Positions 1 through 64,000 of a stretch of DNA of 64,000 nt are shown piece by piece (position 1 is the first letter of the stretch; each line of letters begins with the position of its first letter). The DNA comes from Pyropia yezoensis. Taxonomy: Eukaryota > Rhodophyta > Bangiophyceae > Bangiales > Bangiaceae. Below the pieces are notes generated by a model, which made no database searches, was not told where the DNA came from, and saw only the letters and a program-made list of their open reading frames with translations. Made by a program: the position numbers and the translations under genes. The stretch lies in contig CM020618.1 of NCBI GenBank assembly GCA_009829735.1, forward strand, positions 31,348,894 through 31,412,893, given 5' to 3'.

Positions 1-1522
1 GTTGTGGGGCCAGTGTCTGTCAACAGGGGCCCCCCGACAATTGTCTCGTGCCAGGGGAACCCGTTCAGACTGGCCAGGGGCGGGTACAGGAGAGGTGTGG
101 GCCACGCGCAGAGAAACCAAAGGGGGTGTGGCGCAGCCCGCGCCGGCCGCCCACCTGCATTCCTCCTCCCCGTCGCCCTCCCCATGTGGCGCTGCACGCC
201 AGGGGGGGGTGACGCGGTGTAGGGGCACAGGTGGGGGCCAGCGGAACGTGGGCGCAGCCCTGGTACCATTTGGAACGCAGGGGGCCAGTGGATAAGAGCA
301 CCCTCGCGGGTTCCCTCGTCCCCAGCACCCGGGTCCCATCGTACCATCGTCCCCGCGGCGCTTCCCGTGGTCACCTCGTTCTCCCCCGTTTCCTTGTTCC
401 CCTTCTCCGTCTCCGTGCCCACGTGCCCCATCACCCGTACCACCACGCTCCCCTCCACCCTGGCTCCTATGGTTACCGGCAGCGCCGCGGCGGGTTCGCC
501 TGCTGGCGCGGGCCCTGGGGCCCCTGAGCGTCAAGGTGACCGAGCTGGGCAAGGTGGCCCCGCTACTGGGTCCGGCGTACCAGGTGGTCAAGGCGTACGT
601 GTTACCCAAGGTGGCCCCGCTACTGGGCCAGACGTTCTACCTGCAAACCAAGAGGAAACCGGGGCGGGCCAGTCGTACGCGGTCATCACGCTCCCGAAGA
701 GAACCCAGGTCGTGCGGGGCCCCGCAACCATATGGGCTCCGAGGGGACCGACGGGAACAAGACGGACGGCGGACGTGGCACCGATGGGCTCCCGTCACCA
801 AGTGCTGGTACCGACGTGCAACCGTCCAGGCATCTCGTACCAGGCGGCATCATGTCCAAGTACCAACAGGTTCACGGGACGTAGGGGATCGTCAAGAAAG
901 CGTTCAACAAGCCGGGTAACGACGGAACGTGGAACCTAGAAGTCAACCGGTACAACAGGACAAGGTACAAGGGACCCAAGGAAACAAGGGAGCCCAGGAC
1001 CAAGGACACCACCGCGTGGGACGAGGCACCCGCCGCGAGGCAAGGCACCAAGGGCACCAACGTGGAAGGGTCAAGGACAGTCAAGAGGGTCCCGTCAAGG
1101 TTCACACGGACCCACGTCCGGGACACAGAGGTTTGCCAGCGTGCCCCGCACCACGGAGGAGGGCGTCCAAGGTCGCAGGGGGTCGTGGGGGGGAGAGACA
1201 TGAGTGGGATTTGGTGTAAGCAACCTCCGCGTTGCAACGCCAAATAGTAATAAATCGTTGATCCCACATTTTTGCAACGCCTCTAATCCGCTCCCGCGCC
1301 CGGGGAAGAAGATGCGACTTAGCCGATTTCGATGCCGGGGAACACGATGGTCGCCACGACGGTGACAATAAAGTAGCCCCCCATCAAAAAATCTTTGCAA
1401 GAACTAAATGTTGCCCTTGGTGTCCCGAGTCGAACCACCAACCTGCCCACCTACTCGGGTGTTTCAACCAGTACTTGGCCTCGGGGAACTGGCTGACCAG
1501 GTCAAGGGTGCGTGGCCCGGGG
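1..1522 (-). other. 3' untranslated region of Ty3/gypsy copy 1
   Basis: This is the stretch after pol. About the first 185 bases downstream of pol (down to roughly position 1336) match the other copy, so that part certainly belongs to the element. The rest is assigned by position only. No sequence resembling the 5' end (TGTGGCG start) appears here, so the 3' LTR must lie outside the window. A 573-nt open frame at 367-939 lies antisense to gag-pol but has no ATG start and a repetitive Gly/Pro/Ala composition. Some plant Ty3/gypsy families carry antisense ORFs in this place, but nothing here shows that this frame is used. Confidence 0.6.
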
Positions 1523-4500
1523 TTAGCAACGGGGCCACATGTCTGCACCCGGTTCAAGGTTCCAGGGCCACACAGCATAGATAGCCTTGAATGGTTCCAG
1601 TAGTACGATGGCCTCCTCCTCCCGCAGTGGAGGTTCGGTCCCAACGCGTTCACAGTACTGGATAACCTTGGCCCTGTCGAACTTGTGGTAAGGTTCCCAG
1701 GTATCCTCGGACTGGGCGTAACCCAACCAGCGTATCAAGAGCCATAGGTTCCCTTCCTGGTCCTTGTCGTGCCCCAAAAAACGTTCCCAAACAAAAGGGG
1801 TGCCAGAGTCCTCGTGGTGCAGGGGTACAACCGGTTCTTGCGGACCATGCAACATGCACGTGGAGTCCGTCTCGCCAGAGGGTGTGGGTGCACGGGCCAC
1901 ATGGTCACTACTGACCCGGTCACGGATCCCTTCAACCAGTACCGTGAACGTGTGCCCATCCCGGTCCACGATCCGATAGGGACCCTTGACCCTCTGGTCC
2001 AGTTTCTTCCGACTGTCGTCGTTGGTTTCCACGTACACCCAGTCTCCCGCGCGAAGGGTCTCGTTCACAGGCGTAACCCGCTCATCGTAACCCCTCTTGT
2101 ACCGACGCTGGGCCAGGTCAAGGTTCTTGCGTACCGTGAAGGCTAGGTTCCTTAGGTGGGCCCGTCTCATCTCGCGTACCTGGCGTGCATTGCCACTGAA
2201 CTCCTTGGGATACGGGGACCCTGGGAGCCGGTCCAGTGCAAAGGTACGCACGCGTTCAGGGATAACGAACTCAAACGGGGCCACACCGGTACTCTGTTGT
2301 GGCCTTGTGTTGTACGCCACGGTAAGCACGGAAACCAATTCGTCCCACTGATCCTGATGGTCCTCAATGTACGTACGTAACTGGGCCACGATAGTACGGT
2401 TAAAGCGTTCCACTTGTCCCTGGGTCTGCGGATGGTACGTGGTTGACGTTACGTGTTTAATCCCAAGCATACTGCAGACGCCACGGAAGTGCGTGGACGC
2501 CAGCTGGGGCCCGTTGTCAGTCAGTAGCGTTTCCGGGGGCCCGTAAGAAGCGACCCATGTATCCAAAAAGGCCGAGGCCACCACTTCCGCGTCCTGACTG
2601 CAGATGGGTACCACTCTGGTCAGCTTGGTAAACCTGTCCACGATAACCAAAAGGTACTTGTTGCCGTTCACTGTCTCGGGCAAGGGTCCCAACAGGTCAA
2701 GGCATACGTCCTTAAAGGGATCCGTGGCGGGGAGCAACTTCAACGGATTGGTACGTCGCCTTCCTTGAACCTTGCCCTTGGAACAAGCGGTACAGTTGGT
2801 AACAAAAGCGTGCACGTCGGCCACCATAGTTTCCCAGTAGAACGTTCGTCTCATAAAGGTATACATCTTATTGATCCCTGGGTGTCCCGCGTGGCCTGGT
2901 TCATGTTCCAAAGTCAGAACCTCCTGCTGTAGTTCCTTGGGTACCACAATCTGAACGGCTCGGTCCAAAGGAGCCAGTCGTACAAGTATCCCTTCAGGTG
3001 TTTCCCCGTACCGCGAGTTAGCGTTCCGGTTCATCTCTTCCTGAAGTTCCTTGCAACGCTTGTCGTTTCCCTGAGCCTTGAGAATCCTGTCAACCGACAA
3101 CGGTGGGTACCTCTTGTGTGTCTTGAAGTTCGGGCGGACCCATCCGGTAACAAAGTTGGCCATGGTTAACAGGGACGGTATCTCCTCAGGTATAGTTTCT
3201 CGGTCATGTCCCGTAGTTTCTAGCCTTGACGTAAAGTCTGCAGCATGGTCGTGTTGACCAGGACGGGACTCAACGGTATAATTGTACTCGGCTAACCGGA
3301 GTCGCCAACGAGCCAAACGTCCTTGGGCTTCGTCCATGTGTAACATCCACTTCAAAGCGGTGTGGTCCGTACGTACAACGAAGCGTGTCCCCTCTAGGTA
3401 CGGTCGTAACAAAAAGAGAGCCCAGACAACGGCAAGGCACTCGCGTTCCGTGGTACTATAGTTCCGTTCCGCTTGTGTCAGGACCCTACTCCAGTAACCC
3501 AAGGGCTTGTAGGCCCCGTCCTCTTGTTCCTGTAGCAAAACGCAACCAATCTGGGCAGCGCTCGCATCGGTATCCCCAATAAACTGGCCCGAGCGTCGCG
3601 GAAGCGCCAGGATCGGTGTGTGGGTCAGACGGTACTTCAGTTCCTCAAACGCGTCCGTCAGAGCCGGAGTAAAAGGAGGCAGAGGGTCGGGTACCTTGGT
3701 ACTTGTCATAGCCAACAGAGGGCGGTCCACCTGAGCATAGTCCCTAACAAAGCGACGGTAAACGTTACACATTCCCAGGAAACTGCGTAGGTCCTTCTTG
3801 GTTCTTGGTGTCTTGGCTTCCCGTAGCCCGACCAGGTTCTTCTCGTTCACGCGGAGCTGGCCCTTGCCGACGATATGGCCAAGGTACTCAACCTCGTCAT
3901 GGAACAGAAAGCACTTGCTGGCCTTCAGGGAAACACCGGCCTTAGCGAGTAGCCCAAAGATCTCTTCCAGGTGTTCCAGGTGTTCCGTAGGGTTCTTAGA
4001 GAAAACAATAATGTCGTCCAGGTACACGAGGCACGTCTTCCACTTAACCCCGGACAGGATCATGTCAATGGCCCTCTGAAACGTAGCCGGAGCGTTCGTA
4101 AGACCAAAGGGGAGACTGATGTACCGGAAGGTTCCTTCGTGACACGTGAACGTCGTCTTGTCCTGGTCCTCGGCAGCCACAGGGATCTGCCAGTAACCAC
4201 AGTTCGCGTCCAACATCGAAAACACGGTTGCCTCTCCCAGAAAGTCGATACAGTCGTCCATCCTCGGCAACGGGTACGTGTCCTTAACCGTCACATCGTT
4301 CAGTCTGCGGTGATCAACACAGAACCGCGGGGTACCATCGGGCTTGGGGACCAAGACGACCGGGAACGACCACTCAGCCTGAGACGGTTCAATGACCCCG
4401 AGCTTGGTCTGCTTTTCCACTTGTTCCTTGATCAGGTCCCGATGATGGAGCCCGGAACGGTATGGTTGGGAACGAATAGGCTTGGCCACGTCCTTCAAAG

Positions 4501-5707
4501 TGATCCGGTGGGGTGTTACGTCAATACGTCCCAGTTGTCCGTCCCACAGACCCTTGTAGCGTTCCAAAAGTTTACGTACAGCCTGGTGAAGTTCAGGCGG
4601 GATCAGCTCGTACGCCACCTTGGGCATCTTGACCGGGGTTCCGTCTGACGTCTTGCCCTTTGTATCCGGCTCGGGTACCGTGGTTCCATCGGATCCCTCA
4701 GGGGTCTCGCCCTCCGGTGACGACGCTTGACCCGACGTGTTCCCTTGCTCTGTTCCCAGCGTAACAATAGGGTCGGCCCCCTCACTAGGGGCCGGCAAGT
4801 AACCAGTGGGGACCTCGAGGACGGGTCCATCGTACGGGATAGCGAGGCCAACGGCGAAGTTCTTGGGCAAGCTGACCGCCCGGTTCGAGATGTTCATGAT
4901 GTGGATCCGGGAGTCCCGTCGGGTGCGTACGTTAACCAGGGCGTTATGCAGACGGAGCCCTTTCTTAGACATCTTGTGCGGTCGTTCATATAGTAAACAA
5001 CGTCCATTCGTTCCGCACTTGACGTAGACCGCTTGTAGGGATCGGGGTGCCAAAGTTACACCCTTGGAGAGGTACAGGGCAGAAGGATCTTGGCGTACGG
5101 GGTTACCCTTCACAGGAAAAGCGTTCTGGGTCTTTCCGTCCCACGTTCTCTTGGCGTAGGTCAGGAAACCCAGGTTCCAAAGCACAGACTCTGTTCCAGG
5201 GTATATCGCCTTCACGTGTTCCTTCTGAAAGTCCATCCCGAGGATCAATGGTACCGAGAGGGCCCTGACCACGAGGAACTCGAGCTCCATCGGCTTTCCG
5301 TTCACGATCACCGATAGTTCCACGATCCCACGGGCCCGTAACAACTGACCCGAGGCGTCACACACATGCGTCGACTTGGGGGCCCTTGACGCCAGCCGTC
5401 GCCACCCGTCAGGGAGGATGTCCTCGCGTACCACGCTCGGCCCAGCACCAGTGTCCAGGATAGCTGTGGTGTCCTTCGGTTCCTCCGTGTCCAGTCGAGT
5501 CAAAGCGTTCAAAGCAAAGTTTCTCTTACGAAGTAAAAGCAAGGTACCCTTGAACCCATAGGGCTTCTTCATCCCCATCCGACGTCGGAGCCAAGACTTG
5601 GATCGTCGTGCCAGAGAGGGCAAACAGGAACAAGGGGTTTTCAAAGTAATAGGAGACTCAGAACGTACAGGTATAACGGGGCCCTTAAAGATCTTGGAGA
5701 ACCCCAA
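1523..5707 (-). pseudogene. pol: pol of Ty3/gypsy copy 1 (fossil)
   Basis: The frame of about 1,394 codons encodes the full chromovirus Pol order. It has an aspartic protease (DTGA near residue 88), a reverse transcriptase with LPFGLTNAPATF and the YLDD active-site box, RNase H starting with a TDAS motif, and an integrase with an H2C2 zinc finger and a DDE core (LTDNGPQ region). A chromodomain-like C-terminus follows, with the GYAQSEDTWEP signature. It sits about 65 bases downstream of gag in a different frame, as separate gag and pol frames do in many Ty3/gypsy families. The frame looks largely whole. It is treated as a fossil, with no claim of activity. Confidence 0.93.
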
Positions 5708-5772
5708 CGCAGTTGCAAACGAGCAGTTACTATCCCGACGATGGGGAGGGGACCGTTTCGATCCGCCCCCCG

Positions 5773-7479
5773 TTACTCTTTTCCCGAGGGTCCCGGCACC
5801 TGGGAACCGTCGTTCACTTGGTACCCTTGGTCCGCCTCGTCATCCGAGAGGTTTATCCCTTCACAAAGGGCCTGAACCATAGCAACCCGGATCTGACGAT
5901 GAAACTGGCGGTCCGCGTTCGGCTTTACATCGGTACTCTGACTCCGTCCACGAGTGGCCGCAAGGAACGAGTCCCGGGCCTGAAGAACCGCTTTCCGTTG
6001 GACCTCAGACAACATAGAACCTTGATGGGCCATGTGACCCGGTTCCCAACAAAGGTAACAACGGTACGGGCGTCGACTGTCCATGGTACGTACTCCCACG
6101 AACTGGGGCGTGGGTCCCTTGAACCGAAACACTTGACCCGACCCGTTCTTCGCAGTCTCCTTCTCGAGGGGGCCCTTAAGGATCGTAGAGGGGCCCATAG
6201 GGTTAACAGCCATCAACGGGGACGAGTCCAACGAACGATTGGGCCTCGGTTCAGTGGGTCTGCGGACGGTTCCAGAGGGGCCAGCCTTGGTCACAGAGGA
6301 CCCTCGGGCCGTCTTGATAACTTCGGTAGCCGCCTTGTTCTTGCCCGCAGTAAACGTCACCAGCTGCTGGTACGTACGGTCAGGGATATTGTAGACAAAT
6401 GCGTCCGTACGTAGGTACTCAGGGAGCCCTTGAATCAGCAGCTGTTTCATGGTACCTTCGGTGTGGATGTTACCACATAGTTCCGTCAGACCCCGTAAGC
6501 GTACCGCAAAGGCCTCGATCCCCTCATCTGGTTCCTTAGCGGCCCGGCTGAACTTGTCCTGCGACAGTGCCAACGCATGGGGTTCAGCGTACGTTTCAAG
6601 GAACCAGTTAACAGCCTCAGGGTAACTCGTGATCGAAGCGCCACCTGATGCGCTTGAGGAGTCCGGAAGGGCCCGAGTGTACCGCAGTTCCGCGTCCCTA
6701 GACAGGAAATGAGGGATCGCGTACAGGGCCATGCCCTCGGAAGCCCCATTATCGTTACATGCCTTAACCAGTTTGCGGAGCCACGTGAACACCTTGAGGG
6801 CCTCCTTCCCAGAGAAATTAGGGTACCCAGCAAAGGAGTGTTTCATGTTACGAGCAACCCGTCCCATCTTACGTGCTTCTCGCGTTCCATGGGTCGATTT
6901 CTTGTTCCGTAGGCGATACGTACGATAGTCCAGGACCCGAGCAAAACGATCATCGGAACACTTGATTACCTGGGGCTCGGTTTGTGGGTTCCGAATGGGT
7001 TCCAGGTCCTCCTCGTCAAAGACGGATGAGAATGTGGTACCAGAGGAAGAAGAGGAAGAGGAGCCACTCGAATGATGACGATGCCGGTGACGTCGGGAAC
7101 GAGAACGATCGGAACGACTGGTATCACGGGACCCACCCTGGCCAGCATGACTCTGGCTCAGGGCCTGGGATACAGTAGCCAAAATCTCATCTCGAAACGT
7201 TTCCAGTGTGGACACAATGTCCGGGGACCCAGCAACAGTAGCCGAAGGTGGAACTCGGGTCCCTGACTCGGAACCCGCGTTACCACGTAAATCCTGACCC
7301 GTAGTAGCCCGGATACCACCCGGGGGCGCTGCCCCCCGACGAGGAATCCCTGTCGACCCGCCTCCGCCACGGTTCGACGGACCCAAGGGACCGCCGCGGC
7401 CACGGCCAGCGGGAGTAACCATCGAAACGTCCGACGGCGCACCACGGCCCCGACCGCCCGAAGGGACAGGGTCCGTCAT
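5773..7479 (-). pseudogene. gag: gag of Ty3/gypsy copy 1 (fossil)
   Basis: This gag-like frame of about 568 codons starts at an ATG in a good position after the leader. The N-terminus is Gly/Arg/Pro-rich, followed by a Ser/Arg-rich low-complexity stretch. Next comes a helical retrotransposon Gag core (the region around YPEAVNWFLETYAEP), and a CCHC nucleic-acid-binding knuckle region near the end (CYLCWEPGHMAH). The same protein occurs in the second copy at 57859. The order gag then pol and the knuckle support the call. Confidence 0.88.
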
Positions 7480-8279
7480 GTTGGCCGTGCGGCACTCGAC
7501 CTGAACCAAACGATCTCGGTACCAGAAACGGGAACCAAGAAACCAGACGCCACAGAGAAAGAAGAGGGCTTTCCCGATACGGGAGAAGAGTAAAGCCCTC
7601 CCCTGCTGCTCCACCATAAATGTAGCGTAATGGGACCCAGATTCCCGGACCCAGAAAGCACAACCACACACACAGAGACCACAGTCCGAAGCCCAGGAAG
7701 GAACAGGTAAGAGCCCTTGCTGATCCACTCGCCCGCCACGATACGAGGCAAAGGTAAACAGGACAAAAGCCCGAGAGAGAAGGAACCCAAAGTACTGTTG
7801 ATTTTACAAGATGGCCCCGGGGAGAACCCCGGAGCACCCCTCAAGAACCTCCCCCCCTGGCCCCTCCAGGGGCCCTGAGCGAGGCCCCCAGAGGGCGCCC
7901 CCAGCGGGCCAAGTGCCAGCAAGGCACCGGCCGCTCACCGGGCCAACACACAAAAAGCAAGCGAAATCCCCCCACACACAAATGTCAATCCCCGAAAAAA
8001 AACCCAGTGGGAAAAAGGGGAAAGACACGAAATCACGCAAGGAAAAAAAAAAAAAAAAAAAAAAAGCGAAAAATCAAACAAATAACCCGAAGGTCAGTAT
8101 GCCCCAACCCGGCAAGTCCACCGCTCCGGGTGACCAATCAGGGCACCGGGCGTGTCGCCACTGCCCCGGGCCACCGATGCAGGGATCCTCGGCCAGCGCG
8201 TGGTTCCACGTAACGCTGCCAGCCGGGTCCCAAGTCAGTCTCCCGGGTTCCAACGGTCCCAGGGGCTCAGAACGCCACA
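7480..8279 (-). repeat. 5' LTR and leader of Ty3/gypsy copy 1
   Basis: This non-coding 5' part of the element is shared with 57074-57858. It starts with TGTGGCG at 8279. It includes a poly-A tract (8042-8065 on the plus strand) that is much shorter in the other copy, which fits microsatellite growth. The LTR/leader boundary and primer-binding site cannot be fixed without the 3' LTR. Confidence 0.7.
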
Positions 8280-8381
8280 CCGCGCCCTCTCCCCCGTTCC
8301 CGACCACCCTCCACACGGTGTGCCGCGCCCCCTCCCTTCCCCCTCCCCTCCCCCCCCCGTCCCCCCCCACACCCCCCGCAG

Positions 8382-9770
8382 CTGGTGACGGCCAAGGCGG
8401 CGGGTGGTGTCGCGGTGGCGGCGACCGGACCGGTGCGTTTGTTGTGGGCGGAGGGGGGGGGGTGGGGAGGGGGGGGGCGTGAGGAGGGGGGGAGAGTGTG
8501 GGAGGGGCAGCGGTGGAGGATCGGCGGCCGGCCTGGCGGGAGCACGGGCGCGGCGGCTCTGTTGGGAGAGGGGGGCGGGTCGCGCCAGCACCGGCGGCGC
8601 GGTTTCTTCAAGCCGCGCCGCCGCCGCTGCTGGTGGGCCGCCCCCGAGCCGCGCCCCCGCCCCACGGCCGCTGGTTCTCTGCCGTACCTTTTTCCCCTCT
8701 GTCCCCCCCCCCCCCCCTCCCCCACCCCCCCCCCCCCCCCCCGCAGGTGGCAGCGGCCAAGGCGGCTGGTGGTGTGGCGGTGACGGCGACCGGACCGGTG
8801 CGTTTGTTGTGGGCGGAGGGGGGGGCGTGAGGAGGGGGGGGGCGTGAGGAGGGGGGGAGAGTGTGGGAGGGGCGGCGGTGGAGGATCAGCGGCCGGCCTG
8901 GCGGGAGCACGGGCGCGGCGGCTCTGTTGGGAGAGGGGGGCGGGTCGCGCCAGCACCGGCGGCGCGGTTTCTTCAAGCCGCGCCGCCGCCGCTGCTGGTG
9001 GGCCGCCCCCGAGCCGCGCCCCCGCCCCACGGCCGCTGGTTCTCTGCCGTGCCTTTTTCCCCTCTGTCCCTCCCCCCCCCCCTCCCCCACCCCCCCCCCC
9101 CTTCCCCGCAGGTGGCAGCGGCCAAGGCGGCGGGTGGTGTGGCGGTGACGGCGACCGGACCGGTGCGTTTGTTGTGGGCGGAGGGGGGGGCGTGAGGAGG
9201 GGGGGGGCGTGAGGAGGGGGGGAGAGTGTGGGAGGGGCAGCGGTGGAGGATCGGCGGCCGGCCTGGCGGGAGCACGGGCGCGGCGGCTCTGTTGGGAGAG
9301 GGGGGCGGGTCGCGCCAGCACCGGCGGCGCGGTTTCTTTAAACCGCGCCGCCGCCGCTGCTGGTGGGCCGCACCCGAGCCGCGCCCCCACCCCACGGCCG
9401 CTGGTTCTCTGCCGTGCCTTTTTCCTCTCTTTCCCCCCCCCCCCCCCTCCCCCACCCCCCCCCCCCCCCCCCCGCAGGTGGCAGCGGCCAAGGCGGCGGG
9501 TGGTGTGGCGGTGACGGCGACCGGACCGGTGCGTTTGTTGTGGGCGGAGGGGGGGGCGTGAGGAGGGGGGGGGCGTGAGGAGGGGGGGAGAGTGTGGGAG
9601 GGGCGGCGGTGGAGGATCAGCGGCCGGCCTGGCGGGAGCACGGGCGCGGCGGCTCTGTTGGGAGAGGGGGGCGGGTCGCGCCAGCACCGGCGGCGCGGTT
9701 TCTTTAAACCGCGCCGCCGCCGCTGCTGGTGGGCCGCCCCCGAGCCGCGCCCCCACCCCACGGCCGCTGG
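8382..9770 (+). repeat. Tandem array, about 365-bp unit, four copies, exon-like cassettes
   Basis: Four near-identical units follow one another with periods of 365, 365 and 366 bases. Each holds a long C-rich pyrimidine tract ending in CAG, then a 51-nt block (8382-8432, 8747-8797, 9112-9162, 9478-9528), then GTGCGT. The 51-nt blocks read VAAAKAAGGVAVTATGP or a close variant. A fifth CAG acceptor-like site lies at 9821, before the helicase ORF. This layout resembles duplicated exons of length divisible by three with C-rich polypyrimidine tracts, but no transcript evidence is available. Long open frames on both strands here are a by-product of GC content. Confidence 0.85.
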
Positions 9771-9921
9771 TCCTTCTTCTCGCTCCTCATTCACCCCTTT
9801 CTTCGCCCGCCCCCCCCGCAGGTGGTGGCCCTGACGTTGGGAGGTGGCGGCCGCTGGTGCGTCTGGCGGCACAGCCCGCAGGTGGGGGGCGGCACCGAGG
9901 CCGGTGGGGCCGCTGGCGGCG

Positions 9922-12900
9922 ATGGCGGTCACACCACCGGCGGCCGAGCCGGTGGCTGACCCGGCGGCCGTGTCGGCAGCGGAATCGGTCGCGTCGCCGG
10001 TGGTCGTGCCCGCCGCGTCGGCGTCGGAGGTGGCTGACCCGGTGACCGGGCCGGTGGATGTGGCGGGTGCAGTGCCGACGGTCGTGGCTCCGGCGGCTCC
10101 GGCCGAGCCGCCGCCCGCGTCAACGGGCATGTCAAGGGCGGCGTCGGCCGAGGCGTCGGCGGTCTCGCCGGCCGAGCCGGCCGTCGCGGTGTCGGGCACG
10201 TCGACGGCGGCGGCGTCGGCGGGCAAGTGGACGGTGCCGGCGGACGCGGTGGCGGTCGCGGTGCTCGTCGTGTCGGCGGGCGCGGTGCCCGGGACGATGG
10301 CCGCGTCGGCCGCGCCAGTGGGTGCGGTACCCGTCGTGTCGGCGGGCGCGGTGCCCGTCGTGTCGGCGGGCGCGGTGCCCGTCGTGTCGGCGGGCGCGGT
10401 GCCCGGGACGATGGCCGCGTCGGCCGCGCCAGCGGGTGCGGTGCCCGTCGTTTCGGCGGGCGCGGTGCCCGTCGTGTCGGCGGGCGCGGTGCCCGGGACG
10501 ATGGCCGCGTCGGCCGCGCCTGCAGGTGCGGTGCCGTCCGCGCCTGCGGGTGTGGGTGCGGTGTCGGGCACGTCGACGGGCGCGGTGCCCGGGACGATGG
10601 CCGCGTCGGCCGCGCCAGCGGCTATGGCGCCGTCCGCGCCAGCGGGTGCGGTGTCTGTCGTGTCGGCGGGCGCGGTGCCAGGGACGATGGCCGCGTCTGC
10701 AACTGAGCCGTTGGCGCGGCAGCAAGAGGTGCCCGTTGACGACGACGAAATCGTACCGGTGCGAACGGGCCGGTGTGCACCCATAATGGCGGACGAGCCG
10801 GTGGCGGAGATGCTGGACATCACAGGCCCTGAGGTGGGGCCAGCGGTAACGGGGACGGCTGTGGCGGTTGGCACTGACCAGTCAGGGGTTGCGGTGGCCA
10901 GGCGGGCACACAACACGGGTGCCCTCGGACTGGTGCATGAGTGCGACGCCCTCTTTGCTCGCGTCGGCCCTCGGGAGACGACCCAGGCCGACGCCCTGTG
11001 TGTGATCCAGGCCACGTCGACGCTTCTTCGTACGGACCAAGGTGTGCAGGTTGCCCGGGCCGCTGTTGCCCACCTGTCCCACTTGTATCTGCCACACGCA
11101 GGCGACCCGGTCGTGGCACGAGTGATGGCTACCGCCGTTCGACATACCCTTCGCGGCCCGGGTTTGGCAAACCTGCCTCGCGACAACCTCGAGGCACTCG
11201 TGGACATGTTTGTCCTCCCCGTCATGGTTCCTGACGTGTGGCGTGCAAATACAGCGATCCACCGCCTGGCGGTGCGGGCTGCGGCGGTGGCGGCGCCCAC
11301 ACAGATGCTGGTGACCGGCCGGTCTGGGCGGAAGCGGCTGCGTCTCACCGCCCCTGGTGGCCCTGCCGTCCCGGCCTTGTGCGGTCCTGGGGGCCCAGCG
11401 GGTCCGGCTGCGATGCCGTCTTCCCGTTCATTAGCGTTGACCCCCCCCCGCGCGGACTTTCGACACCCTAGGGCGGACGAGCCGCCGGCGACGCTTCCCG
11501 GGCAAGATGCGCATGTTGTAGCAGACGCTGGCAGTGGTGGTGGCCAGGAGCTCGCCCACTTCAGCCGCGAGATGGTCGCTGCTGTCGCCGCCGTCTGCCC
11601 GAAATGGCTGCGCGAGCACGGGCCGCTGGTCGATTCTCCTTCCTGGCCGGAACAAGTGCGGTTTTTCCGTACCGCCTGGTCCATGGGCGTCTGGCCACCC
11701 GAGGCCCAGCGCTTCCTGCTCGACGCATGTGCGACAGACACTGCCACCGTGCATCAGGCGGTGCTGGCGGGCAAGGGTGGTACTGGAGCGCCCCAGCAGC
11801 CGTTAAAACTGCACACCCGCCTGTGGTCGCATCTGGTCGAGTCGGTCTTCGTACCTGCCGTCGTGGAGCGGGGTGGCGGTGACGACGAGCCTGTCCCGGC
11901 CGGTGCGGGCAGCTCTGACGACGTTGCCCTGCTGATGTCCATGCCAGGGACGCTGGCAATGTTGCCGACGGACTTCTTTGATGCTTTTGAAGAAATCAAG
12001 GCGTGGGGAACGGCCATATGTGACATCGCGGCTTTGCTCTTCCCAACCGTTCTGGGACACCCGGGCGCTGCTGCTGCTGCCGCCCCGGCTGCGGCCCTGT
12101 TTTCACGTTTTGCGAGGGTCACTGCCTCGGACACTGGCGTCGGGTGGCTGGTGGCGCCCAGCTCAAAGTCCCGACTGTCCGCCCGGGACGTCATCCGTCG
12201 CCTAGCCGGTGTGGGTGAGCGGGGGGGCGGTCGGTCTGATTCGCGGTCCGTCATGGACCTGCTGGATGGGTGCTCACCCGACCTGCCCGACGGGGGGGGG
12301 CGCGGTGACTCCGCCTGCGAGACCACCAGCGCTGCCGCCCCGGGTCCGCCTTGTGGTGGCCTGCGACCTTTAGACGCCCTGCGCGTCATCCAAAACGCCC
12401 TGCAATTGCTGGATGTTAGTGCGCGCACTGCTCGTGCGGCTAGTCACTGGAACGGCATCCCCCTGCAGCTGTTTGCCGTAAGTACGGCGTTTGTGCGGGG
12501 CGGCCGACAGGTGCTGACGGACGTGAGCGCGGGGCCCCCGGCTGCGGCTGTGGGCTCTCAAGGCGATTCGGACAAAATGTCAGAGGGTGGGGCGCTCGCC
12601 CGTGTCCTGCACCTGCTCATGCGGCTGGGCATCCACGGAGACGTGTCGCAAGCACGGAGTGTCATCCGCTACGCGCTCGTCGGGTGCCTCGCCCGACTCG
12701 CCGATCCCGCTGGGTGCTCCACCCATTTTGACATCTTGGACGCGGGACACATCGCCCCCGTTGTCAACGAGTGGGTTGACTCGCTGCCGAGCCTTTGGGA
12801 GGTTGCCGTCGGAAACGACAAGGCGGCGCGGTCGCGATACAGCTGGGTGTACTATGCGGCCATTTACAACCTGGGGAGTATACCGCTTGCGTCTGGTGTG

Positions 12901-15900
12901 CGGGCATCTCGGAGGGCGCTGGCCAACGCAGCAATTGCCTGGTTGGCGTCCCCCTCGAGTATGTCGCCCTGGACCGGACGAGATTGCGAGAGTACCTCCC
13001 AGGCCCTCCACAGGCTGAGGAGTTTGCTCTGTCCGCCTGCCAAGCCTGGCAAGCGGGTCAGCCCCCTCGTCGAGCAACTTCGTCAGCGCATCGACGAATT
13101 ACTCGGCGGGTCTGCTGCGCCAGACGACACTGCGGCGGGTGCTGCGCCAGACGACGCTGGGGCGGGGGCTGCTGCGCCAGACGACGCAGGGGCGGGGGCT
13201 GCGTCTGCCGATGAGGTAGGTGCCGGGCCAGGTGCCGACAAAGATGGGCGACCTCCCCCAGCGCCCGATGCGACCATGGCGATTCCGTCCGGTGACGGTG
13301 ACCCCGACGGCATTACCATTGGCGACGACGCGGGGGGCGAAGTAGAACTTGTGTGCTACCTACCCGCAGTGGCGGTCCCAGACAATGTGTTGGCTGCGCA
13401 AGCAGTTTCCCCTGTCTACAATGCGGAACCCTGCAACATCATTGTGTTCATTGACGACGACGATGACTGGAATGACGCAGAGAAGGATGACGTGACTGTC
13501 GTCAGTGTGGCCCGGGTGGTCCAGGCCGGCCAACTGGTCGGGCAGCGGCGCACGTCCTCCGCCACTGGGGCGGCCGCCCGTGTGGCAGTAGCTCAGAGTG
13601 CTGCCACCTCTGTCGCGGCGGCGGCGGCGGGGGGTGATGCCAGCCTGGCCAGTCCTCCCACACTGTGTGGAGCGGATGGTGATTGGGTGGCGCTCGGTCA
13701 GCTGACGCTCTGTACGTCCGAGTCTGGGTGGACGGGTGTCCCAACCCACCTGCGCCCGTCCCCGTTGTACGCAAGAGGACCTGGGGGCCGCTGGCAGGCC
13801 ATCGTTTTCGCCACCTTGTGCCAGCTAGCCGCCCGCGGTACAGAGGCGGTGGAGCAGTCTATCGAAGGGAGCAACAAGGGCCATGGCGGCGGCGGCGGAC
13901 GCAGTGGGCGCGTGACCAAGTCGTCATTGTGCTCGTCCTTTGGCGTGGCTCGCATCGACGCGCCCATAACCCTGTCGTCGCCGCAGGTGGGGGGCTCCAT
14001 CTTGGACGACCCGCGGGCGTGTCGCATGTGCAACGTGCTTGTGCGTATGCCCGCCCCCCGGGGTGGTCCCCCCGGTGGGGGCGGCCGCCACCACCGCTGC
14101 CACAAGGACCGCGGGGGAGAGTGTCAAGTGGACCCCACAGACGCCACCCCGGGTGATTTATGTGCCTTTTGGGTACCGGAACCCGTCGGCTCGGTGTGCA
14201 GCACCCCCGTGGTCGCCGTGTTTATTGGCCGCTGCGAGGACAAGGAGGGGCAATTCGGCGGGGGGGTTGGTGGCCCACCGCCCGCGGGGGCAGGCCAGTG
14301 GTGGGTGGACAAGACGCCTGGCCCGGGGCTGGACGAGGGGGACCATGACGCCGGCACGGCGCGCCACGGTGGCACATCAAATCCCCCCCGGCGGTGGTGG
14401 TTTGCGGTGCGTCGTTCAGACGTGCGGCGGATGCTCCATCGCCGGACGGCGAATGTGGTCGTCACCCTGTCTCATAGTGTCCTGTTGGACAGCCGCGAGT
14501 TTGGCGGCCTCGGCCACTGGGACCTTCTTCCGCCAGTCATGCAGAGGGCGCTCCCCATCCACGCAACGCCTCCGCACGGGGGACAGCCGGTGGTACCTGT
14601 ACCGGCACCGGGGCCTCCCCCCCCGCAGAGTGCTCCTCCACGCTACGCCCACCTGGACGAGTTCCAGTGGCGCGCAGTCGATTGCATGCGCCGGGGGCTG
14701 TTGTCGGACGAGTGTGACGTGCAGCTGGTGACGGGCCCCCCCGTGACGGGCAAGACACGCGCCATTGTCTCTATGGTGGACATGGTACTTGGGACCCTGC
14801 CAGACGAGCGGGTCCTGCTGACGTCGCGCACCAACACGGCGTGCGACGCGCTGTTGGACGCAGTGCACGAGTTGCTCTGTCCGTCGTGGGCTGCCAGTCG
14901 ACACGGCGTCGCGAAACCCGATGCCGTGATGCTCCTCCGTGTGGGTGAACCCCCTCCGGATGGCCACCGTGCCAAGACAACGCACATTGACGCCCTGGTG
15001 GACGAGCGCCTTCCTGTCGCCTACCCGTCCGTGACAGCCGCGGTGGAACGGGCAAGGACACGGGTGGCCGATGTGGGCCGTCGTGTGGATCGTTCCCGCG
15101 CCCAGGGTGCAGAGCCGGGCGCGGGTGGGTCACAAAACCTCCTCGAGGAATGTGCCGATGCGGAGCAAGCCCTGGGGGCTGTCTTGCGTCGCCAGCAGCG
15201 TGCGGAACGGGAGCTCCGCAAGCGCATCGTGGGCGGCGCGTCCGTCATTGTCACAACCACGTCAACGTCGACGGGGGCGCTCGTGGGGGGTCAAGGCTTT
15301 GACGCCATTATCATTGACGAGGGTGCGGCAACAAGGGTCCCTGCGTCTGTCGCCGCCATTGTTCGCGCCAAGCGGGCGGGGCGTGCGGGTGGCTCGTCAG
15401 ATGAAGAAGAGGACGGTCATCCGGCAGAGCGGACCAAGTGCATTGTCCTTGTTGGCGACAATGCCCAGCTGAGGCCGAGCGCCGGCATGGAGTACAGGGG
15501 CGAGACACGGCCGATGGCATCCAGCGTTTTTGAGCGGCTCGCCAGGCCTCTGTCCGCTTGCGTCATCCTCTCCGTGCAGTACCGCATGCGGCCGCTGTTA
15601 TGGTCCCTCCTCCGAGAAGTCTTTTACCGGCACATTGGCATATGGTCGGACGGGCGCGGGCCCAAGGCCCGCCATGAGGAGGGGTTTGGAACACCCGCGT
15701 GGCTAAACCATCCGGGACAGCCTATTCGCTTTGGAGGGCTGCAAGTGACAGACACCTCCCGCCTGCCGGCCGACGATCGGGCGCACAAGACGGGTTCTAC
15801 CACCCCGAACAACAAGAGCCTGATTAACGTTGCAGAGCTTCAGTTGGTCGAAATGGCTCTTACGGATCTTCTGCGGGCGTGGGCGACGTCCAGCGGGGCT

Positions 15901-16320
15901 ACCGAGCTCAAGGTGATGCTCATCACCCCGTACACTGCGCAGCGGAACAAGCTGAATGAGGTGGTGCAGTCGATGAGAGACAGCAGGCGGCTGCCCCGCC
16001 GACCATGTGCCGACGTCAGGGTGTCCACCGTGGATGGCTGCCAAGGCGCTTCTGTGGACTGTGTCATACTCTCCCTCGTGCGGTCAGAGCCTGGGGCGCC
16101 ACCCGGCGGGAGCACCGACTTTTTGTCCGACGAGCGGCGCGTGAACGTCATGATGTTGCGGGCACAGAGCCATCTCCACGTGATTGGTGACATGGACTAC
16201 CTTTCAAGCTCTGGGGGTGTGTGGAAGAGCTGGTGGGACAACGTCCGCCGTAGGTGGAGCCGTCCAGATCGACGGGACCGCGAGCACATCAACATTGTGG
16301 CTCCCGACAGGGTGTACTAG
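9922..16320 (+). CDS. Large SF1 helicase, UPF1/ZNFX1-like
   Basis: An uninterrupted protein of about 2,132 residues starts at the first in-frame ATG; the frame is open further upstream, so an upstream exon is possible. Residues 1 to about 290 are Ala/Val/Pro/Gly low complexity. The middle is unrecognised, with a Cys/His cluster near residues 1365-1405 (CRMCN...HHRCH) that may bind zinc. The C-terminal third holds superfamily 1B helicase motifs. These are Walker A GPPVTGKT (residues 1605-1612; the family usually has GPPGTGKT), Walker B IIIDEGA near 1799, LVGDNAQLRPS (motif III), VQYRMRP (motif IV), STVDGCQG (motif V) and DERRVNVMMLRAQ (motif VI). Family members are ATP-driven RNA helicases of RNA decay and silencing. 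The closest subfamily and the substrate cannot be told from sequence alone. It ends in TAG just before a 30-G run. Confidence 0.88.
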   Translation: MAVTPPAAEPVADPAAVSAAESVASPVVVPAASASEVADPVTGPVDVAGAVPTVVAPAAPAEPPPASTGMSRAASAEASAVSPAEPAVAVSGTSTAAASAGKWTVPADAVAVAVLVVSAGAVPGTMAASAAPVGAVPVVSAGAVPVVSAGAVPVVSAGAVPGTMAASAAPAGAVPVVSAGAVPVVSAGAVPGTMAASAAPAGAVPSAPAGVGAVSGTSTGAVPGTMAASAAPAAMAPSAPAGAVSVVSAGAVPGTMAASATEPLARQQEVPVDDDEIVPVRTGRCAPIMADEPVAEMLDITGPEVGPAVTGTAVAVGTDQSGVAVARRAHNTGALGLVHECDALFARVGPRETTQADALCVIQATSTLLRTDQGVQVARAAVAHLSHLYLPHAGDPVVARVMATAVRHTLRGPGLANLPRDNLEALVDMFVLPVMVPDVWRANTAIHRLAVRAAAVAAPTQMLVTGRSGRKRLRLTAPGGPAVPALCGPGGPAGPAAMPSSRSLALTPPRADFRHPRADEPPATLPGQDAHVVADAGSGGGQELAHFSREMVAAVAAVCPKWLREHGPLVDSPSWPEQVRFFRTAWSMGVWPPEAQRFLLDACATDTATVHQAVLAGKGGTGAPQQPLKLHTRLWSHLVESVFVPAVVERGGGDDEPVPAGAGSSDDVALLMSMPGTLAMLPTDFFDAFEEIKAWGTAICDIAALLFPTVLGHPGAAAAAAPAAALFSRFARVTASDTGVGWLVAPSSKSRLSARDVIRRLAGVGERGGGRSDSRSVMDLLDGCSPDLPDGGGRGDSACETTSAAAPGPPCGGLRPLDALRVIQNALQLLDVSARTARAASHWNGIPLQLFAVSTAFVRGGRQVLTDVSAGPPAAAVGSQGDSDKMSEGGALARVLHLLMRLGIHGDVSQARSVIRYALVGCLARLADPAGCSTHFDILDAGHIAPVVNEWVDSLPSLWEVAVGNDKAARSRYSWVYYAAIYNLGSIPLASGVRASRRALANAAIAWLASPSSMSPWTGRDCESTSQALHRLRSLLCPPAKPGKRVSPLVEQLRQRIDELLGGSAAPDDTAAGAAPDDAGAGAAAPDDAGAGAASADEVGAGPGADKDGRPPPAPDATMAIPSGDGDPDGITIGDDAGGEVELVCYLPAVAVPDNVLAAQAVSPVYNAEPCNIIVFIDDDDDWNDAEKDDVTVVSVARVVQAGQLVGQRRTSSATGAAARVAVAQSAATSVAAAAAGGDASLASPPTLCGADGDWVALGQLTLCTSESGWTGVPTHLRPSPLYARGPGGRWQAIVFATLCQLAARGTEAVEQSIEGSNKGHGGGGGRSGRVTKSSLCSSFGVARIDAPITLSSPQVGGSILDDPRACRMCNVLVRMPAPRGGPPGGGGRHHRCHKDRGGECQVDPTDATPGDLCAFWVPEPVGSVCSTPVVAVFIGRCEDKEGQFGGGVGGPPPAGAGQWWVDKTPGPGLDEGDHDAGTARHGGTSNPPRRWWFAVRRSDVRRMLHRRTANVVVTLSHSVLLDSREFGGLGHWDLLPPVMQRALPIHATPPHGGQPVVPVPAPGPPPPQSAPPRYAHLDEFQWRAVDCMRRGLLSDECDVQLVTGPPVTGKTRAIVSMVDMVLGTLPDERVLLTSRTNTACDALLDAVHELLCPSWAASRHGVAKPDAVMLLRVGEPPPDGHRAKTTHIDALVDERLPVAYPSVTAAVERARTRVADVGRRVDRSRAQGAEPGAGGSQNLLEECADAEQALGAVLRRQQRAERELRKRIVGGASVIVTTTSTSTGALVGGQGFDAIIIDEGAATRVPASVAAIVRAKRAGRAGGSSDEEEDGHPAERTKCIVLVGDNAQLRPSAGMEYRGETRPMASSVFERLARPLSACVILSVQYRMRPLLWSLLREVFYRHIGIWSDGRGPKARHEEGFGTPAWLNHPGQPIRFGGLQVTDTSRLPADDRAHKTGSTTPNNKSLINVAELQLVEMALTDLLRAWATSSGATELKVMLITPYTAQRNKLNEVVQSMRDSRRLPRRPCADVRVSTVDGCQGASVDCVILSLVRSEPGAPPGGSTDFLSDERRVNVMMLRAQSHLHVIGDMDYLSSSGGVWKSWWDNVRRRWSRPDRRDREHINIVAPDRVY
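10260..10706 (+). repeat. Coding minisatellite in the helicase N-terminus
   Basis: The DNA repeats a 24-nt unit coding VVSAGAVP and a longer unit coding GTMAASAAPAGAVP, alternating about ten times in frame with the helicase. Unit lengths divisible by three keep the frame open, so copy number can vary without breaking the gene. Confidence 0.85.
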
Positions 16321-16353
16321 TCGGGAGTATCTTTTGTTTCTGGGGGGGCAAGT

Positions 16354-16383
16354 GGGGGGGGGGGGGGGGGGGGGGGGGGGGGG
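16354..16383 (+). repeat. Run of 30 G
   Basis: An uninterrupted 30-base G run lies 34 bases after the helicase stop codon. It can form G-quadruplexes and is a likely site of length error in assembly. Confidence 0.95.
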
Positions 16384-16606
16384 CTGTACGGCACCTTCTC
16401 TTTTTTATGCTTTGAAGGTGTCGCTTTTCATGTGGTGGTCGGTTGTTCCCCAGTGTTGTTCCCAACTGCTGTCGTTGATGTTTTGAGTTGCGTGACCAGT
16501 TGGACAAAGGCTCATATGGCAAGGTCGCGCCCAAGTGCCACAGCACCGTCCGTGTATGTGAGCCCACAGCTCAGCGCCCAGGACTCCGCCGTGGTCGGCA
16601 GGCACG

Positions 16607-17188
16607 ATGGCGGGCTCATCGCGTCGCTATCTGTCCGACTGTGAGCGCGCGGGGTCATCACCGGCCTCCTCCAACAGAAGAGGTCCTTCCGGGCCATCGG
16701 TACGGATTTGGGGCGCTCCAAGAGCACCATCGCCTACGCAGCCATGGGCCATCCGCACGGAGTCCGCCCGCGCCAGGGTGGGCAAGCGGGGTCGCCCCAA
16801 GGTTTTGATGGACCGTGAGCTCTGTAACCTCAAGCGGGCGCTTGACACCGACGGGTTTTCCTCTGTGGCATCCCTGAAGGAGATGGTGAATAACACGCGC
16901 ACCCAAGCGACCAGAGGGCCCGAAAAGGGACCAGTGTCAGTCTCCGCTGTCCGCAGGGCCGTCTGGAGCTTGGGTTTTCACTTTAGGGGGTAGCGGCCAA
17001 GAAACCCTTCCTGTCTGCCAAGAACGTCGCGAAGCGCCTTGTGTGGGCCACAGCGCACCGCGGCTGGATGGCTCTGCGCGACGGGTGGGACGCCATTCCT
17101 GCTTCGTTTATCAAGTCTCTCGTGGAGTCGATGCCCTGTCGTGTGGGGGGTGTGATAGCCGCTGCGCAGCGTATCTAAAACCGTGTAT
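16607..17188 (+). pseudogene. Tc1/mariner transposase remnant
   Basis: The start carries the paired helix-turn-helix typical of Tc1/mariner transposases: a first helix set in one frame (LLQQKRSFRAIGTDLGRSKS) and a second in another (VGKRGRPKVLMDRELCNLK, then VSAVRRAVWSLGF). From about 17000 a family-typical block (KPFLSAKNVAKRLVWATAHR) runs directly into the C-terminal signature (WDAIPASFIKSLVESMP at 17087-17137). The DDE/D catalytic core that should lie between is absent, and the readable pieces sit in at least three frame segments. It is therefore a dead, internally deleted DNA transposon. The neighbouring inverted repeats may be part of its end or of a later insertion. Confidence 0.8.
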
Positions 17189-17817
17189 CTTATTTTCCGT
17201 GCATCGGGCCCAAACAGGCGGGCAGTGGATTGCAGGGGGGCGCCCAGGGGCCCCGTAAAGCCCGATTTCCGCGTGCAAGAGCGCACACGGCCGCGTTGTG
17301 ACCGTGCTTCCTACTCTTTTTTTTTTTTTTCTCTCCTCGACGACCGTCATCAGGACGGCAAGGCCTACATTCCCACGGCCTGTGTCCGTCTCGCCGGAAA
17401 GGCGTGCCGCGGGGCGCACAACAAGGCGACCGTGACCCGAGAGTACGTGTCTATGCAGCAATATCCACGTTTCATGACGTGCCCGAATGGTGTCAGTCGC
17501 TGGTGCTGCACTGCTGCACTGCTGTGCAGGCTTCCTCACGTGACCGCGTTATGCAATGCATGCGACGGGCACGGCATTCACGTGTTTGTGAATGTTGCTG
17601 CAGGCACGGTGTTTTGCGCGACCAGGGCCGCACTTCAAATTGTGCATGCCCTGCAGCGTTTTACATGATGCCAAGGCGTGCACCGCTGACAATGTGAAAT
17701 TTTACGGCTTTGCAGAAGCGGCGACGCCCGGGCCCGCGGGGCATGCAAACAGGCATTCGACAGTGCGCGCACGTGCCGGCACGGAAAATAAGATACACGG
17801 TTTAAGACCCGCTACGC
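17169..17817. repeat. Inverted-repeat pair bounding a 649-bp segment
   Basis: A 25-base perfect inverted repeat (core AATAAGATACACGG) occurs at about 17178-17202 and 17779-17803, with weaker matching outward to 17169 and 17817. The left arm overlaps the very end of the Tc1/mariner remnant. The 649-bp span has the size of a MITE, or it could be the transposon's own terminal region duplicated in inverse. No clear target-site duplication was found. Confidence 0.65.
17350..17668 (+). other. Cys-rich open stretch inside the inverted-repeat segment
   Basis: The frame reads a Cys/His-containing sequence (for example TCPNGVSRWCC and LCNACDGHGIHVF) that looks less like random GC-rich translation than its surroundings. 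There is no plausible ATG of its own and no family was recognised. It could be a fragment of a captured exon or chance. Confidence 0.25.
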
Positions 17818-19174
17818 TGGGGGTGCTAGCACGAGGTATTGTCCAGCCCAGGGCCTGGATTTGATGGGTGGTCTGTAGTCAAATCGATCCGTACGAATCT
17901 CGTTTTTCGCCGTACGGATAATATTGGGATAATATTGGGTACCGACTGTACGTAACGCTCTTCGGATCTTTGTAGACATTGTTCGCCAGTGCTGACGTCT
18001 CGCGTTTGGTGCATAACGGAACGAGCTGGGCGGTCACATAGTTGTTCTTTTGTGTGGGCGCGTGAATTAGTGTCTTCCGATTGCGTCATGGTGGGGGGGG
18101 AAACCATAAAGAGAGGGCGACGGGCGGGGGAGGGGGGGCGAATTGAATTTCGATATCTGAGATCCCCGACCACCGGCTGACACTGACGCGGATCGAACGG
18201 GAGGGGAGGGGATTTGGGCGGCGGCGCGAGATGATGTTGAATTGGACGGTGCCGGGGGTGTCCGGGGATGGGTGCTCTCATCCGTCGGCCGCACGTTCAG
18301 CCACAGGCAGGTCCGGTCAGTCGCTTCCCTCGGCGCCCCCGGGTCTGACGAGAGCCGTAGGTCCACGCGGCCCGCGCGGCGTCGTGTGCTGGTGACTGGC
18401 CATTTGGAGGCACCGCGCGGTGAGCTCGCAGCATGGCAATGCCGTCTGTGGCGGTGGGTTTGAGGTACACGACTGCCCCCCCTCCCCCCCCACCAAGACG
18501 TCCAGGATGACATTTTTCCCAAACGGTGCTCGTAATGCATTGCAAACGGACGGGGCCTGCCGGAAGCACCAAAAGGCTGGGTGCCCGCGTCCCAACACGC
18601 CGCCCCACATGCTCCGTGGCGAGCAGGCAGTGCCGAGGGTGGGTTCAATTGCAGTGTTGTTATTGTCCCGCAGCATGGTGGCGGTCACGCTCCCAATACG
18701 TGCCGTCGGGAGCGGGGGGGGGGGGGGGGGGGGGGGGGGGGGCGCTCGCTCGCCATGGTTGGGCGAGCCGCACGGATGCTGGCGTGTCAGTCGGCTCAAA
18801 TGCCACAGTGCATGCGGTGCACTCCGTCCGCACCCACCGTCGTGCGACTGGCGGCTGCCATGAGCACAGAGTCTGTGCGCGGTCTGCAATGGGGCCGCCA
18901 ACCCCATCACCACCCCCGCCGCCGCCACACCATCACCGCCAGCCCCACCACCGCCACCGCGAGCCCCTCCACCACCACCGCCGCCGCGCCACAGGACACT
19001 CTCACGGCAGCCACCGTCGGCCACGGGTGCCGTGGAGATGAGAAGGACCTTTCATTTCCGGGGCGGCGAGCTGAGACCACGCGATAGCCCACAGGGGCAC
19101 GTGGCGGTGCGAGCATCCTTTGCTCTGCCCCCTGCCCGAGAGGTAGCTTCGGTTGGGGGGAGGCGGGGGGCGGG

Positions 19175-19219
<45 letters not shown>

Positions 19220-19360
19220 CGGGGGGGTGGGGGGGGGGCGGGGGGTTATGAGGACCCGGACCGCCGGCCTCCTGACGGCCCGTGCAGCCCATCGCCAGCG
19301 TCTACAGCACGCGTACGGCATCGAGTGAGGACCCCGGCACGGATGGTGCCTTGCCAGACG
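17818..19360. other. Intergenic region with G runs upstream of the Fanzor gene
   Basis: No gene is supported here. An AT-richer island at about 17880-17990 contains the direct repeat GATAATATTGGG twice. There are G runs of 29 (18714-18742) and 44 bases (19176-19219). Short open frames on both strands lack family signatures. This could hold the left end of a Fanzor-carrying transposon, but no inverted repeat matching the downstream side was found. Confidence 0.5.
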
Positions 19361-19368
19361 ATAAATAG
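19361..19368 (+). promoter_or_regulatory. TATA-like box upstream of the Fanzor gene
   Basis: ATAAATAG stands out in GC-rich DNA, about 172 bases before the Fanzor ATG. Its position suits a core promoter with a leader of about 140 bases that would include the 37-C run at 19493-19529. Assignment is by motif and position only. Confidence 0.4.
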
Positions 19369-19491
19369 GGCGGTAGGTGGTGCCCCGAGGTTCCCCGTCT
19401 TTGCCGACCCCATCAGCCACCGTCGACAATCCCACCCACGCACCCTCCTCACAGTCGTTCCCACACACACAACCCGCTCTTCCGCCTCCAT

Positions 19492-19492
<1 letters not shown>

Positions 19493-19529
<37 letters not shown>
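19493..19529 (+). repeat. Run of 37 C before the Fanzor start codon
   Basis: An uninterrupted C run ends 10 bases before the ATG at 19540. It could be part of the 5' leader, or a pyrimidine tract. Confidence 0.9.
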
Positions 19530-19531
<2 letters not shown>

Positions 19532-19539
19532 GATTCACG

Positions 19540-22500
19540 ATGAACGATGATGACGACGGCAGCGACCAAGACATTGGCGTCGACGGGCTGGACGGCGACA
19601 CCACCTCAGACGAGGAGTGGGACCCGACACAAGAGCAGGCGTACGTTCAAGACGCACGCAACGTGGTGACGCTCAAGCGGGCGGTGCTCGCCGCCAACCT
19701 GAGCCGCCTGCAGGGCGTGTCTGCACCCCCAGGGGGCGACGCGGCCTCGTCGGCCGACTGGTCTGCCGCCGTCGCGCAGTTGCAGCAGGCGGCCAAGGAT
19801 GAGGAGGCGGCGGGCCCCCTCGACGGCGCCGGCGAGGACCTCGTCGCGGCCATCACAGACGCGGCAGAGGCGGTCAGCGTGTACTGTGGTGGTCGGGCGG
19901 CGCCAAGCGAGGCCGAGGAGGTGGAGCTCGCCGCACGCGCCAAGACGGCCGCTGGGCTGATTGGCGTGGCCGCCGCGGGCTTGCCCCGGCGCGGGGCTGC
20001 CACTGACGCACCGCCCGCCCGCAAGGGGCGGACGCAAAAGTGTAGCGGATGTGGCGAGCCAGGGCACAAGGTCACCTCTTGCAAGGCCCCGGCTGGTGCA
20101 GGGCCGGCAGCCGCTGCCGCCGCCGCTGCCGCTGCCGCCGCCGTCCCGGCGGCGGCGGCGGCGGCCGCGTCCAAGTGTCGCGACTGCCTGGGAGGGGGCC
20201 ACAGCAGCGGGGACGCCGCCTGCCCGGTTCAGCGGCACTGTGGGGGCGTGTCAGCGGCCTACGACCGCGGTCTCAACCCCGACTGCAAGAACCCGCTTCA
20301 GAGCACTGGACGGCAGATGCGGGCGTGTACCGTGCCGGTGGGCGTCGTCGCGAGGGCGGTGTTTGGGGACGACATGGACGACGCCGACACGCGCGCGGCG
20401 GTGGAGACGGCGCTGCAAGCAGAGCTGGAGGACCTCTCTGGGGCGGCTACCAAGCTCCGCTTCCTCATGCTCCGCGTCCTCGACGTGGCATTGCGGCGCC
20501 TGGTGTCGACCGTCACGGACGCAGCCGCCGACGACGCCGACTGAACGCGGGCCGTGCCCGCAAACTGGGCGCCCGTCTGGCTGTGGTTGGCCTACGCCTG
20601 CGGCTGCGAGGGTGTGTATGGCAGTCCCCTGCAGGCGGGCACCGTGTGTGCGGGCTGTGGCAAGGGGTGGGCCAACACGCGGATGGCGCGCGCCCGCTCT
20701 GTGGTGACAACGAGCCACCCGCTGCTGGCAGAGGCGCTCTTCTACGCCCTGACGCGGGTGATGGCCGTCACAGCAGCTGCGTGGGACCGGTATCTTCCGG
20801 TGAGCAACAAAACGGCACGATGAGAGCCCGTCGCCACCATCGTGGCCACCCACGCCGGGCGGTGTGTGGACGCGGCGTGTCGCAAGCTGGGCGCCAAGGC
20901 GGCCAAGGACGCGCTGGCCACCCCCCCCGCTGCCACGTCTGCTCCAGCGGGCGGCTCTGCCTGGGACACGGAGCGGCGGCTGACGCGGTGGGCCGCCGCG
21001 CGCTTTCGCGCGGGTACCGCGGACAAGGCAACGCCGGGCCGGCGGGGCCTCGACGGCGTCCCCCAGCACCTGGTCCAGGCGCTCGCGCAACGGGTAGCCG
21101 TCTTGCGGGCGGCCATGCCACCCTTTGTGGCGGGCCTCTTTCCAGCAACGCCTGTGAAGAAGCGCCGCTGGTGGGCGTACGTGCCGTTTCTCCTCCACGT
21201 CCTGAATGTGGGTGTGGAGAGCCCGTACGCCCTCATCCCTGGCGCCCGAGCGGTGCTCCACGGGCACGGCACGCTGGTGCCGGACAGGATGCCCGCCCTG
21301 TTGCGGGCAGTTTCGGCCGCCACTGGCGTGGGGGTGCGTGGCCACCCCAGTCGTCGGGCATGGCCAGAGCTGCGAACGGGCGGTGCAGCGGTGCTGGCCG
21401 CCATTGCTGGTGTCGGTGGCCGCGCCAACCGGGCCGCCTCCCAGCTGTCTACCGACGGCGTGGCGGTAACGTTTTTTCTCTCTCGACCCGACACGGCCGC
21501 AGAGGCCGAGGCGCGGGCGGTGGCCTGGGCCAAGAAGCTGGACGGCGGTGGATGTGCGCGGGACCGCGGCGGCAAAGGCTTTGCGTCCCGGGCGGGGGTA
21601 CTGACGCAGCTCGAGCGGGCTGGCCTGCCGTTGGCGCGCGTCCGGTGGCTCCAGATGGTCGGTGGAGACCCGGGACGATCTGCCGTGCTGTCGGCAGCAC
21701 CGGGTGAGCGCGTGGCGACGGCAGACCTCCCCGCCCGCCCCGTTGTAGCCGCGATGCGCGCCGCGTGGTCCCGCCACATGTGCTTGGACGCGCTCAACCG
21801 GGCGGCCGTGGCGCTCCTGCGTGGGGCGGGCGTCCAAGACGGGGTGCCGGCAGCCGCAACCACGCCCGAGGGCCACCCACCGGGGGGGTCTAGGAAGCGG
21901 GCGGCGGCGGGCGCCCCGGCTGCAGGGGCGGGGACAGGGGGGGGCCGCTCCAAGCGACAAGCGCGGCGGTCGTCACCCGAGGGCAGCGACGATGATGCGG
22001 CGGCGGTGGCTCCGGCGGCGGCGGATGGGACGACGCCCCCCGAGGCAAGGACCTACCAGACGGCGAGCCCCGGCGGTGGCCACGGGCGCGTGCGGCGTGG
22101 GCCGCAGGCGTCCATCCGACGGGCCCGCCGCACCCAGCTCGCCACCTCGGTGCGGCGTGTGCTGCGTCGCACGCGCCTGTCCCGGTGGACTGTGCCCCGT
22201 CACGAGGCGGAAAAGGTGGTACGGTGGCTGGTGCACCCCACTGCCGCGGCGGGCGAAAGTGCCAGCGGCACCACCCTAGACGCGCCGCTGCAGAACCGGG
22301 TGGACGCGCTGCCCCGGCGCAAGGGGTGTCGTCGACTGGCACCCGTCCCCGGCCTTCGCTACAGCCTGAGTGCCGCCCACTTTCGGGAGGCCAGCGGCGG
22401 TAACTTTTTGGCCCGTGCGTGGAAGCAGTGGCGGGCACGCAGCGGTACTGAGGCGGGAACGGTGGCGGTGGCGGTGGCGGGACTGGTGGCGGCGGCGGCG

Positions 22501-23730
22501 GGTGACGGAGGCGGCGTCGCTGGCCACCTACCACCCGTCGACTTGGCAGCAGCACACGGCACGATGCGTACCGACGACGACGGCAAGCACCTGCAGGCAA
22601 CGCTCGAGTAGGCCGCCCGTCGCGACACGGCCGCGTACGGCCAGCGATTTGGCGCGCAAGCCACGCGACACCTGCTGACGGCGCGTGTGCGCAAGGCCAT
22701 CCAACGCGGCCGCTTTGCTGCCACGGTGGCGCCGAACCTGACCGGCGGCCTCCTTCGCCAGGTCCGTGGCGGCGGCGCGGTCGTCGTGGCCATGGGCACC
22801 GCGCGCGTGCGCGGGGGGGACGCCTGGCTCCGCCACCACCTCCGACGGCTGTGCTGGTTTGTCGACCAGGACGAGTTCAACACCAGCCAGGCGTGCTCCG
22901 AGTGTCACGACAAGATGGTGCTCATCTACTCGACGGGCAACTCCCCCCCCAAGATTCCAAGAGAGCTGTATGGGCCGCCGGCCGGCCCTCTGCCGTCGAC
23001 ACGGCGTGTGCGGATGGCGGCTGGGTCGCGTCGGGGGCGGCCAAAGCGGGCCCTCCCCTCTGCTACCCACATGACGCGCCGAGGGCCAGACCCCGACGCC
23101 TACCGGGCGGCCGTCCGAGCCACTGCCCGTGCTGCTGCTGTGGCGCGGCGCGCGGCCGCGCTGGCCGCCTGTGCCGTCGAGGACCGCGCCGTCTATGCCG
23201 ACCCGAGGCGGCTGAGCGAGTGGGCGGCCAAGGGCTGCTACACGTGCTCTCTCGCGGCCCCACAAGGCCCCGGTCATCCAGCGCCACACCCGCCCGTCAT
23301 TCGCAATCGGGACGACGTTGTGGCCCGCAATATGGCGTGGGTGGCCGCTCGTCGTCTAACGGGTACGGACGTGTGGCCTTTCAAGCGCCCGTTTGGTATG
23401 AGGTGGGCCTGGACGGCCAAGCGTCCTCCAAGTGGTGTTCCCGTCCCGCCTGTACGTCGCACCCGTGCGACTACGCGGGTCGATGTATGGCCCGTACTGG
23501 CTGCAGTGGACACTGTCGGCGACGGTGGGGGTGGGGGTGGCGGTGGCGGTGGCGGTGGCGGTAGGGGGGTTGTCGACGGCGACGCGACGGCGGCGTCCTG
23601 TACGACGCGACGCGGTGCTCCTGGTGGGGAACGGGTGGCGGCGGCCGGCAGTGCCATGGACGGGGTACGTCGGGCGGAGACGGGGGCGACAGACGCGCCC
23701 CGTGGTCTGGTGGACACTGCAAGACGCTAA
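19540..23730 (+). pseudogene. Fanzor1-like RNA-guided nuclease (eukaryotic TnpB), interrupted by three same-frame stops
   Basis: One frame of 1,397 codons holds the Fanzor/TnpB layout. Near the N-terminus are a CX2CX4HX4C zinc knuckle (codons 168-181) and a second CX2CX4HX6C knuckle (213 on). Further on come the family TDGVAV motif (638), RuvC-I GGDPGRSAV (Asp at 710) and the RuvC-II region VVVAMG (1081). Then follow DQDEFNTSQACSEC, which starts the four-Cys zinc ribbon (Cys 1119, 1122, 1233, 1236), and RuvC-III NRDDVVARNM (Asp 1258). Fanzors are OMEGA nucleases spread by transposons in eukaryotes and cut DNA guided by an RNA made from their own 3' region. The frame never shifts but meets TGA (20542), TGA (20821) and TAG (22609). 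Either it is a recent pseudogene, or the stops lie in unseen introns or are read through. It is longer than most Fanzors because of Ala/Gly-rich inserts. The family call is confident; activity is not. Confidence 0.85.
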
Positions 23731-23794
23731 GACAGCGCACATCTTGCCCGTGACCCTCACCTACCACGGGGTGCGTCACCCGCCCCCTTTTTCG

Positions 23795-23823
23795 CCGACA
23801 AGCCAATTATGGGTAATTGTCGG
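23795..23823 (+). ncRNA. Hairpin just downstream of the Fanzor ORF (candidate guide-RNA or 3' end structure)
   Basis: CCGACAA and AATTA pair with TAATT and GTCGG around a TGGG loop, with a small GCC bulge. It lies 65 bases after the Fanzor stop, in AT-richer DNA than its surroundings. Fanzor guide RNAs are known to come from the 3' end of the gene and adjacent sequence, so the place is suggestive. The identity as RNA is inference. Confidence 0.3.
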
Positions 23824-24086
23824 CCGTTCACTAGCAGGTTAGACGCCGGCTTTTCCCGGGGACCTTTCCCAGCATGAGTCGGATGTTTCCCGGAGGGGTT
23901 TAACCGATAGTTGTTCTGAGATGGTAGTGTTTCCTTGACAATTCTTTCTGGCTCCCATTTGTACCCGTCTGTCGTTTGCACGCTTCCCCGGGGCGGACGA
24001 CCGAAGGCAGTCAGCGATGCCTTTGCACACGACCACGAGGTGGCGGCGGGCGGGCTCCTGGCCAGCTGGTGCTTCAAGGCGCCCGC

Positions 24087-24112
24087 CATGCAAGGCTAGC
24101 CCTCCTTGCATG
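24087..24112. other. Perfect 9-bp hairpin (possible terminator or RNA structure)
   Basis: CATGCAAGG and CCTTGCATG form perfect arms around an 8-base loop, about 357 bases after the Fanzor ORF. It may be a stem of a structured transcript or an end of a transposon. No gene overlaps it. Confidence 0.4.
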
Positions 24113-24294
24113 AGGGGGCGTAGCGGGGGCTGACGACCCAGCTGTCTTCTGGTTGCAGATTGCCCCCCACCCCCGATCCCCCACAGCGAAAACGGGGGAG
24201 GGCGAGCGGACGGCTGATCCTCTCTGACAGAGGGATCCCCGCCCCGCTGGAAGATCGGCCCCCCTTTTGTCGCGGGACGGCTGAGCGTTACCTG

Positions 24295-24354
24295 CGGCGC
24301 TCCTGGCGGCGCTCCTGGCGGCGCTCCTGGCGGCGCTCCTGGCGGTGCTCCTGG
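24295..24354. repeat. 12-bp tandem repeat, five copies
   Basis: The unit CGGCGCTCCTGG repeats five times, the last with one change. It is non-coding as far as can be seen; the antisense frame reads PGAP repeats but shows no family signature. Confidence 0.9.
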
Positions 24355-24643
24355 CTGCGGATCCCCGCTTGTCGCGACCGTCGTGACGGTTGCCATTGAG
24401 ACGACGCCCCCCGCAGCACACCCGGGCAGGGTCCTCTTAACTTGCCGAGCGGTGGGTGGGTCGGGCCCGTGTGCCACACCGGGCCTCAGTGCCGCCTTCA
24501 GCCCTCCTACTCAGTGTCTCTGCCTGGTCGTCTGCCAACCTGCCCGGCTCCGTCCGCCTCCACCCTCACCCTTCTCCCTTCTCCTTGCACCGCTCTTTGC
24601 TACCCTTGTCCTCTGTCCCCATCCCCCCCTCCCCCCTTCCATC

Positions 24644-25132
24644 ATGGGCTTCCCCTTTTTTTCCTGGTCGTTTGCGCGCACGCACGCCTTTAAGCTTATC
24701 TGCACGGCGGTTTTTTCTCGCATGGACGGGGACAAGGATGGGAAGCTGGACTCGCACGAGCTCTACTACGCCATGCAGGACGTTCACTCCAAGATCCGCC
24801 GCCGCATCCCTGGCGTTCCCGCCCCCCCGTCGCGCCACGAGATTTCCAAGTCCATTGCGGCGTTTGACAAGGAGGGTGACAAGACGCTCACCGCCCCGCA
24901 GTTTACCGAGTTTGCCTCGTCCTTTTTCCACAACAATGTGCGAGTGGTGAACCTGGTCAAGGTGGTGGCGGCGGCGGCAGTCAAGTTCTTTGTGCTCCCA
25001 GAGGCGACCAACCAGCTGCGGCTGACCAACCCAGTCCTCAAGCGGATCCCCAAGGGGGTGTGGGGGACCGTTGTTGGTTCGGCTATGCAGATGCTGGGCG
25101 CGCGGATGCCCATGGGCACGGCTCGGGCTTGA
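24644..25132 (+). CDS. Small EF-hand calcium-binding protein
   Basis: A 162-residue protein starts at the ATG of ATCATGGGC after a long pyrimidine-rich leader. The first EF-hand loop is canonical: DGDKDGKLDSHE at residues 28-39, with Asp at positions 1, 3 and 5, Gly at 6 and Glu at 12. The second at residues 75-86 (DKEGDKTLTAPQ) keeps the spacing but has Gln at position 12, so it probably binds calcium weakly or not at all. The C-terminal half is hydrophobic and basic and matches no family I recognise. The short hydrophobic N-terminus (GFPFFSWSF) could be a membrane contact. Such proteins are calcium sensors or buffers. It is convergent with rsmH. Confidence 0.75.
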   Translation: MGFPFFSWSFARTHAFKLICTAVFSRMDGDKDGKLDSHELYYAMQDVHSKIRRRIPGVPAPPSRHEISKSIAAFDKEGDKTLTAPQFTEFASSFFHNNVRVVNLVKVVAAAAVKFFVLPEATNQLRLTNPVLKRIPKGVWGTVVGSAMQMLGARMPMGTARA

Positions 25133-25739
25133 GTAGAGGGGGGGAACCTTCCACTGGCCTGTCATTTTCGGGCGCCATCGACTATCTATCTTGTATAGGG
25201 GTTTGCTTGCTGGGTGGGGCGACTGTCGCTTCCACGTTGTTCCTCTTGTTCCCCCGATGATGTTCGTTGCGGCCCTGCTTCGGCTGATGGGAGAGGCACG
25301 AGGCTGTGACAGAGCGATTGTGTTTCCGTGGCGCCACAGTGCCACAGCACATAACACATGAGACACTGTGTCAATGTCAATGCACAAACGTGCACATGCC
25401 AGTGTCAGTTCTTCGGGCGGGAGTCAGAGGTCAGCTGGTTGTTATGCCGGCCGCCACGGACACATCATCGCACGGACTCCCATGCACATCGTAGGTCCCA
25501 TGGCTCCTTCGCAACTCCTACGCAAATACGAGGTTGAGCAGATGCGCGACGATCTGTCTCGAACAAAAAAACAGGGCACTTCCAACCACGTCGACCGTCG
25601 GCCACCGACTACCTCAACGGCATCCACCCCCCAGCCCGTGTCCCAGTGACAATTGCCTGCTCAGTTCCACCCCGTACCATGCCTAGCCCCTGCTGTTGCC
25701 TCCCCCTGCCTTCCCATCAGTGTGCCCCCCCCCCTTCCT
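25133..25739. other. Intergenic spacer between convergent genes
   Basis: The spacer separates the 3' ends of the EF-hand gene and rsmH. The part at 25310-25560 is less GC-rich and has small palindromes (GTGGCGCCAC, GACACTGTGTC). A 13-base stretch here (AGTGCCACAGCAC) also occurs just before the Tc1/mariner remnant near 16536, so an old transposon fragment is possible. No gene is supported. Confidence 0.5.
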
Positions 25740-27398
25740 TCATGGCCGGTACTTGTTGACCTTTCCCCGCACTACCTCATCGGGCGAAAGCACGCGTGCG
25801 ACGCGCAGCTTGGCCGACCGCGACCGTGCGTTCCGCCGCACCTCGGCGTCGCCCGCAACGACCGGGCGCTTGGTCAGCACCTCGAGGCGAAGGTGTGCCC
25901 CCCCCTCCCCGCCCCCCCCCGCCCCTTCATCGTCAGCGGCCACGGCGCCCGGCACCACGTCCGCCGGGTCGACGGGCTCCGCTGCCCCCCCCCCCAGTGG
26001 CACCTTGCCCCGCGCCCCCGCCTCACGGTACACGCGCTTCACCACCCGGTCCTCCAGCGAGTGGAAGGAGATGACCGCCGCGACGCCCCCCGGCGCGACG
26101 CAGCCCAACACCCGCGGGAGCGCCGCGACGGCAGCGGCCTCGGCATTGACCACCATCCGCAGCGCCTGGAAGGTGAGCGTCGCTGGGTGGACGCGGCGCT
26201 CATTGAGCCGGCGGCCGCCCGCGACGACCGCCGCCAGCTCGGCGGTTGTCGTCAGGCCGACCCGCCCGGCCGCCACCGCCGCGGCCCGCGCGGCGACAAT
26301 GGACGCGGCAATCCCCCGCCAGTGGCGCTCCTCGCCCAGCTCCCGGATGGCGGCGCCGAGGTCCGCCTCGGACCACCCATTCACCACGTCCGCCGCCGTC
26401 GGCCCCGCCCCGCACCCGTCCATCCGCATGTCCAGCGGCCCGTCGCGGAGGAAGGAGAAGCCGCGGGCGGGCGTGTCGAGCTGCATGGAGCTCACCCCAT
26501 AGTCGAGCAGCAGCCCGTCCACGGGGGGGATGGCGGCGGCGGCCAGCAGCGCCGGCGCGTCGGCAAAGTTGCCGTGCAAAAAGGTCAGGCGGGTGCCTGC
26601 CGCCGCGGCAATGGGCGCCAGGCGGGCCTGTGCCAGCGCCAGCGCCGCCGCGTCGCGGTCAATCGCCACGTAGTGGCCGATGGCGGCGGCCGACAGCAGC
26701 GCCGCCGCGTGGCCGCCCGCGCCGACGGTGCCGTCCAGAAAGGTGGGGAGGGGGCGGCCGGCAAAGTGCGCCACGATTTCGTCGACGAGCACGGGGGTGT
26801 GGGGTGGGTCAGGGGGGGGCAGGGGGGCGCCGGCAGCACCCGCGTCGTCGCCGCCGAAAACATCGGCAGCGCCGGCGGCTGTGGGGTTCGCGGCTGCAGC
26901 GGCCGCGGCAGCGGTGGTGGCCGCGGTGGCGGCACTCGCGGCAGCCGACGCGGCAGAGGCAGCGGCGGCGGCGGCTGCGGCGGCCGCGGCAGCGGCGCCA
27001 CTCCCAGCCGCCGCGCACGCGGCGGGCGCCACCCACCCGACGCGCGACCGGGAGCGCCGCGGCGGGGACGGCCGCCCCCCCCGCCCCGCCACTGCCGCCG
27101 CCGCCGCTGCGGCCGCCGCGGCCACCGACGCCCGGCGGCAGGACGGGGCGGCCGCCCGCGCGGGGGGCGGAAGCAAAAAGGCCGCCGCCACCGCCGCCGC
27201 CGCCGCCGCCGCCGACGCAGAGGTGGCAACGGCAGTCGCAGCGGGCGCCCCGGCGGCAGCGGCGGTAGCTGCAGTGGCGGCAGTGGCGGCCGGGGCGGCG
27301 GCAACGGCGGTGGCCGCTGCGGGGTGGCGGTGGCCTCGGTGGGGGGGGTGGGGGAGGCCCCCCGGCGGCAGCCGCGGCGGCACTGGCAGGCGGGGCAT
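25740..27398 (-). CDS. rsmH: RsmH/MraW-type rRNA cytosine-N4 methyltransferase, probably organellar
   Basis: The protein of about 552 residues carries the bacterial RsmH (MraW; METTL15 in animals) fold from about residue 195 on. It shows HTPVLVDEIV, the SAM-binding FLDGTVGAGGH, LLLDYGVSSMQLDTPARGFSF, DMRMDG, the INxRRVHPATLTFQALR block (here LNERRVHPATLTFQALR), VISFHSLEDRVVKR and a C-terminal RNARSRSAKLRVA. RsmH adds a methyl group to N4 of C1402 (E. coli numbering) in small-subunit rRNA at the ribosomal decoding site. The 190-residue Ala/Pro-rich N-terminus is absent in bacteria and fits a plastid or mitochondrial targeting region plus a low-complexity spacer. It lies divergent to the acylphosphatase gene, with about 450 bases between. 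Confidence 0.93.
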   Translation of the reverse strand: MPRLPVPPRLPPGGLPHPPHRGHRHPAAATAVAAAPAATAATAATAAAAGAPAATAVATSASAAAAAAAVAAAFLLPPPARAAAPSCRRASVAAAAAAAAAAVAGRGGRPSPPRRSRSRVGWVAPAACAAAGSGAAAAAAAAAAAAASAASAAASAATAATTAAAAAAAANPTAAGAADVFGGDDAGAAGAPLPPPDPPHTPVLVDEIVAHFAGRPLPTFLDGTVGAGGHAAALLSAAAIGHYVAIDRDAAALALAQARLAPIAAAAGTRLTFLHGNFADAPALLAAAAIPPVDGLLLDYGVSSMQLDTPARGFSFLRDGPLDMRMDGCGAGPTAADVVNGWSEADLGAAIRELGEERHWRGIAASIVAARAAAVAAGRVGLTTTAELAAVVAGGRRLNERRVHPATLTFQALRMVVNAEAAAVAALPRVLGCVAPGGVAAVISFHSLEDRVVKRVYREAGARGKVPLGGGAAEPVDPADVVPGAVAADDEGAGGGGEGGAHLRLEVLTKRPVVAGDAEVRRNARSRSAKLRVARVLSPDEVVRGKVNKYRP

Positions 27399-27850
27399 GG
27401 CCGCAGGCCGCGCGCGGGGGTCCCCACGAAAGGGTGGGGAGGGGTGGGGGGGGGGAGGGGGAGTGGTTGGGGAGACCGAGAAAAAGCACGGTGACGGCGG
27501 CAGGCGAGTGGAGGGGGGAGAACCGGCGCCCGGCCGGGGTACTTACGGTAGCGGGCGCCCCGCGACGGGGAAGGTGGGCGCGTTGCACAGCGGCGGCGAC
27601 AGTACCCGGCGGTACCGCACCGCGGTGGCCAGCGGCGGCGGCGAGCGGCGGCGGCGAGCGGCGGCGGCGAGCGGGCGGAGGCGGCACTCGGCGGTGGCGT
27701 GTGGCGGATCCGTGGAGGCGAGCGGCGCGTCGCGGGCGCGTAGCCTAAAACTTATAGCCTAAAAGCCTATTTGCGTGGCAGATCAAGTCCGGGCAAGCCA
27801 CCGCCGGGCACGCCGACGTCGCCCCTTCCTCTATATCGCGTTACTCTTCC
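27399..27850. promoter_or_regulatory. Divergent promoter region, rsmH and acylphosphatase
   Basis: The start codons of rsmH (minus) and the acylphosphatase gene (plus) point away from each other across about 450 bases. An AT-richer patch at 27741-27780 repeats AGCCTAAAA, and TCTATATCG lies about 20 bases before the acylphosphatase ATG. A CGGCGGCGAG microsatellite occupies 27620-27690. A shared promoter is inferred from orientation. Confidence 0.4.
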
Positions 27851-28462
27851 ATGACGACACCGCCCCCCCCCCCTTCGGTGCCCTCGGCTTCCTCCCCTGC
27901 ACCCCTGCCACACACCTCTTGCTTTCCTGAAGACCCCCCGAGCTGCCTACGACCTCCACACTCCCCCCCTTTCTCTTTCCACGCTCTCGTCGCACCTTCC
28001 ATCGCTGCTGCTTGCCATCCCACCTGTCGCCTCTCCCCCTACTCTCCCGACGTGTTCCGCCCCACTCCGTCCACCCCCCCCCCCCCCCCCCCCCCCCCGG
28101 CAATGGCCACCCCCCCCCCCGCCCCCCCCACAGAGACCGCCCCCCCTAAAGGCAAGAACAGCAACACCACCACCACCATGGCCGTCCGCCTGCGCATCAC
28201 CGGCACCGTCCAAGGGGTGTGGTACCGCGCGTCGGCGGTGGCAACGGCCCGCCGGCTGGGCGTGGCGGGCACAGTTGCCAACGCCGCCGACGGGGCGGTG
28301 GTGGCAACCGTCGCGGGCACCCCCGCCGCGGTGGACGCGTTTGTCGCGTGGGCGCGCGTCGGCCCGCCCGCCGCGACGGTGCGGGGAGTGGAGGTGACGC
28401 GCCTGCCGGGGGGGGGGGGCGTGCCCCTGGGGGGGGGGATGACCATTGGCCGCACCGGCTGA
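27851..28462 (+). CDS. Acylphosphatase
   Basis: The last 94 residues (from Met at 28178) form a complete acylphosphatase domain. It has the VQGVWYRASA loop, equal to the family VQGVGFR with its catalytic Arg, and VAGTVANAADGAVVATVAG, which supplies the catalytic Asn. The length matches the usual 90-100 residues. The enzyme hydrolyses the carboxyl-phosphate bond of acyl phosphates. The frame continues upstream to an ATG at 27851, giving an extra 109 Pro/Ser/Thr-rich residues. That extension could be an organelle-targeting peptide, or the true start could be at 28102 or 28178 and the rest be leader. A poly-C run inside it makes the exact frame there less secure. Confidence 0.85.
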   Translation: MTTPPPPPSVPSASSPAPLPHTSCFPEDPPSCLRPPHSPPFSFHALVAPSIAAACHPTCRLSPYSPDVFRPTPSTPPPPPPPPAMATPPPAPPTETAPPKGKNSNTTTTMAVRLRITGTVQGVWYRASAVATARRLGVAGTVANAADGAVVATVAGTPAAVDAFVAWARVGPPAATVRGVEVTRLPGGGGVPLGGGMTIGRTG

Positions 28463-28900
28463 GGGGGGAGGGCGGGGGGGGGAGGGCTCGAGGGGGGTGG
28501 GGGGGGGGTGGGGGCTCCGCGTGAACCTCCATGGCGGTTGACCGGCTGGCCGGTCGCCCTGCTGTTGCCGCCGCCGCCGGGTGCCGCCTCGCGCTCCTGC
28601 CACCGCCCACTACCGTCATCGCTGCCACGCTGCCGCCATGTCGTCATCACGCTGCCTCCAGGCCGCCCCCACGCTCCCGCCACGCTCCCGCCAGGCCGCC
28701 CCCATGCCGTCACCACGCTGCCGTCAAGCCGTCACCACGCTGCCACCAGGCGGCTGCCGCGCTTCCGCCACACCGCCGCCACGCCGCCGCCACGCTGCCG
28801 CCCGGTTGCCCCACCCGCCGCCTCCCTTCCGACCCCCCCCCCTCCCCCCTCGCTACTTGTTGACTCCCTCCCCCCCTTCCACCGTCCACCATCATAATCC
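28463..28900. repeat. Degenerate short-unit minisatellite
   Basis: The stretch from about 28560 repeats variants of CCACGCTGCCGCC with irregular spacing, after a G-rich run directly downstream of the acylphosphatase stop. The open frames on both strands reflect the repeat and show no family signature. Confidence 0.65.
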
Positions 28901-28941
28901 CCCCTGCCCGACGCACCGCGGGCGACGACCCGGCTGGGCGT

Positions 28942-30690
28942 TTACGGTGGCGACGGCAGCGACGGTGGAGGCGTCGGCGGTGGCGTCGGCGCTGCCGCCG
29001 TGGGTGGGGACGTGAGCGGCGGTGGTGACGGATGCGTAGCCGCCGGCATTGGCGGCGGTGGCGTTGGCGGCTGCCCGGTGCTGCCGCCGACGCTCCCCGC
29101 CTGCGCGGTGGTGGCGGTCGCTTCCGAACTCCCACCCGACCGCCAACACGCAAGAAACGACGCGCCGACGTACACAAAGTCCCAAACGAGATCAATGGTG
29201 GCGAGGACGATGCTCGCCACCACCACCCCCTCCCCCCCGCGGCCGCCCAGGCTGACCACCACACTCTCCGTCACGGTATGGGCGGAGAGGTGGACCCACC
29301 GGGGCCCCAGCTCGGGGAGCTCCTCCCGGTAAATGAGGTCGCCCTCCTCCATCGCGACGGTCCCCCTGACGACCTCGGACCCAAAGTCGCCCACCAGCAG
29401 CGCTGACCCGACCAGCGACAGAATCGCGACGACCACCTCAAGCCCAAACAACCCCAAGTGCAGGGTGTCGGCATCCATCCTGCCGCTCCACCGAAGCAGC
29501 CCCTTCCGCCCGGTGGTCACCAACAGCACCCCATCCCGCAACGCCAGCACCAGGCTAACCAGCGCCGGCACAAGCGTGAATAGGACAATGGCCTACACCT
29601 CGTCGATGCGGGGGAGCTCCTCTGCCGCGGCTGCCTCGACCGCCCCGCGGGCGGCCAGCGCCGCGGAGCCCGCGGCGGTGCGGGCCGACACGAGCCGCGG
29701 GAGCGGCCACCGGCGGAGGCGCACGCCCGCCGCGGGCGTCCCGGGCGGGGCCGTCTGGTTGTTGATGGCCGCCGCGAGCAGGAGCGGCGTCGACGCCTCG
29801 GACGCCAGCGCGTGCGCAGGCGGGATGTCGACGGCGACGCCCTGGGCGCCAGAGCGGGTGTAGAGGGTGCACACACTCTCGATGGTGTCCCGCGACAGGC
29901 TGGCCGCCTCCTCGCACGTATCTCCGTACGCGTACGGGACGGCGGAAAAGTTGGCGGGGTCCCCCGTGAAGGACGTGCGGATGGCCTGCCAGTCCACGTG
30001 GGAGGTGCTGCAGCCAAGCGGCCGCGGGGCCGCCGCGGCGGCCGTATCAACGGCCACGACCAGCTCGTGACGGTCGACCCTTGGAAAGAGGTCAGCCGCC
30101 ACCCACGTCTTGTTGGGGAGCGCCAATGGCCCCAGGCCGCCCGTCAACGTCTGGTCCAAAACAAACAGCTCCACCCCGACGCACAGGTACTCAATGGTCA
30201 ACTGAAATAGGCCCTCACGTGCCCCGTCAGGCCGCCTCGCGGCAGGCGCCCCCCGCATCGAAGCGGCCGGTACCGCCACGCGGACGCGGCGGAGCAGCGC
30301 GGGCGCCACCGCCTCCCACCGCGACGGCTCGGCAACGAGGCGCTGCATGGCGTTGGCGAGGTCCTGTGCTGACGCCGTCGTCGCCGACGCGTCGGCGGGT
30401 GAGCCGCCCCCCGCCGCGGCCGCGGCCGCCAGCAGCGTCCGCTCCAGGGGTAGGTTGCGCGGCGCCGCGTACGTGCGGGTGGCGAGCTCCCGCACCGGCG
30501 CAATGCCGCGGGTGGGCACAAACCAAAAGGCGCCGACGCAGCTAAACAGGCCCGCCAGCGCACACGACACGCCCGTCCCGGCGGCACGCTGGCCGGCAGC
30601 GGCCGTTGGGAGGAGGAGGAGGAGTGAACACGCCGCCGCCGCGGTGGCCACAGCGACAGCCGCGACGGCTGCGCCGCGCAGCGCCCGCAT
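28942..30690 (-). CDS. Unrecognised multi-pass membrane protein with a same-frame internal stop
   Basis: No family was recognised. From the ATG at 30690 the protein begins with a hydrophobic signal or anchor (AVAVATAAAACSLLLLLP) and a second hydrophobic segment (CALAGLFSCVGAFWF). A long luminal or extracellular part follows, with Asn-glycosylation sites and Cys residues. After about 365 codons comes TAG (29593). Downstream the same frame goes on with at least three more membrane-like segments (LFTLVPALVSLVLALR; LFGLEVVVAILSLVGSALLV; VVVASIVLATIDLVWDFVYV) and a Pro-rich tail to 28942. The continuing hydrophobic pattern makes the two parts look like one gene. Either the stop is a recent mutation, it is read through, or there is a sequence error. 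In-frame ATGs also exist at 30735 and 30786. Confidence 0.55.
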
Positions 30691-31534
30691 GGTGCGCAAG
30701 GGATGGGAGCGGGGGCGCGACAATGGTAGAGCCATTGGTCTGGGGCAATGGGTGGCCACAGCCAGGACCTCCCGCACGGGGCACATCTGACGAGCGGGAT
30801 GAAGAGACGGTATGTGCGCGAGGCGCTACCGCATGCTGTGGTCCGTACGCCGACCGCCTGCTTGAAAGAGTTTTGGCGAGCTCGCGGGCGCAACAGACCG
30901 TGTCGACTGCGCGGGGCGTGCATCGGCTCGACAGCCTGCAGCCTGCAACCAATAGTAACAAACCCTCCGTGATACGAGACGGGGACAACGCCGGCAGGCG
31001 CACCCAGTGGACCTGCGAGGGGGGTCTGCCTGGCGAGGAGTCGCTGTCGAGCACTGGTGGACGGATCCGTGGATCGTCGCTCGCAGGGGGCCTGACAATA
31101 TCACATGCTCGGTGTCATATCGGATACGCACTGTACCCACGGATGCAGTTTGGTGGCGCAACCTGCTCCTCTTTGGGGTAGCGCTCCCAGTACGAGCACG
31201 CGATTGGCTCGCGCTCTTGACCTTGACTTGTCTTGACCTTGTTCTTCCACGCTTGTGTTCTTGTTCACATGGACATGGTTCAGTCTGCAAATTGTTATGG
31301 CCCCCTGGTCCGTGCCCATGGCGTAGCGCGGGCGTAAAGGCAAGGGGCCAGAAGCAGTGCGACCCCTTCCGTCCTTGCCGCCGTCCAAGAAGACCCTGTG
31401 GAGCCCGGGTGGCCCTCGGCCGTCCCGCGACCGTCACCGCGTCTCCACACCCTACCCCCCCTGCCTGCCCCACCCACATATCCCCTTCTCGTTTTACTAC
31501 CGACGCCCTGACACGCCGCTTGTTTCATCACAGC
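30691..31534. promoter_or_regulatory. Divergent intergenic region, membrane and secreted protein genes
   Basis: The region lies between two genes pointing away from each other. It is less GC-rich than average and includes CCAATAGTAAC (30951) and repeated TTGACCTTGACTTGTCTTGACC-like runs at about 31217-31245. The plus-strand frame is open well upstream of the likely ATG, but composition changes at the ATG. Promoter function is inferred from position. Confidence 0.35.
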
Positions 31535-32794
31535 ATGGGGCTCCCGACGCGTATTCGCATTGCGGGCGCGCTCTTTGGCGTCCAGCTCCTCGTGGCTCTT
31601 GCCTGTGGACCCTGCAGCGGCGTCCTTGCGGCCGTTGTTTCCCCTGGCCGATGGGGGGCACTCCCTTTGCATGGGCGTACGGATGGCGTTCGCTGGGACG
31701 CGGAACCGCTGTTATCTGCGGTGCGAACGCCAAACGCCAGGGCAGGTCTAGCCACTGGGTCTCGCCAAGAGCCACCTGTTTTTACAGAGCCGCTGATCGG
31801 CCTCCACGAGCGCCAGTACCCCGTGTACAACGTGCCCAACAGCACCTTTGATGCCACCCTTCTCGCGTGGAACACCACCATCCTGTCCCTCTGCCACGGT
31901 ACGCAGCGGGACCTCCAAGCGCGGTGCCAGCTGGAGAACTTCCTCTGCTGCACCGAGGCGGTGAGCTACAACGGTACGGGAATGACGATGCGGTGCGACC
32001 TGGGGACGGGCCTCTGTGATGTCCACGACCATATCCAGGCTCGCACGCTCGTGGGCGCGTGGAAGGCAGCTGGCTGTGCGGTGGAGGGCAATCAAGGTCT
32101 TGCCGACGCGTTTTGCCAGTGCCTCAAGTCCCCGGCAGACGCGGCCGACTTTGCCTTCCCCACCCCGTGTGTGGTCCTCCACCCCCGATCGGGGCTGCTC
32201 GACCCCGTAACCGGCTTCTCCACCGTCTCCACCGCCCCCTTTGGCCCGTACGCGGTGCGGAACTTGACCCGCCCTCGGCCGCCGTCAGTGACCCTGCCCG
32301 GCGAGGAGCCCCGCCTGTGCGTGCCCGTCACGCCGGTAAACGTGAGCGTGTGCAGCGACAGCGGCGCCGCCCGCACGCGGGACCTGCTGCGTGCGTGCCT
32401 GGCCGAGCCGGGCGCAACGGAAGGGGCCGGCCGCCCCGGCACGTGCTGCGTGGCGCCGTTTGAAACGCCCGGCACGGGCGTATGGTGCGAGATCGGCGGC
32501 GACTGTGTGCGGCACGACCCGTACAGCCAGGTGTGGGTGCTCAATGACTGGGCAGCGGCGACGGGGTGCCTCTCCCCTGCGGGGGAGGTGAAGCCGCCAG
32601 ACCAGATGGAGCCCACCCACACGTGCATTTGCGCGCCGGGGGAGCCCCGGCCAGACGGTGGGTGTGTGGTCATGGAAGACGCGCTGTCCACCACCGATCC
32701 GTGTGTGGTGGTCAACAGCGCGGCGGGGGAGATGGTGGGAGGGATCGATCGGAACACCACCTTTGTACCGTCGCTGGACGTGTGCGCCGCTTGA
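31535..32794 (+). CDS. Secreted or cell-surface Cys-rich glycoprotein, unknown family
   Basis: The ATG at 31535 gives 419 residues. It opens with a basic start and hydrophobic core (IAGALFGVQLLVALACG) that fits a signal peptide with cleavage near residue 30. The mature part has about 23 Cys residues, several in pairs or short spacings (CQLENFLCCTEA, FCQCL, GTCCVAPF, CICAPG). It also has six Asn-glycosylation sequons (NST, NTT, NGT, NLT, NVS, NTT). Two halves look loosely alike in Cys pattern (CC...WC.../CC...RCD), which may mean an internal duplication. No membrane anchor is seen at the end. Extracellular or cell-wall location is inferred; no enzyme family was recognised. Confidence 0.7.
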   Translation: MGLPTRIRIAGALFGVQLLVALACGPCSGVLAAVVSPGRWGALPLHGRTDGVRWDAEPLLSAVRTPNARAGLATGSRQEPPVFTEPLIGLHERQYPVYNVPNSTFDATLLAWNTTILSLCHGTQRDLQARCQLENFLCCTEAVSYNGTGMTMRCDLGTGLCDVHDHIQARTLVGAWKAAGCAVEGNQGLADAFCQCLKSPADAADFAFPTPCVVLHPRSGLLDPVTGFSTVSTAPFGPYAVRNLTRPRPPSVTLPGEEPRLCVPVTPVNVSVCSDSGAARTRDLLRACLAEPGATEGAGRPGTCCVAPFETPGTGVWCEIGGDCVRHDPYSQVWVLNDWAAATGCLSPAGEVKPPDQMEPTHTCICAPGEPRPDGGCVVMEDALSTTDPCVVVNSAAGEMVGGIDRNTTFVPSLDVCAA

Positions 32795-32998
32795 GGGGGG
32801 AACTGGAGGGGAACTTTCTTGGGTAAAGCTGAACGTTTGGTGCGTTTTTTTTTCTTCGCTCTGGCGGGGAGATGAAGCGTGTGCCATACAGTCCCCACCT
32901 CGCAGCATCCACAGCAGGGGTCGTATGTAAGCATGTACTGAGCAGTGTCTGCTAAACCGCCTCAAAAACGTCCCTCGGCACTCCCCGACTGGCTAGGC

Positions 32999-33262
32999 AT
33001 GAACGGAGCGGTGGTGCCAGTTAATAAGGGAGTAGAACACACGTCAGATGGCCCCAGTGGTGCCGTTCCTCCTGGAAGCGCGGCCTCAAGCGGCATCGCC
33101 ATTGAAAAGGGGCGCGAATTCAAGTCGAATCTAGCTGAGGTCCAGAGGGCGGCGTCAATCGATGCTCCCGCAGCCGCCGCCATCGACGTCTTTCGTGGCC
33201 GTAGGCGCACGGGGAAGGCGATCCGTGGAGGTAGAGGAGGGGGGGGGGGCCGTTCAGCATGA
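32999..33262 (+). CDS. Short hypothetical ORF, doubtful
   Basis: About 87 residues from an ATG, open upstream to 32945, with a mixed composition unlike simple GC-rich noise and a Gly/Arg-rich end. It lies between the secreted-protein gene and the satellite array. There is no recognisable family. It may be a gene fragment cut off by the array. Confidence 0.2.
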   Translation: MNGAVVPVNKGVEHTSDGPSGAVPPGSAASSGIAIEKGREFKSNLAEVQRAASIDAPAAAAIDVFRGRRRTGKAIRGGRGGGGGRSA

Positions 33263-33384
33263 AATCGACGATGAGGGGGGAGGTAGCTGGCGAGAGAGGA
33301 GAACCTGAAGCTACGACGTACCAGGGCGTGGTAGCACCTGCAGTCTCTCCAGCATCCGACGGCCGAGTGCCGGACACAAGACGC

Positions 33385-36300
33385 ACGCCTGCGGAATGCC
33401 ATGGCACGCCGGGCGGGGTTGTGGAGCGCAGGCTGGCGCGGAGGTGGGGACCCGGGCGAATCATGATCAATTGTTCTATCCTGGCTTGAGCAAATCTGAA
33501 CTTTTTATTTTTCCCTACAACCCCCCTTCCGGTCAACCCTTCCTTGACTCCGAAGTTCTCAGGGTCAAGGCTGGCTTGATCTCGCCTGCGTGTATTCCAT
33601 GCCCGCAGAGGAGTTCACGCCATGGCCAACGCCGGGCGGGCTTGGGGAGCGCAGGCAGGCGAGAAGGTCGGGACCCGCGCGAATCTGATCAATTCATTTT
33701 TTCAGGTTCGAGCGAACCTGATTGTATTATTTTCCCCTAGCTCCCCCCTTCCGGTCAACCCTGCCTTGACTCCTGAGTTCCAGGGGTCAGCGCTGATATG
33801 ATCTCGCCAGCGTGGATTTCACACCCGTGGAAAATATCGCGCCATGGCACGCCGGGCACAGTACTGTGACTGTTTGGTTTGGGAAATCCAGCATGGAAGC
33901 CAAATGCGCCATTTGACGACGCCAGGGCGGGGGTCGAGGAGCGCAGACAGGCTCGGAGGTTGGGGCCCGAGCTAATCTGATCAAACTTTCATCCCCGCTC
34001 TTCGCGAATCGGATCCTTTTAATGTTCCCTAGCACCTCCTTTCTGGTAAACCCTGCCTAGATCCCTGAAATTCCGGGGTCAGCGCTGGCCTTATCTCGCA
34101 TGTGTAAACTCCACGCCCGCGGAAGAAATCGCTCCATGGCCAACGCCGGGCGGGCTTCGGGAGCGCAGGCAGGCGAGAAGATCGGGACCCGCGCGAATCT
34201 GATCAATTCATTTTTTCAGGTTCGAGCGAACCTGATTGTATTATTTTCCCCTAGCTCCCCCCTTCCGGTCAACCCTGCCTTGACTCCTGAATGCCCGGGG
34301 TCGGCGCTGGCTTTATCTTGCCTCTGTGGGTTCCACGGCTGCGGAAACTTTCGCGCCATGTCAAGCCGGGCACAGTACTGTGACTGTTTGGTTTGGGAAA
34401 TCCAGCATGGAAGCCAAGTGCGCCATTTGACGACGCCAGGGCGGGGGTCGAGGAGCGCAGGCAGGCGCGGAGGTGGGGGCCCGAGCAAATCTGATCAAAC
34501 TTTCATTCCCGGCCAGAGCGAATCTGACCATGTTGTTTTCCCCTAGCCCCCAGCGTTCCGGTCAACCCTGCCTAGATCCCTGAAATTCCGGGGTCAGCGC
34601 TGGCTTTATCTCGCCTGTGTAGACTCCATGCCCGCGGAAGAAATCGCGCCATGGCCAACGCCGGGCGGGCTTCGGGAGCGCAGGCAGGCGAGAAGGTCGG
34701 GACCCGCGCGAATCTGATCAATTCATTTTTTCAGGTTCGAGCGAACCTGATTGTATTATTTTCCCCTAGCTCCCCCCTTCCGGTCAACCCTGCCTTGACT
34801 CCTGAGTTCCAGGGGTCAGCGCTGATATGATCTCGCCAGCGTGGATTTCACACCCGTGGAAAATATCGCGCCATGGCACGCCGGGCACAGTACTGTGACT
34901 GTTTGGTTTGGGAAATCCAGCATGGAAGCCAAGTGCGCCATTTGACGACGCCAGGGCGGGGGTCGAGGAGCGCAGGCAGGCGCGGGGGTTGGGACCCGAG
35001 CTAATCTGATCAAACTTTCATCCCCGCTCTTCGCGAATCGGATCCTTTTAATGTTCCCTAGCACCTCCTTTCTGGTAAACCCTGCCTAGATCCCTGAAAT
35101 TCCGGGGTCAGCGCTGGCTTTATCTCGCCTGTGCGGATTCCACGCCTGCGGAAGAAATCGTGCCATGGCACGCCGGGCGGGGTTGTGGAGCGCAGGCTGG
35201 CGCGGAGGTGGGGACCCGGGCGAATCATGATCAATTGTTCTATCCTGGCTTGAGCAAGTCTGAACTTTTTATTTTTCCCTACAACCCCCCTTCCGGTCAA
35301 CCCTTCCTTGACTCCAAAGTTCTCAGGGTCAAGGCTGGCTTGATCTCGCCTGCGTGTATTCCATGCCCGCAGAGGAGTTCACGCCATGGCCAACGCCGGG
35401 CGGGCTTGGGGAGCGCAGGCAGGCGAGAAGGTCGGGACCCGCGCGAATATGATCAATTCATTTTTTCAGGTTCGAGCGAACCTGATTGTATTATTTTCCC
35501 CTAGCTCCCCCCTTCCGGTCAACCCTGCCTTGACTCCTGAGTTCCAGTGGTCAGCGCTGATATGATCTCGCCAGCGTGGATTTCACACCCGTGGAAAATA
35601 TCGCGCCATGGCACGCCGGGCACAGTACTGTGACTGTTTGGTTTGGGAAATCCAGCATGGAAGCCAAGTGCGCCATTTGACGACGCCAGGGCGGGGGTCG
35701 AGGAGCGCAGACAGGCTCGGAGGTTGGGGCCCGAGCTAATCTGATCAAACTTTCATCCCCGCTCTTCGCGAATCGGATCCTTTTAATGTTCCCTAGCACC
35801 TCCTTTCTGGTAAACCCTGCCTAGATCCCTGAAATTCCGGGGTCAGCGCTGGCCTTATCTCGCATGTGTAAACTCCACGCCCGCGGAAGAAATCGCTCCA
35901 TGGCCAACGCCGGGCGGGCTTCGGGAGCGCAGGCAGGCGAGAAGATCGGGACCCGCGCGAATCTGATCAATTCATTTTTTCAGGTTCGAGCGAACCTGAT
36001 TGTATTATTTTCCCCTAGCTCCCCCCTTCCGGTCAACCCTGCCTTGACTCCTGAATGCCCGGGGTCGGCGCTGGCTTTATCTTGCCTCTGTGGGTTCCAC
36101 GGCTGCGGAAACTTTCGCGCCATGTCAAGCCGGGCACAGTACTGTGACTGTTTGGTTTGGGAAATCCAGCATGGAAGCCAAGTGCGCCATTTGACGACGC
36201 CAGGGCGGGGGTCGAGGAGCGCAGGCAGGCGCGGAGGTGGGGGCCCGAGCTAATCTGATCAAACTTTCATTCCCGGCCAGAGCGAATCTGACCATGTTGT

Positions 36301-37300
36301 TTTCCCCTAGCCCCCAGCGTTCCGGTCAACCCTGCCTAGATCCCTGAAATTCCGGGGTCAGCGCTGGCTTTATCTCGCCTGTGTAGACTCCATGCCCGCG
36401 AAAGAAATCGCTCCATGGCCAACGCCGGGCGGGCTTCGGGAGCGCAGGCAGGCGAGAAGGTCGGGACCCGCGCGAATCTGATCAATTCATTTTTTCAGGT
36501 TCGAGCGAACCTGATTGTATTATTTTCCCCTAGCTCCCCCCTTCCGGTCAACCCTGCCTTGACTCCTGAGTTCCAGGGGTCAGCGCTGATATGATCTCGC
36601 CAGCGTGGATTTCACACCCGTGGAAAATATCGCGCCATGGCACGCCGGGCACAGTACTGTGACTGTTTGGTTTGGGAAATCCAGCATGGAAGCCAAGTGC
36701 GCCATTTGACGACGCCAGGGCGGGGGTCGAGGAGCGCAGGCAGGCGCGGGGGTTGGGACCCGAGCTAATCTGATCAAACTTTCATCCCCGCTCTTCGCGA
36801 ATCGGATCCTTTTAATGTTCCCTAGCACCTCCTTTCTGGTAAACCCTGCCTAGATCCCTGAAATTCCGGGGTCAGCGCTGGCTTTATCTCGCCTGTGCGG
36901 ATTCCACGCCTGCGGAAGAAATCGTGCCATGGCACGCCGGGCGGGGTTGTGGAGCGCAGGCTGGCGCGGAGGTGGGGACCCGGGCGAATCATGATCAATT
37001 GTTCTATCCTGGCTTGAGCAAGTCTGAACTTTTTATTTTTCCCTACAACCCCCCTTCCGGTCAACCCTTCCTTGACTCCGAAGTTCTCAGGGTCAAGGCT
37101 GGCTTGATCTCGCCTGCGCGTATTCCATGCCCGCAGTGGAGTTCACGCCATGGCCAACGCCGGGCGGGCTTGGGGAGCGCAGGCAGGCGAGAAGGTCGGG
37201 ACCCGCGCGAATCTGATCAATTCATTTTTTCAGGTTCGAGCGAACCTGATTGTATTATTTTCCCCTAGCTCCCCCCTTCCGGTCAACCCTGCCTTGACTC
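33385..37300. repeat. Higher-order repeat section of the satellite (1,764-bp period)
   Basis: Here the same landmarks recur every 1,764 bases (for example near 33396, 35160 and 36924). Each higher-order unit has seven halves in the order C-A-B-A-B'-A-B. C is a variant with GGGCGGGGTTGTGG. B' is a variant beginning GCCATGTCAAGCCGGG. About two and a fifth units are present before the array turns into plain A-B dimers. The last half-unit of the whole array (from about 45098) is again of B' type. Confidence 0.9.
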
Positions 37301-40300
37301 CTGAGTTCCAGGGGTCAGCGCTGATATGATCTCGCCAGCGTGGATTTCACACCCGTGGAAAATATCGCGCCATGGCACGCCGGGCACAGTACTGTGACTG
37401 TTTGGTTTGGGAAATCCAGCATGGAAGCCAAGTGCGCCATTTGACGACGCCAGGGCGGGGGTCGAGGAGCGCAGGCAGGCGCGGAGGTGGGGGCCCGAGC
37501 TAATCTGATCAAACTTTCATTCCCGGCCAGAGCGAATCTGACCATGTTGTTTTCCCCTAGCCCCCAGCGTTCCGGTCAACCCTGCCTAGATCCCTGAAAT
37601 TCCGGGGTCAGCGCTGGCTATATCTCGCCTGTGTAGACTCCATGCCCGCGGAAGAAATCGCGCCATGGCCAACGCCGGGCGGGCTTCGGGAGCGCAGGCA
37701 GGCGAGAAGGTCGGGACCCGCGCGAATCTGATCAATTCATTTTTTCAGGTTCGAGCGAACCTGATTGTATTATTTTCCCCTAGCTCCCCCCTTCCGGTCA
37801 ACCCTGCCTTGACTCCTGAGTTCCAGGGGTCAGCGCTGATATGATCTCGCCAGCGTGGATTTCACACCCGTGGAAAATATCGCGCCATGGCACGCCGGTC
37901 ACAGTACTGTGACTGTTTGGTTTGGGAAATCCAGCATGGAAGCCAAGTGCGCCATTTGACGACGCCAGGGCGGGGGTCGAGGAGCGCAGGCAGGCGCGGA
38001 GGTGGGGGCCCGAGCTAATCTGATCAAACTTTCATTCCCGGCCAGAGCGAATCTGACCATGTTGTTTTCCCCTAGCCCCCAGCGTTCCGGTCAACCCTGC
38101 CTAGATCCCTGAAATTCCGGGGTCAGCGCTGGCTTTATCTCGCCTGTGTAGACTCCATGCCCGCGGAAGAAATCGCGCCATGGCCAACGCCGGGCGGGCT
38201 TCGGCAGCGCAGGCAGGCGAGAAGGTCGGGACCCGCGCGAATCTGATCAATTCATTTTTTCAGGTTCGAGCGAACCTGATTGTATTATTTTCCCCTAGCT
38301 CCCCCCTTCCGGTCAACCCTGCCTTGACTCCTGAGTTCCAGGGGTCAGCGCTGATATGATCTCGCCAGCGTGGATTTCGCACCCGTGGAAAATATCGCGC
38401 CATGGCACGCCGGGCACAGTACTGTGACTGTTTGGTTTGGGAAATCCAGCATGGAAGCCAAGTGCGCCATTTGACGACGCCAGGGCGGGGGTCGAGGAGC
38501 GCAGGCAGGCGCGGAGGTGGGGGCCCGAGCTAATCTGATCAAACTTTCATTCCCGGCCAGAGCGAATCTGACCATGTTGTTTTCCCCTAGCCCCCAGCGT
38601 TCCGGTCAACCCTGCCTAGATCCCTGAAATTCCGGGGTCAGCGCTGGCTTTATCTCGCCTGTGTAGACTCCATGCCCGCGGAAGAAATCGCGCCATGGCC
38701 AACGCCGGGCGGGCTTCGGGAGCGCAAGCAGGCGAGAAGGTCGGGACCCGCGCGAATCTGATCAATTCATTTTTTCAGGTTCGAGCGAACCTGATTGTAT
38801 TATTTTCCCCTAGCTCCCCCCTTCCGGTCAACCCTGCCTTGACTCCTGAGTTCCAGGGGTCAGCGCTGATATGATCTCGCCAGCGTGGATTTCACACCCG
38901 TGGAAAATATCGCGCCATGGCACGCCGGGCACAGTACTGTGACTGTTTGGTTTGGGAAATCCAGCATGGAAGCCAAGTGCGCCATTTGACGACGCCAGGG
39001 CGGGGGTCGAGGAGCGCAGGCAGGCGCGGAGGTGGGGGCCCGAGCTAATCTGATCAAACTTTCATTCCCGGCCAGAGCGAATCTGACCATGTTGTTTTCC
39101 CCTAGCCCCCAGCGTTCCGGTCAACCCTGCCTAGATCCCTGAAATTCCGGGGTCAGCGCTGGCTTTATCTCGCCTGTGTAGACTCCATGCCCGCGGAAGA
39201 AATCGCGCCATGGCCAACGCCGGGCGGGCTTCGGGAGCGCAAGCAGGCGAGAAGGTCGGGACCCGCGCGAATCTGATCAATTCATTTTTTCAGGTTCGAG
39301 CGAACCTGATTGTATTATTTTCCCCTAGCTCCCCCCTTCCGGTCAACCCTGCCTTGACTCCTGAGTTCCAGGGGTCAGCGCTGATATGATCTCGCCAGCG
39401 TGGATTTCACACCCGTGGAAAATATCGCGCCATGGCACGCCGGGCACAGTACTGTGACTGTTTGGTTTGGGAAATCCAGCATGGAAGCCAAGTGCGCCAT
39501 TTGACGACGCCAGGGCGGGGGTCGAGGAGCGCAGGCAGGCGCGGAGGTGGGGGCCCGAGCTAATCTGATCAAACTTTCATTCCCGGCCAGAGCGAATCTG
39601 ACCATGTTGTTTTCCCCTAGCCCCCAGCGTTCCGGTCAACCCTGCCTAGATCCCTGAAATTCCGGGGTCAGCGCTGGCTTTATCTCGCCTGTGTAGACTC
39701 CATGCCCGCGGAAGAAATCGCGCCATGGCCAACGCCGGGCGGGCTTCGGGAGCGCAGGCAGGCGAGAAGGTCGGGACCCGCGCGAATCTGATCAATTCAT
39801 TTTTTCAGGTTCGAGCGAACCTGATTGTATTATTTTCCCCTAGCTCCCCCCTTCCGGTCAACCCTGCCTTGACTCCTGAGTTCCAGGGGTCAGCGCTGAT
39901 ATGATCTCGCCAGCGTGGATTTCACACCCGTGGAAAATATCGCGCCATGGCACGCCGGGCACAGTACTGTGACTGTTTGGTTTGGGAAATCCAGCATGGA
40001 AGCCAAGTGCGCCATTTGACGACGCCAGGGCGGGGGTCGAGGAGCGCAGGCAGGCGCGGAGGTGGGGGCCCGAGCTAATCTGATCAAACTTTCATTCCCG
40101 GCCAGAGCGAATCTGACCATGTTGTTTTCCCCTAGCCCCCAGCGTTCCGGTCAACCCTGCCTAGATCCCTGAAATTCCGGGGTCAGCGCTGGCTTTATCT
40201 CGCCTGTGTAGACTCCACGCCCGCGGAAGAAATCGCGCCATGGCCAACGCCGGGCGGGCTTCGGGAGCGCAAGCAGGCGAGAAGGTCGGGACCCGCGCGA

Positions 40301-43300
40301 ATCTGATCAATTCATTTTTTCAGGTTCGAGCGAACCTGATTGTATTATTTTCCCCTAGCTCCCCCCTTCCGGTCAACCCTGCCTTGACTCCTGAGTTCCA
40401 GGGGTCAGCGCTGATATGATCTCGCCAGCGTGGATTTCACACCCGTGGAAAATATCGCGCCATGGCACGCCGGTCACAGTACTGTGACTGTTTGGTTTGG
40501 GAAATCCAGCATGGAAGCCAAGTGCGCCATTTGACGACGCCAGGGCGGGGGTCGAGGAGCGCAGGCAGGCGCGGAGGTGGGGGCCCGAGCTAATCTGATC
40601 AAACTTTCATTCCCGGCCAGAGCGAATCTGACCATGTTGTTTTCCCCTAGCCCCCAGCGTTCCGGTCAACCCTGCCTAGATCCCTGAAATTCCGGGGTCA
40701 GCGCTGGCTTTATCTCGCCTGTGTAGACTTCACGCCCGCGGAAGAAATCGCGCCATGGCCAACGCCGGGCGGGCTTCGGCAGCGCAGGCAGGCGAGAAGG
40801 TCGGGACCCGCGCGAATCTGATCAATTCATTTTTTCAGGTTCGAGCGAACCTGATTGTATTATTTTCCCCTAGCTCCCCCCTTCCGGTCAACCCTGCCTT
40901 GACTCCTGAGTTCCAGGGGTCAGCGCTGATATGATCTCGCCAGCGTGGATTTCACACCCGTGGAAAATATCGCGCCATGGCACGCCGGTCACAGTACTGT
41001 GACTGTTTGGTTTGGGAAATCCAGCATGGAAGCCAAGTGCGCCATTTGACGACGCCAGGGCGGGGGTCGAGGAGCGCAGGCAGGCGCGGAGGTGGGGGCC
41101 CGAGCTAATCTGATCAAACTTTCATTCCCGGCCAGAGCGAATCTGACCATGTTGTTTTCCCCTAGCCCCCAGCGTTCCGGTCAACCCTGCCTAGATCCCT
41201 GAAATTCCGGGGTCAGCGCTGGCTTTATCTCGCCTGTGTAGACTCCATGCCCGCGGAAGAAATCGCGCCATGGCCAACGCCGGGCGGGCTTCGGGAGCGC
41301 AGGCAGGCGAGAAGGTCGGGACCCGCGCGAATCTGATCAATTCATTTTTTCAGGTTCGAGCGAACCTGATTGTATTATTTTCCCCTAGCTCCCCCCTTCC
41401 GGTCAACCCTGCCTTGACTCCTGAGTTCCAGTGGTCAGCGCTGATATGATCTCGCCAGCGTGGATTTCACACCCGTGGAAAATATCGCGCCATGGCACGC
41501 CGGGCACAGTACTGTGACTGTTTGGTTTGGGAAATCCAGCATGGAAGCCAAGTGCGCCATTTGACGACGCCAGGGCGGGGGTCGAGGAGCGCAGGCAGGC
41601 GCGGAGGTGGGGGCCCGAGCTAATCTGATCAAACTTTCATTCCCGGCCAGAGCGAATCTGACCATGTTGTTTTCCCCTAGCCCCCAGCGTTCCGGTCAAC
41701 CCTGCCTAGATCCCTGAAATTCCGGGGTCAGCGCTGGCTATATCTCGCCTGTGTAGACTCCATGCCCGCGGAAGAAATCGCGCCATGGCCAACGCCGGGC
41801 GGGCTTCGGGAGCGCAGGCAGGCGAGAAGGTCGGGACCCGCGCGAATCTGATCAATTCATTTTTTCAGGTTCGAGCGAACCTGATTGTATTATTTTCCCC
41901 TAGCTCCCCCCTTCCGGTCAACCCTGCCTTGACTCCTGAGTTCCAGGGGTCAGCGCTGATATGATCTCGCCAGCGTGGATTTCACACCCGTGGAAAATAT
42001 CGCGCCATGGCACGCCGGGCACAGTACTGTGACTGTTTGGTTTGGGAAATCCAGCATGGAAGCCAAGTGCGCCATTTGACGACGCCAGGGCGGGGGTCGA
42101 GGAGCGCAGGCAGGCGCGGAGGTGGGGGCCCGAGCTAATCTGATCAAACTTTCATTCCCGGCCAGAGCGAATCTGACCATGTTGTTTTCCCCTAGCCCCC
42201 AGCGTTCCGGTCAACCCTGCCTAGATCCCTGAAATTCCGGGGTCAGCGCTGGCTTTATCTCGCCTGTGTAGACTCCACGCCCGCGGAAGAAATCGCGCCA
42301 TGGCCAACGCCGGGCGGGCTTCGGCAGCGCAGGCAGGCGAGAAGGTCGGGACCCGCGCGAATCTGATCAATTCATTTTTTCAGGTTCGAGCGAACCTGAT
42401 TGTATTATTTTCCCCTAGCTCCCCCCTTCCGGTCAACCCTGCCTTGACTCCTGAGTTCCAGTGGTCAGCGCTGATATGATCTCGCCAGCGTGGATTTCAC
42501 ACCCGTGGAAAATATCGCGCCATGGCACGCCGGGCACAGTACTGTGACTGTTTGGTTTGGGAAATCCAGCATGGAAGCCAAGTGCGCCATTTGACGACGC
42601 CAGGGCGGGGGTCGAGGAGCGCAGGCAGGCGCGGAGGTGGGGGTCCGAGCTAATCTGATCAAACTTTTATTCCCGGCCAGAGCGAATCTGACCATGTTGT
42701 TTTCCCCTAGCCCCCAGCGTTCCGGTCAACCCTGCCTAGATCCCTGAAATTCCGGGGTCAGCGCTGGCTTTATCTCGCCTGTGTAGACTCCACGCCCGCG
42801 GAAGAAATCGCGCCATGGCCAACGCCGGGCGGGCTTCGGGAGCGCAGGCAGGCGAGAAGGTCGGGACCCGCGCGAATCTGATCAATTCATTTTTTCAGGT
42901 TCGAGCGAACCTGATTGTATTATTTTCCCCTAGCTCCCCCCTTCCGGTCAACCCTGCCTTGACTCCTGAGTTCCAGGGGTCAGCGCTGATATGATCTCGC
43001 CAGCGTGGATTTCACACCCGTGGAAAATATCGCGCCATGGCACGCCGGGCACAGTACTGTGACTGTTTGGTTTGGGAAATCCAGCATGGAAGCCAAGTGC
43101 GCCATTTGACGACGCCAGGGCGGGGGTCGAGGAGCGCAGGCAGGCGCGGAGGTGGGGGCCCGAGCTAATCTGATCAAACTTTCATTCCCGGCCAGAGCGA
43201 ATCTGACCATGTTGTTTTCCCCTAGCCCCCAGCGTTCCGGTCAACCCTGCCTAGATCCCTGAAATTCCGGGGTCAGCGCTGGCTTTATCTCGCCTGTGTA

Positions 43301-45139
43301 GACTTCACGCCCGCGGAAGAAATCGCGCCATGGCCAACGCCGGGCGGGCTTCGGCAGCGCAGGCAGGCGAGAAGGTCGGGACCCGCGCGAATCTGATCAA
43401 TTCATTTTTTCAGGTTCGAGCGAACCTGATTGTATTATTTTCCCCTAGCTCCCCCCTTCCGGTCAACCCTGCCTTGACTCCTGAGTTCCAGGGGTCAGCG
43501 CTGATATGATCTCGCCAGCGTGGATTTCACACCCGTGGAAAATATCGCGCCATGGCACGCCGGGCACAGTACTGTGACTGTTTGGTTTGGGAAATCCAGC
43601 ATGGAAGCCAAGTGCGCCATTTGACGACGCCAGGGCGGGGGTCGAGGAGCGCAGGCAGGCGCGGAGGTGGGGGCCCGAGCTAATCTGATCAAACGTTTAT
43701 TCCCGGCCAGAGCGAATCTGACCATGTTGTTTTCCCCTAGCCCCCAGCGTTCCGGTCAACCCTGCCTAGATCCCTGAAATTCCGGGGTCAGCGCTGGCTT
43801 TATCTCGCCTGTGTAGACTTCACGCCCGCGGAAGAAATCGCGCCATGGCCAACGCCGGGCGGGCTTCGGCAGCGCAGGCAGGCGAGAAGGTCGGGACCCG
43901 CGCGAATCTGATCAATTCATTTTTTCAGGTTCGAGCGAACCTGATTGTATTATTTTCCCCTAGCTCCCCCCTTCCGGTCAACCCTGCCTTGACTCCTGAG
44001 TTCCAGGGGTCAGCGCTGATATGATCTCGCCAGCGTGGATTTCACACCCGTGGAAAATATCGCGCCATGGCACGCCGGGCACAGTACTGTGACTGTTTGG
44101 TTTGGGAAATCCAGCATGGAAGCCAAGTGCGCCATTTGACGACGCCAGGGCGGGGGTCGAGGAGCGCAGGCAGGCGCGGAGGTGGGGGCCCGAGCTAATC
44201 TGATCAAACTTTCATTCCCGGCCAGAGCGAATCTGACCATGTTGTTTTCCCCTAGCCCCCAGCGTTCCGGTCAACCCTGCCTAGATCCCTGAAATTCCGG
44301 GGTCAGCGCTGGCTTTATCTCGCCTGTGTAGACTCCACGCCCGCGGAAGAAATCGCGCCATGGCCAACGCCGGGCGGGCTTCGGCAGCGCAGGCAGGCGA
44401 GAAGGTCGGGACCCGCGCGAATCTGATCAATTCATTTTTTCAGGTTCGAGCGAACCTGATTGTATTATTTTCCCCTAGCTCCCCCCTTCCGGTCAACCCT
44501 GCCTTGACTCCTGAGTTCCAGGGGTCAGCGCTGATATGATCTCGCCAGCGTAGATTTCACACCCGTGGAAAATATCGCGCCATGGCACGCCGGGCACAGT
44601 ACTGTGACTGTTTGGTTTGGGAAATCCAGCATGGAAGCCAAGTGCGCCATTTGACGACGCCAGGGCGGGGGTCGAGGAGCGCAGGCAGGCGCGGAGGTGG
44701 GGGCCCGAGCTAATCTGATCAAACTTTCATTCCCGGCCAGAGCGAGTCTGATCATGTTGTTTTCCCCTAGCCCCCAGCGTTCCGGTCAACCCTGCCTAGA
44801 TCCCTGAAATTCCGGGGTCAGCGCTGGCTTTATCTCGCCTGTGTAGACTTCACGCCCGCGGAAGAAATCGCGCCATGGCCAACGCCGGGCGGGCTTCGGG
44901 AGCGCAGGCAGGCGAGAAGGTCGGGACCCGCGCGAATCTGATCAATTCATTTTTTCAGGTTCGAGCGAACCTGATTGTATTATTTTCCCCTAGCTCCCCC
45001 CTTCCGGTCAACCCTGCCTTGACTCCTGAATGCCCGGGGTCGGCGCTGGCTTTATCTTGCCTCTGTGGGTTCCACGGCTGCGGAAACGTTCGCGCCATGT
45101 CACGCCGGGCACAGTACTGTGACTGTTTGGTTTGGGAAG
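33385..45139. repeat. Satellite DNA array, 515-bp dimeric unit, about 11.75 kb
   Basis: The whole stretch is tandem repeat. The basic 515-bp unit is a dimer of two related halves. Half A is about 221 bp, from GCCATGGCCAACGCC. Half B is about 294 bp, from GCCATGGCACGCCGGGCACAG. The halves share blocks such as GAGCGCAGGCAGGCG, CTGATCAA and TTCCGGTCAACCCTGCCT. From about 37315 to 44755 fifteen copies sit exactly 515 bases apart and differ at only a few positions each. Each dimer carries two palindromes, CACAGTACTGTG and CAGGTTCGAGCGAACCTG. The 76- to 129-codon frames inside are repeat artefacts. The array is sharply bounded on both sides. Confidence 0.97.
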
Positions 45140-45769
45140 TTTTCTGACGATGAGCCTCAATCCAGCCCGTATGGCTCACCGGACTTTGCTATTATGTATG
45201 ACCCACCACAAGCCATCCGTTCTGGGACGTGGCACCACGTGGCGCAACGATGCACGAATGTGGGCAAATATTGACGTTACAGGACGTGCCCTTAGTCGTC
45301 CAAACGGTTTTAGCATGTACGGCCGACCAGCCGGTCAGCGGCGGTACCCGCAGCCCGCCCCCCGTTTCCTTTTTTCTCTTATTTTGTCCATCGCGCCACA
45401 CCCGGCGAAGGCAGCCGCCAGCAACTGTCGCGCGGCGGCCTTGCTGCGGGCGGCGGCAGCGGCGGAGGGCGTGCGCAAGGGGCGAGGGGGGGTGGGGGGG
45501 CGGAGAAAGGGGCACAGCGGCGGGTGGGGGGGGGCGCCGCCTCCGCGTCCGCGGCCGGGCGGTGGCGACCAACAAAAAACAAACAGACAAAAAACAAAAG
45601 GGGGCACGGCAGCGGGGGGGGGGGGCAGCGGCGCGGCCACGCGGAGCGCCCCCCCGCCAGGACGCCCCGCACCCGCCCTCCCCCACCGCCGTCGCGGCGG
45701 CGGGGGCGGCGCCGACGCCGCGTCGGCCACCCCACGACAGCCGCGCACATCGGCGCCCAGTGGTGGGTC

Positions 45770-47940
45770 CTACCCAGTCTCCCGCCCCGCGGGCCGCGGC
45801 AGGAAGGTGGCCACAAAAGGGGAGGCCAGCTGGCGGGGGTCGGCGTCTGCGACGGCCAGGTCGGGCGCGCCGCCGTTCGGCGCACCCCCGCCGCCCCCGC
45901 CGCTTTGGGGTGGCCCCGCCCCCTCGTGCCGCCGGTCGGTCGCGCCCCACACGAGCGCGTAGTGGCGGAGGAGGCCGTGCCACTCGTCCGCATCGTCCAG
46001 GCGCTCGCGGCTGATGATGTGCCGTCGGCGGTCTGGCGGCATGTACCTGGGAGGGCGTCGAGGCAGAGGCGCCGTTTTGACGGGAGCAGGGCAGGACGGG
46101 CAGACGACGCAAAAAAATAAGGCGCCAAACAAAAACACATAACGGGCAGCTTGTCAACACGGCGCCTGCGCAGGGCAATGGATGCAAGTCAAACCATCCG
46201 TTCCCCCCCGCGGGCAAAGTACGTACCGGTAAAAGTAGGTGAGGGCGTCCACCGCCTCGACGGCGCCCCAACCCGCCGTCCGGAAGCGCCGCACCTGGTC
46301 GACGAGCTCTGGGTAGGCGGCCAGCCCCCGCAGCGGGCAGCCGTGCGCCGCCATTTGCGCGACCATCCGGGCGCCAAACGGGTCGTCTGGCCGAATCTGG
46401 ACGCACCGACGCACCGACACCAAACGCCACGCCCCAGGGGCCACCCCGGCCACGCGGCACCACACCCCCCGCCGCAGCCCTTACAGACACACGCAACGAG
46501 CGGGCTCGACCGTCAGGGCGCTGTCCAAAAAAGAGGCACTGCAGCGACGGCCGCGCTCGCCCGCGGCGCGGCGCTACAAGCGGGTATACCCCACCCGAAC
46601 GGCCGCACCGGGCAGCCACGCGCCGCCCCCCCTTTCCGCGCGCACCCTCCCCCCAGCCCGTTGGCCGCCGCCCCTCCCACGCACCTGCTCAAAGTTAACG
46701 ACCGCGAGGCAGCCCCGCGCGGCTGCGGCGATCGCCGCCAGCAGCCGCCCGCTGTCCCCCGCGTCCATGTACACGAGGGCCACTTCGCACAGCAGCAGCG
46801 TCGGGGACGCCCAGTCCCACCCTACCCCCGCGCCCGCCAGCAGGACCGCCAGCAGCCGCGGCACATCCCTCAGGTCCCCGCCGAGGAGCGCGTAGCCGGT
46901 GCCGCGCCGCCCGCCCGCCGCGTCGCCGTCGACGGCGGTGGCGGCGGCGGGGGTGGGGGCCCCCCACACGCCCGCCACGTGGAAGTCGTCGCCGCCTGCC
47001 GCCGCGGCGACGCGGCGCATGGTTGAGGGGAGCGCCGCCCGCGCCGCCGTCCCGCGGTCGCCGACGACGCGGCGCCACTTGGCCGCCGCCACCGCCGGGT
47101 AGTCCACCTCAACGTACCGCACGCCGCGGACGGCGGCCGGGCGGGTGTCAAAGCCGGCGCCGAGCGCCAGGATCTGGGGCGGCCGCGATGCTGACTCGGG
47201 GAGCGCGGCGGCGGCTCGGCGAAAGGCCGCGACGGCCGCGTCCACGCCCGCCACGCGGATGGCCGTACCCCGGTTCACATCCACCGCCCGCTGTGGTGGG
47301 CCAGGCGCTGCCAGTACCAGGGGGGACGGGACGACGGGGTCGACGAAGGGGGCAAGGAACGGGTCCTGGAAGTAGCCTCTGGGGCCCATGCAAAAGACAC
47401 CCCGCGCCCCGAGCACATGGCGGGTGAGGCACAGACGCACGACACGAGCAACTCACGCACAGCCCTGGTCAGAAATCAAAGCAAAACAAAAGAAGCAACC
47501 ACGAGGAAAGAGGGAAGGACAAGCAGCAACGCGGACGTAGGCAGTTTCCTTGGCACTCTCTCCAGCCCAGCCAGACCGTTTTTCCCGACGCTGTGCCGCC
47601 GCGCCGCGTGGCCTCCCCAAAGGGGCACCCCCCACCGACGAGGACTGCCAAAACGGCGCGGGGACAGCACCCGCAGGCTTCCGCAGCCAACCGCAGCCAA
47701 CTGTTTCCCGCGGCGCACCCGCTCAACGGCCACCCGCCCCGCGCGTTGTCCACGGACGGCGTAGGTACCTCACCCCGTCCGCGCAGACAGCCCGGCAAGA
47801 GCCCTCGATGGGCGCACCCACTTTTTCATCGCCGCCATCCGGCACGCGGCTGCCTCGTCGTTGGTTTCCATCACCGCCACGGCGGCGGCCGCGGGGGGGC
47901 CCCCACCCGCGCCGGCCGGCCGCCGTGTGGGAAGGGGCAT
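45770..47940 (-). CDS. LCMT1: Leucine carboxyl methyltransferase 1 (PP2A methyltransferase), four exons
   Basis: Four exons join in frame with GT-AG borders: 47940-47822, 47378-46685, 46396-46227 and 46046-45770, giving about 419 residues. The introns are 443, 288 and 180 bases. The joined protein follows the LCMT family from end to end: METNDEAAACRMAAMKK leading into GYFQDPF, a Gly-rich SAM motif LGAGFDTRP, VEVDYP, LLGGDLRDV, TLLLCEVALVYMD, NFEQ joined to IRPDDPFG, GWGAVEAVDALTYFYR, and ERLDDADEWHGLLRHYAL. LCMT1 methylates the C-terminal leucine of the PP2A catalytic subunit. There are no kelch repeats, which argues against the LCMT2/TYW4 paralogue. The start at 47940 is the upstream in-frame ATG. 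The C-terminal Gly/Pro-rich tail is longer than usual. Confidence 0.9.
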
Positions 47941-48076
47941 TGTGTTTGACGGCCCCGGCGCCCACCTGAACGAACACCGACGCTGCGCTGGGCGCCGACG
48001 CGGGAGACGGGCCGCGGCCTGCGGCGGGGCTGTGGCTGCGACCGCGACGCTCTGCAGTGCGACCCCAGCTGCAGCT

Positions 48077-48581
48077 TAGTGCCCCTTAAACCTGCGTCTC
48101 AGAAGTCGTGCAAATCCGGTGTAATCGAGTTGCGTGGGTCGTTGGGCGACCCCCGCCACAGCATCAATCCGTCGAGTTTTTGCGCCCTTTTCGTTACGCA
48201 CGCTTGTTGTAGCTTTCTGCTGATCGTCGCGGTGCGCGCTTCAGGATGAGGATGAAGCGCAACGACCTGAGCTTCACGGTGGTACCGCTGGCGCACGCCG
48301 CTTCGGTCAGCAAGATTCCATCGCAAACGCTTGAGCACAGTGCAAAAAAGATGGACCGCAAGTATTTGCTGGAAGGCTTGCTCTCACCGCCAACCCTTGC
48401 GGATGGCTGCGTGCCACACCCCGTTTCCTGCCTGCTCATTGGCTGCCTCGGGGGTTCCGAAATAGAAGCACTATCAATGCGGAACAATGTCAACATCGCT
48501 TGCGAAGTGCCGCAACTTCGAGGCGACTGCCGGAAGCCGTTCAACAAGGCCTAGCGCGCGACGCCGGGATAAGGGGCACTA
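48077..48581. mobile_element. Short DNA element with 22-bp terminal inverted repeats
   Basis: The two ends are inverted copies over 22 bases with three mismatches, and the outermost 12 (TAGTGCCCCTTA / TAAGGGGCACTA) match perfectly. The 505-bp body is clearly less GC-rich than the host DNA on both sides, which fits a foreign non-autonomous element. It has no transposase; it carries a 102-codon frame with no known family. Target-site duplication is not evident. Confidence 0.7.
48246..48554 (+). CDS. 102-residue hypothetical ORF within the inverted-repeat element
   Basis: An ATG-started frame of normal, non-repetitive composition ends 27 bases before the element's right end. It has Cys/Pro pairs (DGCVPHPVSCLLIGCLGG) but no recognised motif. 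It may be a remnant of the parent element's gene. Confidence 0.3.
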   Translation: MRMKRNDLSFTVVPLAHAASVSKIPSQTLEHSAKKMDRKYLLEGLLSPPTLADGCVPHPVSCLLIGCLGGSEIEALSMRNNVNIACEVPQLRGDCRKPFNKA

Positions 48582-49623
48582 CGCCATTGGGGTCCCCCGC
48601 GTAGCCGTCTCGAGGTCTGCCTTTTTCGTTGCAAGCAGTGCGCGCATATAAAAGGTGGCACTATTTCCGGAGTCTGGATCGATCTTTTTCTGCGATTCCC
48701 GGTTTTTCCATCGAGAAGCAGTCCCACCAGCCGCGCTACCGTGTGGTAAAAAGTCCGCACAGGGGCGGGCAACCGCCCGACCTTGACCTTGCATTGCGCG
48801 CTGTACGGCCTGCTGCTGTGGGGCGCAATGACAATTGCAAGCCGATTGTGTGAACTCCCGGCGCTCACGTTAAAGTGCGGGGAGAGACGAGCCACGGCCG
48901 TGACTTGGGGGCTGACCTCTTGGCCATGCCCCGCATCCCACAACAAAAAAGTCGACGGCGGTGTGGGCCTCGTACGGGCGGTGGCCACAAGGTCAGAGGT
49001 AGGTGGTCGCTCCGGCGACCACCTCCCGGACCCGTGCGTTTGACGTGTCCCCACTGCTCATTGGAGCGGGCGGCGACGGCGCGTCCCCGAGGGGGGTCAC
49101 GAGCCTTGTTGCCGCCGTCTGCTCGAGGATGCACCACCCCCCGGCGTGCGTCACCGGGTGTGTCAGCCGCTCTCGCTGCGGGCACGCGCCGCGAGGGGCC
49201 GGGGCCAGTAGGGGCGCGGGCATGCAGACCACAGGATAGACTGGCGGGCTCTCTCCCAGGCGGGTGTGGACACCGTTTTCTCCAGCAGTCGGGAGGGCCG
49301 GGGGGCGGAGGGGAACCCTTTTCATACGGGGGGAGACCCTTTATGAGGCGTAGGGGCTGTTGTGATGCGGGGGGGAATCTTTGAACCTGGGGGGGGACCT
49401 TGTAGTCCGTGGGCACGGAGCTGAGGATTCTTAAGGCCGCTCGGGCTGTTCGGTGCGGACCCGCCAGTGTCCTGCGCCGCCCTCTCCCGCCCCGCCACAC
49501 GGCTCTCCCTGTCCGCGCACACCCGCCGCGAGACCCTCTGGCCGACTCCCTCCCCTCTGGACTGCACCGGCGGTTGAGGCGGCCTACCCCCCCTCCTGCT
49601 CGTTGCCGACGCGGCCCCGCACC
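48582..49623. other. Intergenic region before the GTPase gene
   Basis: CATATAAAAGG at about 48646 is a strong TATA-like motif, but it lies nearly 1 kb before the next likely start codon and no convincing gene follows directly. 49250-49420 is a G-rich degenerate stretch (repeated GGGGGGA/ACCCTTT-type blocks). No further gene is supported. Confidence 0.4.
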
Positions 49624-50397
49624 ATGGCCGAACACACGACACACGTCATTGTCGTGGGGGACCCTGGGGTGGGCAAGAGCACCTTCCTTAACTCCCTGGT
49701 TGGGGCCGCCACGTTCCAGTCGGGCCTGTCCGCCGTCCAAGGCCTTACGAAGGAGCTCCAGTCAGTGGTCATCAACGGGACGCGTTACTCGGACACGCCG
49801 GGATTGGACGATACGCGCCTCAAGAAGCAGGCGGCAGCCGCAATTGTGGAGGCCGTCCGCCTGGGCGGGGAGGTGAAGCTCGTGTTCCTTTTGAAAATGG
49901 AAGCGGGGCGGTTGTGCCCCAAGCACCTGACCACGATCAAGATTGTGCTGGACGCCCTGCAGAATGCGGAGATTGCCGTGGACGAGAGCTTTGGCGTGGT
50001 ATTCAACAAGCTCACCCCCGGGGAGAAGAACCTCTGGACCTCCAAGATGTCCACGGCAGATGCTGTCAACCTCTTGACAGAGGAGATTGGCCTGACCAAC
50101 GCCAAGCCCCAGCTAATCCGCTTCCTACCCAATGAGCCCGCCCTCGAGGACGCCGACAATGGGGTGCACCCCGAGCGCCAGGCGCTGGTCGGCTTCATCG
50201 ACGAGCTCAAGTGCATCACGGTGCCACCGGGGACGACCATTGAAGTGGACGCGACCAGCATCCCGGTCGTGCAGAAGGAGATTGAGGCGCGGCTGACGGC
50301 ACACCGCAGGAAGCGCGATATACTGGGCGAGGTGCTTGTTGGCGCAGTGGGCGCGTTTGCGGGCGGGGCGGCTGCGACAGGGGCGCTGCTCATGTGA
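49624..50397 (+). CDS. AIG1/GIMAP-like GTPase with C-terminal membrane segment
   Basis: The 257-residue protein starts at ACCATGGCC and has P-loop GDPGVGKS (residues 12-19), a switch-I region with Thr near 42, G3 motif DTPGLDD (57-63) and a FNKLTPG stretch near 129 at the NKxD position. The order, the DTPGLDD wording and the length fit AIG1/GIMAP/Toc-type septin-like GTPases. The last 22 residues (VLVGAVGAFAGGAAATGALLM) are a Gly/Ala-rich hydrophobic helix, as in tail-anchored members. Such proteins bind GTP at membranes and often form oligomers. The role here is unknown. Confidence 0.8.
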   Translation: MAEHTTHVIVVGDPGVGKSTFLNSLVGAATFQSGLSAVQGLTKELQSVVINGTRYSDTPGLDDTRLKKQAAAAIVEAVRLGGEVKLVFLLKMEAGRLCPKHLTTIKIVLDALQNAEIAVDESFGVVFNKLTPGEKNLWTSKMSTADAVNLLTEEIGLTNAKPQLIRFLPNEPALEDADNGVHPERQALVGFIDELKCITVPPGTTIEVDATSIPVVQKEIEARLTAHRRKRDILGEVLVGAVGAFAGGAAATGALLM

Positions 50398-50765
50398 GCT
50401 GCCAGACGCCGCCGCTCCTCGGGGGCGGCCGCCGCAGCAGCGCCGCCGCCCTCCGCCCGGCAGTGGGCTCAGCGGGGCGGTGTGGATGCGCAGGGGCCCC
50501 TGCCTGCTGTGCTGGCAGCCACGCAGCGCAGCCGTCCACGCGCTGAGTGGGCGCGTGGTCATGGGGCGACGCCGAGCCCCTCCGGCTGCGGCGCGTCCTC
50601 CCGGAGTGCCAACCGCTGGCTGTTGTTGTTGGCTCTGTGATTTTCTTTGTGAGCGTGGCGGACTCCCCTGGCAGCACTGCTTCCCCTCTCAAAATGTTCT
50701 TGTTCTTCCCTTTTTGGGAAATTGTCATTCCCGAGCAAACGCATGCATCAAACCCCCTCAATGTA
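50398..50765. other. 3' flank of the GTPase gene
   Basis: A GC-rich part to about 50630 is followed by AT-richer sequence up to the inverted-repeat element. No gene is supported. Confidence 0.4.
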
Positions 50766-51217
50766 TTGCAGTACCCGGAATTTTGTCTCATGGCGACAAT
50801 AACAACAACAGGCACACAACAGGCCAATAGCATGCCTCAGATGGCGCACAGCTGGCCAATGAGTGCTCCGCGTTTGTGTGGAAACAGTGCGATATGAGAC
50901 TTTCTCGAGATTTCTGCCCACATCGAAGAGGGACCAGGCATCCCAGGTACCAGCAGCGACCTCTCTCAGTCCTCTTGAGTAGGTCGGGCCGAGATAGAGG
51001 GAAATCCGCCGAGATCGTGAAAGAAAACAACAGCTATCTGGCCAACCAGCGTTCGGTACCGGATCCGCCGCGACTGTAGCCAATCATCGCCTGATAAAGA
51101 GGAAAGTCCCATAGCACGCTATTGGTCCGCTGCAAACTCCCAGCACGCGGTTGGCTCATGGCCTTGTGGTCACGCTGTTGCTCTTGTCTCCATGAGACAA
51201 AATTCGGGGAACTGCAA
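50766..51217. mobile_element. Short DNA element with 34-bp terminal inverted repeats (MITE-like)
   Basis: 50766-50799 and 51184-51217 are inverted copies over 34 bases with about three mismatches (shared core GAATTTTGTCTCATGG). Weaker inverted similarity goes on inward for roughly 80 bases. The 452-bp body is much less GC-rich than its surroundings and holds no transposase. This is the build of a MITE. The superfamily cannot be named without a clear target-site duplication. Confidence 0.75.
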
Positions 51218-51445
51218 TTTTTAATAGATGAACACATACGAGGTCAGAGCACAACAAAAAGAAGACCAAAAGGAAGACAATACATAGCTGTACATACAAC
51301 AACGTCACGCCCGCTCGTACGGGTCCTGTGTGCGTCAAGTGCTTGCAAATAGAGATCCTTCCCCGCCTCCCCCCCATCCCCCCGCACCGTCACCACGACC
51401 CCCCGACCTCCCCCGGCCGCGGGCGCCTGGGCCACCCTCCACACC

Positions 51446-52586
51446 TCAATCGTCCGCCCGCCCCCTCCGCGCCAGGGCCACCAGGGCGGTGCCCAGGACG
51501 AGCCCAGCGGCGGCGGTGGCCACCCGCCCAAGCCCGGCCCGCGACGGCCGCCCGCCGCCGGCCCCGCCGCGCGCGGTCGGGGCGGCCAGCCGCACCTGGA
51601 GCGGCCGCCGTCCCCGCTATACCCGGCGGCGACCGCCGGCGCCGCTGGGCGGCCCGGGCGGCCGCCGCAACTGGCACGGACGCGGCGGCTGCCGCGTGGG
51701 CCCTCGTGGCCGTTGCCACCGCTGCCGCGGAGGGGGCCGTCGCCGCGTCGCGGCGGCGCGGCCCGGCGGCCGTCTTGGCACGCGGGCGCCTCGTCGTGCG
51801 CGCCCCGCCAGCGGCGGCGCGCCCCGTCACCGCCACTGCGGCGGCGGCCGTGGCACCGTCGTCGGCGGCGGCCGCCCGCGCCGCAGGGGACGGTGCCGTC
51901 GCCGCACGGGGGCGGGGACGGCGGCAGACGGGGCGCGCCGCCGCCGGCGTCCGCGTTGTCCTTGACGGCAAGGCCGCGGCACCCGCCGCCGCCGCACCGC
52001 CCGCAGAGGCGGGCGTCGCCTTGGCCAACGCGCCGGTGGGGGCGACCCTCCCCTCCGCGGCAGCAGCGTCGGCAGCCGCGGCGCGGTCCGCCAGTGCGGC
52101 CGCCCGCCCCCCTACCATGAGGGCGGTAAAGCGGCGGCACATCGCCACCGCCTCCGCCTTGCCGCCGTCCGCCGCGTCGGCTGCGTTGGTGGCCGCGGCG
52201 CTTCGGCGGCCGCGGCGGGGGAGGCCGGACAGGGCGCCCACCCTGCCGCTGAGCCCCGCCGCGGCGGCGGCGGTGGCCGCGGCCGCAGCGACACGGCGGC
52301 TACGGCGGGGGGAGACGGCCAGGGCGCCCGCCTCTGCCCCCGCGGCGGGGGTGCCCCGGCCGACGGTCTTGCGGGCCGGCGGGACGGCGACCCCGCGGCC
52401 GCCGCCGCGGGCGGCGGAGAGGGGGTGAGGGGACGCCGCGCCACGGCGGCAGCGGCGACCGGCCCGCGCGGCGGCCGCCGCAGGCGGTGGCAGCGGGGGC
52501 AGACGGGCGGCGGGGGTGGCGGCCAGGGGGGTGGGTTGGGTGGAGGGGGCGGTGGCCGTGCAGGCGGTGACGGTGGTGAACGCCAT
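51446..52586 (-). CDS. Possible organelle-targeted, C-terminally anchored protein (two exons proposed)
   Basis: From the ATG at 52586 the protein begins MAFTTVTACTATAPSTQ, then Ala/Arg/Pro-rich sequence without acidic residues, which resembles a plastid transit peptide. The frame stays open and Ala-rich to about 51390. In another frame, right after the acceptor-like GCTCCAG at 51596, lies a 49-residue ending (51595-51446) with a good membrane helix (GRVATAAAGLVLGTALVALARR) and a stop. I infer an intron with its acceptor there; the donor was not found. No family was recognised. High GC makes all frames open here, so the call is weak. Confidence 0.35.
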
Positions 52587-52599
52587 CGTTGAGTGTGAC

Positions 52600-53291
52600 G
52601 GAGGGGGGGGGCGGAAGGGGGTGGGGGCGGGACGGAAGGGGGAGGGGGGGGCGGAAGGGGGCGGGGGGGGCGGAAGGGGCGGGGGGGGTTGGGAGAGAAG
52701 GGATTGTGCGTGACAGGCGTTGGTCCCACGGTGGAGCGCGGTGATGGTGATGGATGATGGATGGTGAAGAAGAAGTGGGGGGGGGGGAGGGTGCGAATGG
52801 GTCCTTGGCCAAAACAGCCGCACGTGGGAGGGAACGGCGGTGACCGTAGGTCGAAAGGGAGAAGCAGAGGGCGCGCTGCACCCGGTCAGAGCGGCACAGG
52901 CAGCCGCGGCAGCGGCCGCTCAAGTAGAGGGGTGAGAGCGTCCACACACACCCCCCATCCCCCCCCCCCCCCTCCCCCCCTCCCCCACATCGCCGCACTC
53001 ACAGCAGGCCCGCCCGGCGCCCCCCCCGCTGGCCCTCGCTCGCAGCGCACCGCCCACGCGGGCGCCCCCGCCAAACGACCCGAGCTACGACCGCGGCGCG
53101 TGCGCGCGTGCGCGCGCTGTGGGCGCGGCACCGGAGGTCGGCGCCCCCCCCCCCCCCCCCCCCCCGGCCCCCCCCCCTTCCCCGACGCGCTCCCCCCTTC
53201 CTTCGTCCCTCGCCGTCCAACCCCCGCGGCGCCCAACGGTCCCCCCCGTGGGGGCACCGTGAGCGGCAGCACCGCCCCTGACCGCCGCAGC

Positions 53292-53327
<36 letters not shown>

Positions 53328-54900
53328 CGCCGTCGGTGCCACCTGCGTGAGTGGCTGGCGGCCCATTCATGGCGGAGAGCGGAAGGCGGGGGGGCGGCAA
53401 GGGTGGGGCGTGGCGTGGCGCGGACGGGCGGGGCGGGGCGGGGCGGAGCGGGGCGGGGCGGGGCGGGGCGGGGCGGGGCGGGGGCGGGGCCGGCACGGGC
53501 GCGGGGACGGGGTGGGCCGGGCGGGCGACGCCACGGCGGCGGCGCCTCCGCCTCCCACCCCCCCCCCCCCACCCCCCTCCACAGCGGCCGCCAACCACAA
53601 AAAGAGTGGGCGGGGGGGACGCGGCCCCGGGGTGGGCGGTCCCGCATGGGGCTTGCCAAGGACGGCGGGGGCGGCGGCGGTGGGGTGGGAGCGCGGCGGG
53701 TGCGCGGGGGGGCGGCGCCAACACCCCGCTTCCCCTGGGGGGGGGGGGGGGGGGCGTTCATCGCGCCGACCCTCCCCCCCCCCCCCCCCCCTCCCCCCCC
53801 CCCCTCTTGCTCCTCGACCACGCCGCTACTAGGGAGGGGGTGGTGGACCGGGGGGGGGGGAGGGCGTGGCGCGGCGGCGAGAGGGGGGGAAGTAGGTTGA
53901 CTCACAATGGAAAAACCGCACCGGTTCCTCCACAGGTCCGCACGAAAAGTAAATTACTGAACGTATGGCATACGTGGCACATTTCATGTATGAGTGAGGT
54001 TCGGTCGAAAACTGACGCCGGACCCAAGCGGAATTACCGGGGTCCACGAACCCCGCTCAGCCACCGGCACGGGGGGTGCGGTTGGACAAGGGGGGGGTGC
54101 GGTTGGACGAGGGGGGGTGAGGTTGCCAGGGGGCGGTCGGCCGAGGGGGGGGTGAGGTTGCCGGGGGGGGGGGGGGGTGCGGTCGGCCGAGGGGGGGGTG
54201 CGGTTGCCGGGGGGGGGGGGGTGCGGTTGGCCGAGGCGGGGGGGTTGCGGTCTGGAGAGGGGCGTTTGCGATTGGACGACGCAGCGGTTTGACCACCACA
54301 CGGCTCCCTGTCTCGCCAGCCGGCGTGCCTTCCTTCCCGGCCCCCCCTTTTCATGATGCCTGCGAGTGGCAGAGTATGGGTGGGTCTCGTCGCACAGTAA
54401 GCCCCGCGTCCTCCCCGCATGCATTGCGCCACCCCCGGCTCTGTCAACATCCCCAAATTCGCAGCGTGGGCCGACCCCGTCGCGCCTTCCCCGCCCCCTA
54501 AAACCTGCCTCCTCCGAACCCGCCCCACCCCCGCGCGAGCCAACCGCGCGCACCCCCGCTGCGACCGCCCCGCCTGCCCAGGCTCGCCCGCCCGCGCTGT
54601 AAATACCCACAATGTTGCAGCGACACCAGTGTCCTCCCCACATGTCCAATCCGCCCCACCACCTCAGGAGCCAACGTATGTAGTGCCCCAAACCGCTGGC
54701 GCTATATGCCCCTGCAGGGCAGCTGCTCGGGCGCCCCACCCGCAGGGATCCGCCGGGCAGCGTGCTGGTCGCTGCTAAGTGCCGCTTGATAGGAGCGGGG
54801 AACGCGCGCGGGTGGATCTGAGGGGCCAAAGCACTCGAGTCCATCTCCTTCATTCTCTTTTCCTCGCGCCTCCCCCTCCCACCTAGCTCGACAGGGTACG
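52600..54900. repeat. Low-complexity GC-rich region
   Basis: No gene is supported here. It holds many C or G runs of 10-20 bases, a GGGGC tandem (about 53425-53485) and a G-rich tandem with variants of GGTGCGGTTGGCCGAGGGGG (about 54076-54250). Many G-quadruplex motifs are possible. The open frames on both strands are Pro/Gly/Arg-rich and overlap each other, as expected from base composition. Confidence 0.6.
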
Positions 54901-54955
54901 GCCGTCCCCCGCAGTCGCGCCTGCGCGATCTATCCTCCCCACACTCGTTACCGTC

Positions 54956-57070
54956 ATGCCTTCTGGGTGCTCACGCAAGGCGCGGCGCTTGGCACCACCC
55001 TTCCTGGATGAAGCGCGCGACTCGGCTAGCCCGGCCCGTCCGTCCCCTCTCCCTGCCGCTGACGAGGCCAGTCGCTTCGTTAGTGCGCCTCCGCTCACCC
55101 AGCGTTTTCTTCCCGATGGGGGTATGGACTCGAGTGGGCTGAATGCCCCACCCGCTGGCGTTCCCGGCAATGCAGCGGCAGTCCCGTGCCGACCCCCCAC
55201 CATTTTCCGTCCTGTAGAGCGACGTTGTTCTCCTGCTGTCGACGGTATGCGGCCAGTCCCGAGTGGCGGGGAGGGTTCATTCATCGACGGAGGCGGCCGT
55301 ATCCCCCCTGCTCCTGGCGGTGCGCCCGCGCGCGCGATTTATCATCCGCCTCGTCACCACGCTCCGCCTCGCCACCCCCCTCGGCCTCGCCACCCCCTTC
55401 CGCCGACCGGTCCTACTCCCGTTGGCTCTGGGCACACCCCCCCACCTGCTGTGCGCCTCCCGTCTGGTGCATGGCCCGCCCCTCCTCCCTTCGGGTGCAG
55501 GTCTCCGATTGCGTCGCACGTCGTGTCTACGACTGGGCTCCCCGCCCCCCGCGGTACGCGTTGGTCCCAGAGTGGCACGGGTGGCGGGCCGTCTACTGCT
55601 CCTGCATCCTCCGGTGGCGATGTCCATGGCAGCGCTCGGAGGGGCGAGACGGATGATGATACTGAGACGGAGGACGATGACGGGCAGCAAGGGTTTGCTG
55701 CAGACGCTGGCGCTCGGCGCACCACAGATCTTTCGCACAGGGACGGCGATGTGGGTGACGGAGATGTAGGTGATGCGTGTGACGGTACTGTCGGTGATGC
55801 GTGTGACGGTGCTGTCGGTGATGAGCGAGACGATGGTGTCGGTGATGCGCCGACCCGTGGACATGGCCAAGCCCCGCCTGTGGCTGCAAAAGATTGCGAT
55901 AGTGTTTACTTTTCTAATGTACGTGTCCAAGTTTTGAAGCGTTGGCACGACGAAGTTCATCGGCGCGCCACGCGGCACGGTACCCGTGGCAAGGCCAAGG
56001 AGCTGCACGTGGCCAACTTGTCGACCCACCTGGTAAGCGAGGACCCGTACATACAGGAAAGGGCGATCGACGCTCGCGCCTGCACCCGCCTCATCGAAAA
56101 TGCAGTGAAGGTGTCCTAGAAATGCGCAGCCATCCGCGCCCAGAGTACTGGATTGTCGGCCGACGACGTCAAGACCGAAGTAGAGGGCTTCCTGACGAAG
56201 CAGGCCGGTCACTGGCGCGCCTCCACGGAGGACGTTGACTCTATCATGGAGTACGTCACGGCGACGCTGCCGTTGGTGGGGGGCGTGCAGCGCGGTGAGG
56301 CATCACCCTTCTGTGGCGCTCCTCCTGACGACGCGCCGCCGGAATCCGTGGATCTCGTCGCCGGCGGGGGGGGAGGCGCGGCTGAATCTGACGGTCGGGG
56401 TCGCGGCGCTGTCTCAAGTGTGGAAGGCGGCCCCGATCAGGCATCCGACGCTGGCGCGGAGGCGGGCGCCTTGTCTGGACGGGCGCAGGGTGCTCGATCT
56501 GCGGATCAATTCCCCGCTGCTGCCGGCGCTTCCCAGGCTGCGATCGGTCCTGTATCGGGCACTGGCGCCAGCGGGCGCTCAGTCCGTGCGGCCGTGGCTG
56601 ACAGCGCCCTGGAGGCTATCATGCTGGGAGCTGGATCTTTCTTGACCAACATGTCGAAGGCGATGGCCGATTCTTCCCGATGATTTGACAAAAAGCAGAT
56701 AACGAAGCGTATCGGTGAATTGTCCCGCCTGCTGGAGAAGATGCCCGACAACCCTGCCGTCCTACGCTTGCTGGAAAAATTGATTGACGGCGGTGAGTCA
56801 TCCGCGGCGGACCGTGGGGCGCGCGCGGCGGAGGACGCAGCATGTAGCGATGCGCGAGCTTTGGGAGGTACGGGGCGGGACGCACCCGGTGCTAGAGCGG
56901 GCGGTAGGGCTGCTTGCGGGGCTCGGGCTGAGGCAGGGGATAGTACTGGAGAGCTCGTTGACAGTGGATCGTGGGAGGGCACGGAGGAGAGCGTGGCTGG
57001 GGGCAGACCCAAAGGGCGCCCCAGGAGCCACATCGGGGGCAGCGGGAGCACTGGGACTTTGACGCAGTAG
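54956..57070 (+). pseudogene. Unrecognised ORF with two same-frame internal stops
   Basis: One frame of 705 codons runs from an ATG in a leader-like context to TAG at 57068, with TAG (56117) and TGA (56681) inside. The first part is Pro/Arg-rich and holds an acidic repeat of about ten residues (DACDGTVG/DACDGAVG). The middle (RGKAKELHVANLSTHLVSE ... SADDVKTEVEGFLTKQAGHW) has ordinary protein composition and looks helical. A segment after the second stop (ITKRIGELSRLLEKMPD) also looks like real protein. No family was recognised. The Ty3/gypsy copy inserted three bases after the last stop. It could be a decaying host gene or an ORF of an unknown transposon. Confidence 0.5.
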
Positions 57071-57073
57071 AAG

Positions 57074-57858
57074 TGTGGCGTTCTGAGCCCCTGGGACCTT
57101 TGGAACCCGGGAGCCTGACTTGGGAACCGGCTGGCAGCGTTACGTGGAACCACGCGCTGGCCAAGGATCCCTGCATCGGTGGCCCGGGGCAGTGGCGACA
57201 CGCCCGGTGCCCTGATTGGTCACCCGGAGCGGTGGACTTGCCGGGTTGGGGCATACTGACCTTCGGGTTATTTGTTTGATTTTTCGCATTTGTTTTCCTG
57301 GCGTGATTTCGTGTCTTTCCCCTTTTTCCCACTGGGTTTTTTTCGGGGATTGACATTTGTGTGTGGGGGGATTTCGCTTGCTTTTTGTGTGTTAGCCCGG
57401 TGAGCGGCCGGTGCCTTGCTGGCACTTGGCCCGCTGGGGGCGCCCTCTGGGGGCCTCGCTCAGGGCCCCTGGTGGGGCCAGGGGGGGAGGTTCTTGAGGG
57501 GTGCTCCGGGGTTCTCCCCGGGGCCATCTTGTAAAATGAACAGTACTTTGGGTTCCTTCTCCCTCGGGCTTTTGTCCTGTTTACCTTTGCCTCGTATCGT
57601 GGCGGGCGAGTGGATCAGCAAGGGCTCTTACCTGTTCCTTCCTGGGCTTCGGACTGTGGTCTCTGTGTGTGTGGTTGTGGTTTCTGGGTCCGGGAATCTG
57701 GGTCCCATTACGCTACATTTATGGTGGAGCAGCAGGGGAGGGCTTTTCTCTTCTCCTGTATCGGGACAGCCCTCTTCTTTCTCTGTGGCGTTTGTTCCCT
57801 TGGTTCCCGTTTCTAGTAACGAGATCGTTTGGTTCAGGTCGAGTGCCGCACGGCCAAC
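57074..57858 (+). repeat. 5' LTR and leader of Ty3/gypsy copy 2
   Basis: This matches 7480-8279 in reverse. The left edge at 57074 is set by the point where similarity between copies begins. The region includes an inverted CCAAT-type box (GATTGGTCACC near 57214) that may belong to the LTR promoter. Confidence 0.7.
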
Positions 57859-59565
57859 ATGACGGACCCTGTCCCTTCGGGCGGTCGGGGCCGAGGTGCG
57901 CCGTCGGACGTTTCGATGGTTACTCCCGCTGGCCGTGGCCGCGGCGGTCCCTCGGGTCCGTCGAACCGTGGTGGAGGCGGGCCGACAGGGATTCCTCGTC
58001 GGTGGACAGCGCCCCCGGAAGGGATCCGGGTTACAATGGGTCAGGATTTACGTGGGAACGCGGGTTCTGAGTCAGGGACCCGAGTTCCACCTTCGGCTAC
58101 TGTTGCTGGGTCCCCGGACATTGTGTCCACACTGGAAACGTTTCGAGATGAGATTTTGGCTACTGTTTCCCAGGCCCTGAGCCAGAGTCCTGCTGGCCAG
58201 GGTGGGTCCCGTGATACCAGTCGTTCCGATCGTTCTCGTTCCCGCCGTCACCGGCGTCATCATCATTCGAGGGGCTCCTCTTCCTCTTCTTCCTCTGGTA
58301 CCACATTTTCATCCGTCTTCGACGAGGAGGACCTGGAAGCCATTCGGAACCCACGAACCGAGCCCCAGGTAATCAAGTGTTCCGACGATCGTTTTGCTCG
58401 GGTCCTGGACTATCGTACGTATTGCCTACGGAACAAGAAATCGACCTATGAAACGCGAGAAGCACGTAAGATGGGACGGGTTGCTCGTAACGTGAAACAC
58501 TCTTTTGCTGGGTACCCTAATTTCTCTGGGAAGGAGGCCCTCAAGGTGTTCACGTGGCTCCGCAAACTGGTTAAGGCATGTAACGATAATGGGGTTTCCG
58601 AGGGCATGGCCCTGTACGCGATCCCTCATTTCCCGTCTGGGGACGCGGAACTGCGGTACACTCGGGCCCTTCCAGACTCCTCAAGCGCGTCAGGTGGCGC
58701 TTCGATCGCGAGTTAGCCTGAGGCTGTTAACTGGTTCCTTGAAACGTACGCTGAACCCCACGCGTTGGCACTGGCGCAGGATAAGTTCAGTCGGGCCGCC
58801 AAGGAACCAGATGGGGGTATCGAGGCCTTTGCGGTACGCTTACGGGGTCTTACGGAACTATGTGGTAACATCCACACCGAAGGTACCATGAAACAGCAGC
58901 TGATTCAAGGGCTCCCTGAGTACCTACGTACGGACGCATTTGTTTACAATATCCCTGAACGTACGTACCAGCAGCTGGTAACGTTTACTGCGGGCAAGAA
59001 CAAGGCGACTACCGAGGTTATCAAGATGGCCCGAGGGTCCTCTGTGACCACGGCTGGCCCCTCTGGAACCGTCCGCAGACCCACTGAACCGAGGCCCAAT
59101 CGTTCGTTGGACTCGTCCCCGTTGATGGCTGTTAATCCTATGGGCCCCTCTACGATCCTTAAGGGCCCCCTCGAGAAGGAAACTGAGAAGAACGGGTCGG
59201 GTCAAGTGTTTGGGTTCAAGGGACCCACGCCCCAGTTCGTGGGAGTACGTACCATGGACAGCCGACGCCCGTACCGTTGTTACCTTTGTTGGGAACCGGG
59301 TCACATGGCCCATCAATGTTCCATGTTGTCTGAGGTCGAACGGAAAGCGGTTCTCCAGGCCCGTGACTCGTTCCTTGCGGCCACTCGTGGACGGAGTCAG
59401 AGTACTGATGTAAAGCCGAACGCGGACCGCCAGTTCCATCGTCAGATCCGGGTTGCTATGGTTCAGGCCCTTTGTGAAGGGATTAACCTCTCGGACGACG
59501 AGGCGGACCAAGGGTACCAAGTGAACGACGGTCCTCAGGAGCCGGGACCCTCGGGAAAAGAGTAA
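57859..59565 (+). pseudogene. gag: gag of Ty3/gypsy copy 2 (fossil)
   Basis: This has the same gag as copy 1, with the Gly/Arg-rich N-terminus, the Ser/Arg-rich stretch, the Gag core and a CX2CX4HX4C knuckle (CYLCWEPGHMAHQC). It looks broken, with about one break. Confidence 0.87.
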
Positions 59566-59630
59566 CGGGGGGCGGATCGAAACGGTCCCCTCCCCATCGT
59601 CGGGATAGTAACTGCTCGTTTGCAACTGCG

Positions 59631-62600
59631 TTGGGGTTCTCCATGATCTTCAAGGGCCCCGTTATACCTGTACGTTCTGAGTCTCCTATTACTTTGAAAA
59701 CCCCTTGTTCCTGTTTGCCCTCTCTGGCACGACGATCCAAGTCTGGGCTCCGACGTCGGATGGGGATGAAGAAGCCCTATGGGTTCAAGGGTACCTTGCT
59801 TTTACTGCGTAAGAGAAACTTTGCTTTGAATGCTTTGGTTCGATTGGACAAGGAGGAACCGAAGGACACTACTGCTATCCTGGACACTGGTGCTGGGCCA
59901 AGCGTGGTACGTGAGGATGTCCTCCCTGAAGGGTGGCGACGACTGGCGTCAAGGGCCCCCAAGTCGACGCATGTGTGTGACGCCTCGGGTCAGTTGTTAC
60001 GGGCCCGTGGGATCGTGGAACTATCGGTAATCTTGAACGGGAAGCCGATGGAGTTCGAGTTCCTCGTGGTCAGGGCCCTCTCGGTACCATTGATCCTCGG
60101 GATGGACTTTCAGAAGGAACACGTTAAGGCGATATACCCTGGAACAGAGTCTGTGCTTCGGAACCTGGGTTTCCTGACCTACGCCAAGAGAACGTGGGAC
60201 GGAAAGACCCAGAACGCTTTTCCTGTGAAGGGTAACCCCGTACGCCAAGATCCTTCTGCCCTGTACCTCTCCAAGGGTGTAACTTTGGCACCCCGATCCC
60301 TCCAAGCGGTCTACGTCAAGTGCGGAACGAATGGACGTTGTTTACTTTATGAACGGCCACACAAGATGGCTAAGAAAGGGCTCCGTCTGCTTAACGCCCT
60401 GGCTAGCGTATGGAACCGTCGGGACTTCCGGATCCACATCATGAACATCTCGAACCGGGCGGTCAACTTGCCCAAGAACTTCGCCGTAGGCCTCGCTATC
60501 CCGTACGACGGACCCGTGCTCGAGGTCCCCACTGGTTACTTGCCGGCCCCTAGTGAGGGGGCCGACCCTATTGTTACGCTGGGAACAGAGCAAGGGAACC
60601 CGTCGGGTCAAGCGTTGTCACCGGAGGGCGAGACCCCTGAGGGATCCGATGGAACCACGGTACCCGAGCCGGATACAGAGGGCAAGACGTCAGACGGAAC
60701 CCCGGTCAAGATGCCCAAGGTGGCGTGCGAGCTGATCCCGCCTGAACTTCACCAGGCTGTACGTGAACTTTTGGAACGCTACAAGGGTCTGTGGGACGGA
60801 CAACTGGGACGTATTGACGTAACACCCTACCGGATCACTTTGAAGGACGGGGCCAAGCCTATTCGTTCCCAACCGTACCGTACCGGGCTCCATCATCGGG
60901 ACCTGATCAAGGAACAAGTGGAAAAGCAGACCAAGCTCGGGGTCATTGAACCGTCTCAGGCTGAATGGTCGTTCCCGGTCGTCTTGGTCCCCAAGCTCGA
61001 TGGTACCCCGCGGTTTTGTGTTGACAACCGCAGACTGAACGATGTGACGGTTAAGGACACGTACCCGTTACCGAGGATGGACGACTGTATCGACTTTCTG
61101 GGAGAGGCAACCCTGTTTTCGATGTTGGACGCGAACTGTGGTTACTGGCAGATCCCTGTTGCTGCCGAGGACCAGGATAAGACGACGTTCACGTGTCGCA
61201 AAGGAACCTTCCGGTACATAAGGCTCCCCTTTGGTCTTACGAACGCTCCGGCTACGTTTCAACGGGCCATCGATATGATCCTGTCCGGGGTTAAGTGGAA
61301 GACGTGCCTTGTGTACCTGGACGACATTATTGTCTTCTCTAAGAACCCTACGGAACACCTGGAACACCTGGAAGAGATCTTTGGGCTACTCGCTAAGGCC
61401 GGTGCTTCCCTGAAGGCCAGCAAGTGCTTTTTGTTCCATGACGAGGTTGAGTACCTTGGCCATATCGTCGGCAAGGGCCAGCTCCGAGTGAACGAGAAGA
61501 ACCTGGTCGGGCTACGGGAAGCCAAGAAACCGAGAACCAAGAAGGACCTACGCAGTTTCCTGGGAATGTGTAACGTTTACCGTCGCTTTGTTAAGGACTA
61601 TGCTCAGGTGGCCCGCCCTCTGATGGCCATGACAAGTACCAAGGTACCCGACCCTCTGCCTCCTTTTACTCCGGCTCAGACGGACGCGTTCGAGGAACTC
61701 AAGTACCGTCTGACCCACACACCGATCCTGGCGCTTCCGCGACGCTCGGGCCAGTTTATTGTGGATACCGACGCGAGCGCTGCCCAGATTGGGTGCGTTT
61801 TGCTACAGGAACAAGAGGACGGGGCCTACAAGCCCGTGGGTTACTGGAGCAGGGTCCTGAAACAAGCGGAACGGAACTATAGTACCACGGAACGCGAGTG
61901 CCTCGCTGTTGTCTGGGCTCTCTTTTTGTTACGACCGTACCTAGAGGGGACACGCTTCGTTGTACGTACGGATCACACCGCTTTGAAGTGGATGTTACAC
62001 ATGGACGGAGCCCATGGACGTTTGGCTCGCTGGCGACTCCGGTTAGCCGAGTACAATTATGCCGTTGAGTCCCATCTTGGTCAACACCACCATGCTGCAG
62101 ACTTTATGTCAAGGCTAGAAACTACGGGACACGACCGAGGACCTATACCTGAGGAGATACCTTCCCTGTTAACCATGGCCAAATTTGTTACCGGATGGGT
62201 CCGCCCGAACTTCAAGACACACAAGAGGTACCCACCGTTGTCGGTTGACAGGATCCTCAAGGCTCAGGGGAATGATAAGCGTTGCAAGGAACTTCAGGAA
62301 GAGATGAACCGGAACGCTAACTCGCGGTACGGGGAAACACCTGAGGGGCTACTTGTACGACTGGCTCCTCTGGACCGAGCCGTTCAGATTGTGGTACCCA
62401 AGGAACTGCAGCAGGAGGTACTGACTTTCGAACATGAACCAGGCCACGCGGGACACCCAGGGATCAATAAGATGTATACCTTTATGAGACGAACGTTCTA
62501 CTGGGAAACTATGGTGGCCGTCGTGCACGCTTTTGTTACCAACTGGACCGCTTGTTCTAAGGGCAAGGTTCAAGGAAGGCGACGTACCAATCCGTTGAAG

Positions 62601-63815
62601 TTGTTCCCCGCCACGGATCCCTTTAAGGACGTATGCCTTGACCTGTTGGGACCCTTGCCCGAGACAGTGAACGGAAACAAGTACCTTTTGGTTATCGTGG
62701 ACAGGTTTACCAAGCTGACCAGAGTGGTACCCATCAGCAGTCAGGACGCGGAAGTGGTGGCCTCGGCCTTCTTGGATACATGGGTCGCTTCTTATGGGCC
62801 CCCGGAAACGTTACTGACAGACAACGGGCCCCAGCTGGCGTCCACGCACTTCCGTGGCGTCTGCAGCATGCTTGGGATCAAACACGTAACGTCTACCACG
62901 TACCATCCGCAGACCCAGGGACAAGTGGAACGCTTTAACCGTACTATCGTGGCCCAGTTACGTACGTACATTGAGGACCATCAGGACCAGTGGGACGAGT
63001 TGGTTTCCGTGCTTACGGTGGCGTACAACACAAGGCCACAGCAAAGTACCGGCGTGGCCCCGTTTGAGTTCGTTATCCCTGAACGCGTGCGTACCTTTCC
63101 ACTGGACAGGCTCCCAGGGTCCCCGTATCCATAGGAGTTCAGTGGCAACGCACGCCAGGTACGCGAGATGAGACGGGCCCACCTCCGGAACCTAGCCTTC
63201 ACGGTACGCAAGAACCTTGACCTGGCCCAGCGTCGGTACAAGAGGGGTTACGATAAGCGGGTTACGCCTGTGAGCGAGACCCTTCGCGTGGGAGACTGGG
63301 TGTACGTGGATACCAACGACGACAGTCGGAAGAAACTGGACCAGAGGGTCAAGAGTCCCTATCGAATCGTGGACCGAGATGGGCACACGTTTACGGTACT
63401 GGTTGAAGGGATCCGTGACCGGGTTAGTAGTGACCATGTGGCCCGTGCACCCACACCCTCTGGCCAGACGGACTCCACGTCCATGTTGCATAGTCCGCAA
63501 GAACCGGTTGTACCCTTGGACCATGAGGACTCTGGCACCCCTTTTGTTTGGGAACGTTTTATGGGGCACGACAGGGACCAGGAAGAGAACCTTTGGCTCT
63601 TGGTACGCTGGTGGGGTTACGCCCAGCCCGAGGATACCTGGGAACCTTACCATAAGTTCGACAGGGCCAAGGTTATCCAGTACTGTGAACGCGTTGGGAC
63701 CGAACCTCCACTGCGGGAGGAGGAGGCCATCGTACTACTGGAACCGTTCAAGGCTATCTATGCTGTGTGGCCCTGGAACCTTGAACCGGGTGCAGACATG
63801 TGGCCCAGTTGCTAA
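59631..63815 (+). pseudogene. pol: pol of Ty3/gypsy copy 2 (fossil)
   Basis: Pol has the same order as copy 1: protease (DTGA), reverse transcriptase (YLDD box), RNase H (TDAS), integrase with H2C2 finger and DDE core, and a chromodomain-like C-terminus (GYAQPEDTWEP). It looks broken, with about one break. Confidence 0.9.
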
Positions 63816-64000
63816 CCCTGGGCTACGCACCCTTGACCTGGTCAGCCAGTTCCCCGAGGCCAAGTACTGGTTGAAACACCCGAGTGAGTGGGCAGTTTCG
63901 TGGTTCGACTCGGGACACCAAGGGCAACATTCGGTTCCTACAAAGATTTTTTGATGGGGGGCTACTTTATTGTCACCGTCGTGGCGACCATCGTGTTCCC

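Follow-up and report, generated by a model that had tools for sequence, protein, structure and literature searches.

The 64,000-nucleotide stretch of Pyropia yezoensis DNA analysed here (the window) probably carries the degraded gene of a Fanzor1-like RNA-guided endonuclease, about 1,400 codons long when intact, which makes up the right-hand end of a giant (27–38 kb or more) multigene mobile element. The locus has the fingerprint motifs, belongs to a repeat family, ends sharply on the right and is linked to a helicase, and our verdict is that it represents a long Fanzor1-like variant inside a giant element. The features are as follows.

8281–23912, plus strand: remainder of the giant Fanzor-bearing repeat, from BLAST of loci and genome searches; left part cut by a Ty3/gypsy insertion, right end sharp
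9835–16320, plus strand: SF1 helicase ORF, AAA_11/AAA_12 (Upf1/IGHMBP2/DNA2 type), 2161 aa stop to stop, Pfam E = 1e-33
16648–17061, plus strand: stop-broken Tc1/mariner transposase remnant, a passenger of subfamily A; HTH_38 and HTH_Tnp_Tc3_2, both under Pfam cut-offs
19540–23730, plus strand: Fanzor1-like gene, ATG at 19540, broken by stops
20041–20082, plus strand: zinc knuckle 1 (CCHC)
20176–20223, plus strand: zinc knuckle 2 (CCHC-like, longer last gap)
21451–21459, plus strand: TDG motif (Fanzor1 WED domain), codon 638
21667–21675, plus strand: RuvC-I DPG, catalytic Asp D710
22870–22905, plus strand: Ealt motif DEFNTSQACSEC (E1112) and first zinc-ribbon CxxC (codons 1119–1122)
23236–23247, plus strand: second CxxC (CYTC), 114 codons past the first
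23305–23316, plus strand: RuvC-III NRDD, catalytic Asp D1258
23690–23912, plus strand: candidate omega RNA, comprising the ORF end and a 182-nt non-coding tail; terminal stem closes at the right end

Motifs and integrity of the Fanzor1-like gene

The accessible text of PMC10711439 gives the Fanzor fingerprint as DPG together with Ealt, an alternative glutamate placed six residues ahead of the zinc finger, and the TDG motif of the WED domain as a mark of Fanzor1. The initial annotation had listed TDG, DPG, VVVAMG, a zinc ribbon with a second CxxC, and NRDD in this order, and all of them are present in the plus-strand frame from 19540. Its RuvC aspartates at codons 710 and 1258 are numbered exactly, and the two N-terminal zinc knuckles it described were located. 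It had also taken a single frame to carry everything, without reporting that this frame is cut by in-frame stops at codons 335, 428 and 1024 (20542, 20821 and 22609). Because of these three stops the window copy is dead, and its protein can no longer be made. Introns were rejected as an explanation of the stops because intact copies read open across the same places.

The whole ordered pattern is found in 10 of 12 long-frame copies from the genome and in the relative P0004. Taken singly, Ealt (DEFNTS[QK]AC) and RuvC-III ([NH]RD) are present in all 12 copies and in P0004, TDG (pattern TDGVA) in 11 of the 12 and in P0004, and the RuvC-I DPG in 11 of the 12 as well as in P0004 and P0005, the latter having K in place of the E of Ealt. 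Each of the two knuckles is likewise kept in 11 of the 12 copies and in P0004. The first CxxC of the zinc ribbon is conserved, and the second is present in 12/12 Pyropia copies and absent from P0004.

The Fanzor identity proposed in the initial annotation is thus supported, at the level of sequence, by the published fingerprint, by TDG and by a relative from another source, 61% identical, that conserves the fingerprint residues and both knuckles, but not by profile or PDB matches. The profile check that it had put forward brought no confirmation: a PDB sequence search (E ≤ 10) matched no Fanzor or TnpB chain, and Pfam TNB (PF07282) remained below its cut-off in the window copy (E = 0.022), in the intact copy L010 (E = 0.38) and in P0001 (E = 0.06), with no match in P0004 and P0005. 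Across Fanzor/TnpB profiles and solved structures, no significant match was obtained. As judged by the best alignments, 115 matches in the profile and PDB searching rest on the Gly-rich tail.

From the RuvC-I Asp to the TS of Ealt the window copy counts 404 residues, L010 405 and P0004 366, in each case exceeding the D-X(125,275)-[TS][TS] spacing of the 2013 Fanzor/TnpB motif (PMC3627910, accessible text). An insertion like that known in PpFz1 would explain the excess.

The frame is GC-rich and Ala/Arg-rich with heavy low-complexity inserts, and these inserts, together with the lack of a significant profile match, would fit motifs that arose by chance in a frame that is no Fanzor at all. However, the ordered pattern (TDG, DPG, DE[FYW]x[TS][TS]xxCxxC, RD) appeared in 0 of 20,000 shuffles of L010, many copies retain both motifs and frame, their dN/dS being below 1, and the motifs persist in the 61% identical protein of another source. 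A chance origin is refuted in practice by these results, and we regard its probability as close to negligible. The Ealt and CxxC piece, moreover, occurs 0 times in the 80,172 six-frame residues of window positions 23913–64000.

Copies and relatives

The P. yezoensis genome holds 114 Fanzor matches, 61 of which are close (80% or more identical across 228 or more of the 255 core residues); a stop lies inside the match in 11 of these 61. Elsewhere in the genome the same gene, free of the window stops, is found as a single unbroken frame, and 17 of the 114 matches fall within frames that run for 1,445 codons or more without a stop; therefore, the Fanzor family was recently active. Over 66 pairs of the 12 long-frame copies, dN/dS is 0.49, a value lowered because the copies were picked for being intact. 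By region, it is 0.31–0.33 in the knuckle, 241–560 and RuvC-III parts, 0.51 around TDG and DPG, and 0.58 around Ealt.

Protein searches returned only five nuclease relatives, three of them from P. yezoensis. Two contigs besides Pyropia hold relatives of the nuclease (61% and 56%). A scan of viral contigs for the Fanzor1-like DNA signature found none.

The gene lies at the right end of a giant repeat

The repeat is 27–38 kb or more in length and encodes, besides the nuclease and the helicase, a weak PIN-like ORF and a Ulp1 protease. The helicase ORF matches Upf1 in the PDB (E = 3e-17), and its match to TIGR00376 is below that model's cut-off. The initial annotation had expected a genome search for copies to reveal the ends of the element, and this held for the right one: for 19 of the 20 loci retrieved, homology stops at window positions 23911–23920, with 15 ending precisely at 23912, and the flanks beyond are unrelated between loci. 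The left end was not found, nor was a TAM, a target duplication or a transposase seen in the element parts read, the far left lying outside them.

The helicase is linked to the nuclease gene. Comparing 59 helicase places (73 matches minus 14 second pieces) with 85 of the 114 Fanzor matches, we found a Fanzor place 5.4–7.6 kb downstream on the same strand for 37 of the 59, and within 45 kb for 49. Matches of at least 1 kb to the Ulp1 region mark 17 places, of which 11 have a same-strand right end 20–67 kb downstream. Homology starts inside or near the Fanzor gene in three of the 20 loci; because these starts differ (19432, 19619 and 21598), a separate small Fanzor element within the giant one is not supported.

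The dead Tc1/mariner copy that the initial annotation had placed beside the gene does exist, but it lies 2.5 kb upstream and inside the bigger element. Its position on the same strand, and the occurrence of Fanzor1 in mariner elements (PMC3627910, in the text available), would suit a Fanzor gene carried as cargo by a Tc1/mariner transposon, the arrangement of other known Fanzor1 elements. Against this, the remnant segment (16524–18094) is present in one copy subfamily and missing from the other, and subfamily B (e.g. L010, L012, L018 and L028) has the Fanzor gene and the right end without it. The right terminus also lacks an inverted partner: with up to 2 mismatches in 18 allowed, none of the 82 right-end matches lies inverted in the 90 kb upstream of any of the 76 Fanzor places listed. 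The cargo reading is therefore largely refuted and very improbable, and the proposed Tc1/mariner link is unsupported because the remnant is limited to one subfamily and the real vehicle is the much larger, helicase-bearing repeat.

The failure to find a terminal inverted repeat could instead point to a giant Helitron2-like transposon that moves by rolling circle and has its Fanzor gene close to the 3' end, like the Chlamydomonas CRe families. The genome does contain Helitrons (22 Rep matches, PF14214). The nearest of these Rep matches, however, is 88 kb from any listed element place, the far left being outside the parts read, and the helicase is Upf1/DNA2-like, which we take to set it apart from the one in a Helitron RepHel. 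There are more right ends (82) than left regions (17 places, each 1 kb or longer), recalling the 3' overabundance of CRe-1/2/3 (PMC3627910, in part), but these counts come from DNA searches scoring only 40 candidates, and the shortage of the left region is partly subfamily divergence (76–78% matches). We consider a Helitron2-like element unlikely.

Size, several ORFs on both strands, the Ulp1-type protease and the SF1 helicase would be compatible with a large DNA virus that has become endogenised, or with a Fanzor-bearing element of viral descent, and Fanzors are reported from large viruses of algae as well as from the transposons of these viruses (PMC13236599 and PMC3627910, accessible text). 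Yet no viral hallmark gene was present among the ORFs scanned, which cover part of the stretches, and the dozens of copies, about 95% identical and sharply bounded on the right, resemble transposition. A viral origin seems quite unlikely. KDZ transposase (PF18758) has five matches in the genome, the nearest 83 kb from the element, as far as the element parts read extend (the far left lies outside them).

A candidate omega RNA at the right end

The right end of the giant element shows a stable tail whose stem would close at the element end, as that of a guide RNA would, and this tail is our candidate omega RNA. The last 226 nt of L010 fold with z = −4.67, and 0 of 200 shuffles were as good, although folding as good is also seen in other 200-nt stretches of the element (z = −4.7 at 2561–2760 of L010, minus strand; 30 shuffles each). 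In an alignment of 20 copies, covariation supported 0 of 74 predicted pairs. The flank at the right end, the possible guide, differs at each locus. No RNA families or tRNAs were found in the window.

Discussion

Starships and other giant eukaryotic transposons span tens of kb, carry several genes and occur in many copies. The Pyropia element is like Starships in its size of tens of kb, multigene content and copy number; a tyrosine recombinase, the Starship difference, was not seen in the element parts read, the left end being outside them. Fanzor1 of Spizellomyces punctatus, Guillardia theta and Parasitella parasitica has the same order of DPG, Ealt, TDG and RuvC-III (accessible text of PMC10711439). 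Compared with these three, the Pyropia protein is longer, at about 1,400 aa, adds two N-terminal zinc knuckles, separates the RuvC-I Asp from the Ealt TS by 404 residues, holds a 110-residue spacer in its zinc ribbon and shows no detectable sequence match to the solved structures. The intact protein is twice the usual Fanzor1, as most Fz1 proteins have 600–700 aa (PMC11423790, in part).

The Fanzor1 Helitron2 elements CRe-1/2/3 of Chlamydomonas are likewise algal and many-copy with over-represented right ends; they have their ends in common with Helitrons and are split into five or ten exons (PMC3627910, text available), whereas the Pyropia element is giant, has its Fanzor gene in a single frame and showed no Rep match within 88 kb. 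CMe-1A of Cyanidioschyzon merolae, with about 150 copies, is also a red-algal Fanzor1 element, unclassified and devoid of terminal inverted repeats, but it is about 3 kb long as against the giant Pyropia element, and the accessible part of PMC3627910 mentions no further genes in it.

A mechanism may be sketched for intact copies. The transcript of the ORF 3' end and the right terminus would fold into a guide-RNA scaffold that ends at the element terminus, and because the scaffold stops there, the adjoining host DNA would serve as guide. The nuclease could then recognise and cut an element-free allele or sister chromatid, and repair would copy the element into the cut site, so that it is kept and spread. 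The helicase and the other genes may have a role in replication or mobilisation, and the zinc knuckles would contribute an extra module that binds nucleic acid, probably RNA. We tentatively propose, as a possibility short of an even chance, a new class of red-algal giant transposons that encode an Upf1/DNA2-type helicase, a PIN-like protein and a Ulp1 protease, in which a double-length zinc-knuckle Fanzor is permanent at the right terminus and its guide RNA is built into that terminus, and in which RNA-guided cutting would drive the copying of elements tens of kb long.

Our literature search found no report linking Pyropia with Fanzor, Fanzor with a zinc knuckle, or a red-alga giant transposon with Ulp1 and a helicase, although supplementary survey lists may include these proteins. 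The extra zinc knuckles and inserts widen the known architecture of the Fanzor family. Fanzors are mostly known from small elements, and their role in transposition is unproven. The lineage in Pyropia, whose host is nori, an edible cultivated alga, offers dozens of recent copies, long open frames, a sharply defined right end and flanks that change from locus to locus; therefore, the use of a Fanzor to its transposon becomes testable here, through small RNAs and the comparison of occupied with empty alleles.

A Fanzor1-like gene with an interrupted frame

The plus-strand frame 19540-23730 carries, in order, two zinc knuckles, TDG, DPG, DEFNTSQACSEC, a second CxxC, and NRDD, as the initial annotation had described, and the catalytic codons 710 and 1258 that it named are correct in the frame from the ATG at 19540. 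However, the frame is not open: in-frame stops that the annotation did not mention lie at codons 335, 428, and 1024 (20542, 20821, and 22609, respectively), and the window copy cannot yield a whole Fanzor protein. A long G tract (19172-19254) and a C tract (19490-19530) lie directly ahead of the ATG; their length seems variable between copies, because they break the copy alignments.

Features of the Fanzor gene (knuckles located in the window sequence; codons counted from the ATG at 19540)
20041-20082, + strand, zinc knuckle 1
20176-20223, + strand, zinc knuckle 2
Codon 638, + strand, TDG
Codon 710, + strand, DPG
Codon 1111, + strand, DEFNTSQACSEC, containing the alternative glutamate E1112
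Codon 1233, + strand, second CxxC
Codon 1256, + strand, NRDD

Genomic copies and selection

The genome (107.5 Mb in 11 contigs, with the window at C1:31348894-31412893) contains 114 matches to the conserved Fanzor core (255 aa). Sixty-one share at least 80% identity across at least 228 residues, 11 of them with a stop inside the match, 29 are remote (33-46% identity), and the remaining 24 are pieces or intermediate copies. For 17 of the 114, the frame runs without a stop for 1,445 codons or more, and three family proteins are named as Pyropia yezoensis hypothetical proteins. A frame longer than 1,380 codons was found in 12 of the 20 fetched loci. Among these 12 copies, dN/dS, which is biased low because the sample was picked for intact copies, is 0.49 overall, 0.31 in the knuckles, 0.33 around RuvC-III, 0.51 around TDG and DPG, 0.58 around the alternative glutamate motif, and 0.67-0.76 towards the two protein ends (C-terminal tail and N terminus).

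The 29 diverged places (e.g. C2:7469339, C1:2610888, and C2:15533926; 33-46% identity), some of which sit in frames of 600-1355 codons, belong to further element families of this genome.

Assignment of the nuclease

In PMC10711439, the Fanzor molecular fingerprint consists of DPG and a glutamate six residues ahead of the zinc finger, and TDG is characteristic of Fanzor1; the window gene has all three. The full ordered motif pattern occurs in 10 of the 12 long-frame copies (L027 is without DPG and L019 without the TDGVA string) and in P0004, and in none of 20,000 shuffles. P0004, a related protein of 1,347 aa from a 5.2-kb ENA contig, shares 61-62% identity and has retained the two knuckles. 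In a second relative, P0005 (56% identity over the core), K replaces the alternative glutamate. While the fingerprint motifs are present, sequence and profile searches matched no Fanzor or TnpB chains in the PDB, Pfam TNB is absent or under its cut-off, the gene's spacing falls outside the 2013 motif D-X(125,275)-[TS][TS] (PMC3627910), and P0004 is without the second CxxC. On this balance of sequence features, we call the nuclease a long Fanzor1-like variant, short of formal Fanzor membership; its function is most likely Fanzor-like.

The gene lies at the right end of a giant element

Homology to the window stops at 23911-23920 in 19 of the 20 fetched loci, exactly at 23912 in 15, and the flanks past this right end are unrelated between loci. 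The repeat extends left past the Fanzor gene, where it encodes an SF1 helicase (Upf1/DNA2/IGHMBP2 type) in an ORF of 2,161 aa. We scored 59 helicase places (73 matches minus 14 second pieces, two remote ones counted in) against 85 of the 114 Fanzor matches; 49 of the 59 have a Fanzor place at most 45 kb downstream on the same strand, 37 of those at 5.4-7.6 kb. Two helicase relatives at C1:10759813 and C1:8767161 (42% identity, similar scores, both 1,786-codon frames) have no Fanzor place downstream among the 85 compared.

A Ty3/gypsy copy covering at least 1338-8280 interrupts the element in the window, leaving its remaining part to begin at 8281. Further left, in other copies and in DNA upstream of the window, lie a 365-aa ORF on the opposite strand, an Ala-rich ORF with a weak PIN-like end (PIN_11, E=0.0075, under the cut-off), and, again on the opposite strand, an ORF for an Ulp1 protease (PF02902, E=2e-13). 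The Ulp1 region occurs at 17 or more places of at least 1 kb, with a right end 20-67 kb away on the same strand for 11 and none for 6; element counts from such DNA searches are lower bounds, because the best 40 candidates were scored. Copies span 26.6 kb (C2:13864523-13891100), 27.8 kb (C1:21517987-21545747), and 38.1 kb (C3:19671628-19709695), the left end lying beyond each. Left-part sequence also occurs at C1:31781165-31786582, oriented oppositely to the window copy, about 0.4 Mb away from it and with no right end near; it is perhaps the missing left part of that copy, relocated by rearrangement.

The copies form two subfamilies. One matches window positions 15600-18000 end to end, and the other matches up to about 16524 and resumes at 18094. 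The Tc1/mariner remnant (16648-17061), which the initial annotation had linked to the Fanzor, falls inside this subfamily-variable segment and is a passenger; Tc1/mariner is largely ruled out as the Fanzor's vehicle.

Neighboring DNA

Features flanking the element
1338-8280, Ty3/gypsy copy 1 (pol with chromodomain), cutting the Fanzor element
Within 24400-28410, + strand, EF-hand ORF
25740-27542, - strand, RsmH/MraW rRNA methyltransferase
About 28187-28405, + strand, acylphosphatase
33397-45138, long tandem array, repeat unit about 515 bp, similarity reaching 98% in places
57073-64000, Ty3/gypsy copy 2, continuing past the window's end

The two Ty3/gypsy copies are 96% identical and oppositely oriented. 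Ordinary-looking genes (24400-28410) adjoin the right end, and the tandem array may represent either a satellite or a segment of a repetitive gene. Upstream of the window, the left portion of the element copy described here is adjoined by a high-copy repeat (L041:55-3675; at least 33 matches of at least 2.7 kb at 92-97%, the best 33 of 2686 candidates), perhaps a retroelement judging by its ORF.

Right terminus, candidate guide RNA, and proposed mobility

The 18-base right end gave 82 matches at up to two mismatches vs 1 for the reversed control. Of these, 63 are found 3' of a Fanzor place (76 such places were listed), no more than 26 kb away; in the 90 kb upstream of the same places, none of the 82 occurs in inverted orientation. 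The first 20 flank bases are AT-rich (57% vs 33% further out, 20 loci). The last 150 nt diverge by 0.95% per position, below 26 of 28 ORF windows of that length.

In L010, a locus with an intact copy, the last 226 nt fold at -102 kcal/mol (z=-4.67 vs 200 shuffles), and in the final domain ACUA and UAGU form the outer stem, which closes one base short of the terminus. This fold is strong but not unique, because among 76 windows of 200 nt (L010, both strands) the ORF-end window ranks 2nd and the terminal window 6th. Across 20 copies, one-sided pair-keeping changes occur in 7 of 74 pairs (10 cells) and two-sided ones in 0 of 74, and 12 broken or gapped cells fall in 11 of the 74. Fanzor1 guide RNAs, as described in PMC10711439, have three-stem folds and a scaffold that includes terminal repeats; the candidate RNA at the element's right end suggestively resembles them.

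We infer that each intact copy most likely transcribes an RNA ending in its own flank, and that this RNA would guide the nuclease to the unoccupied allele, into which repair would then copy the element.
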